DNA of 64,000 nt from Isoetes taiwanensis (lineage: Eukaryota; Streptophyta; Lycopodiopsida; Isoetales; Isoetaceae): positions 6,880,992 through 6,944,991 of the forward strand of contig JAJEKV010000058.1 of assembly GCA_021234155.1 (NCBI GenBank), read 5' to 3'. The number at the start of each line of letters is the position of its first letter. Within the stretch, counting starts at the first letter, position 1. Of this stretch, positions 1-64,000 are shown piece after piece. A program made the translations under genes and the position numbers. The notes under the pieces were generated by a model. The model saw only the letters and a program-made list of their open reading frames with translations. It made no database searches and was not told the origin of the DNA.

Positions 1-30
1 GCCTGGAGGTTCGAATCCTCCAGCCCAAAG
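1..30 (+). tRNA. Possible 3' end of a tRNA or tRNA-derived element (cut by window start)
   Basis: A T-arm-like hairpin is visible: a GGAGG stem, a TTCGAAT loop and a CCTCC stem at 5-21, followed by AGCCCAA, which could be the 3' acceptor strand. The rest of the gene lies outside the window, so the isotype cannot be read. It could equally be the 3' part of a tRNA-derived SINE or a chance hairpin. Confidence 0.3.
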
Positions 31-235
31 AGAACATCCTTCAACTCTTATTGCCGGAACATGGTTATGTATGCTTAGCTAAACCATCCTGAACCAGTTT
101 CTATGGAATCAGAGGAAATTTATCTTGAACCATTTTCTATGGAATCAAATGAAAATTTGGGATTGAACCATGGTAATTTTTCCTTCTTGTGGCCTGGCCA
201 GTAGACAGATAGGTCCGGAGCGATTTGAAATTCCA

Positions 236-690
236 TGGTGATTCCACCGGAAGGAATAGTATGGTATGTGATTCTACGGGTTAGAATATTATGGTACGCG
301 GTGATTCCACGGGTTAGAATATCACGGTATGTGATTCCATCTGGCGGAATTACAAGTTGTTGGTGATTCCACTCGGCAGTATTTCACGAGGTGATTCCAC
401 CGGGCGGAATTTTACGGACGTGATTCCGCCGGGGGGTATTTCACCATGGTGATGCCACCTGGCGGGATATCAAGGTGATTCCGTCTGGTGGAATAGCAAG
501 GTTGTGATTCCGTCTGGCAGAATAACACGATTGTGATTCCGTCTCGCGGAATAAATAATACGATTGTGATTCCGTCTGGTGGAATACATAAGCGGTGATT
601 CCATCTCGAAGAATCGTAAATTGGTGATTCCATCTGGCAGAATAGCAAAGTTGTGATTCCGCCGGAAGGTATAAATGACCTGAAAGCGAC
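236..690. repeat. Minisatellite of about 15 units, core GTGATTCC-N6-GGAATA
   Basis: About fifteen tandem units of 26-33 bases each begin GTGATTCC and carry a degenerate partner GGAAT (or AGAAT/AGTAT) six bases later, so each unit is a small imperfect palindrome. The spacer after the palindrome varies (for example ATAGCAAGGTT, AATAACACGATT). Looser relatives occur at 101-150 and 740-785. The open frames on both strands here are products of the repeat. Confidence 0.85.
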
Positions 691-891
691 GCTGTCAGTC
701 ACGGATAACGGGGGCTCTGGTACGAATAACGGGGTCTCCGGCCTGGTGATTCCGCGGGATGGAATTTTTTGCGATGGAATCACAATAACCGGGGTAAAAA
801 TATTTTGTTCCCAAGAAGGTAATAGGAATTTTTTTCTTAATCTAATCGTGGAGCCCTAGATCCTTCCATCCATTCTATCACCGATGAATGA

Positions 892-3509
892 ATGAGGGAG
901 GAGTTGCAGCGCCCAAGCCGCGACATGCAGCCCAATGCGTCCCTCGTTCAATCCGGCAAGTTAATCTTATCATGCCCATCCAACCCTTTGCCCACCAAGC
1001 ATCCGCCATTTTTCTCCACTCCGGTAGTCAGAATTAGTCCCTCTCTAGCTTTTTGCCCCCATTCTTATTCAGTTTCAGCTATTAGATTGTACAGATCTGG
1101 ATTAAGTTGCAGATGTCATGGAATTTCCGACGTTGCAGACATGTTTGAGCTCGAATGGAGGCCCGCATTGGATCATTTCCTTTTGGTATCGAGTATTGCT
1201 TTGGCATATGTGGCTCGTGCTGGAGCCACCCCTGCTGTTAAGGGAACCAAGGAATCAGATTTTGCTAAAATGCAGGAACCAACTACGGCCTCCTCTGTAA
1301 TTGACAAGTGAGACTATGTAATAACTTTATGAAATTACCTGCATTGTTATCTCTATCCCATGTCACTACATTCCACCATATAGTATGCAAATTGGTTTCC
1401 TGACTTCTTGCCAATCAATTTTGTTTAATTGCTATGTCAAATTGTCTGTGAATCGAAGGAGAGAAGCTAGGTTGTCTGCTTTATTTAATCCTAGAAGATA
1501 TTGAACTGTTCAGAGAACGGGTTGTTTCTTTCTAAGCTTTATTGGGCAACAACTATAAGTATAAGCCATGTGCTTGAATTATGTTCATCCCAAATAAGTT
1601 GAAATTTCTTATAGCATTTGATAGATTGATGGAATCTTTTTGACAGGATCAAGCATTGGGGCCATACTGATCCATATACCATTGAAAAGCCATGGAAAAA
1701 CATTGATAAAAAAGTGAAAGACGCAGTTTTACGACTTGAAGAAGGAGCTGCAGGAATGGAAATTCCCGCTTCTGGACTTTATCTTCAAGCAATAGCTGCC
1801 GGTCCAAGGCTCCGTCTCATTTTGACCACACTTGAACTTCTTCGTAAAGAGGCAGGCATTGGTTCTAAGCTTATCCTTGCATATGTCTCAACATCTAAAT
1901 TTCATAGAAAATCATTGTAGACTACTTTACTTGTTTGTGGATCTTGGATGTTTTCATGTCCCATCACATAGCTTCCAGATCCCAACCTCTGCTACCATTC
2001 TACAGCATTTGACCCATTAGGAAGTTTGGGGATGTACTTGTTCTTGCAAAGGTTAATAAGGGAGCTGTTAGCTTATCAGTCTAGAGATCTGTAAGGGACG
2101 TGTGATACCTATTCTTGCTAGAACTATGATCAATATGATCTGGCTTCGTTATTTCATATATTAAATTCTCCCCCTTTTTTCTTCTGGTGCGACAAGTTTG
2201 ACCACTGGGCTATGTTGTTTTAAGCAAGCGTCCTTTTTTTATTGCTGACCCTTATATAGTAAAAGCAACTAATTGGGTTTTCCCCCCATGTAGCTTGAAG
2301 GACTGCATAAAAATGGAGTTTGTTCAAATGAATTGCAAAGTTGGTCAGAACAGTCATCAGACATATTGTGCAAAGTGGCTTTATCAATCTGTAAATCTTG
2401 GTTCTTACATGAACTGTCTTTAATTAAGAAAGACACTTCCTTTGGCCCATTTAAGAAGTCCCAGTTTGTGGAAAAAAGCCCAGAAAAAGATTATTTTACT
2501 GCAGCAATTCAAGGCGACGAGTGGAGAAGTTATACGTTGTCATTTCTTACGAGAAATGGAAAAGCAGAATTATATGCCGACTGCTGTTTCTTCCTTTCTT
2601 TCAATTCATTGAGGTACGATGTTCCTTTAAGACATTCTGACTTGTGATAGTGAGTTCTTTTAGTATTTCTTTCCTATAAGTCTTAATCCGTTAGGTGTTT
2701 TATGATGCAGGAAAAGAAGCTATTGCAACTATGAAGTATTTTTGGCACATGTAACAGATATTATTGAGGACATGGTGATATCTTTAGCGGATGTTGCTGC
2801 ATCAATCTATTTGTGTGTCCTTTCTGATGGGAATTTACAAGGTTCTGAGAATGAATATCCTAGCCTGTTGCTATCTTCTGTTGCTTCTACGCGCATGCTT
2901 GACAGGTTCCGCAATGAGGTATATTTCATTGACATGAATTATGTTTGTCACTTTTCCGTGGATGCTTTTCTGTTTTAGGTTAAATGGAAGGTGCTCATTT
3001 TTCCATCTTAATTTTGCCAATAGTTTATTTGGTAGGTTGCTTTAAAAAATTGGATTTCCGAGAATTTCAAGTCCGTTGTGGCCATCTATGAAGACCGGTT
3101 GGAACTTTGGACTTTACGCGAGGACATAGTTCAGAAAGACAAGAGGCAATACAGAAGGAATAGCAGCAAGATTTTGCAAAAGAAAAGCCTAAGTCTGGTA
3201 CAAATAAATTTGCCATTGAAACGGCTTAGGGAGTTGAAAACCTTGAGAGGCTGGTACGGTTCAAACATTTTTTCCCATGTGCATTATGTTATTTTGAGTT
3301 CCCTAAGCTGGTCTAATTCACAACTTATGGTTCACTTCAGGAAGTTGTGTTACAGTCTATACCTGGAATTTGCTGATGTTATTGGACCATTACTTCAAAT
3401 ATTTCTAGCCAAAGCAGGAGAAGCTATATCTTTTCTTCTCGTGACCCTTATTGGGAGGTCTTTAGGACTTATATATAGGGGAATCCGCCAGAGCCTCAGA
3501 TGGTCCTGA
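892..3509 (+). CDS. Six-exon plant gene, about 506 aa, product not recognised
   Basis: Exons fit at 892-1307, 1647-1843, 2301-2613, 2711-2918, 3036-3253 and 3341-3509. All introns are GT-AG, every phase matches, and the total (1521 nt) divides exactly by three. The exon 2/3 junction is the least sure: a second solution uses a GT at 1885 and an AG at 2293. The N-terminus is Ser/Pro-rich and poor in acidic residues, like a plastid transit peptide, and is followed by a hydrophobic stretch (LDHFLLVSSIALAYVARAG). The middle is helical with scattered Trp and Cys. The C-terminus has a hydrophobic segment (AISFLLVTLIGRSLGLIY) and a basic tail ending RQSLRWS. These suggest a membrane-associated, possibly plastid, protein. 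No family is recognised. The start at 892 is the first in-frame Met; a second Met lies 11 codons on. Confidence 0.72.
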
Positions 3510-4133
3510 GGGTAATGCTTGAAAATTGCACACTATTTGCGAGCTGATAATCAAGTTGAATGCATGTAAGTTTTGGATGAACTCTGGCATTGATGCAAGT
3601 TTCAATAATCAGGTATCAGCTATTACATTCAAAGCTCGTGTATGAAAGGAAGTCATCATTTTTTTATTCGGTTTACAGAGCCAGGAAAGAGGTGCAATAT
3701 CTGCAATGCTGGTTTGTGTTCACCTGTGACCAATGCATGAGGACGTGCTGAGGCAGTTAACTCATGGAAATTGTACATTATATAGTATGGCTGTATTTCC
3801 CTTTATAGGAGGAGAACGTTAAAATTCGTTTATGGGAATTGTACATTATATAGTTAATCTGTCAGAACAGGATCAACACACATTCTATGCCACTGCAATG
3901 AAGTTAACCACATTTTGAATTGGGTAGTTTGAAGTTGTAATAAAGTTATGCTACAACACTAGACTGGAAAATAAGTATGATTTGCCAAATTGCCCATTGA
4001 AAAGGGAGTAAATTTGACATTCCTCACTCCCTGCTTAATGCTTCTATCTTTGTTGCTGCTACCATTTTTCCATCTAACAAATCTAATTGTTAGATGGTAT
4101 GAAATATATGGTCTATAGAGTTTCACGTCATTC
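3510..4133. other. Probable 3' UTR and intergenic sequence
   Basis: AT-rich sequence after the stop of the six-exon gene. TGTACATTATATAGT occurs twice (about 3770 and 3840). No coding frame is supported. Confidence 0.5.
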
Positions 4134-4653
4134 TACCAGTGACACGTTGAGTGCATGGATGCACAATAGATTAGTCTTGTACTTTTGCTGTTGTTTTGCA
4201 CTAATAAATTGGTCCCAATGCACAATACATTAGTCTTGTATTTCTGTTGTTTTGTGGTTTGTACTTCCCAGGTTTTTTCAAAAGAGTTCCTTTGAATCAA
4301 TTCAAGGAGGATCAACCGGGAAGGAGAAATTTGGAGAACTCAAATTTGGAGAATACCCCCCCCCCCCAAGTTCCAGGGGCTCTCGGATTTGATGGTTTTT
4401 CCGTCGGTTCCAGGGGCTCTCGGCTTTTCGTAGCCAGCCTTAGGGTTGTCCATGTTGTGGGTGTCCTCGTACGAGACGCGACCGGAACCCGGTTGATGCC
4501 CTCCCTCCCAAAAAAAAAAAAAAGGGCGCCTTCACACATGAGGCCAAGCAACTTTGTTGAAGAAACTTGAAAAGTACAAAAGTATAAAACAACATAAATA
4601 CACAGGACTAATCTATTGTACAACCATTGACTAGAGATGACGTGTAACTGTAG
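4134..4653. mobile_element. Foldback/MITE-like element with long degenerate inverted arms
   Basis: The left arm (about 4134-4270) begins CTACCAGTGACACGT and contains ACAATAGATTAGTCTTGTAC, partly repeated just inside. The right arm (about 4562-4653) read in reverse gives CTACAGTTACACGTCATC, then ACAATAGATTAGTCCTGT and a TTGTTTT-containing segment in the same order. No target duplication is certain. The centre carries a separate insert ending in poly-A. Confidence 0.55.
4318..4523 (+). mobile_element. Short poly-A-tailed insert inside the foldback element (possible SINE)
   Basis: GC-richer than its flanks. It contains a run of 12 C (4356-4367), two copies of TTCCAGGGGCTCTCGG and a terminal run of 14 A (4510-4523). 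The poly-A end suggests retroposition, but no pol III boxes or target duplication could be confirmed. Confidence 0.35.
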
Positions 4654-6680
4654 ACCAGTATAATATCCCCTTTGAAAGATACAAGGGGTAAAAAACAAGA
4701 ACATAAAGAGAACAAGTGATATGTTTGGTCTCTTGAAGAAGAAGAAGACGAAGAAAGCCGGAGTCTTCATTAGGCATTCTCTCCCTTCAGCTGGGGTTGC
4801 ATCATTCCCAAGGTTGATGAATTTCAATCAGGTTGATACTCGTCCACGGAAACCAATTGGCTTATTGAATCAGAGAGAGGAGCTCATATATATCAGAAAA
4901 GGTCAGTGCCTTTGCCACTCTTGGGCATTTCTAAATCTGCCATCATGCTTGCTTTTCTGAATTTTGTTCATTTTTAGAAAGGGAAGCAGGGTATATATTT
5001 ATGATTGTTTAAAAAATATGTGATAGAAACTTAATTCATGTCTTGTTTATTTTATAAATCTATTGTGTTGGAATTGGAGATGTAAAAGTATGTTAAAAGT
5101 CTTGAATGTAATGTTTTATAAAAAACTAGGTATTAGCAGGGTGGTTTAATATGTTCTCATCTAAAATCAGTTTCCATGAATCATGTTTAAATTTTAAGTA
5201 TTCCATGGCAATGATCCTTATACAAAGGAAGCGTCAAAACTATTTTAAAACTTCAAAAGATTTGAATGTTGCCCATTCCCATTCCGATTCCTGTTCCATA
5301 TTTTACATCTGTATTCCCATTCTGGGTAACTACCTCCCAAGCCCTGTGAGAATAGGATCAACTTTAGAGGCCGAAGGCCAGACCTTGAGCTTAGATATCA
5401 CAACGCTGCAGCAGAGCCCATAATACTATCTCAAATAGTCTAGGCGCATGCTGACATTTGCCTTGAGTCCCAACTGAATATAGATCTAGGTGCTTGCTAG
5501 AGAAAAGATCGATGCCAATAGTAACCCACTCTTGACACGATTTTCAAGGGTCGGAGAGTAAGACACTTTATAATTCTCCTCCTTTAACCCCCTTGCCTTC
5601 ATGGCATTCTTCCAACTAGCAAGAGTTGGTCCCATCAGTGCTAGTTGAACTAGATCTCGCTTGTGCATGCTACTCAGCTTGTGGCAATCCCCTTGTTGGC
5701 CATGAAGATCACAATGGGCTAGAATTAGGAGTAGAATAGGTTCATGGCCTCTAGAACTAGGATCATACTAATAAATGCATCACTATTCCTTTAGGCCAAG
5801 GATTAACTACAAGAGAGAGTTCCTTTTCATGATATGCAATAAAGGGAAGCTTAACAACAAGTTCATACATGAAAATCATCATCAAGAATATGATCAATAC
5901 ATCAAGACTCAAGAACATCAGTCCCCATACCATAATAGGACTCCAAAGCTAGTGAAGCACCAAATGGGGAGGTCCATTAACCTTGTAGCTAGGAGCTTGA
6001 TGTAGAATACTGGCAGGTGGCTGAAGCTCGGAGGCACTAGATTTTTATTGTCCAGGGAGACCAATCGGCCTATGGGACCTAATGAAAGAGCACAACAGAC
6101 TTGTTACTGTCTAGATTAAAAAACCCTCGCCTTGAAGGGTTTTCGAGGGAAAGTCGTAGCAGTAATAAGGGTGCTGTCAAACTGTACAAATATACATATC
6201 ACAAAATATGTCTACAAGTCAGGTGAGTGTCCGAGGACATAGCCGATCCCGCATATCCATGACCTCCTGAAGGTACGTTCCGAGCATCCCTACTAAAGTC
6301 GTGCTCAATATCACATGTTATGGCTGGCCAGATCTGACGAACTTAGCATAGCGTGTTTGAAAATATGATTTCTATCTATCCATCTTCTAGCAGTAAATGG
6401 CCACGATTGTTTTTTACTTTTTTCTCCATATAAAGCCGAAGGTTCACACTATGATTTTTTTTTTTTTTAGGTATGATGTAGTTTGCTGATGCTTGCTCGA
6501 TTTTGCATGTGTATATGTAGCTCACAAAGTAGGAGGAGGTTTAGCCATGGCCTCCATGTGTTTAGTCATGGAGCTTTCTTGCTTTGGATTTGGTCGGTGG
6601 TTTCTTTCTTGTAGCATCTATTCTATTGTCAATCATATAGGATGAAGCAGGTACATGGATTTCTTGTTCTCTATTTTAAA
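4654..6680. other. No gene supported
   Basis: Mostly AT-rich sequence with stop codons in all frames. A Lys-rich 79-codon frame at 4721-4960 follows a GAAGAAGAAGAAGACGAAG run, and a 60-codon minus frame lies at 5486-5668. Neither matches a family I recognise. Simple tracts include a T run near 6452-6468. Confidence 0.5.
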
Positions 6681-7022
6681 AGTTAGTTAACCTTCAAAGC
6701 TATGTGGGATTCGAGATTTGTTCTGGGTGTGATTTTTTTCCCTTCGTAAGAAGAAAAAGAAGAAGAAAAAAGAGGAGGAGGAATAATTTTTACGTCATGC
6801 CACATTGGTAACATCCAATTGGACATATGACGCACACACTACATCAACATTGCTTTGTTGGGTCCTGCCCCCAACCATCTTACTTTCTTGTGTAACACTC
6901 TCTGTATTGTACGTACAACCCAAAACTATTACATCACCTTCTCCCAGGTTGCATGTCCATACGGACACCCTCCATGACACATCTACCCATGTTGGAGGGA
7001 TACTAGGGTATGATAGGACATT

Positions 7023-8957
7023 ATGGTGGAATGTGGCTGCCCCAGGACCTCAAATTATTTGCTGAAGCTTGGCTTCACTACCTGTGACACCTTCCAAGTA
7101 TCTTTCTTAAAATGGAATGCCACCCTGCCTCTGAATGAATTCAAAAAGTACCACATTGCTTCTGTCACTATGAGTGAGTTAAGTCCCATTTACTGGAATG
7201 AAGATTGTTTCTCTTCCATTTTCAACTCCATTGGCACCTACCTTACCACAGAATATTCCTCATTCAAACCACCCAAATGCTTCATTCAGCTGGACATTAC
7301 CAAAGTCATCCCTACTGCCATATCATTCTTGGATTTCTTTGGGAAGACATCTATCTTACAACTTAGATGGGTAGGTTTACCAAATCATTGCCAGAGCTGT
7401 AACTCTAGACATAAGATTGGCAGTGAATGTTTCCTTCCTCACAAGGAAACAACTCACAAGGATTTTCAGGAAAAAGGAATTGCTATCCCTGAGCAATCCA
7501 AACAAATCAACCACCATGCAGCAACAGGCACTAACATACCAATTCAAAATGTTCCTCTTCCTCAAAAGGAATGGAGCAAGGTAAATGGCAGTGCTAGAAG
7601 AATTCAGAAACATAGGGAAGTCAAGAACTTGGTGCAACAGAAAAATCATGAACTCTCTGATAATTCCCAGCTTTCCTTCAGAACATCAACTGCTGACAAG
7701 CAAATGGGAATTAAGGTTTTAAACAAGGGAATATTCATCAAGGAAAATCGACCAGTTGCTGATATGGAAAAGCCTACTTTGACAACTAAGCTTCAAGTTG
7801 AGTCAGCAAAAGTATCATCTCAAGGTGTTTCTCAAATTAACAAAGCAAACATTGAGCATAACAGAAACATGCTAAATGTTAAAGGCAAGGCACCACTTCT
7901 GCCTCCAAGAATTGATCTTCATAGGACCTTATCAAAAATCCTGAAGGATTCCAAGAGTAACACCAGCCATCAACTTTCATCAAGCAAAATTTCTCGAGTT
8001 ATTCCAAATGGGAACAAAATGGTCTCAGTCTCAACTACACCAGAGAATATAACTGAGACAGAAGGTTTGAATGGAGTTTCATTAATTAATGAAAAAGGTA
8101 TTGATTATACTGAAGGAGACATGCAACATGGATGCACAAGTGCACCAGTCCCTTCACATAACATGGATATCCAGAACAATGAACCTGCTGCAGATATTGA
8201 CAGTGACCTCAGTGACATAGAAGTGTCAAACTCTTTTGCCATACTTGCAGATATATCAGAAGATCCAGATGTTGATAATTTTGCAGATGTTATATGCAAA
8301 GGTCTCGACTTGCCAACTCCCCATCACACTCAGCCCCCTAACACATCAACCACTCACTCTATCCCTCACACCACTACACTTTCACCTGAAATAGAATTTG
8401 CAGCCCCCCTCCTGCTTCTTGACTCTGATGACACCTCACACTCAAATTCTCATTCGCCAAAAACTTCAGCCATTTCCCCTGAGATAGCTCAGCAGTTGCA
8501 GGAATTAGAGGCAGTTATAGTGGCAGACATAGCATTGGACAAGGTGACAGACAAGGTGCCAGAATCCCCTGAAAATATGTCAGTTGACTTGAAAGATAGA
8601 TATGAAAAGGCTAAGGACATATCAAATGTTTGGGAACAAAGTTTATGGTGTGCAGACTCCCAAGAACAAACAGAGATATTAGGAGTACAATGTCAGCATG
8701 ACAAGGAGGAACAAGCAGACTCTTCCCAAAAAGCATACCCAGATTCAACACACCTTCAGCAAATTAATCCCAGGCAAGATCTTTCCATTTCAAATGTTGA
8801 AGTTAATTTGAAGGTCATTAATCCTAATAGGGATAACATTGTACCTGACTCCATTAGCAATACTTCTATGGAGACTACACAACCTGAGTGCTGCAAATCC
8901 AAATTCTGGCAATGCTCTCACTCAGATAAATTGTCTGCACCATTAGAGGACATTTGA
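7023..8957 (+). CDS. LINE ORF1 (DUF4283-like, nucleic-acid binding)
   Basis: The first ~120 codons resemble the DUF4283 region of plant LINE ORF1: conserved spacing through SELSPIYWNEDCFSSIF and PPKCFIQLDITK, then a zinc-knuckle-like CQSCNSRHKIGSEC (C-x2-C-x3-H-x5-C, slightly off the usual spacing). A long low-complexity Ser/Thr/Asp-rich tail follows, as in RNA-binding ORF1 proteins that coat LINE RNA. The Met at 7023 may not be the true start, because related frames run upstream to about 6805. It stops at 8955-8957, directly before a MITE target duplication, and a basic segment typical of an ORF1 C-terminus survives downstream at 9498-9737. Confidence 0.75.
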   Translation: MVECGCPRTSNYLLKLGFTTCDTFQVSFLKWNATLPLNEFKKYHIASVTMSELSPIYWNEDCFSSIFNSIGTYLTTEYSSFKPPKCFIQLDITKVIPTAISFLDFFGKTSILQLRWVGLPNHCQSCNSRHKIGSECFLPHKETTHKDFQEKGIAIPEQSKQINHHAATGTNIPIQNVPLPQKEWSKVNGSARRIQKHREVKNLVQQKNHELSDNSQLSFRTSTADKQMGIKVLNKGIFIKENRPVADMEKPTLTTKLQVESAKVSSQGVSQINKANIEHNRNMLNVKGKAPLLPPRIDLHRTLSKILKDSKSNTSHQLSSSKISRVIPNGNKMVSVSTTPENITETEGLNGVSLINEKGIDYTEGDMQHGCTSAPVPSHNMDIQNNEPAADIDSDLSDIEVSNSFAILADISEDPDVDNFADVICKGLDLPTPHHTQPPNTSTTHSIPHTTTLSPEIEFAAPLLLLDSDDTSHSNSHSPKTSAISPEIAQQLQELEAVIVADIALDKVTDKVPESPENMSVDLKDRYEKAKDISNVWEQSLWCADSQEQTEILGVQCQHDKEEQADSSQKAYPDSTHLQQINPRQDLSISNVEVNLKVINPNRDNIVPDSISNTSMETTQPECCKSKFWQCSHSDKLSAPLEDI

Positions 8958-9484
8958 GATCTCATTTCATCCCCATAAGAATCCTCCAATGGAATGGCTA
9001 CCCACTATTAACTGCAATTAATGCAGCACCAACAACTTCATTGCTGTTGTTTTTCCCCCATAACTTTTGATCCACTTGTCAAAATGTTGCGGCGTTTGTT
9101 GCATTAGATGCGGAATGAAAAGATCTTTCCAATGATATATGGTTATAATGTGTTTCAATATGGTCATATGCGTTAACCTTAAAAAAATATGATTTTTTGC
9201 TTATTTCTTATATATTTATATCGTAAAAGATGTAAGAATGGGTTATCAATAGATAGATCTTGTGAAGACGAACCCATTGCTACAAAAAGTTTTTGAATCG
9301 GAGTTCTGGATCAAAAGTTATAATGAAAAAATGATACTACAGAAGTTAGTTGCAACTGCATTAATTACAGGCTGCCACATAATACTGGAATGAGATATAC
9401 TGGAGCTCTTCTCTTATTGGACAATTTAAAAAGCTGACATGGCATTTTAAGCATCCCTTAATGGGACAAAATGTGATCTCATTT
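8958..9484. mobile_element. MULE-like MITE with 10-bp target duplication in the LINE
   Basis: GATCTCATTT occurs at 8958-8967 and again at 9475-9484, bracketing a 507-bp insert. Its ends are long degenerate inverted repeats: the left half contains ATTAATGCAG and later CATAACTTTTGATCCA, and the reverse complement of the right half contains ATTAATGCAG and later TATAACTTTTGATCCA in the same order. A 10-bp duplication fits Mutator-like transposition. No coding capacity. Confidence 0.75.
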
Positions 9485-9497
9485 TTCCTCTAATGAC

Positions 9498-9737
9498 ATG
9501 AACTCTGAAGATTTAGATTTTGACAAAGAGAATGCCCTTTCTCATCATTTTTCAAATACTGATAGCCACTGGGATAATGATATTTACCTCACTACTCATC
9601 AAGATAAGACCTCTGCTGATCACCCTATTGCTAAAAAGGTCAAAAAGAAAAAAGGTAAATATAATTCTGGTCTGCTTCATAACACCCCTGCAGCTAATAC
9701 TCGGCTTAAATCCAAAAAAGCTGCCAGACTTCATTGA
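9498..9737 (+). pseudogene. Detached basic C-terminal piece of LINE ORF1
   Basis: 79 codons whose last half is strongly basic (KKVKKKKGKYNSGLL, then TRLKSKKAARLH), the composition seen at the C-terminus of plant LINE ORF1 proteins. It lies just upstream of the endonuclease start. With the MITE removed, it is out of frame with the main ORF1, so an indel or stop separated it before or apart from the insertion. It could alternatively be a separate small ORF. Confidence 0.5.
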
Positions 9738-9771
9738 TTCCTCCCAAGGTTGTTTCTCCTAAATTATTGCC

Positions 9772-10902
9772 ATGAAGATTCTTAGTTGGAATCTAAGAGG
9801 CATAAAAGGCCCCCTGAAAAGGAGAAGAGCCATCTCCCAAATTAGGAGGTATGATGCAGATATCATTCTTCTTCAGGAGCTTAGGCTCCCCAGCTTTGAG
9901 TGCTCCAATCTTTCAGATTGGATTGGCCCAGGTTTTTCCTCCACATGGATTGAAGCAACTGGGACCTCAGGAGGGCTTTGCATTATATGGAGACATCTTA
10001 CACATATTTCTGTCTACACTAGCCCTTGCAGATCCTGGAAATCAGTAATTTTTAAGCATAATGACTCTAAATTTGGTGTGATAAATGTCTATGCCTCCAC
10101 TGAGTCTAGACTTAGAGCTAACACTTGGCTCAAGGTCAACAATCACATTGCAATCCAAGATTGTGATACCTGGATTTTGGCAGGGGACTTTAATAACACT
10201 CCTACCTGGGATTTGAAAATTGGCAAAAATCTCAACATGTCCTCTGTTGAAAGAACTCAATGGGATCAAATGCTCGACAGTCATTTTCTTCAGCATATCC
10301 CATCCTCCACCTCAGTCTACACATGGTCTAATAAGCAAGAAGGGAACAACAGAGTATATTGTGCACTTGACAGGTTTTACATAAACAACACTCATAATGA
10401 GATCTGGAATAATTGCTTGGTATACAGTGACGAGTGTACTTCAATATCTGATCACCAGCCTCAATTCTTTACTACTAATCTTATGCTCTCTATCAAAAGG
10501 CATGGTAACACTCCCTTTAAATTAAACTGCTCACTCCTAGATTCTGAATCCTTCTGTAAAGATTTCCTTGCCTTTTACACCTCTCTACCCAAGGTCAGAT
10601 CTACAAACTCCATGAGAACTTTCTATGACAATATTAAAAAATCAAAGGCCTGGATTAAGCAATGGTCAAAGAATCTTCATGAGATCAAGCAGGCAGAAAA
10701 GAAATCTTATTTGCAGAGAATGAAGGAGGTTAGAATTAATCTGCAAGAAGACCCCTTCAACATTGATCTTCATAGACAAGAAGGAAATCTGGAAATGGTA
10801 ATTAAAACCATTGAAGAGCTGGAAGCTAAAGGTGCATCTATCAGATGTAAACTGAAATACCTATCTCACATGGATCATGGGAATTCAAGATTTTTTTTAT
10901 AG
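9772..10902 (+). CDS. LINE ORF2, endonuclease part
   Basis: AP-like endonuclease of the exonuclease-endonuclease-phosphatase fold, which nicks target DNA to prime reverse transcription. Visible catalytic motifs: SWNLRG near residue 5, LLQELRLP near 35, AGDFNNTP near 140 and SDHQPQFF near 225. The Met at 9772 begins exactly at the usual MKILSWNLRG start of plant LINE ORF2. The frame closes at 10902 just after a run of eight T (10891-10898), while the reverse-transcriptase frame opens at 10877, so a one-base indel in the homopolymer explains the split. Confidence 0.9.
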   Translation: MKILSWNLRGIKGPLKRRRAISQIRRYDADIILLQELRLPSFECSNLSDWIGPGFSSTWIEATGTSGGLCIIWRHLTHISVYTSPCRSWKSVIFKHNDSKFGVINVYASTESRLRANTWLKVNNHIAIQDCDTWILAGDFNNTPTWDLKIGKNLNMSSVERTQWDQMLDSHFLQHIPSSTSVYTWSNKQEGNNRVYCALDRFYINNTHNEIWNNCLVYSDECTSISDHQPQFFTTNLMLSIKRHGNTPFKLNCSLLDSESFCKDFLAFYTSLPKVRSTNSMRTFYDNIKKSKAWIKQWSKNLHEIKQAEKKSYLQRMKEVRINLQEDPFNIDLHRQEGNLEMVIKTIEELEAKGASIRCKLKYLSHMDHGNSRFFL

Positions 10903-13591
10903 AGTTGCTAAGTCTAGGCTTCTGAAAAACCAACTTATCTCAGTCAAGGATGGAAATGATAACACCATTACTGATCAAAAAGAAATTTCCAACTTTTTCT
11001 GCTCAAATTATGCTAATATTTTCTCCCAGCCCAGAGACAATCATGTCCAAATTGCAGAAGCTAAATCTTTCACTGATCTGGTTGAAAATAATGATCTTCA
11101 CAGTAACATTACCATGACCCCTGCAATGGAGGCTATTCCAAATGCTGAAGAGATTTTCTCCACTTTAAAAAGTCTTGCAAAAGGTAAAAGCCCAGGTCCT
11201 GATGGGTTACCCCCAGAATTTTTTATTACATTTTGGGAAACTCTTAAAGATGACTTCGTGCATATGATCAAAGGTTTCTGGAACTCAAACCACCTTCATC
11301 CTTCTCTCTCATCTGGCCTCATTACTCTAATTCCTAAGGTTGACAATCCTCAATCCTTCTCTGACTGGAGGCCTATTTCTCTGACAAACTCCACTTATAA
11401 GGTCTGTGCCAAAATCATAGCCAACAGGGTCAAATCTCATCTCCAAGGGGTTATCAGCTCGAATCAATCTGCCTTCCTCCCCAACAGATTCATCCTGGAT
11501 AACTACATTGCAGCCATGGAGGGAATGCATTGGAATAATCTTACTAAACAAAACTGCATTTTGCTCAAGCTAGATTTCTCAAAAGCTTTTGACACTGTTA
11601 GATGGAACTTTTTAGAATTCTCTCTTCAAAAGCTTGGCTTCAGTGATAAGATTATTAAGCTTATTTTGGGCTTAAATTCTAGATCTCAATCAAGTGTTCT
11701 TGTCAATGGTTCCCCTGGATATTTTTTCCCTCTTGCTCGAGGTGTGAGACAGGGATGTCCCCTAGCACCATATCTCTTTCTGGCTGTAGCTGAGATGTTA
11801 ACTAGAGTGATCAACTTCCATCAATCCTTGGGGAATATTATTGGACTTAATCTTCCTGACAATACAACCAATCTGTCTATTCTCCAATATGCAGATGACT
11901 CTTTCAGCTTTCTCAAGAATGATCCTAGCATCATTGCCAATTTCCTCCACATCATTCACATCTTTGGAGCTGCTTCTGGCATACAGCTGAACCTTAAAAA
12001 ATGTACCATCATTGGTGGCATGGACACTGATAACATTGCAGGTATCAAATGCATTAGATCAACTGAAACAACAAGCCTTCTAGATATGCCTCTGTCACTC
12101 AATCCTAGTTTAAAAGAGCTATGGTCTCCTATAGTTGCGAGAATCAGAAAGAAATTAGGCAATTATGGCAATTGTCTCTCTCTGGCAGGGAGAACAGTAA
12201 TTGCTAACTCAGTCATTGCTGCCTCTCACATATATTACTCCTCAGCTCTTTTGGCTCCCAAATGCATTTACCAGCAAATTGAGAGAATTGTAAGGAACTT
12301 TATCTGGAAGAATCATCACATGGTTAACTGGAACACTATCACCAGAAGCAAGATACATGGTGGCCTTGGATGCAAAAATTTGATCCTTCAGGGCTATGCC
12401 TTAGCTGGGAAGTACATCTGGAAATCATTATTCAGTCACAACAATCCAGCCATGGTCTTCATTAAATATTGGCTGTCCTGCAGTCATCCCAAGGGGCATC
12501 CTTCCATCAGCCATAGCTTGCCTTCCTCAGCTTTCACAACTTTGAAACCTGCCCCTAATACTTCCCCTCTCATGAAAAGTTTCATTCAGGCTTGGAACAA
12601 GGTTCACAAAACCTTTGATATTTCTGCTATTGAGTACAGTCACTCCAACACAAGTTTATTCTGGAATCCCAATTTCTCCAAAGATAATACTACACCTCTG
12701 GCCATAAACCACCCAAAGCTTTATAAAAAATGGATGTCTTATGGTATTTTGCATCTTGGTGATCTCTGGGAAAACACAAGGTGGATCTCCTGGACCAATC
12801 TTAAAAATCGAATCAGAGGCAGTTCTTCAGATAAAATTGTATACAGATTCATCATGCAAAGAATTGGCAATGTCAACTTTGACCACAATCCTATCACTGC
12901 TGAATGGACCCTCTGTGGTAAACCCAGTTACAATGTATCCAAGGTTTATACTTGTTTAAATAAGCCTCATGTACCTTCCAAATCTAAGATCTATTGGGAC
13001 CTTTCAGATGACACTGCATTCAGACTGTTCAAGAATATCTGGCTCTCCTACTTGCCCCCCAAAATTTCTTATTTTGCATGGTTAATTGCAAATAAAAGTG
13101 TGCCATGTCTGGAAATTATCTCAAGGCACTCCAACTCTGCAACAAATTCAGTTAATCCTTACTGCCCTCTTGGTTGCAGTTATGTTGAATCCATGGAGCA
13201 CATATTTGGCTGTGTAAAGCTTACTAGTTTTTGGGAATGGTTTGAAAATACTTTTCATATAAATTGTCCTGCTACTTTACTTGAATTTATGATGAATGAT
13301 GATGCTTATAAGAATACTTTATGTTGCATTGCATTATGGAATGTCTGGAAGCATAGAAACAGGTGCCAATATGGAGGAAAACAAATATCTATGTTCTGGA
13401 TTAAATCTCAAGTTATATATGACATTGAGATGGTTGCCACCAGTCAAAAACACTTGCATAAAGATGATTTGGATACACAATGGTTAAATATAGGTCAATT
13501 CATAGGAGCTCATAGATTGTTCAAACTAAATTGTCATGATTTACTTACTGACACTCAATGCATTTCTCCTAGATTACATGAGCAGCCTTAG
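10877..13591 (+). CDS. LINE ORF2, reverse transcriptase part
   Basis: Non-LTR reverse transcriptase. Landmarks in order: FFYRVAKSRLLKN, SPGPDGLPPEFF, LITLIPKV, DWRPISLTNSTYK, NQSAFLPNRFILDN, LLKLDFSKAFDTVRW, RGVRQGCPLAPYLF and the catalytic YADD in LQYADDSFSF. A zf-RVT-like region follows (YCPLGCSYVESMEHIFGC). No RNase H domain is visible at the C-terminus, unlike many plant L1 elements. The first codons overlap the endonuclease frame, and the first Met is unlikely to be a real start; the protein should be continuous with the endonuclease. Confidence 0.9.
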   Translation: MGIQDFFYRVAKSRLLKNQLISVKDGNDNTITDQKEISNFFCSNYANIFSQPRDNHVQIAEAKSFTDLVENNDLHSNITMTPAMEAIPNAEEIFSTLKSLAKGKSPGPDGLPPEFFITFWETLKDDFVHMIKGFWNSNHLHPSLSSGLITLIPKVDNPQSFSDWRPISLTNSTYKVCAKIIANRVKSHLQGVISSNQSAFLPNRFILDNYIAAMEGMHWNNLTKQNCILLKLDFSKAFDTVRWNFLEFSLQKLGFSDKIIKLILGLNSRSQSSVLVNGSPGYFFPLARGVRQGCPLAPYLFLAVAEMLTRVINFHQSLGNIIGLNLPDNTTNLSILQYADDSFSFLKNDPSIIANFLHIIHIFGAASGIQLNLKKCTIIGGMDTDNIAGIKCIRSTETTSLLDMPLSLNPSLKELWSPIVARIRKKLGNYGNCLSLAGRTVIANSVIAASHIYYSSALLAPKCIYQQIERIVRNFIWKNHHMVNWNTITRSKIHGGLGCKNLILQGYALAGKYIWKSLFSHNNPAMVFIKYWLSCSHPKGHPSISHSLPSSAFTTLKPAPNTSPLMKSFIQAWNKVHKTFDISAIEYSHSNTSLFWNPNFSKDNTTPLAINHPKLYKKWMSYGILHLGDLWENTRWISWTNLKNRIRGSSSDKIVYRFIMQRIGNVNFDHNPITAEWTLCGKPSYNVSKVYTCLNKPHVPSKSKIYWDLSDDTAFRLFKNIWLSYLPPKISYFAWLIANKSVPCLEIISRHSNSATNSVNPYCPLGCSYVESMEHIFGCVKLTSFWEWFENTFHINCPATLLEFMMNDDAYKNTLCCIALWNVWKHRNRCQYGGKQISMFWIKSQVIYDIEMVATSQKHLHKDDLDTQWLNIGQFIGAHRLFKLNCHDLLTDTQCISPRLHEQP

Positions 13592-14060
13592 CAGAGACTT
13601 TGGTACTTCAGTGGAGCCTGCAGAGTACAGACTTTTTCCAGGGCAGAGGCTTGTACATGACATACAATACACACATGATATGTGGACAGGCACAGTTAGA
13701 GGGATCACGGATATAGATATAATTGACATACCTGATGTAGAATTAGATTGGGCTATGGAGTTCTGCAGAAGCACATACCTAATGCACGAGATATGGTGGT
13801 TCATGGAGAGTAACAGTAGAAGAATGACAAATCAGCAATTTGAGTATTACACGGAATGCTACTACCATCACAGGGGGCTGGCAGATGCATATGGCACCTT
13901 AATAATTCTGATGTCCACTACCAATGCAGACAGGTTGATCACTGAGCTAAATTGGGGAAATGGCAGAACTCTCATACTTCAGCCAAACTTTCGAGCTCAC
14001 TATGAATTCCTAAATTCCTATCACTTTTACATAAATCATCCCACCATCCCAAATCAGTGA
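13536..14060 (+). CDS. Extra 3' ORF of the LINE, 174 aa, unknown
   Basis: An open frame overlapping the last 56 bases of the reverse-transcriptase frame in a different register and ending 227 bases before the poly-A tail. It is rich in Trp, Tyr, His and Asp (for example IIDIPDVELDWAMEF, YYTECYYHHRGLADAYG). It does not show the Asp/Glu pattern of an RNase H domain. Its length and unbroken state argue for recent coding function. An alternative is that it continues ORF2 after an indel near 13560-13590. Confidence 0.55.
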   Translation: MIYLLTLNAFLLDYMSSLSRDFGTSVEPAEYRLFPGQRLVHDIQYTHDMWTGTVRGITDIDIIDIPDVELDWAMEFCRSTYLMHEIWWFMESNSRRMTNQQFEYYTECYYHHRGLADAYGTLIILMSTTNADRLITELNWGNGRTLILQPNFRAHYEFLNSYHFYINHPTIPNQ

Positions 14061-14287
14061 CCAGCACTTATCCCTTTTGGCTTGAAACAGACTAGCATAT
14101 AATGTCTACAGCTTATTAACATCTACTCTTTCTCTGCAGGAACTGCTATGATAAGTGTGTTCACTTATGCTGCCAACACACTCAGTAGCAGCACTATTTT
14201 TTACAGTTCACCACTGCTTTTGTCTATAAAGGTTCACTCACTATGTTGTACCTTTTTCTATAATTAATGAAAAAAACCCCATTCACT

Positions 14288-14310
14288 AAAAAAAAAAAAA
14301 AAAAAAAAAA
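14288..14310 (+). repeat. LINE poly-A tail
   Basis: A run of 23 A directly before TAAAGTTAGTTT, which partly repeats the sequence near 6679-6688. It marks the 3' end of the LINE. Confidence 0.85.
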
Positions 14311-16397
14311 TAAAGTTAGTTTAATATTATACCCCCCTTATACATTAAAGTCACATTTTATATCTTCATACTCTTATACGTACTTTGCCCTAAACTTTAT
14401 CTCTGTATATAAACTTCTCATTGTTGACACTTCTCCCATCTAATTCTATTATAGTCTTTTACATGTTATCTCATGTTTTTCTATAAGCATGGCCATGCTA
14501 TTTTCGTGTGTGTTATCTGAATTCTATGTGTACCTTATCATCAAGGAAACATTCGTGGGATGGAAACAGTGTTGACGTGCTTCCATCCCAGGAATGCTCT
14601 TTGGATGATCTTTCCTGTAATGTGGAATGAACTTAGTTGTATTTATGCAGCCAAAGATGCAGGTAATGCCAAGAATCGAGTAAATGCCAAGAATGTTGGA
14701 CCAACTTCCACTACAGTGGTAAACTCTTTCACAATAACATACTAATGAATGACAGAAAGCCATATCAACAATGGTAGCAAACTCTGGTATTCCACTAATG
14801 GAGATAATTTAGATTAGATATTAGGTATGTTGCATAATTGCCAAATTTCGAAATTGATTGACCGCAGGTAAAGGCCAAGAGTTGGGAAATTAGTTCTTTT
14901 TATTTGTTAAGGATTCGTGATAATGGAATTGTTATGAACCAAAATTTTTAGTCCTAAACACTTCGATTCATATTCACATAAACCATCAGAGTACACAGAA
15001 CAAGTACACAGAACAAGTACTATCTCCCACGAGGCTATATACATGAAGGACACGTGTACAGAGATACAAGATGACAATACAAGATAACAATATATACACG
15101 TAGTCCTGCCAGCTATCAAACAGCTTGCACATGGTTCCACGAGTTAGTAGCATGCATAAGAGTTATCTAGTAAAGTCAACATAAAGCAATGACCGACTGA
15201 CAACAACAACATACATATGGAATCCACCACATGCAACATAGCATCTGGCATGCAGATGCTCCCCACCATATCTAGATAGTACATCGTCTAGAACACCCAC
15301 GCTGGTGGATCCAATGTAAAAGGATAAAACTGCAAGCAAAGGGATAAAACTGCAAGCATCACGAGAACTTAGATTGCTAGACTATTGGTTCCACCTACCA
15401 CCGTCCCATATGTGACGTTCCAGCACAATACACGATAGGGATACATATATTATACTGCCACATCACTCGTACATGTCGCTCTTGACGACATGGACTTGGC
15501 GACCGTAAAGGGTTGCACCCTAGGGGGCAACTTGTTATGTTGCACATGCCCTTTAACATGTGCATATAACCCCATTTTGTCACATGGCAAAGCCCCACAT
15601 GACCTTTTAGACCCTAACCCTAAAAGAGTCATGTAAAAGAGACTAGAACTCGAAACTTGCCTTTCTCGGATTCCAGTCTCCAAGAGCTGACCAAGCGCTT
15701 GCACCATTCCTGCCTACTAGATGCCGTGAAGTCTGCTTTACGTAACAGATCTCCCGAATTCGTTCATCTTCTTCCTGATCGATAGCACGCCGTCCATGGA
15801 GCTAGAGCGAGCCAAGGATCCGGTAGGTGGTCATTCTGTTGTGCAATGCTGACTTCCAATCCGGCATTAAGCCGAGTTGGTATGTTAGTTTAGCCTTAGA
15901 GGCCTATAGATTCCGAGATCTCAGCCTCTAATGAAAGAACCTAACCATGTATGTTAGATAAATAGATTAGATGATATTCTATTTTTCTGTTCTATGGATG
16001 ATTATGGTTGATCTCTGTGAGCTCCTATGTACTGGGAAGGGGGGTAGAGACCCTAAAGGCTTTAGTAGATTATGCACCTAGTTAGCCATCATAATTCCCA
16101 ATTACTGTGGCCTGTGCATAAGAGCCCGCCTGGCTGTGGGTGGCAGGGCTAGACCGGCATATAAGGAGGACATGTCCAGTTATAGACTGATCCCTCTGGT
16201 GTGTAAAGCCTACCAGGGATCTTAACGGGATAGGCCTGATGGCTTGCCCATCTTGGAGATAACAATCCAAGCAGAAGCATTGAAAAATGGGAATTTTTTT
16301 TTCCTCATCTTAGAATAATAAGTAAGCTAGTAATAGTTAGCAAAAGTAAAATTGAAAATTTTAATAAAACCTGAAAATTTTGGCCACTAGAAAGTGC
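14311..16397. other. No gene supported
   Basis: AT-rich to mixed sequence with stops in every frame. ACAGAACAAGTAC is duplicated near 14996-15018 and AAAGGATAAAACTGCAAGCA near 15319-15357. ATGGAGCTAGAGCGAGCC at about 15796 is followed by GGTAGGTGG, which could be a decayed first exon and donor site. Nothing else is supported. Confidence 0.4.
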
Positions 16398-16466
16398 CTA
16401 CTCACAGAGTGCACCTTGGGCCTTACCTAAACTTTAGCTCTAGCCTCTCGCGCACTGTGTGAATAG
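16398..16466. repeat. 69-nt hairpin repeat, copy 1
   Basis: Starts CTACTCACAGAGTGC and ends GCGCACTGTGTGAATAG, nearly inverted ends. The centre GGCCTTACCTAAACTTTAG is shared with the other copies. Confidence 0.75.
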
Positions 16467-16608
16467 TCGACATTGTTCACCAAGAAATATAGACAATTAA
16501 GGTAATCTGATAGCATAAGAGGCTGAAAATCAAATTCTAAGCTAGGAAAACCTGTCATACCCCTAAGAATATGTCTAAAAAACATAAATTTAAGTTAAGA
16601 AAGAGTGA

Positions 16609-16677
16609 TTACTCACAGAGTGTGGCTAGGACCTTATCTAAATATTAGCTTCAGCCTCCAGCGCACTGTGTGAGTAG
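16609..16677. repeat. 69-nt hairpin repeat, copy 2
   Basis: Starts TTACTCACAGAGTG and ends GCGCACTGTGTGAGTAG. Lies 211 bases after copy 1 and about 110 bases before a TATA-like box. Confidence 0.75.
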
Positions 16678-16900
16678 TAGGAGTAAATTTTGACTTAGGG
16701 AACCAAATATTTCAAGCCAACAAATAATGATGTTCTAAATAGTTAGATGACACGAAAATTATAAGTGAAAACCCTAGGATCCCAAGCCCTATAAATAGAC
16801 CCTTAGGGTACGTCATTTGTACTCTTCCCCTCCAACTGTCGAGCTCCGGCCTGTAAGCCGATTTTAGGGCACCTGTGAGGCGATCAAGGCAATAGAAGGT

Positions 16901-17640
16901 ATGGCTCGCACCAAACAAATGATCAGAGTAGTTATGGAAGACGGATCCAGCAGAGTCCAAATTCTTGCTGCTAAACAGAGGCGAGGGAGGCCCGGAAATG
17001 CGGAAGAATTGAAGATTTCTAAAATCCCGATCAAGAGCAACAAAACACAGAGCATGAAGAATAGGGACGAGAATAGGAAGACCAAGGCCAACAAAACTAG
17101 CAACAGACCCCGAAATCCAACATGATGAGAACACGCCGATGAGGACCAAGACCAACAAACTGCAGAGAGGGAGGCTCGTCGCCTACGGAGGATTAACAAG
17201 AGGAAAAGAGAAGAGAAGAAACAAAGATTTGCAGAGAGGGAAGAACTTACCTGACAGAGGGCCGAGAAGGGCAAGGACCCAGTTCCGGGAAAGGCGCCTG
17301 CAAGGAAGACAAAGAAAACCCCCAACAAGGGGGTGAAGGTTATAGAGAGAGAACCCGACCAACTACCCCTGTCATCAGACACTGAGTCAGATGATGATGC
17401 TTGGAGGATAACCCTGCCATACACAAGCAACAAGACCCTCAAATCCAGGTAATGAGGAAGCAAACAATGAAGAACTAGAGGCACCACCTCCGTACCCAGC
17501 CTGGCCTAAAGCAGATGCAGACCCCAAGAAGCCAAATAAGCCGAGAGGGGAGTCGTATGTACTCAAGCATGAGCGAGAGTACAAGAAGGAGATGGCGGAG
17601 TACAAGAAGTACATGAAGATGTACGAGGCTTATGACAAGT
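16901..17640 (+). pseudogene. Broken Lys/Arg-rich ORF of the Ty3 element, unrecognised
   Basis: Starts MARTKQMIRVVMEDG at 16901 after a TATA-like box and runs with frame changes into very basic, charged segments (EREARRLRRINKRKREEKK) and an acidic patch (LSSDTESDDDAW), then a Tyr/Lys-rich helical stretch (KKEMAEYKKYMKMYEAYDK). At least two stops or frameshifts interrupt it (near 17123, 17250 and 17450). The charge suggests nucleic-acid binding. No family is recognised; some Ty3 elements carry an extra ORF upstream of gag. Confidence 0.45.
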
Positions 17641-17666
17641 AGTACCAGCAAAACAAGGTTCGGTAT

Positions 17667-18038
17667 GTGGAAGGAGGATGGCTCACGAAGGATAACACCC
17701 TAAAGCCACCCCCGGAAAGACCAGCACCACTGAAGAAGACCATGAAGAGCAGCAGAGACTCGTACTTCGTGAAAGCTACCCAGGAGATTCGACACTTTCA
17801 AAGGAGCTATGGACTTCTGATACTACGCGCCGCCTTTGCAAGTTTGATACGTGAGATCTTGCATGAGTTCGACAAGACCAAGCGAGTAATAGACGATATG
17901 TTGCTCGCATTACATAAAGCAGTGGAGCAGAAGCTGGTTCAGCATTTTGAAGATTCTCTAGCATGTGCTCTTCATGCTAAGAGAGTAACTTGCATGCCTA
18001 CGAAGTTAGCTAGATTCATCAAGAAGGAGGACTGCTAG
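17667..18038 (+). CDS. Unrecognised 123-aa ORF, probably 3' part of the preceding broken ORF
   Basis: Continues the theme of the upstream ORF after a stop. The predicted protein is helical (SRDSYFVKATQEIRHFQ, EILHEFDKTKRVIDDMLLALHKAVEQ) and ends in a Lys/Asp/Cys tail. It may not start at its own Met. It ends about 130 bases before the second pair of hairpin repeats, so it closes the first unit. Confidence 0.4.
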   Translation: MEGGWLTKDNTLKPPPERPAPLKKTMKSSRDSYFVKATQEIRHFQRSYGLLILRAAFASLIREILHEFDKTKRVIDDMLLALHKAVEQKLVQHFEDSLACALHAKRVTCMPTKLARFIKKEDC

Positions 18039-18169
18039 ATTGTGTAGAAAAATTTTTGTAATACAAAAGTTAGTTAATATAAATTATGTATTGCTATAAT
18101 GCCTTTAATTTGGTCATAATAGTAGCATGCATTTTTTGTTTTAGTTAAATCGAACAAAATGGAGCCCCA

Positions 18170-18237
18170 CTACTCACAGGTGCGCCCAGGGCCTTACCTA
18201 AAATTTAGGTCGAGCCTCTCGCACACTGTGTGAGTAT
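18170..18237. repeat. 69-nt hairpin repeat, copy 3
   Basis: Starts CTACTCACAGGTGCG and ends CACACTGTGTGAGTA. The centre GGGCCTTACCTAAAATTTAG matches copy 1. Confidence 0.75.
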
Positions 18238-18372
18238 TCATCCCTAGAAGTGCCCCATAACACATTCAAAACAAGAAAATGAAGGCATATCCTAGGTTAA
18301 CTCCTCGAGATGAGCAAGATTCTGCCTTCATACCAAACTTTTAGAGTCATTTAGGACCCAAACAAGCATCCA

Positions 18373-18440
18373 CTACTTACAAAATGTGCTTAGGGCCTTA
18401 GCTAAAAATTAGGTCGGGCCTCTCGCGCATTGTGTGAGTG
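18373..18440. repeat. 69-nt hairpin repeat, copy 4
   Basis: Starts CTACTTACAAAATGTGC and ends GCGCATTGTGTGAGTG, the most diverged copy. Lies 203 bases after copy 3 and about 180 bases before the second TATA-like box. Confidence 0.7.
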
Positions 18441-18792
18441 GTCAGAGTTTAAATTGCCATAACTTACTCAAAACACCTCCAAATTAGATGAAACATATTG
18501 CAATAGGACCATTAGAAAGTCTTCTGCATGATCACAACCTCAAACTACTCGAGAAACACCGAATCAGACCTTAAAATGATAGATTTTCCCAAACCCTAAA
18601 AATCTCAAAATTAAGGTTTTGCCTATATATACACACATAACCCTCATTTGCAACCTACAATTTCACTTCTCACTCCAAGGCAATTTTTTCTGATCACTGA
18701 GGCACTCCTACATCTGTTTTGTAACCCCATTCACCTTAGTATCATGGCCACTTCATCTTTCTGATACAGCGCCACTGCTCATGTAGCTGAAG

Positions 18793-19341
18793 TTGACATC
18801 AAATCAGTCTTCTCAGTTTTTCAGAAAACAATTTGATGTAGATTCTGCGATAGATGCTATCCCATTTTACCAAGAGGTCATACGAGAGTTCCAGACAAAA
18901 GTAGGTCCTTTCTTGCTAGAGCTTCCCCCATGCATAGGGTATTTTGCACCAAAGGCATCTCTTCAAGCCGCCTTGAGCGATGTTCCCAACATTGCTAAGT
19001 ACCTAGACAATAAGGTTGCTCGCATGTCAGACTATATGACTATGACAGTAAATAGGAAAAGATACTTCTCCTATACCACTGCTGTAGCTATATTCTTGTT
19101 TCATAGAGCCCAAACCCAAATAGGAGAACCCTCTATCCAGCCATCGAACATAGAGCCCCTTGCCTCCATAGCAAAAGGTCAGTTACTTCTAGAATATGAA
19201 GGCTCAGAACCGGAGGAAAAAGAAGAAGGAGGGCACGACTATGACGTTGAAGACCTCGTCGAAGTTGGCACCATCCAAAACGACAACAAACTGAGCAGGA
19301 ACTTCAGAGTTTCGACGAAGACCTGCAGACGACAAGGATAG
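18793..19341 (+). CDS. Unrecognised 182-aa ORF of the Ty3 element
   Basis: Follows the second hairpin pair and a TATA-like box. The first 130 residues look globular (FQTKVGPFLLELPPCIGYF, MTMTVNRKRYFSYTTAVAIF); an acidic stretch follows (EYEGSEPEEKEEGGHDYD). It could be the N-terminal part of gag, since the recognisable gag lies 1.3 kb downstream with broken frames between (19350-20200). No family is recognised. Confidence 0.45.
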   Translation: MTSNQSSQFFRKQFDVDSAIDAIPFYQEVIREFQTKVGPFLLELPPCIGYFAPKASLQAALSDVPNIAKYLDNKVARMSDYMTMTVNRKRYFSYTTAVAIFLFHRAQTQIGEPSIQPSNIEPLASIAKGQLLLEYEGSEPEEKEEGGHDYDVEDLVEVGTIQNDNKLSRNFRVSTKTCRRQG

Positions 19342-20671
19342 ATCCCCCACTCAGGTTAGGCATCACAAGCTTAACCCCGATCATGATCGAAGGATAGGAG
19401 TATCTTCTACTGCACGACATCAAGAACCTTCAGAGTGCAGAGATCGAGGATATAGGGTAGACGAGCTCTTGCATCTTCTATGCCAACAATCCGATCTTGA
19501 TGACTTCATCGACCGGGAGACTCAAGACATCCCCGTTAATATACAAAAAGCCAACACCCATATGGGCCAATCAACTTCAGACATGGAAGCCTACAACAAC
19601 ATCCGTCAACTTATGACCCAACAAGAGCTGCCTTCAGAAGAAGAATTCATCGCCATTCAAGAACGGATGGGCATCCGGGGCAAAACAACGAGTGCCCTCC
19701 TACCTAGTTCCTGATCACCGACTCCAACCAGCATCAGCTTCAGGTCCATGCTAGCAGATTATAAGGACTTGACGGCACCCCCAGTAGATAATTACGCGGG
19801 GAGACGACAAGGCATTTAGATACTATCTCCCATTCCGACGGAAGGATAACAGTGATCCACCAGCAATTCAGCCCATGGAGAGAAGGAGTGTTCATGCTGA
19901 TTGCTCTTTCAGGAATTGGTAGACATGCGCGATTGCCTCAGAATATTGACCTATCATACTAGTGAAGAAAACAATAGCCTTGAGCATCTTCAACTTTGCG
20001 GTTCCCTACCGACGACAAAGTAGGCTTGTCGTTACTGCGGACTACACCTCCGACCCGGGTGGAAGAGTTAGTAACAGCCATGCAAGGTGGGGCACCCACG
20101 ATTTTTCTCAGGAACTTGGGACGTACAGTTGGTATAGCCCAAGTAAAGAAGTTCTTGGAGGATCATCCAGCATATCAGAGATTCCAAGAATAGTTTAAGC
20201 TTCCTTCTCAATTATTGTAATAACGTACTTATCTTATGAATATAGTTTGTTGGCATTATAAATGTTCTTTTATATAATTTTATCCGCACAAATCATCAAA
20301 CACAATCAATGCAATAACAAACAAAAGCTAATCATAAGAGTTGCAATGTAATGTGTATGCAGCTAGAGCGCCAAGGACTGTAGAGCAGCATTGACGTCAT
20401 TGGGACGAAAATACTCTGGCCTGACAATTCCAGCCAAGGAACCTTTACCAAGAGTTCGAAGTGCAGATCCCTGAAGAATAGATATCCTGGATGAGATCAG
20501 AGATCCAGGAGATAAAAGCCTTATTGGCAGAAAGAGCAGCCATTGCACCGGATTAGAACATCCAATTACCCCAGGCACCTGCTCAGAGAACAGATGAGGG
20601 AAAGAAGAGGAATCGGAGAACGAGATCCCCCAGCACAGAATCCCCCGACTCGGAATTAGAGGAACAGGACA
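19342..20671 (+). pseudogene. Degenerate linker coding region of the Ty3 element
   Basis: Short frames such as 19469-19714 (Gln/Asp/Glu-rich) and 19996-20193 (ending KKFLEDHPAYQRFQE) fit a frameshifted polyprotein between the 18.8-kb ORF and gag. AT-rich non-coding sequence near 20200-20340 interrupts it. Confidence 0.35.
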
Positions 20672-21094
20672 ATGATCAGCAAGACTGTCGGGACGGTCGG
20701 AACCGAGATAATAACAAAAAAGGGGCCGACTATTAAAAGAAAGTCGACTCCGCACTCAGGAATGGAAGCCAAAGCCTGGTTGGATGAGATGAGAGAGTGT
20801 GGGAATGCCTATGGCATGAAGGACAAAGACAAGAGCAGAGTGGATATAATTATGCTCAAAGAAGCAACCAGAATTTGGTGGAAGGGCTTTGCCAAAGCCC
20901 ATGGGCTGAGCAGGGACAGCTGCAAGTTTAAGAAATTTTTCAAGGCATTTAAGCGTCATTACGTACCGAGGGAACACAAATGCCACATGATACAACAGTT
21001 TTACAGATTGGAACATGGCAATAAGACGGCGCAAAAATACACCGAAGAATTCATGAGACTGAGGTTGTGTGTGCCAAAGTTACAGTGGGCTTGA
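20672..21094 (+). CDS. Ty3/gypsy gag (capsid) fragment
   Basis: Retrotrans_gag-like capsid sequence: AWLDEMRECGNAYGMKD, EATRIWWKGFAKAHG and KHCHM-type spacing followed by QQFYRLEHGNKTAQKYTEEFMRL, the usual W..F...F...Y...F..L pattern of gypsy gag. It forms the capsid that packages element RNA. The frame ends early in a TGA. Downstream sequence to about 21380 continues gag with breaks. Confidence 0.75.
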   Translation: MISKTVGTVGTEIITKKGPTIKRKSTPHSGMEAKAWLDEMRECGNAYGMKDKDKSRVDIIMLKEATRIWWKGFAKAHGLSRDSCKFKKFFKAFKRHYVPREHKCHMIQQFYRLEHGNKTAQKYTEEFMRLRLCVPKLQWA

Positions 21095-21385
21095 ATGATG
21101 ACATCAGGAAGCTTGTGAGAGCTATCAACCCTAGAATAGTGTCAGAAGCAGAGTCCAAGGCCTTGAGCCTATAAGGAACATGTCCCCAGAGCAGCGGACA
21201 ATAGTAACAATACTATCAGGATAAGGGGAAAGCTACTGAAAGGTATAGTCCGAGAGCAACAAGTCTAACACCTGCTAGACCACAATACAATGCAAACAAT
21301 GGAAAGCAGGACAAGAAGCAAGTCACTTTCAAGGATAAAGGGTAAGTGGGAAGTTCAAACTACTCCAAAACAGTGAAGCAGTTCG

Positions 21386-21752
21386 TGCAGTCCATCCCGA
21401 AAGAGGAAAGGCAAGAATGTATAGAAAAGCAGTTGTGCTTTAGGTGCTTCCAACCGGGGTATCGGACGCACAACTGTCCTTTTGTGATGAACGTGACACT
21501 AGAGAGCTAGGAGGATGGGAGATACCCCCGGAACACGATGACAAAGAAGTTTGCGACTACATCCAGGGTGAATATCACATCCTTACGGCCATTGACTCCG
21601 AGAATGCCGGGAGTCAATATCAGGTCATTTCAATATTAGAGAAAGTCAAAGCCAAACCTTTCATAGTGTTGATAGACACGGGAAGTACCCAATTTTGCTT
21701 CCCCAAGAATGGTAGAAATGTTGAAGCTGAAACCCTTGAAGTCCAAGCCTAG
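21386..21752 (+). CDS. Ty3 nucleocapsid zinc knuckle and aspartic protease fragment
   Basis: One frame over 21386-21490 reads CFRCFQPGYRTHNC, a C-x2-C-x4-[H]-x4-C knuckle in which the usual His is Tyr. The frame shifts and continues at 21444-21752, where IVLIDTGSTQFCF supplies the DTG active site of a retroviral-type protease. Both would belong to one gag-pol protein. The His-to-Tyr change and frame break suggest inactivity. Confidence 0.65.
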
Positions 21753-21946
21753 GCCAGTAGTTTGGCAAGTGGAGCAATCCGACACACAGCGGGAAAAAGG
21801 ATCAACTTCGACATTGACTTGCTCGGCATCTCGGCATTAATATTAGAATGAGAGCAGAGATCATGAAAATTGGCAAGTATGACCTGATGATAGATTTGGA
21901 ATATCTTTGCCCAGTCAGTGCTATAATTAATTGCGAAAAGTAGAAA

Positions 21947-22999
21947 GTGACCTTAACGGCGCCAAATGGAAAAATAATTGAGATAACAGGTAAAGAAGTC
22001 ACTCCAATCATGCAATGCATGTCTAGCAAGAAATTACTTAAATGCATAAAGAGAGAGCAAGTGGCCTACATCTTCAAGCTCAAAGTTGAAGAGCCAGAGA
22101 CAGAGGAAGATAAGGAGGGCAAAGCATTGAGCAAGTTGCCGAAGCAAATAGCCAAGTTAGTAAAGGAATTCCACGATCTATTTCCAGATGAGATCAAGCA
22201 ACTTCCTTCGTACAGGGGAGTCGAGTGTGAAATAGCACTTGAACTAGGGACCAAACCTATAAATAAGGCACCATACAGAATGGCAGCTTAGGAGTTGGCA
22301 GAATTGAAGCAGTTGCAAGAGCTGTTAGACCTAGGGTTTATAAGACCTAGTGTCTTCTTGTTCGAGGCACCTATCCTATTCGTCAAGAAAGGAGATGGAG
22401 GCCTGAGGATGTGCATTGACTATCGTCAATTAAACAAGTACACCATCAACAAATATGCCTTACCCAGTTTAGACGATTTGATGGATCAACTCGAAGGTGC
22501 AAAAGTCTTTTCCAAGATAGATTTGAGGTCGGGCTACCACCAGATCAGGATTAAGGAAGAAGACATCCATAAGATCACTTTTAAAATGAGATATGGTCAC
22601 TATGAGTTCACAGTGATGCAATTTGGACTATTCAATGCCCCAGCAATCTTTATGAGGCTCATGAATGACATTTTTCGTGAGTTTCTAGATACGTTCATCA
22701 TAGTTTTCTTTGATGACATTTTGGTGTATAGCAAGTCCCTTGAGGACCATGTACAACACTTGAGGAGGGTACTTGAAAAGCTGAGGAGGCATCAACTCTA
22801 TGCGAAGTTGTCCAAGTGTCACTTCGCCACCGAAAGAGTAGAGTACTTGGGACATGTGATTTTAATAGAGGGGATTTCCACCGACTCTGTAGAGATTGAA
22901 GCGGTAATTGATTGGCCAGCACCAAAGAACATCCATGAAGTGAGGAGCTTCCTTGGCTTAGCGGGTTATTACAGTTCGTCAAGGACTTTACCAAGATAG
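21947..22999 (+). CDS. Ty3/gypsy reverse transcriptase, one in-frame stop
   Basis: Opens in protease-RT linker sequence ([29 protein letters not shown]), crosses a single TAG at 22289-22291 and continues in the same frame: [64 protein letters not shown], the catalytic FFDDILVYS (usually Y-x-D-D) and [15 protein letters not shown]. This is the classic Ty3 order. The frame is lost at 22999 near [11 protein letters not shown]. The stop and the FFDD variant suggest a dead copy. Confidence 0.85.
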
Positions 23000-23310
23000 C
23001 AGACCCGCTAACGGACCTCACCAAAGCAGAGAAGATAAAGAACTGGGCGAGTCATTGGCAAAAGAAGGCCCAAACAGGATTCGAAATATTGAAGGAGGTT
23101 TTAACGACCGCTCCAGTCTTGACATTGCCAGATCCAGAGAAGAACAAGTCGGTAGCAACCGTCGCTAACAAGATTGCAATAGAAGCAGTCTTAATGTAAG
23201 AATCGAGGGTTGTAGCGTATGATTCAAGGAAAATGAACGACGCCGAAACGCGTTAACCTATTGCTTGGCTATTTTTCCCGAGTATAAAAATACGAGCAAT
23301 TTAAATAGTG
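22970..23310 (+). pseudogene. Ty3 connection/RNase H remnant
   Basis: In another frame after the reverse transcriptase: [15 protein letters not shown], then FEILKEVLTTAPVLTLPDP, typical of the region before RNase H, then stops near 23198. Recognisable similarity ends about 23310. No integrase follows. Confidence 0.6.
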
Positions 23311-23539
23311 TAGTGTAGTGTAGACATATTCCATGACAATTGCCAAACAATCAAGTAATATACCAAACAATCAAGTAATATATGTAGTAAAGAAAAACTT
23401 TCAAATAAGCTTATAAAATAGCTTATAATGACAGTAACATGTGCATCAGAATTCTTTAACTAAAAAGGACCTTGAATCGACCAACTAATATTCTCATGCT
23501 CATTTCCACAATGCTCATCCAAGCTATTATTGTCCACTA

Positions 23540-23817
23540 TAGGTTCCTGTTTCCTCGTGTAACTTAGAAGATCCCCTGCGCTTGCATTCATTGTTCCATA
23601 ACTCAAATGCCTTCTCATATGGAAAAATCTCAATACTTTGAGTAGTGTTATATAGTCTCAAACTTGCATCAAGGTTATCTTCAAGTCAGTTAAGCAACTT
23701 ATTTTTTATGAAGCTCAGTGTGCTAAAACAATGTTCATCTTCAACACTTCCAAGTATCATACACAAACACAGCCAATTTAAAGTACTCTGAAATGGCCAC
23801 CCTCAGCACATTATTAG
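23540..23817 (-). pseudogene. hAT-like transposase, C-terminal dimerisation part (downstream of copia insertion)
   Basis: Reverse-strand translation gives EDEHCFSTLSFIKNKLLN, NLDASLRLYNTT and FPYEKAFELWNNECKRRG, the pattern of the hAT C-terminal dimerisation region (C-F-S-x-L-x-F-I-K-N-x-L-R). A stop interrupts it. The upstream part of the same gene resumes at 28329 on the other side of the copia element. The left end of the hAT-derived block is not resolved (about 23320-23540). Confidence 0.65.
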
Positions 23818-24134
23818 TGTTGGTATAAGTCTTTATTCTAAAAAGCCCAAAACCGTGTAAACCCAAAAGCCGTGTATACGTGGTCAATTATTAGAGAGCG
23901 ATGGATGTATCAGGTGAAAATATAATCAGGGAAAAGAACAGACAGAGGCGGCTTTTTGGGTTCTGAGGCAGCAATCAGGTACCAGCAAGGAAGTCAACAG
24001 AGAAATTGAAAGAGTCGGATTGGGAAGCAAGAATAAGGTCTGACAGAAAATAGAATATCAGAGTCGCTGTTATAGACAACATGCTTGGGCTGTCGGAGTA
24101 GACATCTTTGATTTGAAGGCTTCCCAGATCAACA
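23818..24134 (+). repeat. Copia 5' LTR
   Basis: Starts TGTTGGTATAAG and ends AGATCAACA. It pairs with 28007-28323. Confidence 0.95.
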
Positions 24135-24135
24135 G

Positions 24136-24150
24136 TGGTATCACCGCGCC
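24136..24150 (+). other. Copia primer-binding site
   Basis: TGGTATCACCGCGCC directly after the 5' LTR. The first eight bases match the initiator tRNA-Met primer-binding site usual in copia; the rest diverge. Confidence 0.7.
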
Positions 24151-24170
24151 AGCAAGATATGGCCAGCTGA

Positions 24171-24936
24171 TTGGCATTGACATATCTTAATAGTGCTGAA
24201 GTATTTAATGGAGATATTGGCTTTCAACTTTGGAAGGCCAAGATCACGCAGGCCCTTAAAGTTGACAAACTGTGGGATTTCATTGATCCAGCCAATCGTT
24301 GCTCAAATCTAAGGTGGAAGTGGAAGCATCAGCATCTGAGGAGACTAAGGGAGATCAAATTTTGGATGACGAAAGGGAAGAGATTGCCAAAGCTCTAATC
24401 ATGGCTAAACTAGGAGGTGATATTGTGCTTGAAATTCAACACAAGCCGGCCAGAGAAATATGGAAGTATCTTTTGAAAAGATATGAGGAGAAGACGTCGA
24501 CGCAGATTGACATCCTGGAAATGAAATTGCACAACCTGTATTTCAAAAAAGGTGATGATTTGAGAATTTTGATACGAAATCTTAGATTGTTGTTGCATGA
24601 TTTGGAAGGAGCTGGAGCGCATTACAGTGAGCAACAAAAGGTATTGGCCCTAACCAGAGGTTTCAAATTTCGTTTAAAGATCTTGCTATGTTAGTCAGAA
24701 GGACAACATCCACTCTGGATGAAGCAATAGAAGCAATTAGGGCAGAGCTTGGGCAAGTGGTTTTGGTAAAACCAATATCAGTGGAGGCAGAGGAACATTC
24801 TGCGACCTTGTATGCAGGAGAACCAAGTAGAGAGAGAGGTCGAGGCGGCGGCAGAGGCAGAGGAATGTGGAAGGCGGAGATACAGTGCTACAGATGTGAA
24901 GAATTTGGGCACATCAAAGCAGAATGTCCGAATTGA
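24171..24936 (+). pseudogene. Copia gag with zinc knuckle, frameshifted
   Basis: Three overlapping frames make one gag. Frame 1 (from 24171) holds the UBN2-like start (FQLWKAKITQAL). Frame 2 (from about 24299) holds AREIWKYLLKRYEEKT and LEMKLHNLYFKKGDD. Frame 3 (from 24688) holds an Arg/Gly stretch and the zinc knuckle CYRCEEFGHIKAEC. Breaks lie near 24300 and 24690. Gag would form the particle. Confidence 0.85.
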
Positions 24937-24993
24937 GGGAAGTGGAACCGAGGACGTGGTCGTAGCTCATTTGGTTGTGGAAGGGGACGGACT

Positions 24994-25935
24994 GTGGTGG
25001 CGGCAGTTGGAGAGACGTCTGAGATGAAAGCACCAACCGTGGGAGTTCTTACAGAAGAGGAAGTAAGTACTTGCAAATCCTTTTCTAAAACTAAGCATTA
25101 CAAAACTAATACCTTGACTGTAGATTCTGGAGCTGAAGTCTCCATAGTGAGCTCGCCTGATATATTGAAATGTATTGAGCCAACTGTGGATTGCAAAGCT
25201 GTTCAGATGGGCAATGGAGCAATGCAGAGGGTGCTTGGAAAAGGAAATTTGCATATTCTAGTTAAAGGCAAGAATGTTTTGAGTTTACCAGATACATTGT
25301 TTGTGCCAGGGATGCTTTTTAATTTAATTTATGTTGCCAAGTTAGTAGATAATGGGTACGATTTATTTTTTCATAAGTATAGGTGTAAATTTATTAGAGG
25401 AGGCATTAAATTATTTGAGGCTCAAAGAAGAGGAAATCTGTTTGAATTGGACGTCAATGATACCGTCAATAAGGTATCTCCCCTCGATAGTACAAGGCTT
25501 TGGCATTTGAGGTTAGCACATGTCAACTATAACAACATTAAAATAGCAAAAAGGCACAATCTTTTGGATGAGCTTGACTATGAGGATAGTGAGATTGATG
25601 ATGCGTGTGAAGCTTGTATGTTAGGAAAGCAAAACAGAGTGGCATTTAGAAATAAAGGAAGAAGGGTGCATAAGTTGCTTGAACTGGTGCATTCGGATGT
25701 TTGTGGACCCATGCAAGTTGAGAGTAGAGGAGCAAAATCTTACTTTGCTACTTTTATTGATGATTATAGTAGACGTACTAAATGTTACTTTTTGAGAACC
25801 AAGGGTCAAGTATTTGATGCATTTAGGTTATACACTGCGGAAGTTGAAAGGGAGACATCACTAAAAATTAAATGTCTAAGGTCTGACCTTGGTGGAGAAT
25901 ATAGATCATCTGAGTTTTGTAAGTACTGTCAATAA
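24994..25935 (+). CDS. Copia protease and N-terminal integrase
   Basis: TLTVDSGAEVSIVSS gives the copia protease active site (DSGA). The GAG pre-integrase zinc region follows (LWHLRLAHVNYNNI, CEACMLGKQ), then integrase core: ELVHSDVCGPMQVES, YFATFIDDYSRRTKCYF and LRSDLGGEYRSSEF, showing two of the D-D-E acids. A TAA at 25933-25935 ends the frame, and the protein continues in the same frame after it. Confidence 0.9.
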   Translation: MVAAVGETSEMKAPTVGVLTEEEVSTCKSFSKTKHYKTNTLTVDSGAEVSIVSSPDILKCIEPTVDCKAVQMGNGAMQRVLGKGNLHILVKGKNVLSLPDTLFVPGMLFNLIYVAKLVDNGYDLFFHKYRCKFIRGGIKLFEAQRRGNLFELDVNDTVNKVSPLDSTRLWHLRLAHVNYNNIKIAKRHNLLDELDYEDSEIDDACEACMLGKQNRVAFRNKGRRVHKLLELVHSDVCGPMQVESRGAKSYFATFIDDYSRRTKCYFLRTKGQVFDAFRLYTAEVERETSLKIKCLRSDLGGEYRSSEFCKYCQ

Positions 25936-26916
25936 CAAGGGATACGGAGGCAGTATACATGCAGATATACATCGCAACAAAATGGAGTAGCAGAACGCAA
26001 AAATCGCACCATCATGGATGCAGCTAGATCTATGCTCAAGCATGCAGGTTTGCTGAACAATTTATGGGAAGAGGCGGTCGCGGCAGCCTGTTATATTCAG
26101 AATAGGTTGCCAACAGTTGCTGTGAAAGGTGGAGTACCAGAAGAGTATTGGACGGGGAGAAAACAATATGTGAGACGATTTAGAGTCTATGGATGCCTTG
26201 CCTATATGATGGTACCGGAAGAATTAAGGAGAAAACTGGATGACCGGAGCATGTGCACTTTTCTAGTGGGTTATGATGAGCAGACAAATGGTTACAGATT
26301 ATATGAACCAGTTACACATACGGTATATGTTACTAGGGATGTTGTGTTTAATGAAAATGTGTTATATAAGGACAGGAAAGGTCTGAGTCAGCATGAAGCA
26401 AATGAATGGATACCAACAGAATCTTTGGAGAATGATCAAGCAGACAATGAGGAAGAGACAAAGACCACAATTCTAAAAGGGGATGAAGTTTATGTAGAAT
26501 CGAAAAGTGAAGAGGATGTAGAGACCAATACTGCAGCTGAGGAAGCAGACACGAAACCCGATGAGGTGTATGAGGTCATAGAGGCCGATAGTGCATCTCA
26601 TGAACCGGAAACAGAGCCAGAGGAGGGGCGTCATGAACCAGAAACCGAGCCAGAGGAGGTGCATGAGGTTGTTGATACCAATAGTGCACCAGAAGCTGGA
26701 CCTCAAAAGGCAGGAGGTAGTAGGAGAACTCGACGCAGCGATGCAGAACGTCTAAAGGCTGAGGTTCCATTTGATATAAGATTATATGGTAGGGAAGAAA
26801 GTGGCAAGACAACTAGACCAAGGAAACCTAAAATTTTGTCTTGTATAGTGGAGCCAGAAACGGTGGAACAAGCCTTGGAAGGGAAAAATGCAGAACGTTG
26901 GAAAGAGGCCATGTAG
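25936..26916 (+). CDS. Copia integrase C-terminal part, after in-frame stop
   Basis: Continues from the preceding TAA: QQNGVAERKNRTIMDAARSM contains the catalytic Glu (NGVAERKN), then VYGCLAYMMVPEELRRKLD and LVGYDEQTNGYRLYEP. A long acidic linker with near-repeats (HEPETEPEEGR, HEPETEPEEVH) precedes the reverse transcriptase. It ends at TAG 26914-26916. The first Met in this segment, at 26014, is not a true start. Confidence 0.88.
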   Translation, partial: QGIRRQYTCRYTSQQNGVAERKNRTIMDAARSMLKHAGLLNNLWEEAVAAACYIQNRLPTVAVKGGVPEEYWTGRKQYVRRFRVYGCLAYMMVPEELRRKLDDRSMCTFLVGYDEQTNGYRLYEPVTHTVYVTRDVVFNENVLYKDRKGLSQHEANEWIPTESLENDQADNEEETKTTILKGDEVYVESKSEEDVETNTAAEEADTKPDEVYEVIEADSASHEPETEPEEGRHEPETEPEEVHEVVDTNSAPEAGPQKAGGSRRTRRSDAERLKAEVPFDIRLYGREESGKTTRPRKPKILSCIVEPETVEQALEGKNAERWKEAM

Positions 26917-27715
26917 AATGAACTGGATTCATTTAGAAGAACCGACACTTATGAACTCGTATCGCGACCAAAGGACAAGAACATTGTGGGAAGCAAGTGG
27001 ATTTTTAAAATTAAAAGAAAAGCAGATGGATCGATAGAGGTGGCTCACAACATGCTACCTAGGCTCCAACATGCCAAGGTGGCTCAAATGTGCCACCTAG
27101 GCTCCAACATGCCACCTAAGCTCAAACATGCCAAGGTGGTCCAAACATGCCAAGGTGGCTCAAACATGCCACCTAGGCTCCAACATGCTGGTTGCAAAGG
27201 GGTATACTCAAGAAGAAGGTGTGGACTATAAGGATACCTTCTCACCTATAGTCAAAGTGACTAGCCTGAGGACACTCGTTACAGTTGCAGTGCAAAATGA
27301 CATGGAGATGAACCATATGGATGTCAAGACTGCATTCCTGAATGGAGATTTAGACGAAGAAATTTACATGGAGCAGCCGCAGGGATATGAACAAGGTCAG
27401 AACATGGTGTGCAAATTAAAAAAGGAAGTTTACGGACTTAGGCAAGCGGCCAGGCAATGGTATTTGTGCATGAACAGATTCCTGATTTTTGCAGGATTTA
27501 CAAAATTAAAACTGAGGGGAATTTATACATGAAAAGAAATGGGGACAGATGTCTAATTATGGCTCTCGATGTGGATGATTGCGTCATTGTGAGCAATGAC
27601 AAAAGCTTAGTAGGATTGCAAAGCATTGCTGAATGGTCGATTTCAGATGACAGATTTGGAAAATTTGGAGAAATTATTAGGAAGTATCCATGGCAGCTTC
27701 GGAAATAATCTGATT
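26917..27715 (+). pseudogene. Copia reverse transcriptase with an internal 19-bp repeat block
   Basis: Starts with NIVGSKWIFKIKRKADGSIE, is interrupted by a block of 19-bp tandem repeats (27038-27188), and resumes VAKGYTQEEGVDYKDTFSP, MDVKTAFLNGDLDEEIYMEQP and VYGLRQAARQWY. The catalytic region reads ALDVDDCVIVSND, so the usual Y-V-D-D is D-V-D-D. Frameshifts near 27190 and 27510 and a deletion before RNase H make it inactive. Confidence 0.85.
27038..27188 (+). repeat. Tandem 19-bp repeat inside the copia RT
   Basis: Seven to eight units, each ending CTC(A/C)AACATG. Two subtypes alternate: CCAAGGTGGCTCAAACATG and CCACCTAGGCTCCAACATG. It lies exactly where the conserved Y-K-A-R-L segment of copia RT should be and has replaced it. 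Confidence 0.85.
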
Positions 27716-27744
27716 GCGTAGAATGCTTGAGGAATTAGGGAATT

Positions 27745-27996
27745 TGTCAAGCTACCGTGTTGTACTGCAATAATAAGAGCGGGGTATCAATGACAAAAAA
27801 TCCAATCCATCATTCCCGAACCAAGCGCATTGATATGCATCATCACTTCATACGAGATGAAGTGGAAAAGGGGGAGATAAACGTAATGCATATTCCCACC
27901 AAACTGCAGCAGGCAGATATGCTAACGAAGGCCCTTTCTGAGCCTAAACTGGTGGCAGCAAGAAATTTAGTTGGAATCATTGACTATAAAGGCTAA
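27745..27996 (+). pseudogene. Copia RNase H C-terminal remnant
   Basis: VLYCNNKSGVSMTKNPIHHSRTKRIDMHHHF followed by IPTKLQQADMLTKALSEPK is the C-terminus of copia RNase H. The earlier catalytic part is missing, so a deletion joins RT to this tail. It ends 10 bases before the 3' LTR. Confidence 0.8.
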
Positions 27997-28004
27997 AGGG
28001 GGAG
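27995..28004 (+). other. Copia polypurine tract
   Basis: AAAGGGGGAG just before the 3' LTR, the plus-strand primer site. Confidence 0.8.
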
Positions 28005-28006
28005 TT

Positions 28007-28323
28007 TGTTGGTATTAGCCTTTATTCTAAAAAGCCCAAAACCGTGTAAACCCAAAAGCCGTGTACACGTGGGAAATTATTAGAGAGCGGTGGATGTATC
28101 AGGTGAAAATATAATCAGGGAAAAGAACAGACGGAGGCGGCTTTTTGGGTTCTGAGGCAGCAATCAGGTACCAGCAAGGAAGGCAACAGAGAAATTGAAA
28201 AAGTCAGATTGGGAAGCAAGAATAAGGTCTGACAGAAAGCAGAATATCAGAGACGCTGTTATAGACAACGTGCTTGGGATGTCGGAGTAGACATCTTTGA
28301 TTCGAAGGCTTCCCATATCAACA
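28007..28323 (+). repeat. Copia 3' LTR
   Basis: Starts TGTTGGTATTAG and ends ATATCAACA, followed by the second ATTAG. Confidence 0.95.
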
Positions 28324-28328
28324 ATTAG

Positions 28329-29871
28329 AATCCAACAATCTCCAAAGATGTATTGCTGCACCAAACTCCAAGGGATCCTCTAAATCTTGAGTTTGGCGAT
28401 ACATACTCTCCCCAAACAATCTAGACTACAACATCAATTGCTCCCAATCGAGAAGACCTTGTATAGTTTCAGTACCAACCTTTCTTGGAATGCAAAAGTA
28501 ATCCTTGATGGTAGTCATCTTACTTTGAAAGGTTTTATACACATCTGCCATTGAGCCCTTCCAAACTTGCAGAAAAACAACACCCATAGCATCAAACACA
28601 TCATCTCGTGGAAACCTGGAACGAAGCTCATTGACGAGATTGCGTGATACCTACAAAGTGAGAAGCATCAAGTATATTATGTATACTTTTTTCCCTCACT
28701 AAATGCATAACTTTCACATGCAAATAAGAAATCAAATTCATGCAAAATTGACATAGGGTTCAAAGAAGATTTACTTGTTTCATATGAAGTTTAACTGTCT
28801 CAACCAAGTCTTGAAATTCAGAACTCTTCAGTTCACACTTCCTGAGGTGGCTTCCTCTTCCCCTCCTTGTCCTAAAATTCATGCAGAGAAATTGATCTTT
28901 GACACATATGCATAATCCTAGCTCTCATGTGATCCAACTTGAACCAGTTTGTTCCAAGCAGCAAATTCCTCTTTATGTAGTTCAAAACATGACTTTCCAG
29001 CCAAAGTATCTCATATCAATTTTCTATCTCAACTTGCAAGGATTTTCTAGCTATGGTATACTCAGATAAAGATTTGTCTATCTTGTGAAATCTGTATCAT
29101 ATAGTTTAGCTTCCCCATCAAAGGTTGGATAACAAAGAGTGTAAGCATAGTCTCACAATTTGTCATAAGTCCCATTAGCTCAAATGCCCTTTGTGCCATA
29201 TTTTCATCATCATCATTCAAATAGAATTCACTTGCCATACCAACCAATGATACATACTTCTCACAAAGGCATTGCATAGGTAGATGCAAAGAAATCCACC
29301 TAGTGTTGACATCTTTTAATAACTTATTCCCTTTAGTGATACCACTTGCAAAGTCCCAAAATATTGCCAACCTTTGAGGACTTTTAGAGAAAAAGTTGTA
29401 AGCAGCATGAACTAAGAATTCAACCTTACCAACATTTTGCGAATCAGAAATTGTCTTGTATGCCAAGTTGGTCCTATGATACATGCAATGAAGCACACTG
29501 ATGTATGGTGCTAAGTTTGTTTGTATTCAGACGCCCAATCCTGTCCTCTTTCCTTGCATCACAGAAGCTCCATCAGCTCCAAAACATATTAGTTTCTGAG
29601 CACACTCAATAGGATCCAAAAGAACAACATTAGATAAATGCTTGACAATCACATTGAAGAGTGTCTCCGCAGTAGCATCTCCTGAGAGCTTCTTAATACC
29701 TAAAAAGTAGGAGACATGTTCAAAGTTTACAACATTGTAAAGATGCATTGCAACCCATGAGGTATTATCAATTGTCGTGACTTCATCCATGGATAATGAA
29801 AGAAAAGATGAATTTTGAACAATTAAGCAAAGCTTTAATCTCAATGCATCACTCATGTGCTCATCAAGCAT
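28329..29871 (-). pseudogene. hAT-like transposase, catalytic part (upstream of copia insertion)
   Basis: Reverse-strand frames show SFLSLSMDEVTTIDNTSW, LICFGADGASVMQGKRTGLG, then after a stop LHCMYHRTNLAYKTI, DVNTRWISLHLPMQ and, nearer the copia, FQSKMTTIKDYFC and DPLEFGAAIHLWRLLDS. The DGASVM-GKR and HC-x2-HR motifs are those of zinc-finger-associated hAT transposases. Stops near 29525 and 28410 and an AT-rich, intron-like gap (28650-29060) break it. It starts abruptly at 29871, beside the last codons of the DUF7869 gene, so the two were joined by insertion or rearrangement. Confidence 0.75.
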
Positions 29872-32604
29872 TGGCAGCAGTCGTTCTCATCCAGTGCACT
29901 TTTAATTGAGTGGGAATTCCATCCTCTCTTGTTACCTCCAGTACTTTAGCTAGCCAGAATGGCCTCCCAGATTCATCATTATCAGCTGGGACAGCTATGA
30001 GCATTCCTTTCTGAATCTCTGAGACTGAACCAGATACTCGAGCAACTTGTTGTGCTGTGCGTCTAGGGCCAGTGTACATGACTCTGTCATCTTCATCTGA
30101 GCTAGCCAATATCTCTACATGTTCCTCTTGATTCTCAACTTGCACAGGGAGGGTTTGCCTAGATGGCCAGTTGAATGTAACTGGTCTTCGACCTTGTAAT
30201 GAAGCTTGCAACATGTCACGTTGCCGAGAAAAAAATTGAGGCCACCATAAAGCATCTGCCTCCCCAAAGTGGTTAGAGCAGGACTGAATACTTGTCTCAA
30301 TACAATCCAATGATTTATTTGAGTCAAATGCTCTTCCCTCCTTTTTACTCTTTGTGATTTCTTTCAAGCTTTTTAGAGGCATTTGCTCTGCAGAGAGCAT
30401 GGAACTAGTATTGGGGATGTTGCGAATGAATTGAATACCTGCTGCTGGCTGCCACTGCAAGGATGTGGCATATTTCTTTCCTTGTAAGATGGCCTTGCCA
30501 TCTACAAGTGAAATTTTGATCTGATGCTGAAATGTAATGTTTCTCAAGGGCTCAATAGCACAGTGACCTAGTTGATCTCTCCGAAAAATCCATTCCTTGA
30601 AATCATAAGTTTCTTCCAATAACTCGATGTCTGGACGAGGATTGTAGGAATCTTGGATGACCTCAATCATGGTGGCGGGGCTTAGAGCTTTTTTCGAGCA
30701 AGGCGTTTAGAGAACCTCTTGAACATCGATCAATTTGGTCGTGTGTATGACCAACAAGCGTGAAACCAATCTTCACCTTCTTGAAGATTTGTTTCTCTAC
30801 TAGCATAGCACGATAAGCAAACAACGCCGATTCTTATTTTCCCTTGTCGTGTTATCTAGTCGAAGATCTGAGCCGGTATATGTTCTAGATTGGAAAGAAG
30901 CTTATTCAATATTGTGATAGTGAGATTTGGATCAGCATGAATGTTTGGATAATTCAAAAATGCCTTGCAAGATAGTTTTCCATTAAATACCATAGCACCA
31001 ACAACATGCAGATGTATGAAATCTTCTTCAGCAGCATCCTTAGGCACATTGACAAAATGTGGTAGGGTGGTCTTCTTCTGGTCCATTCCATCAATAACAA
31101 CTGATATGTAGTTGAGTGGTTGTTCAAAGTGCTTTCTTCCTATGTTTTGTCAATTTTCTCCTTTCCAAAGATTGTTGTTCTCTGTGCTTGTTCAGTTTCT
31201 CCTTCAATGCATCTGAAAGGAAAATATGTTTAGGAAAGAACCTACTTTTAAGTAGAACTAGGCAAGAACACGTCCTGGAAGCTTACTTTTAGTGTGAAGT
31301 GTCCTTGCATTTTGTCTCTGAGCTTTTAATTCAGAGCATGTAGCACAAACAGACATCCTATGCTTTCTAGGAATGGCCACGCGAGAAAACTCTTTTTTCC
31401 AGAGCACAGTAAAGTAAGAGTAGCAGACAAAGCGTTCTCCAGCCTCAACACACATCTCCTTATAATTATCGTAGACTTCTTGTTTCGTGAAATTGTCACT
31501 CAAGTGGTACATAGGGCTATTAGGGAGTTTCTCACAAGACTCCTTAAAGAAACCTTCCATCCAGGAAACACATTGAAGGGCATGAATTCTGGTTATGCCT
31601 CCTGAATGGCGAGTCATTGATGCCCGGATTCTTGTCAAGCCTTTTCTTCAGCGGTCAAGTCGTCTCACGCCTAAAGCATGAATCAATTTGAAGGCCGTTT
31701 TGGGGACGGTGTGGCCACCAGCTGTATAAGTAAACTTCTCACCATCATCTGGCCTAATATTGAAGGCTAAGTAGCCCCTTTGGTCTAGCAGAGTCATTGA
31801 ACTGTAACTATCACGAATCAACCTCAATTCCTTTAGTCCAATCTTAAGCAAACAACGTTGAGAACAACAGTGCTTTGTATGTGTTGCCCGCAAGTGAGCC
31901 TCGTCCATGAGTTTCTTTCTTCTAACAGTTGTACATGCTTTCTTGTGTAAGTTACGTTTAAGATTCTTACTTGCAGGGGCTTTGAATTCGAACAAGGAGT
32001 CTTGTGGCTTTGGTAGGTCCTCGTCTGAGAGATCAACATGAGGTGTTTCTTCGTCTGAGAGATCAACTTGAGGTGTACTTGTAGATGCTGATAGGTTTGG
32101 TGTGTGCAAGTCCTGGGGGGAGGTGCTTTCCCTCTCTCTGGGAAAAAGTAATCGAGGTTGGTGACGTAGTTGACCAGCTCCTGAAGTGTCGTAGAACACA
32201 GGAGTTGCGTGTCGCTGACTGCTTCCACTTGTTGTAGTATCATTTAGCGAAATTGATGGAGTTGGCGTGATTTGCCTCCGGGGATTTAGCCTACGGTGGA
32301 CTAAGGGCGACGTACTAAACTGAAGTGGAGGAGGTAGTCTGACCTCTCTAGCCTGAGGTGGGGTAAAACGCATTGGTGGGGGCAGACGACGTTCAGGAGC
32401 AGGGTGTGGTGGAGTAAGTTGAACTGGTGGTGGAAGCCGAGGTGGTCGTGCTGGAGTAAACTCAACAGAGCTGGGGGTTTGAATATCAGAGGCAGAATTT
32501 CCGAGGCTACTTTCAGGTGTCAGTTGAGGGGGTGTGAATGTCATTGCAGGAGGAAGCCTGCGAACAGGACTTGGAGGCTCTGCAGTTCTTTTTTCTCGAG
32601 CCAT
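29864..32604 (-). CDS. DUF7869-type gene (possible DDE-like transposase), with breaks
   Basis: Start is taken at 32604 (MAREKRTAEPPSPVRRLPP) because upstream codons only translate palindromes. A long Pro/Thr/Ser-rich N-terminus (repeated RLPPPxxxTPP) leads to a basic Cys/His segment (HTKHCCSQRCLLK). One TGA (31648-31650) interrupts an otherwise open frame continuing SMTRHSGGITRIHALQCVSW. Exon 1 ends at 31287 (donor GTAAGC), and an acceptor at 31213 leads on with matching phase. Hallmarks of DUF7869 follow: VVIDGMDQKKTTLPHF, LDNTTRENKN and VGHTHDQID, then a C-terminal KGMLIAVPADNDESGRPFW. The spacing D...D...H/D resembles an RNase H fold, so a transposase role is an inference. Frameshifts near 31145, 30860 and 30700 break this copy. 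It is divergent from the methyltransferase gene. Confidence 0.7.
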
Positions 32605-32624
32605 ACTCAGAAAGGTAGCGTCAC

Positions 32625-32790
32625 ACTGTATAAATTTATACGACAGAAGAGCAGATGGTAAAAGTTTACACAGGGATGGTATAAATTTATACAGAGAAGG
32701 CAAACTTGTAGCTGCAGACTGTATAAATTTATACAGAGATGGTATAAATTTATACGGAGGAGGAAGACACGGCACAAATTTATACGAAAA
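32625..32790. repeat. Palindrome cluster upstream of the DUF7869 gene
   Basis: Four GTATAAATTTATAC cores and one decayed (CACAAATTTATAC) in 165 bp, flanked mostly by ACT/ATGG and CAGAG rather than CGG/CCG. They lie in the 5' UTR or promoter of the minus-strand gene. Confidence 0.9.
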
Positions 32791-32898
32791 CTCACAGACA
32801 CTTGTATTGGAATCTTTATGGAGAAACGCTATACGAAACGGCACTTAGCAGGGGTACTTAAGCCCGGCGCCGGCCACCCTATTTTTCATATACGCAGC

Positions 32899-32982
32899 TC
32901 GGAGTCGAAGGCGCTCGCGGTCCGCCTTATATACCCCCTCTTATTTGCTCTCCGGAACCTCTATACTCTAGTCCATACGGTC
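32899..32982 (+). promoter_or_regulatory. Core promoter of the ParB-methyltransferase gene
   Basis: GGAGTCGAAGGCGCTCGC (about 32900-32918), then TATATA (32928-32933) and CTCTTATTTGCTC, 50 bases before the ATG. The block GGAGTCGAAG-CGCTCGC ... CTTATATAC ... CTCTTATTTGCTC recurs at 43872-43930 and 63364-63416 in the related element, so it is conserved and likely functional. Confidence 0.65.
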
Positions 32983-35900
32983 ATGGCCACGTAAGTCTAC
33001 TTTCCGTACTGTTTTAGTTTCTCTTTGGTTTTAATCTGTTAGAGTGTAAGCCCCACGGTATAAATTTATACCGAGATGGCTCTGGATCGGTATAAATTTA
33101 TACGCCCCGTGCTCGAGCGGTATAAATTTATACCGCTGAAGACGGGCTTATAAACGAGACTGTTCGGCACGAAGCGGTATAAATTTATACCGCCCTCAAC
33201 ACATTCGATTGTTCGGGCGAAGTATAAATTTATACGCTTCGCTCGCAGCGGTATAAATTTATCGCCCCTGCTCGAGCGGTATAAATTTATACCGCTCAGC
33301 ACTAGCGTGTAAATTTATACCGCAAGTGCTCGAAGCGAGTATAAATTTATACCGCTCGAGAACCATTTTAAATTCTTGACGCCTAGTGCTCAAATCTAAT
33401 GGTCCCGAACCTTAATATTTTGGTAATATTGTTGTGTTTTCAGCTTAAATGACACAAATGAAGTGTTAATTTAGTGTGGATTTTATGCCCTTTCATCCTC
33501 TTTTTCTACTGTTTTTGTGTTTCAAAAATTCGAAAAAGGTACAGTTTCTTTTGTAAAAATGGTTTTTTTTGCGCATTACAGTGGCCCTAAGATCAAGTTT
33601 GTACTCGGAGGGTCATCATCAAAGGGTGCACCACCAGAGCCACAGACTTATGAACTAAAGGATCAGACTTGGTACGTCCACAGGGGCGCAAGAGAGAGCA
33701 AACCCACTGAGGCGTACCTTTACTTGTGCAAACAATCAGGGAAGGGCAAGTTCAAGTCCGATGATTATTACCCTGCTGGCGAAATTATAAGCCTTGTTGC
33801 TACAGAGAACGATGATGAAGTTCTAATGCAGTGCAACCATGACAAGGGTCCCGTCCACTATGTTCTGAATACTAGAATGCTTAGAATTAGCATGTGCAAG
33901 CCTAAAGACGTACACGATTACATTGCGGACAATTACAAGAGCGGCTTCGTAAGTTATTCTTACATGCTTTCCGTATAAATTTATACCGTCATTCTCTTAA
34001 CTTAACCCTGCATTACAGGACGTAGTAGAAATTTTGATGTCAGTAGTGCTGTGCGACGAAAAAGTGTTGGTCAAGGGTCTATGGTACCCCCGTACTATCG
34101 AAGAGGAAGTAGTAGAGGAAGAGGAAGAGGAAGAGGAGGAACCAGTCGTCACAAAGGGAAAGGGTAGGAAGTATTCCCTGGTAGAAGATACACAGCCTCC
34201 TACCAAGAAAAAGTCTAGAATCACAAAGTCCTTGACTATAGAGGAGTCAGCAGAAGCTCTTCAGAAGGCTCCAGGAGCAGATATCGTTGTGAAGCCCGCA
34301 GATAAGTCGAGTGCTATTCTCAAGCGGGTTAATGAAACCAAACTGCTCAAGCAGACCATTTCTTTGACACTAAGCACTATTAAGAGGCCACCAAAAAATG
34401 AAGATGGGGTCAGAGTGCTTCAGGTCCGAAAGTTGTACGCGGCACATGTGGCTATCCTTAAGCAAAGAATGAGAAGGAATCCTCATGCCCATGTGTCGCC
34501 ACTAGTTGTGATGGTGGACAGAAGTCAGTGCAACCAATTAAAAGACTACAAAAAGGCAGATTTTGAAGATTACACCTATTATGTTCTTGGAGGCACACAT
34601 AGTTATAAAGCAAGAAAAGAACTTTCAAAAGAAGAAAGCCGTAATGAAGTCCGGAAAGAGCGTGGAAGCACATATCTATGTGGGGGTGACAGACGAAGAG
34701 GCAAAAGTCATTGCCGTGAGTCACAATCTCGACAATGACTTCAGACTAAAGATGAGCCTAATAGACAAGATTCGCTTCATGCACCGAGAGTACGTGGATT
34801 TCAAACAAGTGCATGGAGACGACTTCAAAAAACAAAAGAACAAGCTTCAAGAGCTTCGAGAAGCCTGTGTGACAGAGTGTTGCCTCAGTTATGATTCGGA
34901 TAAGAAACCCATTATGGCTGTCAAACAATACGATAACTACTTTCAGCTAGCTTTCAGAGATGGTCAAGTAAGTAAAAGCTTCAATTCAATCTTTTGTAGT
35001 ATGTTTGGCGTAGTTAGAAGCTTGTAATAGCCTAGTGACGGTATAAATTTATATAGTAGGCGCGGTATAAATTTATCGCGAGTGCACGGCGCTGATCGAG
35101 CACCGGTATAAATTTATCTGTGACTTGCACCGTATAAATTTATACCGTGTTGAGTCGCCGTGCCCATCCTCTTACGCCATTCAACACTAAACTTCGTTTG
35201 AACATTTACAGGTGTGGGATCTTCAAGAGAGAATTTTTTGTATGTTCGAAGATGGGGAGCTCAAAGAACAAGCTAGGGACGCAGGATAGAAACCAAAGAA
35301 AGGTGGTGAATCAAAACAAAAAAATATGAGCATTGTACCACGGGACGATTCTGAGGTCTTAAAAGCAAAGAAATATTTGTTCGCCTGTTGGAAAAAGTAG
35401 TTGCCAAAGAATTCACATTAGACGAGATGGCCAAGGAAGCTAAAACGTAAGCCTCACTTGCTATGCCAAGTTTTTTTCTACCTTTTTTTGTCTTACAATA
35501 CTTTTCCCTCTGCAGTCAGAAAGACATTGTCACTTGCCAGGCCGAGTTAATGAAGCAGCTCAACCTAGAAGACTGGGAGGAGTGCAAACTTTTGTACCCA
35601 AGTTGCACCACAGACAGTATCATCAGAGAGCACGCAGTTAACTCCAGTGGCTGGGTAAGTTTTGCAAACAATATGTTATGTGTTTGTGCCTTTGTCTTAC
35701 ATTACTCTTCTGAGAACAAGAAGAAGGGGCTACCAAGCTGGATTTTTTAAACCTGGTTCGTAGGGCCAAAGAAGAGAGGCAAAGGCTTAAGGCAATTGAA
35801 GGGGGTAGAGAGGTCGCCACTTCCGGTTTTATTTGTACATATGAGAGATTTACCACATTTGGTCAGGACGTCCAGTACAGGGTTGTTGAGGGTGATTGTA

Positions 35901-37127
35901 CAAGGCTGGGGACTCTTTTAGACAAGCAAAATTTTACATTATACATTGCAGATATTCCTTATGGATTTAAAATAAAGGATAGCGCTTTTGATGAGGAGGC
36001 TTTCACTCACGTGCAAATCCGGTCTTTCCTGGATGGCCTAAAAAGAAGTCACGACATCCGAAAGCGGAGGGTCATCATTTTTCATTCCGACCTTCGGGGC
36101 GATGTCGGTGCTTAAACCTATGGGGAGGTGATGCATGCCGGCTTCGAAAACTGCGTTTGGTAAGCTTCACAATTAACGCTTTTTGTTTTACGGTAACTCC
36201 ACTGTATAAATTTATACCACATCTGTCTTAAGGTTTAAATTTTAAAGGCTGGAACAACCGCGGTATAAATTTATCTGACAAGGCAATGTCGTTTCAAATT
36301 TATCTGACTTTGCCGCCGTGGTATAAATTTATCTGACAAGGCAACCGTCATTATAAGTTTATACCGCCACACTCTTGGGCTAACTTATTTTCCTTGTTTT
36401 CTTTTTACTAATTTCTAATTGCTGTTTTGCTTGGCAGGCTTAAAACAAACGTCAAGGGTCATGGTGGTGGTCCGTGCTTAGTGAGCTGTTTCGAGCATTT
36501 TCATATAGGTTTTTACAGCGCGGACACCAAAAAAACCATGATTCATTTTAACACGCAGAATGAGAAGACTTCTCCCCGCAATGCATTTCGGTTCAGTAAA
36601 TTGTTTCAGAAATTAAAGAGACCCACTGGCGACAAACTGTTTTGTGGTGTCCCATTATCGAAGCCCCAACGACTTATTAATAATTTGGTACGAGTGGTTT
36701 TTCATACAGAGATCGGATCTTAGATGCCTTTTCTGGATCAGGCACCACAGCAGTTTGCACCCTTAAAGCAGGCCGCAATGTCGTCTCAGTCGACATAGAC
36801 CCAGATAAAGTAAGTTTCATCAGGACCAGGATAAGCTCTTGTGAATCTTTTCCTGATGAAAATGAGGAACTGGGAGCAAAGAACGGTGCTAGCGATGCTA
36901 AGGGCACTTACACAGAAATCCAGCCTCCACTTACAGGAAGAAGAGATGAGGAGGTGGAGTTTGTCGACTTAGAGCCTGTGGTGCCCGAGCTAGAGAAACA
37001 GCCTGTACCTGTGCCATTGGAATCAGAAGCAGGCGTCTCTGCTATCATACCCTCACAAGAGTCATATCCTAAAGGGTACGAGAGTCCTGTGGACTGGGAA
37101 GAACCACCTCCTCCACCAGTTGTATAA
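32983..37127 (+). CDS. ParB-like domain fused to DNA N4/N6-methyltransferase, intron-containing
   Basis: Exon 1 is ATGGCCAC (32983-32990) with donor GTAAGT; exon 2 starts 33582 in phase. Other boundaries seen: 33582-33948, 34019-34967, about 35213-35446, 35518-35655, about 35725-36159, 36438-37127. Domains: an unrecognised N-terminal domain (WYVHRGARE); an acidic run then KKKSR; a ParB-like domain (VRVLQVRKLY, then YYVLGGTHSYKA at 34589-34612, then VSHNLDNDFRLKMSLIDKI); a helical linker; and a beta-order methyltransferase with YRVVEGDCTRLGTLL, IADIPYG (35951-35965), PLSKPQRLINNLV and LDAFSGSGTT (36720-36749), the AdoMet-binding motif I. Motif IV is DIPY, not DPPY. The Pro/Glu-rich tail ends VV-stop. 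A TAG (35287-35289) and frame breaks near 34640, 35340-35400, 36040-36130 and 36690 disturb this copy; some may be read errors. It would methylate adenine or cytosine at its exocyclic amino group. Confidence 0.75.
33055..33360. repeat. Palindrome array in intron 1 of the methyltransferase gene
   Basis: Eight copies of TATAAATTTAT plus one decayed copy, most within the 18-bp palindrome CGGTATAAATTTATACCG, spaced 25-60 bp by unrelated GC-rich sequence (GCTCGAGC, CGAAGCG). Confidence 0.95.
33949..34018 (+). other. 70-bp intron 2 holding a single palindrome
   Basis: GTAAGT at 33949, acceptor CATTACAG ending 34018, phase 0. CGTATAAATTTATACCG occupies about a quarter of the intron. Confidence 0.75.
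35038..35148. repeat. Palindrome cluster in intron 3
   Basis: Four TATAAATTTAT cores. In the second copy of this region (54500-54622) nearly all read as complete CGGTATAAATTTATACCG, so the half-sites here (TTATCGCG, TTATCTG) look decayed or mis-read. Confidence 0.9.
36202..36370. repeat. Palindrome cluster in intron 6
   Basis: Three TATAAATTTAT cores plus diverged AAATTTAT and AAGTTTATACCG sites within the intron 36160-36437. Confidence 0.85.
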
Positions 37128-37136
37128 ATTTATACA
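37120..37136. repeat. Palindrome containing the methyltransferase stop codon
   Basis: TTGTATAAATTTATACA: the GTA Val codon and TAA stop (37125-37127) lie inside the palindrome. The same arrangement is kept at 56600-56616. Confidence 0.9.
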
Positions 37137-37544
37137 GTCAAGATTACAAACTAACTTTCATTGTAAACTATGTGCTAAGAAATATAACATATTTTGATGA
37201 TGATTTTTAATCTGAAAGCTTTGTCTCTTCAACAGTGCTTAATTAGAGCAACTCTTTCTTGCTCCATGATTTCACACTCTTTGTCTTCCCTATGTTTAAT
37301 TTTCTTAGTACTTATATTAAGCTTGCAAAAAGACAAACTGTATTTCCTTCTATTTTCAGCAATAAATACTTATTCAGCTTTTAAATTTAATGTCACCCTC
37401 CTCAAAACAAGCTTTTTTTTTTTTTTGCCCTCTTTAAAAAATGAAAAGGCTTCAAAAATGTTGGGGTATTTCGAATGCTAATTACTTAACAATCTATTTT
37501 GCTCCCTATTTTGTCTGTTTTTTTCAAGTTTCCAATTTTTATAA
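37128..37544. other. 3' region of the methyltransferase element
   Basis: AT-rich with no coding frame; contains a T run (37410-37424) and AATAAATACT, a possible polyadenylation signal region. Nearly identical to 56608-57025. Confidence 0.5.
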
Positions 37545-37598
37545 AGGAATCTTTCAAACGCACTTCTTAAATAAGTGCGTTTCATTTTAAACCTTGTT
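37545..37598. mobile_element. Right terminal repeat of the methyltransferase element
   Basis: Starts AGGAATCTTTCAAACGCACT and ends TTTAAACCTTGTT, with a hairpin (AACGCACTT / AAGTGCGTT). The same sequence ends the 43436-45604 element, where its inverted partner is found, so this is the likely right end of the larger element. Its own left end was not found; it may be lost at the hAT junction near 29870. Confidence 0.7.
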
Positions 37599-37784
37599 TA
37601 CATTGGTTCTGAATACATGGTCTCAGGAGTTTACATGAACACATAGCAGGATAAAACATATGCTTCAATCCCATGAGACATAAATGCAGCAAGCCAGCCG
37701 TGCACTAACTAACTTCTGCTACTAACAGCTATCTTCCATTATAAGCAAAATCAAAGTTGTTAGTTCAACGTGCTGCCTTTTTTG

Positions 37785-37976
37785 TTATAATTTCAAATCT
37801 ACTCCTAAAGTACTTCTATGTACAATAAACTTCTCCTTGATCAGAGGTTTAGTCAGCAGGTCAGCAGGCATTTCCTCTGGTGGAAGATGTTCCATAACAA
37901 TAGTTTCATCCACTACTTTCTCCCGTGTGAAAGATTGGATCTCTTTGTATTTGTATGTATCCAATCTCTGATCCAA
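37785..37976 (-). pseudogene. Copia RNase H tail fragment
   Basis: REKVVDETIVMEHLPPEEMP then ADLLTKPLIKEKF is the C-terminal end of a copia polyprotein. Only 63 codons remain. Confidence 0.75.
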
Positions 37977-38601
37977 TTTCGTAACTAGACTGTCTCTCTT
38001 AGTGACCAGCGTTTTGTGAAGAATTACAAAAACCCCTATCTTGAGATTGTTGCTTTAAAATTTCAACAGGAGCAACTTTGTATTTAGTGGAATCTGTGCC
38101 TTTGGTGTCGAAATTTGAATAATAAAAAGACCTAGCATGAAGCAATCAATTATCAGATTTCTCCATAAAATTAACCCTTAGAGCTTGTGCTTAATGCAAA
38201 ATGAAAGGGTTAAAATCATGCCATAGTTGCATCTTCACAACTTCCGATTTGGGATTAGTGGTTAACTTTCCTTGTGGCTTCAAAACCTTCTAATTTTGTT
38301 AACCTAGAGTTGTAGATGGAAAGGCTTCAGAAAATGCGCCTAGAGTTGTAGGATGGAAAGGCTTGAAAAGAGTATTATTGAAGAAACATACCTATTAATT
38401 TTTAAGGAACCGCTGGGAGAACTTGTGATAGGTTCTTTGGGAAGAACTTTCTTTATGCGGATCAATATCCTCGGACTTCACCGTTCCACTTTTCCCTGGA
38501 GAAGGTACTGATTTTTAAACATCCCAAACCCGATTGGACGGTGATCCAATGTATGCGATTGATCTGAGATGTAGCCATGCATTACGCCTTTCGCCCTAAC
38601 T

Positions 38602-39084
38602 TTGATCTTGCTATATGTTGATGACATGGTCTTCACGGAAGATGCAGCACAGTTAATTGCCCATAGTAAGGAGATGCTAGCACAACAGTTTGAAATCACT
38701 GAACCCTTTATGCAGCATCCCAAGCAATCACAGTGGCAAGCAGCTAAAAGAGTTTCTCATTACCTAAAGGGTACTTTTACAGATGCTCTTTATTACAGTT
38801 CAACTGATAGTTGTACTCTCAATCTTTTCTCTGATTCAGATATGACCACTAGTGATGTTGAATGGAGAAAGTCACGTACAGGATATGTTTCTTTCTTAGC
38901 TGATAATGCTATCACATGGCACTCTAAAAAGCAGTCCACTGTTAGTATCAGTACCTCAGAGGTTGAACTCAAAGCTTTTATGCATAGCTCTAATATCATG
39001 TCCTCCAGCTACTTTGTTAGGCTGAGCAGAATTATCAAAGTTAGCCCTTTCTTTGTTTTCCTTTCTTGGTGTACAGATATGTAA
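38602..39084 (+). pseudogene. Copia reverse transcriptase/RNase H fragment
   Basis: Begins at the RT active site (LLYVDDMVFT), jumps by deletion to the connection region (HPKQSQWQAAKRVSHYLKGT), then RNase H (NLFSDSDMTTSDVEWRKSRT, WHSKKQSTVSISTSEVELKA). The remaining 30 codons are not copia. It is opposite in strand to the preceding tail fragment, so they are separate debris. An AAATGCGCCTAGAGTTGTAG repeat lies before it (38310-38362). Confidence 0.8.
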
Positions 39085-39193
39085 GTAATATTTCTTTGAT
39101 TTTGCTGTTTTCATATGTTGACATGTTCAGATGCTAACTCGATATTAGATTAGGTATGCTTTTGCAAAGGTAAGCTCCTTAGAGATGATGCAG

Positions 39194-39582
39194 GTAAAGA
39201 ATTTGAGCAGAAGGCATCGGATGCTATGAAGACATATTGTAGGGATGTCATATTTAAGACAAAATCAAAGAAAGGCAAAGAACCATTGAATGTAAGTATC
39301 TTTGTACATTTTTATTATTTCAACCTAGTATTCGTACATTATTCTTATACTTGTACTTTTTTGACATTCAGGATATATGCTACGTTGATGATTCTAATGA
39401 GGTAAGAAAAGAAGCTTTATTATTAATGTTTACTTACAAAAGTTCTAACCATATCCTTTACTTAATAGGATAAGAATGAAAGGACAATGACCATGCAGGC
39501 AATGCAAATGAAGAGGGTCATGGGGATGAACCAACAAATAGAGAGGATTGAGTTGCTTATATTGATTATTTTGTTGACATGA
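39194..39582 (+). pseudogene. 3' exons of a CACTA-type transposon gene
   Basis: Three exons with GT-AG borders: 39194-39291 (KEFEQKASDAMKTYCRDVIF), 39372-39401 (DICYVDDSNE) and 39469-39582 (TMTMQAMQMKRVMGMNQQIE, stop TGA). Small phased exons just inside a CACTA-type terminus suggest the end of a CACTA transposase-associated gene. The upstream part is missing. Confidence 0.5.
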
Positions 39583-39719
39583 AAATTAGTATTTTGCCTT
39601 GAAACATTTTCTATGGGCATTTGTTATGTTGGAAATTCTACTTAATGAAACTTCGTACTTTAGCTTTTTGATATCTAATTTGGAAAAATAAATTATTTGT
39701 TATCAAAGAAAAAACATTT

Positions 39720-40473
39720 ACCTAGATGTTTATCCTTTTGAAACAAGTCAAAATGCACACATTGTCCCAAATTAGGTATTACCTAGACACATAACTTGTC
39801 ACAAATTGGTTGTCTTAGGGTAGATGGGTAGATGTAATATAGCTATCTTGTTGTCCCTAGCTTGCCATGTTGATGATGCTATGTTGTTAGTATAGGCTTT
39901 ATTTATTTATCATAATGTGGTCACAACACTTATATTCTTTAGACACAAAGCGGTAACAAAATTTCTTACTAGTTGCCTTATTATGGATAGGATTATAGCT
40001 GCTATTTTGTCACTATTTTGCCATGATGATGATGTTATCTTTGTTAGTATAGGCTTTACTTATCTATCACAATGTGATTATAACACTAGCTATTTTTTTA
40101 GACACAAAATTTCTTATCGACTTCTTGTAGATGCATTCTAGCTACTACTTTGTCGCTAGCTTGCTATAAGGTTGATGTAATGTTGTTCATAAGGGCTTTC
40201 ATTTATTTATCACAATGTTGATAAAATCTTGTCACAAGTTTGACATTTTCTACATTGCCATGTAGTTTTAAATTGATTTTGTGTCAATATTATGACATAA
40301 ATTGAGGCCACAAGCTTGACACAACATTCGACGCTATTGTGGCATGTTTGTGACAAATGATCACGACAAGTATAGCGTCAAGGCTGTGACAATAACTGGG
40401 TTTTGACAAGTTCTCCTTGTGTCAAGAAATTTGACGTTACACTAGACACTATAGGTACCCTTCTCTTGTAGTG
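39720..40473. mobile_element. CACTA (En/Spm) right end with subterminal repeats
   Basis: The last bases, read in reverse, are CACTACAAGAGAAGGGTACC, matching the CACTACAAGA terminus of plant CACTA elements; the end is at 40473. Inside it are at least three degenerate ~150-bp repeats (CTAGCTTGCCATG/GATGATG...TATAGGCTTTA...TATCACAATGTG...GACACAAA) and short TGTGACAA motifs, typical subterminal binding sites. The left end was not found. Confidence 0.75.
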
Positions 40474-42590
40474 CCTCCTGGTTGCTCTAGTCAGTTTGGG
40501 GAGCCAATAGCGGTGGTGGGATGGTGGCACCCTAAATTTTGGTGCTTCGCCATTTTATTTCAATAAAACCATTAAGGTATGCTTTGCCCTAATTGGTTAC
40601 CCAATTATACTAGTTCCCAAGGCAACCTTAACAACTAGATACTTATCGGTCGTACCCCTAGTCCAAATTGCCAAAGTGCACCTCGCAATTCAACTAGGCC
40701 ACGATGCGACCATAAAGGTTCCATGGCAAGCATTACCATCGAAATATTAAATTATCGCTCATTAGCATGCATGCAAATTCTAATAATGGTGCTGCAATTT
40801 ATTCTAGGCTAAAGCAGGAAATGCTTGGTTAGGAAATTTTGAGGAATTGTAACTGCGTGTAGATCTGAAAATTCACACTCTGAGTTTAGAAATAGCAAAA
40901 ACTTTACCTACTAAAAATAATGATTTTACTAGTTACTTTTGGTAGGAATGGAGTGCGGTATATATTTGGTAGGCTGGGCTAGATCCAACAGGAAATGCAC
41001 CGATTGTACTAAAAAAATTTCCCAAACCAAGGTGGAATGTGGTCTGCATATCTAGCATAATAACGGGGGGTTGCTTTTGATATTTTTATACTGTTCTTCA
41101 TATGGTTTTCCTATGATTTGGTTACTGTATTTATTTGGATGTACTAATTAGTATTTCTAGAGCGCACTCTTTCTGCGCCATTGATATTGAAAGAGGAAAA
41201 ATCTCTTTTAGGCATTGGGTTTTTTGCTTTTTGGGTTTTATAGATATCTATTTATTGGGTTGTTTTTCATAAGCTTTGAAATTTAAGATCAACACCGCAT
41301 GCAGGGCTCGAGCAGCTCTTCTATAGGGTTCCAAACCCACAGTAGGGTTTCATTCGAATGAAACTATGGTTCTATTTGGAGGCATAGAGCAAGAGGAGCA
41401 AAGCCAGTCCCTATTATTGCACTACCCTGCTGAGAATGAATCTGTTGAGAACATGAGGTAAGAATAAAGAACGCATGATTTGTTTTGCGATGTTGGCGAG
41501 TTATTAACGAAGCATCAAACCCCCATTAGAGGCGGTTGGGGTCTCAAAAGCGACCTCCTATCAGCCATTCCCGTCATATTTCCGCTCCTTTTTCCCATGC
41601 CACCTAGAATACCAAACTCTCATAATTATAGATTTGCTTGGAATATTCTTAGGAATAAGGGGATTGCACATTCATGGGCCATATGTATTTAATTACATTT
41701 GGTTGTCGGACGGTGATGCAACACGTGGCGCTTCTAAAATGCCACTTGCATTATAGCATACCAGGCAACTCATGGCGGTGTCTCTTGGTTTGTCGGATAC
41801 CAAAAGCGTGCATCGCGCCTTCTACATTTCAAAATTGGAATGTGTAGGTTGAAGCTTTGTATCGGATCAGACTTTCATTTCGGTGGCTGCAAGCTGCGCT
41901 TAACCGATCTTCACTTCATCCTATCTACAGGCTTCCGCCCCTACATTCGAAATTTGAATTTGCTTAATGTATAAAAGCATGGATTGTAGGAGAATGGACT
42001 TTTCGATTTCCATATGCGTTGCAAATTTCAAAAAAGCGAGGTTAATGCGGACATTAGGCTCACCGCGAAGCCCGAATTGTGTTGGGGCATAAAAATTGTA
42101 CACCTTCATTTGGCCCGATCGCGATCCCCTTGATATGGAAGTTGCTGTTGTCAAATTAAACTTAAACACAAGTGAGGTCGGCACTTACATTGGTTTTCTC
42201 GAGGAGGGTTTGGAGTGTGTTTTTAAATCCCAATTATCGTCATAGTGTGACGTAGCATCTTGGTATTAAATAGTATGTTAAATTCGAATTATATGGGTGT
42301 TCATTTTTCAGGTTAAACTCAAATCATATAGGTTTAGGAATAAGGTTAAAAAGGAAGATATTGGATATTTAGGAATAAGGTTAAAAAAGGAAGATATTGG
42401 ATATGGCTCAAATTTGAGACATGCACATAATGGCATGTAATGATGGTTGATAGGATTTGGAATTGAATCATTCCCTACGATTTTCCGTCTAATCCAGCCT
42501 ATATCTATTCCAGCCTAGATTAAGCCTATTCTCCCCAATCTCCGCCCAATCTTGGCTAGATCCTTAGCCCAATTTAGCTAGTCCATCGCC
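40474..42590. other. No intact gene; decayed first-exon-like segment at 41325-41460
   Basis: 41325-41460 (AACCCACAGTAGGGTTTCATT, then a Glu/Gln-rich frame ending at donor GTAAGAAT) is similar to 48080-48195, so both may derive from one gene's first exon; its ATG is ATA here. 42320-42420 holds a 39-bp tandem duplication (AGGTTAAAAAGGAAGATATTGG). The rest is AT-rich with no supported frame. Confidence 0.45.
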
Positions 42591-43000
42591 ATGAAGAGAT
42601 CAGCTACGGAAGAGCTAGGAGGTGTCCTCCAAGAGGAGCCTATTATGGCTGGAAGAGGTGTTCCCTTCGCAGTTCCCTCCGCAGCCCACGGTTCTTGCTT
42701 TGAATGCCTCTGATTCCTCGATTCCTCGATAACTTTGGCGAGGAATGGAGAATGAGGAATCGAGGAGGAAATTCGGGCGAGGAGTTCATCACGAGGTGTT
42801 CTTGAAGAATTTTGGATAGGAGATTCTTGAGAGAATGAGTGGTCTCTGCAGAAGGAGAAGAAGAAGAAGATGATGAAGAAGATGAAGAAGTTGAAGGCGA
42901 ATCCGGTGACTCTGAGGAGCTCATGGTACATGCTAAATGGTACATGCATGTTATTTCTTATTTTTTGTTTTTTGGATGGTGAAGCGGATGAATGAAATTT
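42591..43000 (+). pseudogene. Acidic small-protein gene, copy 1 (frameshifted)
   Basis: Starts MKRSATEE at 42591 but is broken at once by indels compared with the intact copy at 62081-62491. Most differences are at CTG/CAG sites (for example TCCTCGATTCC here, TCCTCTGATTCC there). The antisense Ser-rich frame is not a gene. Confidence 0.55.
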
Positions 43001-43019
43001 GTTAGAGGCAGAGCACCTC

Positions 43020-43090
43020 TTTTTTTTTTTTTTTTTTTTGTTCTTAGCCTCGGCTTAGCCTCCGGCTTGCCTCCGGCTTAGCCTCCGGCT
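43020..43090. repeat. T run and short CT-rich tandem repeat
   Basis: 20 T (about 43020-43039) followed by four GCCTCCGGCTT-like units; in the second copy the units read GCCTCCAGCTT. Confidence 0.75.
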
Positions 43091-43974
43091 TCTTACCATA
43101 TGATTTGCAAGCCTCCGGGCTTTTTGTTGTGAATAGTTGAAGCCTCAGGGCATTTAAATTTACAAAATGATGTTACGATGTAAAGCCATCTGACCATAAA
43201 AAATTTTGAATGTAAAAAGTTTTTACTTCTAATTCCATTTGAATACCTAACTTGTTTTTTTCTTGTACATGTGTTCTTGCACATGTGTTTTTTTTTATCT
43301 TGTGTTATGGTGTTTGTGTTTAGATACCTCTAATACAAGAAGTCTTTGACTACTTTTTTCTATGATTCCTTTAAAAAATCTATTCTTTGTTTAAATTATA
43401 GCAAAAAAATGAGTCTTGAAACTCTTTAAGTAGTAAACAAAGTTTAAAATGAAACGCACTAATTTGCTATTAACGCACTTTAAAAGGAATCTTTGAAAGA
43501 TTCCCTAAAATCCCCCCAAAAAGGTCCCTTTTCGTGGTATATTTGTGACAAATGTGACAATTTGAAAATTTTAGGCATCAATTTTGAGGGGGGGTGTGAA
43601 CTTAGCTTTCATTCAAAATTGTTTGATATCCCTTTTTGGCCCCCTAGTTTGGTTTGAGAAATAGTAATATTTTCAAAAACTAAACAAAATAGACATTGAA
43701 AAAAACAGCAAGCACACTAAAGTGCCAAAAAGGTATTTTATTCAAAGTTTTCAAAATCAATATAAAACTATGAACAAAACTGTAAAAAATGCAACACATT
43801 TGACATTGCCTCATCGAAGCAAACATTTTCACATGAAAGTATGCCTCATTGAACAAACTTACACTTTGAAGTGTAAGTTGGAGTCGAAGACGCTCGCTCT
43901 TCATCTTATATACTTGCTCTTATTTGCTCATTCGTCTTGCTATAGACTGATGTATACCGCGATGACAATAAATT

Positions 43975-44400
43975 TCTAGATGGCATAAATTTATACTACA
44001 ATAGATAGTGTTGTGTGGATATAACATGCCAGAGAGTTCGCATGGTATAAATTTATACATAAGTGGACTCGGCGGTATAAATTTATCTGCGAGAGGACTC
44101 GAGCGGTATAAATTTATACCGCGAGAGCTCTCTCGATTCACTGCGAGAGCTCTCACGGTATAAATTTATACCGTGAGAGCTCCCTCGTTATACCGCGAGA
44201 GCTCTCTCGGTATAAATTTATCTGCATGACGACTCTCGGTATAAATTTATACCGCAGACAACCTTCAAACAACCAATTTATATACATATATGTGTATATA
44301 TATATAATATATACACATACTTACATATATATATCCGACAAGAAAAGAGAACTCTTGCGGTATAAATCTATACGGAGAAACGGTATAAATTTATACCGAA
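43975..44400. repeat. Palindrome array of the non-autonomous element
   Basis: Seven TATAAATTTAT cores plus diverged sites, spaced 25-55 bp. Spacers here are themselves palindromic, such as CGCGAGAGCTCTCTCG. Near-identical to 63472-63890, where more copies are complete. Confidence 0.9.
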
Positions 44401-44470
44401 TTACATATATATATAAGACTTTTTATATATATATATGTATATATATATATCGATCAGAGGCAAAATATAT
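44275..44470. repeat. AT-dinucleotide microsatellites
   Basis: Several ATATAT/TATATG runs interleaved with two palindromes. Length varies between the two copies of the region, as expected for slippage. Confidence 0.85.
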
Positions 44471-44709
44471 ATCGTGTAAAATCTTTTGGGGTCTTTCTTG
44501 CTCGCCAAAGGGTTTGCAACCTGAAAACTACTAAAGTAACACACATAAGGGATAATTTTACACACTTTTCTTGGTTTTTAGTCTAAAAAGTTCTAAAAAC
44601 GGTTCTAAAATTTCGAGCTTGTAATGCAATGTTAGAGCATAAAGTAGTCGAATCATGTTGTTATTTCTACTTTTTTTTCTCTATATACATGCGAACTTCA
44701 CTTGGGTAG

Positions 44710-44925
44710 CTCAAAAAATTGCTACTAAAGGCAAAAAGAACTCCAAAATGTTATGGTGACACGGTGTTTGGCGAAAAGGAAACTACATGGTTTATCGGAG
44801 GGGTGCGAGGAGTAGAAACCCCTCGAAGTTTACCTATTTATTTGCAAAATATATAGGAAAGGGTAAAGGCGGAGACGAATATTTCCTTTGCCCAGAGAAA
44901 TGTGCATGGTGCCCTTACTACTGAG
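44710..44925 (+). pseudogene. Decayed N-terminal domain of the methyltransferase gene
   Basis: One frame reads YMVYRRGARSRNPSKFTYLF and then YIGKGKGGDEYF before a TGA. This parallels WYVHRGARESKPTEAYLYL and SGKGKFKSDDYY of the larger gene (33670-33760): R-G-A-R, P, Y-L and G-K-G-K are shared. Divergence is high, so it is an old relative and not part of the recent duplication. Confidence 0.6.
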
Positions 44926-45604
44926 ATGGCGTAATTGTGATGAATATGCTCAACATTACTAAAGAGATTGACTATCTTTGAGCATCACCATGTTGTAGAA
45001 AGATATGTGCATTCAAAATACATCTCGAGAATAAAAAGGAGGGCATGTAATCACGGGGCTTCATTACTTCAACTTTTGTATCCTCGGTACAAATTTATCT
45101 TGCATCATCAACTAAAACTTCAACTTAGCTACAAGATATCGTGGATGTATTGGCATTTATAATACTATGTGATGCAAAAACAATGGTTTGTCATTCAAAG
45201 TTTGTTCAAGCTGCCTCCCAATGTGTTTTAAGGTCCATTAGGATGTTTAGCAAAAATGGTTGTGAAATAACAAATTTCTTGTCTTCTAAAAGCGACTAAT
45301 ATAAAAGTTTTCGAGGGGACAAGGTACAAAAGCATCTAATTTCTTCATGAATTTGCCCCCCATAGTAAATCTTTGAATTTCATTGTAGTTCTTTCCCCCT
45401 CTAAAATGGGATTTTTTTTGTTTTGTGTTTTTCCTTAATACTAAGTCTTCTTAAAATGTCTGTTTTCACGAGCAATTTTATAAATCTTTGGACTAATGGT
45501 AATAAAAGGGCCCTTTTTAGAGGGATTTTAGAATTTTATAAATTTTCAAAAGGAATCTTTCAAACGCACTTCTTAAATAAGTGCGTTTCATTTTAAACCT
45601 TGTT

Positions 45605-46620
45605 AGTAGAAGAACTCTTTGACTAGTTATCCATTTGATGACCATTTTTTAAGAAAATATGATATGTGACATTCTTATATGCAAACATTCAAAAAATTTA
45701 TGAACATTGAAGGTCAAAGCCATCCTTGTTTAAAGAGGATTCGCTTGGTGTGATCCTTGCGTAAAAAAGTAAATAGAAACACAAATATTGAACTTACAAC
45801 TTAGCGTAAAGAAATAGTATTTTAATAAACCAACGCTTTACATGCTAACACTTTACACTTTAAATATGATATTTCTTTCTTTCCTTTTACTTGAAAGCTA
45901 TTTTTTTTTTCAAGATGGATCACACCAAGCGAATAATACATATGCAAAAAAAGGGACACACTAAATTCGCATGGTGTGATCCACTTTCTTATTTGTTGTC
46001 AAATTAAAATTAAACACAAGTACTCATTCCTATTTGTATCTAAAATGCTTTACCACTCTTAAGTACATAAGTCATTATCCCTTTTCAAAGAGCATATTAT
46101 TTTTCAAGAAGGATCACATCAAGCGAATAGTACATATGCAACAAAAATGGAACACACTAAATTCGCATCGGTGATCCACTTTCTTATTTGTTGTCAAATT
46201 AAAATTAAACACAAGTACCCCTTCTCATTTAATGCTTTATCACCCTAAGTGCATAAAGTTATTAGTCCTTTTCAAAGAGCATATCTTTTTTTAAGAAGGA
46301 TCACATCAAGCATCCTATTTGCATCTAAAATACTTTACCAACTCTAGTAGTACATAAAGTTATTAGCCTTTTTCAAAAAGCAAACACTTTATCAATAAAT
46401 GAGCACGTCACATATCCACACTTAACTTCAAATAAGACACATATATATTTCTTTTATTAAAAGATAATCAAAGTAATTTTACTATAGGAAGTCATCTTTT
46501 TCCAAAAAGATCACACCAAGTGAATTTTGTATATAAGCTAAAAGGTTGGAATGTACTAAATTAAGCATGGTGTGATCCACTTTCTTGTTTGTTGTCAATA
46601 GATAATAACACCAAGTCCCT
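45605..46620. repeat. Tandem hairpin-bearing repeat, about 200-bp units
   Basis: Three clear copies (about 45905-46021, 46106-46218, 46499-46615) and partial ones (45725-45765 inverted, 46288). Each has GGATCACACCAAGCGAAT, about 35 bp later AATTCGCATGGTGTGATCC (near-inverted), then CACTTTCTTATTTGTTGTCA. They resemble subterminal repeats of a DNA transposon. A further diverged copy lies near 47270-47360. Confidence 0.75.
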
Positions 46621-48079
46621 CATCAATAGTCTCCCATTTGCATATAAAATATGTATCATTCCAAGTTATATTATGTTTTATGAACTAAACTTTTCAAAGA
46701 GGGTCCCAAAGCAAAATACAAATACTTAATCAATAAGCCAACACTTTACCAACAACCAAAGCTTTATTAAATAAGATTTTTATGTTATTTTATCAAACCT
46801 AACAATGTTTCCATATGTGACACTTTTGAGTTAACTGATCAAAGGCTCATGAAAGCGACATTTTATACAATATATCTTTGGAGCTTTTGTGTGGTGGCAT
46901 TAGTAAACACCTCTAATGGAGCAAATATTTTGTAACTCATTTTTCAACAACCCGGATGCACGTCTTATCAAACATTTCTTCATTGCAAGGGACACCATTC
47001 TCATAAGGCTTGCACAATTCGCTTAAAAGAGGTCATGGGGACGACTTTCAAGCTGGGCTCCCACAACTTTACAACGTAAAACTAGATGCACATTGCCCTG
47101 AATGTATATCTTGGAAAAGCATGTCTCTTATGTCCATATGTTAGACAACAACGATGCTAGTAATGCTTTTCCCTAGTCTCAAATCCCCGACATCTGATAA
47201 ATATAGCCCAAAGAAAAATATTTGATTCAGTGAGTGAATATAAATCAAGAAGAGGGAAGAAAAAAGAAGCAAGGATCACATGACGCGAAATCTCACTACA
47301 CATTTACAAAGTGCATATGCATTTTCGCATGGTGTGACTGTGATCCATGTATTATTGAGGGTGCAAATTTGCAAATATCCTCCTCTTCAAATCCCTTCCC
47401 CCCTCCCTTCCTTTTTTTTTTGCAATATACTATCCATAGCATTTATTTTGAACCCTATGGTTCTACCTATTCATTGCGTATGAATGTCGCTCCGGCGATG
47501 TAACTCCATAGTCACCCTTCGTTAAGGATAGCATTCTCACCCACGAGCCTATGGATAGATATCCTTCCACCGTCAGATCGATCGGTCGTTGAATTGTGAA
47601 CATGGCATGTAACGTACGTTTGCTTGTCCGCACATCGCCTCGCCGTTGTTGCTTAACTCTATGCTCGCCCCGCAAAAACACAGACACTATTGGAGACTTG
47701 GATTCCAAATGAAGAGCGGAAGGAGGAGGATGCACGTGCGGCGCTAATGTGAACAATGGAAATCTTGGTGCCAAATTTTGATAAGGTGGTTGGTGCATGT
47801 GGGCATGTGCATGATGGGGGGGAAAAGTAGCCATTATTTTGGTCCAGCGATCGATTTTTGAAAAATGCGGGCCATTAATGTGGTTGCAATGAATGCACAA
47901 ACATGTCCTATGAAATTTAAGCCATGTGGATGCCAAGTAAGCCTGCTCCTCTTTCTACTTGCCAACTAATCGACTTTGGAAAAAAATAAAACATCATTGG
48001 TCGCGAGAAACATGGCGATGGAATTCTGGCATCCAAGATATGGGCCATTTTCAGACCCCAAATCTGCCCTAATGGTACA
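46621..48079. other. No gene supported
   Basis: AT-rich up to 47400, then mixed sequence to 48079. Frames such as 47463-47936 (minus, His/Pro-rich) show no family features or splice support. Confidence 0.4.
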
Positions 48080-48200
48080 TATCCAAACCCGCAGTAGGGT
48101 TTCATCGAATAAAGCTAGGGTTTGATCCATTTGGGGATATGGAGCAACAAGAGCAAAAGCCAGCCAGTCCCAGTTGAGAATGGTCCTGTTGGGAAAAGCA
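48080..48200 (+). pseudogene. First-exon-like segment, relative of 41325-41460
   Basis: AAACCCGCAGTAGGGTTTCAT, then ATGGAGCAACAAGAGCAAAA (48139 on) with a stop after ten codons and a GCAGGTAAGG donor-like end. The shared order with 41325-41460 (motif, Gln/Glu-rich start, GAGAATG, GTAAG) suggests one parent first exon. Confidence 0.4.
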
Positions 48201-49440
48201 GGTAAGGACGACTCTGTTTTTGTTTGCTAAAGGAAGAAAAATAGGGGCAAAAGTACTAAGTTCAAAAACAAAGAACCCACATCTGTTTATCGATGTTGAG
48301 AAGGCTTATATGGCCTCAATTTGGACGTGCTCTGTGTTTCATTATGTTAAAAAAATGGAGACGTGCATAACCTAGGCAGGAAGCCAGCTGATCTTGTTTG
48401 AATGGGACTGTAGCGGTGAATCAAGCTGATCTTATTTCAACGGGATCACAACGGTGAGTCTGGGATGCATCCAACAAGGATTCATTAGGTGCTGTCAACA
48501 AGGAAAAATCTAGTCTTTTCCTGCGCTTGTTCTTCGAGATACGATATTCATAAGCTTCCCTAGTACTTGCTATTTTTGCACTACCACATTTTTCTATCCC
48601 TATTTGGTCGATTCTGAACCTGTTCATTACGACTCCGTGCATTGTCCTTTCAAATCTTATATTTGTACATGCATAACCTAATGGATATGCTCAGACATGG
48701 TATGAAACTGCTACTTGGAGAAGCCATCTGGTAGATGGTTCAGTTTATAGAGGGCATCTTGTTTTGCTTGGTAGTGCTGGGCTTTGTGGATTTGCAGCTT
48801 CTTTAGTAAAGAAGAAAGTATGGATATCAATGTGGCAATGATAGAAGTGTATACTGGAAAGAAATGAAGAAGACTTGTCCAAGAAAACTCCATTCCACTA
48901 AAGTTTCTCACACAAACATAAATGTAAGGTCACAACAATTCTACTATGAGAGCCAATGATATGTTGCCATGTGGCAACAATTCTTTTAAAGAATGCTAAA
49001 TGACATTTTATCTTTTGCGACATCAATTTCTTCCCTCTTACCTGGCGATTCTGCTATTCTACCCTCGACTCTTCATATTCTACCCAACATTCTGGCCGAT
49101 TTAACCCCACAAAATTGCTTTTACCTTACATTCACGTTGCAAGAATCACCTCCTGCTGCAAATTCTGAGGTGGAAGCAATGTCGATGGACCAATGACACC
49201 ACCATTTCACCCTTAGGCAACATTCCTAGAAATTAAAGATGTCAATTGTCACAATGGGAACATTTCTAGAGATTAAAGATGCCACTTATCACAAAGTGAT
49301 TGCTTTCGTGGGCAGGATTGCAACTAGGTTGCTTTTACGAGTCTGGTAGTGGAAGATCACACACTTATATTCACACTTCTTATTTGATTATTATTACCTT
49401 CACACTGTGCTACATTCACTTATTCACTTATCACAACCAA
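48201..49440. other. No gene supported
   Basis: Short frames only. A 15-base ACATTTCTAGAGATT / ACATTCCTAGAAATT direct repeat lies near 49220-49275. Confidence 0.4.
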
Positions 49441-49999
49441 TGTTGTTAAAAAACCCGTTTTTTATTTTTAAAGTACCTCTATAAAAATCCTCACGTTTTT
49501 TAAAGGATTTTTATGATTTGGTATGGCCAAAAATAAAAAAATAAAAAAAATTGCACTGCTTTATTGGACGTATTTGCTATTGTTAACATGCACATTTTTG
49601 CTACAAGTTACAAAACGTAGCACGTGAACAAGTAAATCAGAAGTTTATGCTGCTATTAGAAACTATTAAGTTCAAGTACAAAGATATCATAGCTATTTTG
49701 CCATGCAACTCTTAAGAAGGTTCAGAAAAACGTTATATAGAGGTTAAAAAATGTAACAATTTTATATGCAAGGATAAATAAGTTCAAGAATATCATATAT
49801 TTGGATTAAAAAAATCACAGTCTAAGGATTTTTAAGGATTTTTAAAGATTTTTAAGGATTTTAAAGATTTTTAACGTATTTAGATTTTTAACGTATTTTA
49901 TATGAAATACGTTTTTAAAGATTTTTTCCAAAAAATTTAAAACTCTTCAAAAAATCTTAAAAAACGTTTTTTAAACGTACGGATTTTGACGTCACAACA
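49441..49999. mobile_element. AT-rich MITE with TGTTGT ends
   Basis: The left end TGTTGTTAAAAAACCCGTTT and the right end (reverse strand) TGTTGTGACGTCAAAATCCG share the outer TGTTGT and then A-rich sequence and CCG. Inside are repeated AAGGATTTTT units (49826-49880) and the inverted AAACGTATT/AATACGTTT. Resembles hAT-type MITEs; no target duplication was confirmed. Confidence 0.5.
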
Positions 50000-50870
50000 T
50001 ATATATTGTAGCTTCAATTTTTGTTTGATACCAATTTTTGTTTGAAGCTAATTTTTCTACGCTGAGGATGAATTTCATTTCGACACGTGGAGAAGACTGT
50101 AGTCGAAATTAAAGCTTGGGTGAGACTTCAGGCCCTTTTTCCACAGTAGTCTTATCTCTAAAAGTCACATATTTTATCCAATGATGTTTGGCCACCTATT
50201 GTCTTAAAAGTAAATCACTTTTCCACTATAAAAATAAGACATGTCTTATTTAGGTTCGAAGTAGGTGGATACCTTTTACTTTTGGGGATTTCCCCCGCCG
50301 TAAAATAAGACACCTAGTTTTATCATAATATATATAAAATTACTTGGGATGCCCCCATGAAATAGATATCTATATATTCAAATCGATCTAGGCCATTCAT
50401 TTAAAAATAGGTGAGGTGGTGAACACATAGCCATTGGATCTCCATGGGGGGCATGCATGGGCATGCATGGGGGCATGCACCACATCCCCAAGCCATTGGA
50501 TCAAAATGGGAGAAGAAATCCTAGCCTTTCAATTTTGTGAGGAAGGTGCAAGGAAGGTGCCAAAAAGTGGATTTGGTGCAACAAATTATAACCGTTAGAT
50601 CAAAAAGTGAGGATAAATCCTAACCCTTAACTTTTTATATTAAATTGATATTTTCTTTTTTAAAAGAGGTGAGGTGGCACTCTCATTAATAAAAAGTTAG
50701 AAATCATTTATGAATACACTTTCCAAGAAGCTTCTTTTTCTTAATCGCATTCAAATGCACGTAACTTGCAGTATAGAGGTCGGATGAAGGTGAGGCCTAC
50801 GCCATTGGATCCCCTCTAAATAGAGAGCTTTCCAATGACTAGTGCTTTGGCACTATTCAGTTGCAAGTGG
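50000..50870. other. No gene; includes GCATGC-rich tract
   Basis: CATGCATGGGCATGCATGGGG (about 50452-50475) is a short palindromic tandem. The rest is mixed AT-rich sequence without a supported frame. Confidence 0.45.
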
Positions 50871-52740
50871 AGATTCTAAGAATCTTCTTAGAATCTTAGA
50901 AGCTTACGAAATCTATGATAATTTAAGGGAATCTAGGAGAATCTTCATGGGATCTTTAAGAATCTAGAGGAATCTCAACAGAATCTTAGGGAATCTGAAG
51001 AATCTCAAGAGAATCTTCAGGATTCTTGGGAGAATCTTTGAGAATCTAAGGGAATCCTCATAATATCTCAAGAAAGCTAAGAGAATCTACATAGAATCTT
51101 GGGGAATGTAGAGGAATCTTGATATAGTCTTTGGGAATTTAAGGAATCTCAAGAAAACCTTAGGGACTATGGGAACCTTAAGAGGATCTATGGGAATCTA
51201 ACAGAATCTTCATAGCATCTTAGAAAATCTAAATAGAATCTTGGGGAATTTATATGAATCTTGAGAGAATAGTTCGGAATATAGGGAAATCTCGATGGAA
51301 TCTTTAAGAATCTAGGGGAATCTTGATGAAATGTTGGAGAATCCAAGGAAAGCTTCGTAGGATCTAAGGGAATCTACATAGAATTGTGTCTAGGTGAATC
51401 TTGGGACAATCTTTGAGGATCTATGGGAATCTCGAGAGAATTTATGGAAACCTAGGGAATCTTCATAAAATATTTGAGAATCTAGGTGAACCTTGATAGA
51501 ATCTTAGAGAATCTAGGGGAATCTACATAGAATCTTTAAAAATCTAGGGGAATCTCGATAGAATCTTTTAGATTCTATGGGAATCTTGATGGAATCTCAA
51601 TCTTCATAGTATCTAAGGGAATCTAAAAGAATCTCAATAAAATCTTTAGGAATCTAGGGGAATCTTCATGAAATCTTTGAAAAATTATAGGAATCTTCAT
51701 AGGATCGAAGGGAATCAAGAGACAATACAAAGAGTCATGGAAAATCTAGGTGAATCTTAGGGCAATCTCTAGAAATCTAGGGAAATTTCGAGAGGACGTA
51801 AGGATATCGAAGGGAATCTTCATAGGATATTTGAGAATCTAGGTGAATCTTCTTAGGATCTTAGAGAATCTAAGAGAATCTACATAGAATCTTGGGGAAT
51901 TCATGTGAATCTTGAGAGAATATTTGGGAATCTTGATGGGGTCTTTGAGATTCTAGGGGAATCTTGATGGAATCTTGGAGAGCATAAAGGAATCTACATA
52001 TGATCTAAAGAAATCTTCATAAAATCTTTAATAATCGAGGGGAATCCCTGGGAATCTTGATGAAATCTTGGAGAACCTAAAGGAATCTTCATAGAATCTA
52101 AGAGAATCTAAAAGAATCTTCATAAAATCTTTGAAAATCTAGGAGAATCTTGATGGAATCATGGAGAATCCTGAGGAATCTATATAGAATCTTAAGGAAT
52201 CTAAGGGAATCTTGATGGAATTGTGGAGAATCTAGAGGAATCTTTATAGAATCTATAGGAATTCAAGATAATCTACATAGAACCATGGGGAATGCAGGTG
52301 AATCTTGAGGCATCTTTAGGAATGTAGGGGAATCGAGAGAGAATTTATGGGAACCTAGGGAATCTTTATAGAAATACTTGATAATTTAGGGGAATCTTAA
52401 TAGAATCTTAGAGAATCTAGGAAATATACATAGAATCTTGAGAAAACTATGTGAATCTTGAGAGAATCTAAGAGAATCTTCATGGAATCTTGGAGAACCT
52501 TCTATGATCTAAAGGAATCACAAGGACATCTTGGAGAATCTTTAGGAATCACAAGAGAATCTTTAAGAATTTAGGGAAATCTTGATGGAATCTTGAAGAA
52601 TATAGGAGGATCTACATAGAAACTTGAAGAATCTAGAGAAATCTTGGGATCTCAAGATCTTAAGGAATAATGGAAAAATTTGAGGAGAATCTTAAGGATT
52701 TTATGAAAATATCAAGAGATTCCAGTAAAATCTAAGAGAT
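50871..52740. repeat. 1.87-kb GAATCT minisatellite
   Basis: Well over a hundred degenerate units built on GAATCT, usually in a two-part period of about 22-25 bases: (A)GAATCTTGATG/TTCATA then GAATCTAGGG. Periods drift, with no clean higher-order repeat visible. Strand asymmetry is strong: GAATCT predominates on this strand. No coding frame. Confidence 0.95.
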
Positions 52741-53805
52741 ATATCATTGTATTTGGCTTCTAGTTGGATTTGTACAGTCCCTAACTCGTACAGGCCCTAC
52801 ATAGTACAAAGACTTGTTTGAATATATAACTACTAGAAAAAGTGCCCAGCGTTCTGGGCTTTTGTTGGGATTAAATTTCATGGGTTAAATTTCATGGATT
52901 AAATTTCATGGGTTAAAAGCGCCAGCTAGGCGATATTGATGTGGAGCTTGTTGGCTAAATTGTTTATTTTTCATCCAAAATACAAATCCAACTTACGTGT
53001 GCATATGTCCAAATGAATGGTGATGTAACTAAGAATTGTTGTAAATCATCCGTATCATTGTGTTTCATATGCAATTTGTTCTTTTGCAGCCCTAGATCGA
53101 TGCAATCCAAAAGTGCATCCTAGAAGATGTTGACTTGGAAATAAGGTAGTTAGTCCTGTGTAGAGCAATTATGGGCTAAAATTTGGTGTTTTATTGTGCA
53201 AAAGCTGTTCTTTACAGTTTTACATGCAGTTTGCTCTTTTACAATTCTTGGCAGTTTGGGCATACTATGCTCTTTTGTTTCTTGTCCCTGTATTAAGTGT
53301 TCATTCAAGTATATAATTTGATGATGCATAATGTATTTTTTAACAATATGGCTGTGGCATTAATTGGCTCCTCTTTGCGCCATTGTAATTTTGCGGGGAC
53401 TACATCCCCTTTCGCAATGGGATATTATGAGGTCTTTTCTCTTCTAATATATGACGGACCAAAGAACTTTCAGGGAAATGACTAAATAGATTACCCAAAA
53501 GGTGGGTGTCATGAATGCCGCTGCAGACATGGCAGATCTATATCCAGATTTATTGTTCATCAAGCAGTATCAGAAAAAGAATCTCAAAATCAGCAGGCAG
53601 GGAATTTTCTATCCACTTCATACTATCTTGCATTAAAGCATTGGAATAAGGAGAAAGAGTATTTCTTAAAATGGTCCAAAATCTAAAATGAACTTGTGAC
53701 TTTAAAAGTTCCCATGACTACTATTGAAAGTGTCCTATAGGAGTCTTCCCTACCTTTTTTAACCTCTAAGCACCGACCTCCCATGCCTGAATGGCAATAA
53801 GACAA
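52741..53805. other. No gene supported
   Basis: AT-rich. TTAAATTTCATGG is repeated three times near 52872-52915. A 62-codon frame at 53297-53485 shows no family features. The left edge of the duplicated block is at 53806. Confidence 0.45.
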
Positions 53806-54499
53806 GCTCAAGCAGACCATTTCTTTGACACTAAGCACTATTAAGAGGCCACCAAAAAATGAAGATGGGGTCAGAGTGCTTCAGGTCCGAAAGTTGTACA
53901 CGGCACATGTGGCTATCCTTAAGCAAAGAATGAGAAGGAATCCTCATGCCCATGTGTCGCCACTAGTTGTGATGGTGGACAGAAGTCAGTGCAACCAATT
54001 AAAAGACTACAAAAAGGCAGATTTTGAAGATTACACCTATTATGTTCTTGGAGGCACACATAGTTATAAAGCAAGAAAAGAACTTTCAAAAGAAGAAAGC
54101 CGTAATGAAGTCTGAAAGAGCGTGGAAGCACATATCTATGTGGGGTGATGACGAAGAGGCAAAAGTCATTGCCGTGAGTCACAATCTCGACAATGACTTC
54201 GGACTAAAGATGAGCCTAATAGACAAGATTAAGCTTCATGCACCGAGAGTACGTGGATTTTCAAACAAGTGCATGGAGACGACTTCAAAACAAAAGAACA
54301 AGCTTCAAGAGCTTCGAGAAGCCCTGTGTGATGATCTTTGCCTTTCGAGTTATGATTGGGATAAGAAACCCATTATGGTCGTCAAACAATACGATAACTA
54401 CTTTCGCCTAGCTTTCGTGAGATGGTCAAGTAAGTAAAAGCTTCAATTCAATCTTTTGTAGTATGTTTGGCGTAGTTAGAAGCTTGTAATAGCCTAGTG

Positions 54500-54622
54500 A
54501 CGGTATAAATTTATACCGTGGGCACGGTATAAATTTATACCGCGGTGCACGGCCTTGCACGACACGGTATAAATTTATACCTGTAAATTTATGCACCGGC
54601 AACCGTATAAATTTATACCGTG
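54500..54622. repeat. Palindrome cluster, intron 3, second copy
   Basis: Four cores, three with full or nearly full CGGTATAAATTTATACCG; an extra CTGTAAATTTATG site between. Confidence 0.9.
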
Positions 54623-55683
54623 TTGAGTCGCCGTGCCCATCCTCTTACGCCATTCAACACTAAACTTCGTTTGAACATTTACAGGTGTGGGATCTTCAAG
54701 AGAGAATTTTTTGTATGTTCGAAGATGGGGAGCTCAAAGAACAAGCTAGGGACGCAGGATAGAAACCAAAGAAAGGTGGTGAATCAAAACAAAAAAATAT
54801 GAGCATTGTACCCGGACGCTAGCTGATTCTGGTCTTAAAAGCAAAGAAATATTTGTTACTTTGTTGGAAAAAGTAGTTGCCAAAGAATTCACATTAGACG
54901 AGATGGCCAAGGAAGCTAAAACGTAAGCCTCACTTGCTATGCCAAGTTTTTTTCTACCTTTTTTTGTCTTACAATACTTTTCCCTCTGCAGTCAGAAAGA
55001 CATTGTCACTTGCCAGGCCGAGTTAATGAAGCAGCTCAACCTAGAAGACTGGGAGGAGTGCAAACTTTTGTACCCAAGTTGCACCACAGACAGTATCATC
55101 AGAGAGCACGCAGTTAACTTCAGTGGCTGGGTAAGTTTTGCAAACAATATGTTATGTGTTTGTGCCTTTGTCTTACATTACTCTTCTGTAACAAGAAGAA
55201 GGGGCTACCAACCGGATTTTTAAACCCGGGTTCGTGAGGGCCAAAGAAGAGAGGCAAAGGCTTAAGGCAATTGAACAGTGGTAGAGAGGTCGCCACTTCA
55301 GCTTTGATCGTACATATATGAGAGATTTACCACATTTGGTCGACGCCCAAAGATGGGGTTGTTGAGGGTGATTGTACAAGGCTGGGGACTCTTTTAGACA
55401 AGCAAAATTTTACATTATGCATTGCAGATATTCCTTATGGATTTAAAATAAAGGATAGCGCTTTTGATGAGGAGGCTTTCACTCACGTGCAAGTCCGGTC
55501 TTTCCTGGATGGCCTAAAAGAAGTCACGACACATCCAAAACCGGAGGGTCATCATTTTCATTCCGACCTTCGCATCGACGATGTCGGTGCTTAAACCTAT
55601 GGGAGCGGGCGTAACGCCGCGCCGGCAAAAGCTAGCGTTTGGTAAGCTTCACAATTAACGCTTTTTGTTTTACGGTAACTCCA

Positions 55684-55850
55684 CTGTATAAATTTATACC
55701 ACATCTGTCTTAAGGTTTAAATTTTAAAGGCTGGAACAACCGCGGTATAAATTTATACAGCAAGGCAATGTCTGTTCAAATTTATACGGCTTGCCGCCGT
55801 GGTATAAATTTATACAAAGAAGGCAACCGTCAGATAAGTTTATACCGCCA
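55684..55850. repeat. Palindrome cluster, intron 6, second copy
   Basis: Three TATAAATTTATAC cores and two diverged sites; several end ACAG or ACAAAG where copy 1 reads ATCTGAC. Confidence 0.85.
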
Positions 55851-57025
55851 CACTACTTGGGCTAACTTATTTTTCCTTGTTTTCTTTTTACTAATTTCTA
55901 ATTCCGCTTTTGCTTGGCGTGCTTAAAACAAACGTCAAGGGTCATGGTGGTGGTCCGTGCTTAGTGAGTCTGTTTCGAGCATTTTCATATAGGTTTTACA
56001 GTAGCGGACACCAAAAAAACCATGATTCATTTTAACACGCAGAATGAGAAGACTTCTCCCTGCAATGCATTTCAGTTCCCAGCTGTTCCGCAGAAATTAA
56101 GAGACCCACGGCGACAAGTTGGGTGTGGTGTCCCATTATCGAAGCCGCAATGCACTTATTAATAATTTGGTACGGTGGTTTTCGCCTCGAGACCGGATCT
56201 TAGATGCCTTTTCCGGATCGTGCACCACGCCAGCCTTTGCACCCTTAAAGCAGAGCCGCAATGTCGCCTCAAATCGACATAGACCCGTGATAAAGTAAGT
56301 TTCATCAGGACCAGGATAAGCTCTTGTGAATCTTTTCCTGATGAAAATGAGGAACTGGGAGCAAAGAACGGTGCTAGCGATGCTAAGGGCACTTACACAG
56401 AAATCCAGCCTCCACTTACAGGAAGAAGAGATGAGGAGGTGGAGTTTGTCGACTTAGAGCCTGTGGTGCCCGAGCTAGAGAAACAAACTGCACTGCAAGC
56501 CATTGGAATCGAAGCGCGCCTCGCTATCATACCCTCACAAGAGTCATATCCTAAGGGGTACGAGAGTCCTGTGGACTGGGAAGAACCACCTCCTCCACCA
56601 GTTGTATAAATTTATACAGTCAAGATTACAAACTAACTTTCATTGTAAACTATGTGCTAAGAAATATAACATATTTTGATGATGATTTTTAATCTGAAAG
56701 CTTTGTCTCTTCAACAGTGCTTAATTAGAGCAACTCTTTCTTGCTCCATGATTTCACACTCTTTGTCTTCCCTATGTTTAATTTTCTTAGTACTTATATT
56801 AAGCTTGCAAAAAGACAAACTGTATTTCCTTCTATTTTCAGCAATAAATACTTATTCAGCTTTTAAATTTAATGTCACCCTCCTCAAAACAAGCTTTTTT
56901 TTTTTTTGCCCTCTTTAAAAAATGAAAAGGCTTCAAAAATGTTGGGGTATTTCGAATGCTAATTACTTAACAATCTATTTTGCTCCCTATTTTGTCTGTT
57001 TTTTTCAAGTTTCCAATTTTTATAA

Positions 57026-57079
57026 AGGAATCTTTCAAACGCACTTCTTAAATAAGTGCGTTTCATTTTAAACCTTGTT
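57026..57079. mobile_element. Right terminal repeat of the methyltransferase element, second copy
   Basis: Same as 37545-37598, including the AACGCACTT/AAGTGCGTT hairpin and end AAACCTTGTT. Confidence 0.7.
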
Positions 57080-57265
57080 TACATTGGTTCTGAATACATG
57101 GTCTCAGGAGTTTACATGAACACATAGCAGGATAAAACATATGCTTCAATCCCATGAGACATAAATGCAGCAAGCCAGCCGTGCACTAACTAACTTCTGC
57201 TACTAACAGCTATCTTCCATTATAAGCAAAATCAAAGTTGTTAGTTCAACGTGCTGCCTTTTTTG

Positions 57266-57457
57266 TTATAATTTCAAATCTACTCCTAAAGTACTTCTAT
57301 GTACAATAAACTTCTCCTTGATCAGAGGTTTAGTCAGCAGGTCAGCAGGCATTTCCTCTGGTGGAAGATGTTCCATAACAATAGTTTCATCCACTACTTT
57401 CTCCCGTGTGAAAGATTGGATCTCTTTGTATTTGTATGTATCCAATCTCTGATCCAA
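57266..57457 (-). pseudogene. Copia RNase H tail fragment, second copy
   Basis: Same 63 codons as 37785-37976. Confidence 0.75.
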
Positions 57458-58080
57458 TTTCGTAACTAGACTGTCTCTCTTAGTGACCAGCGTTTTGTGA
57501 AGAATTACAAAAACCCCTATCTTGAGATTGTTGCTTTAAAATTTCAACAGGAGCAACTTTGTATTTAGTGGAATCTGTGCCTTTGGTGTCAGGCTGAATC
57601 GTAAAAGACCTAGCATGAAGCAATCAATTATCAGATTTCTCCATAAAATTAACCCTTAGAGCTTGTGCTTAATGCAAAATGAAAGGGTTAAAATCATGCC
57701 ATAGTTGCATCTTCACAACTTCCGATTTGGGATTAGTGGTTAACTTTCCTTGTGGCTTCAAAACCTTCTAATTTTGTTAACCTAGAGTTGTAGATGGAAA
57801 GGCTTCAAAAAATGCGCCTAGAGTTGTAGGATGGAAAGGCTTCAGAAAGAGTATTATTGAAGAAACATACCTATTAATTTTTAAGGAACTGCCCGGAGAA
57901 CTTGTGATAGGTTGCTGGGGAAGAACTTTACTGTCTGGATCAATATCCTCAGACTTCACCGTTCCACTTTTCCCTGGAGAAGGTACTGATTTTTTAAACA
58001 TCCCAAACCCTGATTCAGACAGCTGATCCAATGTATGCAGATTGATACAGATGTAGCCATGCATTCTGCTCAGCCTAACT

Positions 58081-58563
58081 TTGATCTTGCTATATGTTGA
58101 TGACATGGTCTTCACGGAAGATGCAGCACAGTTAATTGCCCATAGTAAGGAGATGCTAGCACAACAGTTTGAAATCACTGAACCCTTTATGCAGCATCCC
58201 AAGCAATCACAGTGGCAAGCAGCTAAAAGAGTTTCTCATTACCTAAAGGGTACTTTTACAGATGCTCTTTATTACAGTTCAACTGATAGTTGTACTCTCA
58301 ATCTTTTCTCTGATTCAGATATGACCACTAGTGATGTTGAATGGAGAAAGTCACGTACAGGATATGTTTCTTTCTTAGCTGATAATGCTATCACATGGCA
58401 CTCTAAAAAGCAGTCCACTGTTAGTATCAGTACCTCAGAGGTTGAACTCAAAGCTTTTATGCATAGCTCTAATATCATGTCCTCCAGCTACTTTGTTAGG
58501 CTGAGCAGAATTATCAAAGTTAGCCCTTTCTTTGTTTTCCTTTCTTGGTGTACAGATATGTAA
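58081..58563 (+). pseudogene. Copia RT/RNase H fragment, second copy
   Basis: Same 160 codons as 38602-39084, beginning at the YVDD active site; no amino-acid difference was seen. Confidence 0.8.
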
Positions 58564-58672
58564 GTAATATTTCTTTGATTTTGCTGTTTTCATATGTTGA
58601 CATGTTCAGATGCTAACTAGATATTAGATTAGGTATGCTTTTGCAAAGGTAAGCTCCTTAGAGATGATGCAG

Positions 58673-59062
58673 GTAAAGAATTTGAGCAGAAGGCATCGGA
58701 TGCTATGAAGACATATTGTAGGGATGTCATATTTAAGACAAAATCAAAGAAAGGCAAAGAACCATTGAATGTAAGTATCTTTGTACATTTTTATTATTTC
58801 AACCTAGTATTCGTACATTATTCTTATACTTGTACTTTTTTGACATTCAGGATATATGCTACGTTGATGATTCTAATGAGGTAAGAAAAGAAGCTTTATT
58901 ATTAATGTTTACTTACAAAAGTTCTAACCATATCCTTTACTTAATAGGATAAGAATGAAAGGACAATGACCATGCAGGCAATGCAAATGAAGAGGGTCAT
59001 GGGGATGAACCAACAAATAGAGAGGATTGAGTTGCTTATATTGATTATTTTGTTGACATGAA
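58673..59062 (+). pseudogene. CACTA 3' exons, second copy
   Basis: Same three phased exons as 39194-39582 with identical splice borders. Confidence 0.5.
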
Positions 59063-59199
59063 AATTAGTATTTTGCCTTGAAACATTTTCTATGGGCATT
59101 TGTTATGTTGGAAATTCTACTTAATGAAACTTCGTACTTTAGCTTTTTGATATCTAATTTGGAAAAATAAATTATTTGTTATCAAAGAAAAAACATTTA

Positions 59200-59955
59200 C
59201 CTAGATGTTTATCCTTTTGAAACAAGTCAAAATGCACACATTGTCCCAAATTAGGTATTACCTAGACACATAACTTGTCACAAATTGGTTGTCTTAGGGT
59301 AGATGGGTAGATGTAATATAGCTATCTTGTTGTCCCTAGCTTGCCATGTTGATGATGCTATGTTGTTAGTATAGGCTTTATTTATTTATCATAATGTGGT
59401 CACAACACTTATATTCTTTAGACACAAAACTGGTAACAAAATTTCTTACTAGTTGCCTTATTATGGATAGGATTATAGCTGCTATTTTGTCACTATTTTG
59501 CCATGATGATGATGTTATGCTGTTAGTATAGGCTTTACTTATCTATCACAATGTGATTATAACACTAGCTATTTTTTAGACACAAAATTTCTTATCGACT
59601 TACTGTAGATGCATTCTAGCTACTACTTTGTCGCTAGCTTGCTATAAGGTTGATGTAATGTTGTTCATAAGGGCTTTCATTTATTTATCACAATGTTGAT
59701 AAAATCTTGTCACAAGTTTGACATTTTCTACATTGCCATGTAGTTTTAAATTGATTTTGTGTCAATATTATGACATAAATTGAGGCCACAAGCTTGACAC
59801 AACATTCGACGCTATTGTGGCATGTTTGTGACAAATGATCACGACAAGTATAGCGTCAAGGCTGTGACAATAACTGGGTTTTGACAAGTTCTCCTTGTGT
59901 CAAGAAATTTGACGTTACACTAGACACTATAGGTACCCTTCTCTTGTAGTGCCTC
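59200..59955. mobile_element. CACTA right end, second copy
   Basis: Same subterminal repeats and the CTTGTAGTG terminus at about 59955. Confidence 0.7.
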
Positions 59956-62080
59956 CTGGTTGCTCTAGTCAGTTTGGGGAGCCAATAGCAGCGCCGGATG
60001 GTGGCACCCTAAATTTTGGTGCTCGCCATTTTATTTCAATAAAACCATTAAGGTATGCTTTGCCCTAATTGGTTACCCAATTATACTAGTTCCCAAGGCA
60101 ACCTTAACAACTAGATACTTATCCAGTCGTACCCCTAGTCCAAATTGCCAAAGTGCACCTCGCAATTCAACTAGGCCACGTGCGACCATAAAGGTTCCAT
60201 GGCAAGCATTACCATCGAAATATTAAATTATGCGCTCATTAGCATGCATGCAAATTCCTAATAATGGTCTGCAATTTATTCTAGGCGAAACAGGAAATGC
60301 TTGGTTCGGGAAATTTTGAGGAATTGTAACCTGCCGTGTAGATTTGAAAATTCACACTACAGTTTAGAAATAGCAAAAACTTTACCTACTAAAAATAATG
60401 ATTTTACTAGTTACTTTTGGTAGGAATGGAGTGCGGTATATATTTGGTAGGCTGGGCTAGATCCAACAGGAAATGCACCGATTGTACTAAAAAAATTTCC
60501 CAAACCAAGGTGGAATGTGGTCTGCATATCTAGCATAATAACGGGGGGTTGCTTTTGATATTTTTATACTGTTCTTCATATGGTTTTCCTATGATTTGGT
60601 TACTGTATTTATTTGGATGTACTAATTAGTATTTCTAGAGCGCACTCTTTCTGCGCCATTGATATTGAAAGAGGAAAAATCTCTTTTAGGCATTGGGTTT
60701 TTTGCTTTTTGGGTTTTATAGATATCTATTTATTGGGTTGTTTTTCATAAGCTTTGAAATTTAAGATCAACACCGCATGCAGGGCTCGAGCAGCTCTTCT
60801 ATAGGGTTCCAAACCCACAGTAGGGTTTCATTCGAATGAAACTATGGTTCTATTTGGAGGCATAGAGCAAGAGGAGCAAAGCCAGTCCCTATTATTGCAC
60901 TACCCTGCTGAGAATGAATCTGTTGAGAACATGAGGTAAGAATAAAGAACGCAGATTTGTTTTGCGATGTTGAGCAGAGTTATTAACGAAGCATCAAACC
61001 CCCATTAGGGCGGATTTGGGGTCTCAAAACAGCCTCCTATCAGCCATTCCACGTCATATTTCCGCTCCTTTTTTCCCATGCCACCTAGAATACCAAACTC
61101 TCATAATTATAGATTTGCTTGGAATATTCTTCCGGAATAAGGGGGATTGCACATTCATGGCGCCATATGTATTTAATTCTGTTGGTTGTCGGACAGACTG
61201 ATGCAACACGTGGCGCTTCTAAAATGCCACTTGCATTATAGCATACCGGCAACTCATGACGGTGTCTCTTGGTTTGTCAGATACCAAGCGTGCACGTCAC
61301 CGCCTTCTACATTTCAAAATTGGAATGTGTAGGTTGAAGCTTTGTATCAGATCAGACTTTCATTTCGAGGCGCTGCGGCTGCGCCTTAACCGATCTTCAC
61401 TTCATCCTAATACAGGCTTCCCGCCCCCTACATTCGAAATTTGAATTTGCTTAATGTATAAAAGCATGGATTGTAGGAGAATGGACTTTTCGATTTCCAT
61501 ATGCACGTTGCAAATTTCAAAAACGAGGTTAGTACGGACATTCGGCTCACACGAAGCGAATTGTGTTGGGGCATAAAAATTGTACACCTTCATTTCGCGC
61601 CGTGCGATCCACGCAGTATGGAAGTTGCCTGTTGTCAAATTAAACTTAAACACAAGTGAGGTCGGCACTTACGTGGTTTTCTCGAGGAGGGTTTGGAGTG
61701 TGTTTTTTTTAAATCCCAATTATCGTCATAGTGTGACGTAGCATCTTGGTATTAAATAGTATGTTAAATTCGAATTATATCGGTGTTCATTTTCAGGTTA
61801 AACTCAAATCATATAGGTTTAGGAATAAGGTTAAAAAAGGAAGATATTGGATATTTAGGAATAAGGTTAAAAAAGGAAGATATTGGATATGGCTCAAATT
61901 TCGAGACATGCACATAATGGCATGTAATGATGGTTGATAGGACTGGAATTCGAATCATTCCTACGATTTTCACGTCTAATCCAGCCTATATCTATTCCAG
62001 CCTAGATTGGCGCCTATTCTCCCCCCAATCTCCGCCCAATCTTCGCTAGATCCTTCGCCCAATTTCGCTAGTCCATCGCC
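59956..62080. other. No intact gene (second copy of 40474-42590)
   Basis: Carries the first-exon-like segment (about 60810-60938) and the duplicated AGGTTAAAAAAGGAAGATAT unit (61820-61890). Small differences from copy 1 again sit at CAG/CTG sites. Confidence 0.45.
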
Positions 62081-62491
62081 ATGAAGAGATCAGCTACGGA
62101 AGAGCCGGAGGTGTCCTCCAAGAGGCGCCTATTATGGCTGGAAGAGGTGTTCCCTTCGCAGTTCCCTCCGCAGCCCACGGTTCTTGCTTTGAATGCCTCT
62201 GATTCCTCTGATTCCTCTGATAACTTTGACGAGGAATCAGAGAATGAGGAATCAGAGGAAATTTCGGAGCAGGAGTTCATCACAGGTGTTCTTGAAGGCT
62301 GGATAGGAGATTCTTCAGAGAATGAGTGGTCTACCGAAGGAGAAGAAGCCGAAGATGATGAAGAAGATGAAGAAGTTGAAGACGAATCCGCTGACTACGA
62401 GGAGCTCATGGTACATGCTAAATGGTACATGCATGTTATTTCTTATTTTTTTGTTTTGCAGATGGTGAAGCAGATGAATGAAATTTGTTAG
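62081..62491 (+). CDS. Small acidic protein, 136 codons or a two-exon form, unknown
   Basis: Intact copy. Starts MKRSATEEPEVSSKRRLLW (basic, NLS-like), then Pro-rich, then very acidic (SDSSDSSDNFDEESENEESE, EAEDDEEDEEVEDESADYEE). A likely intron runs from a GTACATG donor near 62410-62424 to TTTTGCAG at 62461, giving a short last exon MVKQMNEIC and stop at 62489-62491. No catalytic motif or family is recognised; the composition suggests a nuclear or chromatin-associated protein. Copy 1 (42591) is frameshifted. Confidence 0.5.
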   Translation: MKRSATEEPEVSSKRRLLWLEEVFPSQFPPQPTVLALNASDSSDSSDNFDEESENEESEEISEQEFITGVLEGWIGDSSENEWSTEGEEAEDDEEDEEVEDESADYEELMVHAKWYMHVISYFFVLQMVKQMNEIC

Positions 62492-62920
62492 GGCAGAGCA
62501 CCTCTTTTTTTTTTTTTTTTTCCTTGTTCTTAGCCTCCAGCTTAGCCTCCAGCTTGCCTCCAGCTTAGCCTCCAGCTTCTTACCATATGACTGCAAGCCT
62601 CTGGGCTTTTTTGTTGTGAATAGTTGAAGCCTCCGGGCATTTAAATTTACAAAATGATGTTCTGATGTAAAGCCATACGGCCATAAAAAATTTTGAATGT
62701 AAAAAGTTTTTACTTCTAATTCCATTTGAATACCTAACTTGTTTTTTTACTGTACATGTGTTACTGCACATGTGTTTTTTTACTGTACTGTGTTATGGTG
62801 TTTGTGTTTAGATACCTCTAATACAAGAAGTCTTTGACTACTTTTCACAACAGATTCCTTTAAAAATCTATTGCTGTTTAAATTATAGCAAAAATGAGTC
62901 TTGAAACTCTTTAAGTAGTA

Positions 62921-63913
62921 AACAAAGTTTAAAATGAAACGCACTAATTTGCTATTAACGCACTTTAAAAGGAATCTTTGAAAGATTCCCTAAAATCCCC
63001 CCAAAAAGGTCCCTTTTCGTGGTATATTTGTGACAAATGTGACAATTTGAAAATTTTAGGCATCAATTTTGAGGGGGGGTGTGAACTTAGCTTTCATTCA
63101 AAATTGTTTGATATCCCTTTTTGGCCCCCTAGTTTGGTTTGAGAAATAGTAATATTTTCAAAAACTAAACAAAATAGACATTGAAAAAAACAGCAAGCAC
63201 ACTAAAGTGCCAAAAAGGTATTTTATTCAAAGTTTTCAAAATCAATATAAAACTATGAACAAAACTGTAAAAAATGCAACACATTTGACATTGCCTCATC
63301 GAAGCAAACATTTTCACATGAAAGTATGCCTCATTGAACAAACTTACACTTTGAAGTGTAAGTTGGAGTCGAAGACGCTCGCTCTTCATCTTATATACTT
63401 GCTCTTATTTGCTCATTCGTCTTGCTATAGACTGATGTATACCGCGATGACAATAAATTTCTAGATGGCATAAATTTATACTACAATAGATAGTGTTGTG
63501 TGGATATAACATGCCAGAGAGTTCGCATGGTATAAATTTATACCGCAAGTGGACTCGAGCGGTATAAATTTATACCGCGAGAGGACTCGAGCGGTATAAA
63601 TTTATACCGCGAGAGCTCTCTCGATTCACTGCGAGAGCTCTCACGGTATAAATTTATACCGTGAGAGCTCCCTCGTTATACCGCGAGAGCTCTCTCGGTA
63701 TAAATTTATACCGCGACAGCTCTCTCGGTATAAATTTATACCGCAGACAACCTTCAAACAACCAATTTATATACATATATGTGTATATATATATAATATA
63801 TACACATACTTACATATATATATCCGACAAGAAAAGAGAACTCTTATGTATAAATCTATATTTTGAGAAACTGTGATAAATTTATACCGAATTACATATA
63901 TATATAAGACTTT

Positions 63914-63946
<33 letters not shown>

Positions 63947-64000
63947 GCAGTCCAGAGGCAAAATATATATCGTGTAAAATCTTTTGGGGTCTTTCTTGCT
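62921..64000. mobile_element. Second copy of the non-autonomous TIR element (cut by window end)
   Basis: Left TIR AACAAAGTTTAAAATGAAAC preceded by AGTA, then the promoter block (63364-63416) and palindrome array; the right end lies outside the window. Confidence 0.75.
63472..63892. repeat. Palindrome array, second copy
   Basis: Six complete CGGTATAAATTTATACCG-type sites plus three diverged ones. Spacers such as GCGAGAGCTCTCTCG are also palindromic. It is the cleanest array in the window. Confidence 0.92.

Follow-up and report, generated by a model that had tools for sequence, protein, structure and literature searches.

A two-gene DNA transposon of Isoetes taiwanensis with a putative ParB-like/amino-methyltransferase gene and family-specific palindrome arrays

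Introduction

The closest described system is the Ectocarpus transposon Sola1-1_Ec32, in which, according to the available text of PMC12477816, a 1104-aa gene with ParB-like and N4/N6-methyltransferase (MTase) domains lies opposite the transposase. The same text cites green and red algal cases, and its authors suggest that the ParB-like/MTase protein binds and marks the element's own DNA. Retrotransposons of Symbiodinium and charophytes with captured cytosine MTases are described in the accessible part of PMC5890265.

Here, we analyzed a 64,000-nt window of the 1.66-Gb Isoetes taiwanensis genome (GCA_021234155.1, contig JAJEKV010000058.1, 6,880,992-6,944,991, forward strand). An initial annotation had proposed a spliced ParB-like/MTase fusion gene, of a kind not previously described in a plant transposon. 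The available text of PMC12477816 narrows that novelty, given that a eukaryotic transposon case is already published, and what stands is that no land-plant ParB-like/MTase transposon with family-specific palindrome arrays was found in the literature searched.

Results

An intron-containing gene within a DNA transposon

All motifs named by the initial annotation (VRVLQVRKLY, GGTHSYKA, VSHNLDND, DIPYG, KPQRLINNLV, and LDAFSGSGTT) were encoded on the + strand, at about 34,4xx-36,7xx, within the following exons:

32983..32990, + strand: exon 1 of the ParB-like/MTase gene (ATGGCCAC), with donor GTAAGT at 32991
33582..33948, + strand: exon 2, encoding an N-terminal domain without Pfam match
34019..34967, + strand: exon 3, encoding an acidic segment, a basic NLS-like segment, and the putative ParB-like domain; the window copy shifts frame near 34,66x
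35212..35446, + strand: exon 4 (VWDLQERIF...); the window copy has an in-frame TAG at 35,287 and also shifts frame
35516..35654, + strand: exon 5
35719..36159, + strand: exon 6, predicted MTase motif IV (IADIPYGF); start/acceptor approximate; in-frame TAA near 36,113
36438..37127, + strand: exon 7, predicted MTase KPQRL and motif I LDAFSGSGTT; PF01555, 27.8 bits; frame change near 36,69x; stop TAA

Six GTAAGY donors match exon ends (32991, 33949, 34968, 35447, 35655, and 36160), two more GTAAG inside the gene are not at exon ends, and contiguous Adiantum homologs back two junctions (AFRDGQ/VWDLQE and W/LKTNVKG, slash at the junction). The open frame of the window copy is broken in exons 3, 4, 6, and 7. 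Around the gene, the window contains:

29867..32604, - strand: DUF7869 gene, divergent partner and presumed transposase, with its start at 32604 and broken in the window copy; its joined pieces score 110 bits against PF25273
37544..37598, + strand: right terminal inverted repeat, ending ...CTTGTT
43436..45604, + strand: decayed relative of 2.2 kb that has both terminal repeats, a palindrome array, and the 4-bp flanks AGTA/AGTA
53806..57079, + strand: second gene copy, starting inside exon 3 and reaching the right terminal repeat, in a block repeated at 19.46 kb

No left terminal inverted repeat of the window copy was found within the 64 kb. The genome holds many copies; 60 matches were scored, and 18 loci of ten kb were chosen among them. 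In all 18, a DUF7869 gene lay head-to-head with the ParB-like/MTase gene; both element ends were located in seven, about 8 kb apart, and identical 4-bp flanks were present at all seven pairs of ends. Target duplications of 4 bp are a trait of the Sola superfamily, shared here by these seven pairs and by the AGTA/AGTA flanks in the window. The terminal inverted repeats, 4-bp target duplications, DUF7869 gene, and head-to-head intron-containing MTase-domain gene together define a two-gene DNA transposon, and the placement of the gene in a transposon by the initial annotation is upheld; the ParB-like/MTase gene is real, contains introns, and lies within this element. That the DUF7869 protein is the transposase is supported but not proven. 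The initial annotation was silent on the partner gene, the inverted repeats, the 4-bp duplications, the palindrome arrays, and the broken frames.

A probable ParB-like N-terminal half

Of the two Pfam domains expected from the initial annotation, PF01555 (N6_N4_Mtase) passed its cutoff, and PF02195 (ParBc) gave no reported match in the window pieces. The latter was likewise unreported for the sister-family copy L154 and for the homologs P0001 and P0002 (both at E<=10), and was absent among 25 of 29 Pfam families listed for 28 members at E<=1. Profile-profile comparison, which addresses a ParB/Srx-like fold more broadly than PF02195 does, gave a modest signal: the combined ParB profile, the best of five comparisons, reached P 0.0014 over 93 columns in register, with 0/100 permutations as high, alongside two other results of P 0.0026 (1/100) and P 0.04 (3/100), and another ParB profile comparison gave P 0.0059 (4/150 permutations as high). 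Canonical ParB alone, tried as a yardstick with the first profile, was discarded (P 0.18; 7/100 permutations as high).

PDB searches with the ParB profiles returned no ParB and only sulfiredoxin (E 2), and HMMs of the ParB pieces scored no better than shuffles against fern proteins. Two AlphaFold models were poor (mean pLDDT 43.2 and 45.5), and Foldseek with the first gave nothing at E<=0.001, CcrM standing at rank 11 (E 0.54). A third protein search recovered at least three of the already known proteins among the matches listed. Correspondence of the window N terminus to Adiantum N termini was rejected, 16/100 shuffles scoring as high. The proposed fusion is supported in its MTase half, and its N-terminal half is probably a ParB-like domain, as judged from weak profile similarity and motif order rather than from Pfam.

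Family-specific palindrome arrays

The window family carries the palindrome GGTATAAATTTATACC, with 7,218 exact copies in the genome against none of the reversed control, and a sister family carries GTGTATTCCGGAATACAC. GTAT-N6-ATAC is common to both, such that constant GTAT...ATAC arms enclose a family-specific hexamer core, AAATTT or TCCGGA. Sites in the window, counted at <=3 mismatches to GGTATAAATTTATACC, were:

32627..32786, no strand: 5 palindromic sites between the two gene starts
33057..33353, no strand: 9 sites, intron 1
33972..33987, no strand: 1 site, intron 2
35040..35146, no strand: 4 sites, intron 3
36203..36365, no strand: 4 sites, intron 6
37121..37136, no strand: 1 site overlapping the stop codon

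Both families have such arrays, mostly in noncoding sequence. In the sister family, 223 of 243 sites lay outside protein-matching stretches; among the 20 within them, nine were wholly opposite alignment gaps (introns) and 11 overlapped aligned residues in part or in full, most of them next to the last intron. Spacing was 41-43 bp in 106/152 cases. Two loci selected purely by GGTATAAATTTATACC both had the window-type gene and its divergent partner, and locus L160 additionally held five sister-type sites. Differences between the two window copies were not enriched at TTTAT (5 vs. 4.9 at random) and so offered no indirect sign that the palindrome is modified.

The reading we favor, and consider rather probable, is that this two-gene transposon encodes a ParB-like/MTase protein that loads on the palindrome arrays and methylates the element's own DNA. 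Alternatively, the arrays could be binding sites of the DUF7869 transposase with the ParB-like/MTase protein having its role elsewhere, such as in general methylation or as a protein partner. Many transposases bind internal or subterminal repeats, and the arrays do occupy the stretch separating the two gene starts in addition to introns; however, 99 of the 243 sister-family sites fall in the bin from 6.6 to 7.75 kb, which lies downstream of the ParB exon and well away from the ends, and clustered palindromic sites are typical targets of ParB proteins. We regard this alternative as unlikely.

A predicted beta-class amino-methyltransferase

PF01555 (cutoff 26.7 bits) scored 27.8 bits on the last window exon, 36.2 on the joined window pieces, and 64.2 in L154. 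RsrI was the best PDB match of the MTase part (E 1.5e-8), the nearest solved relatives being RsrI, MboIIA, and CcrM, and hhalign against 43 phage ParB-MTase fusions gave E 9.4e-13 over 237 columns. The best PHROG for P0001 was phrog_498, which two phage fusions match across ParB plus MTase. Phage and plasmid sequences matched by P0001 in tblastn were set aside, the similarity being confined to the MTase part and the three annotated phage genes retrieved being short single MTase genes; a fern-profile search of viral contigs yielded 159 pattern matches and no confirmed relative.

Beta-class amino-MTases have motif IV, (D/N/S)PP(Y/F/W), before motif I, FxGxGT. The same order is found here, with FSGSGTT present and motif IV reading D-[I/L/A/T]-P-Y (DIPY, DLPY, DAPY, or DTPY) rather than DPPY, its second residue not being P. 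From its sequence, the C-terminal half is predicted to be a beta-class amino-methyltransferase; motif IV of the form D-x-P-Y, we presume, leans to N6-adenine.

A catalytically dead or weak MTase, leaving the protein as a DNA-binding regulator only, would accord with the substitutions at motif IV position 2, A or T in 20 Adiantum proteins and L or I in 12 loci (pattern-matching sequences only), and with P0001, in which E replaces D and the loop reads FAGTDTT. Conservation speaks against it: D is kept in 19 of the 20 pattern-matching Adiantum proteins, as are P, Y, and G, and FSGSGTT-like loops occur in 13/18 loci, across families that are about 30-50% identical. On these grounds we think loss of activity unlikely.

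Copies in the window and across the genome

The window copy and its duplicate are 95% identical. Their broken frames, with the exon 4 TAG and exon 6 TAA common to both, would fit a dead relic with no living family, but the ParB-like stretch is stop-free over 200 residues in 24/26 loci and motifs IV and I were both found in 11 of the 18 selected loci. Moreover, clusters of differences between the two copies contain CG in 111/167 and CWG in 99/167 cases (random means 40.5 and 33.5); many of these differences look like consensus errors, the excess being as expected at methylated cytosines. A relic is thus very unlikely. Bacterial or viral contamination, or an endogenized giant-virus gene, is hardly credible despite the prokaryotic/phage-like domain pair, given the introns, 65 same-genome matches over many contigs (multi-Mb contigs included), Adiantum homologs, and the seven loci where both ends were located next to 4-bp duplications; neither a single-contig distribution nor copies without surrounding plant sequence were seen.

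Discussion

Taken together, our data suggest a transposon that recognizes and chemically marks its own copies. In the favored reading, the protein would be loaded on the GTAT-N6-ATAC arrays, with their family-specific core, by its ParB-like part together with recognition by the MTase itself; these arrays surround both promoters and also occupy introns. Methylation of the element's own DNA at the arrays would follow, most likely at N6-adenine, and mark and bound protein may serve to distinguish own copies, to tune the divergent promoters, transposition, or both, or to act against silencing by the host. Broader, and offered tentatively as a possibility, is a plant transposon superfamily with a self-marking system, in which binding and methylation specificity would coevolve with the palindrome arrays and each family would write 6mA or 4mC on its own sites.

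The available text of PMC12695648 questions whether 6mA in plants is real. The Isoetes element supplies a candidate enzyme and predicted sites by the thousand, and its two families, with their different palindrome cores, form a natural comparison, so that long-read modification calling can put the question to the test. The element also points to a way in which a transposon could follow its copies where the host genome uses 5mC to silence transposons. If the broader self-marking reading is true, plants would have a genuine, sequence-specific non-5mC DNA mark, of the kind that the initial annotation considered.

Comparison with known systems

Phage and bacterial ParB-MTase fusions (phrog_498) share the order of ParB then beta-class MTase, and their MTase is homologous; unlike the Isoetes gene, they are 380-560 aa long (43 used), lack introns, have DPPY and a shorter linker, and are only distantly alike in the ParB part. 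RsrI, MboIIA, and CcrM resemble the MTase part in sequence and motif order, and to our knowledge have no ParB part. Bdelloid rotifer N4-methylcytosine, in the available text of PMC8885841, is likewise a bacterial-type DNA mark in a eukaryote. The retrotransposons of PMC5890265 are, as far as its accessible text describes them, also mobile, encode a DNA MTase, and may methylate themselves, but their enzymes are C5-cytosine MTases and they are not DNA transposons. Closest by description is Sola1-1_Ec32 (PMC12477816, available text), in which a single protein of a DNA transposon likewise joins the two domains and is encoded on the other strand from the transposase; in contrast to that 21.5-kb brown-algal element, the Isoetes elements are about 8 kb long, with a DUF7869 partner and family-specific palindrome arrays.

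Structure and domain content of the ParB-like/MTase gene

The exons quoted in the initial annotation were all located on the + strand, where they make up a gene carried by a DNA transposon, and lie head-to-head with a DUF7869 partner gene, the presumed transposase; past the partner of this main copy there are further frames of transposon-like character. Six GTAAGY donors matched exon ends, and two exon junctions read contiguously in homologous Adiantum proteins.

Features of the window
9763-13591: endonuclease- and reverse-transcriptase-like reading frames, presumably a LINE-like element
23818-28323: 317-bp direct repeats with 94.6% similarity, bordering copia-like reading frames; we take this to be LTR-retrotransposon-like and copia-like
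29062-29886, minus strand: frames adjoining the end of the DUF7869 gene, which we take to resemble a hAT-type transposase
29867-30706: C-terminal part of the DUF7869 protein, BAH- or Tudor-like by eye; no Pfam match for this part
32,983-37,127, + strand: ParB/MTase gene, main copy (exons 2,832 of 4,145 bp)
34345-44502 and 53806-64000: duplicated block (~10.2 kb from 34,345, repeated at 53,806), offset ~19.46 kb, 95% identity
43,436-45,604: decayed copy with both terminal repeats and AGTA/AGTA flanks
50868-52668: minisatellite, unit ~31 bp

The amino-methyltransferase (MTase) domain first read by eye was confirmed by Pfam, PF01555 scoring 27.8 bits on the window exon (curated cutoff 26.7), 36.2 bits on the joined window pieces and 64.2 bits on L154, a copy from a sister family in the same genome. 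Its best PDB matches were RsrI (E 1.5e-8), MboIIA and CcrM, and a profile comparison with 43 phage ParB-MTase fusions aligned 237 columns, from motif IV through motif I (E 9.4e-13). For the Adiantum homologue P0001 the top PHROG was phrog_498, a phage/bacterial fusion family covering the ParB and MTase parts of both phage fusions tested (n=2). A motif IV regular expression matched 20 of 34 Adiantum proteins, 19 of which kept the D of this motif, P0001 having E. D at that position is usual in N6-adenine enzymes.

The ParB half did not draw its expected Pfam family: PF02195 was unreported for the window pieces, the Adiantum proteins P0001 and P0002, and L154, and was absent among 25 of the 29 Pfam families listed for 28 members. 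As a positive comparison, PF02195 matched the one phage fusion tested (35.7 bits). An HMM test of this part was negative, AlphaFold gave no usable model, and PDB searches did not find ParB, returning sulfiredoxin at E 2, which presumably shares the ParB fold. Built from Adiantum and window sequences alone, the profile did not reach significance with canonical ParB, which 7 of 100 permuted profiles matched equally well (P 0.18), and with 114 phage ParB pieces the result was marginal (P 0.0059; 4 of 150 permutations). Enlarged to 34 sequences in total by adding 26 copies found in the same genome as the window, the profile reached P 0.0026 against the phage pieces (1 of 100 permutations as high), P 0.04 against canonical ParB (3 of 100) and P 0.0014 over 93 columns against both sets combined (0 of 100); in this last alignment the GGxHSxxA and HN boxes fell in register. 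On balance, the N-terminal part is probably ParB-like.

Condition of the window copy

The main-copy ORF is interrupted by a frame change in each of exons 3, 4 and 7 and by premature in-frame stops in exon 4 (TAG) and exon 6 (TAA). Between the two block copies, CG fell within 111 of 167 difference clusters (random mean 40.5, highest 55) and CWG within 99 (highest 47 and mean 33.5 at random); neighbouring clusters stood as much as 810 columns apart. Many 1-base indels occur among the differences, which look like consensus error at methylated cytosines, not decay; hence, the frame changes are a weak sign of a dead gene. Both premature stops are common to the two copies, and consensus error does not account for them. 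The duplication itself is perhaps false, made by the assembler.

Distribution of the gene pair

A first protein search found two Adiantum homologues, a profile search found 34 (by name prefixes, 32 from A. nelumboides and two from A. capillus-veneris), and a third search returned at least three, all among these 34. The window's own genome (1,658,258,908 bp, 1,110 contigs) yielded 3,894 first-look candidates, 60 of them scored, with at least 65 matches. From these, 18 ten-kb loci were hand-picked with few stops preferred, making 26 with eight short loci. The ParB-like exon was present in all 26, with 200 residues stop-free from the match start in 24. In all 18 selected ten-kb loci the DUF7869 partner lay upstream on the opposite strand; PF25273 scored 110 bits on its joined window pieces and 124.5 bits on L154. 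By pattern matching, MTase motif IV was seen in 12 of the 18 and motif I in 13, with 11 loci showing both.

Both ends of the sister-family pattern occurred in 7 of 18 loci, spaced 7.7-8.5 kb, and all seven had identical 4-bp flanks (chance 1 in 256 each). The right end of the main copy lies at 37,598, and a search of the window tolerating up to 3 mismatches did not locate the left one.

Palindrome arrays and their possible reader

The window-type palindrome GGTATAAATTTATACC occurred at 49 sites in the window (≤3 mismatches), compared with 0-2 in ten order-1 random sequences, and 7,218 times exactly in the genome (reversed control 0). Although exons make up most of the gene, 23 of the 24 main-copy sites are non-coding (five between the gene starts, 18 intronic), the other overlapping the stop codon. 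At corresponding places the sister family carries a different palindrome, with core GTATTCCGGAATAC mostly extended to CAAAGTGTATTCCGGAATACACTTTG, at 243 sites in 18 loci (≤2 mismatches; control 0). Along the oriented locus, 127 of them fall at 4.4-5.6 kb, which covers the intergenic region and the surroundings of intron 1; the 6.6-7.75 kb bin holds 99 and the 7.75-8.4 kb bin 15, with two lying elsewhere. Close spacings were 41-43 bp in 106 of 152 cases. Since these position bins contain exons too, sites were compared with protein-matching stretches, and 223 of 243 fell outside them. Nine of the 20 inside lay wholly opposite alignment gaps (introns); the other 11, mostly beside the last intron, lay partly or wholly over aligned residues, which may reflect alignment overrun. 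Across L142-L159, 124 of the 12-base cores were intact, while the central CG had become CA in 46 cores and TG in 58, the changes that deamination of methylated CG would be expected to leave.

The exact window-type core was found in one of 26 sister loci, L153, three times around a window-type MTase exon. Two of ten loci chosen solely for window-type palindromes were examined, and both carried a window-type gene (ParB exon 91-94% identical) with a divergent partner; one, L160, had an additional five sister-type sites beyond the partner gene. Palindrome type and gene type thus largely travel together. The main rival reading is that the DUF7869 protein, encoded beside the same arrays, reads them instead of the ParB-like/MTase protein. 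We favor the ParB-like/MTase protein, which would recognize the arrays and methylate the element there. GTAT-N6-ATAC is present in both palindromes and the hexamer cores differ; judging from these sequences, the shared arms are putative ParB-like contacts and the cores putative MTase targets.

Comparison with known systems

Cytosine MTases carried by retrotransposons have been described (PMC5890265), and the passages retrieved from PMC12695648 cover MT-A70 enzymes and 6mA, with no mention there of a ParB/MTase transposon gene. Literature searches, covering mainly open-access papers, found no land-plant case of such a gene. The novelty claimed in the initial annotation nevertheless gives way to a published precedent: in Ectocarpus, Sola1-1_Ec32 carries a ParB-like plus N4/N6-MTase gene on the opposite strand to its transposase (PMC12477816). 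Its authors suggest a role in binding and marking the element's own sequence, and cite further cases from green and red algae (Iyer 2011; Petroll 2025).
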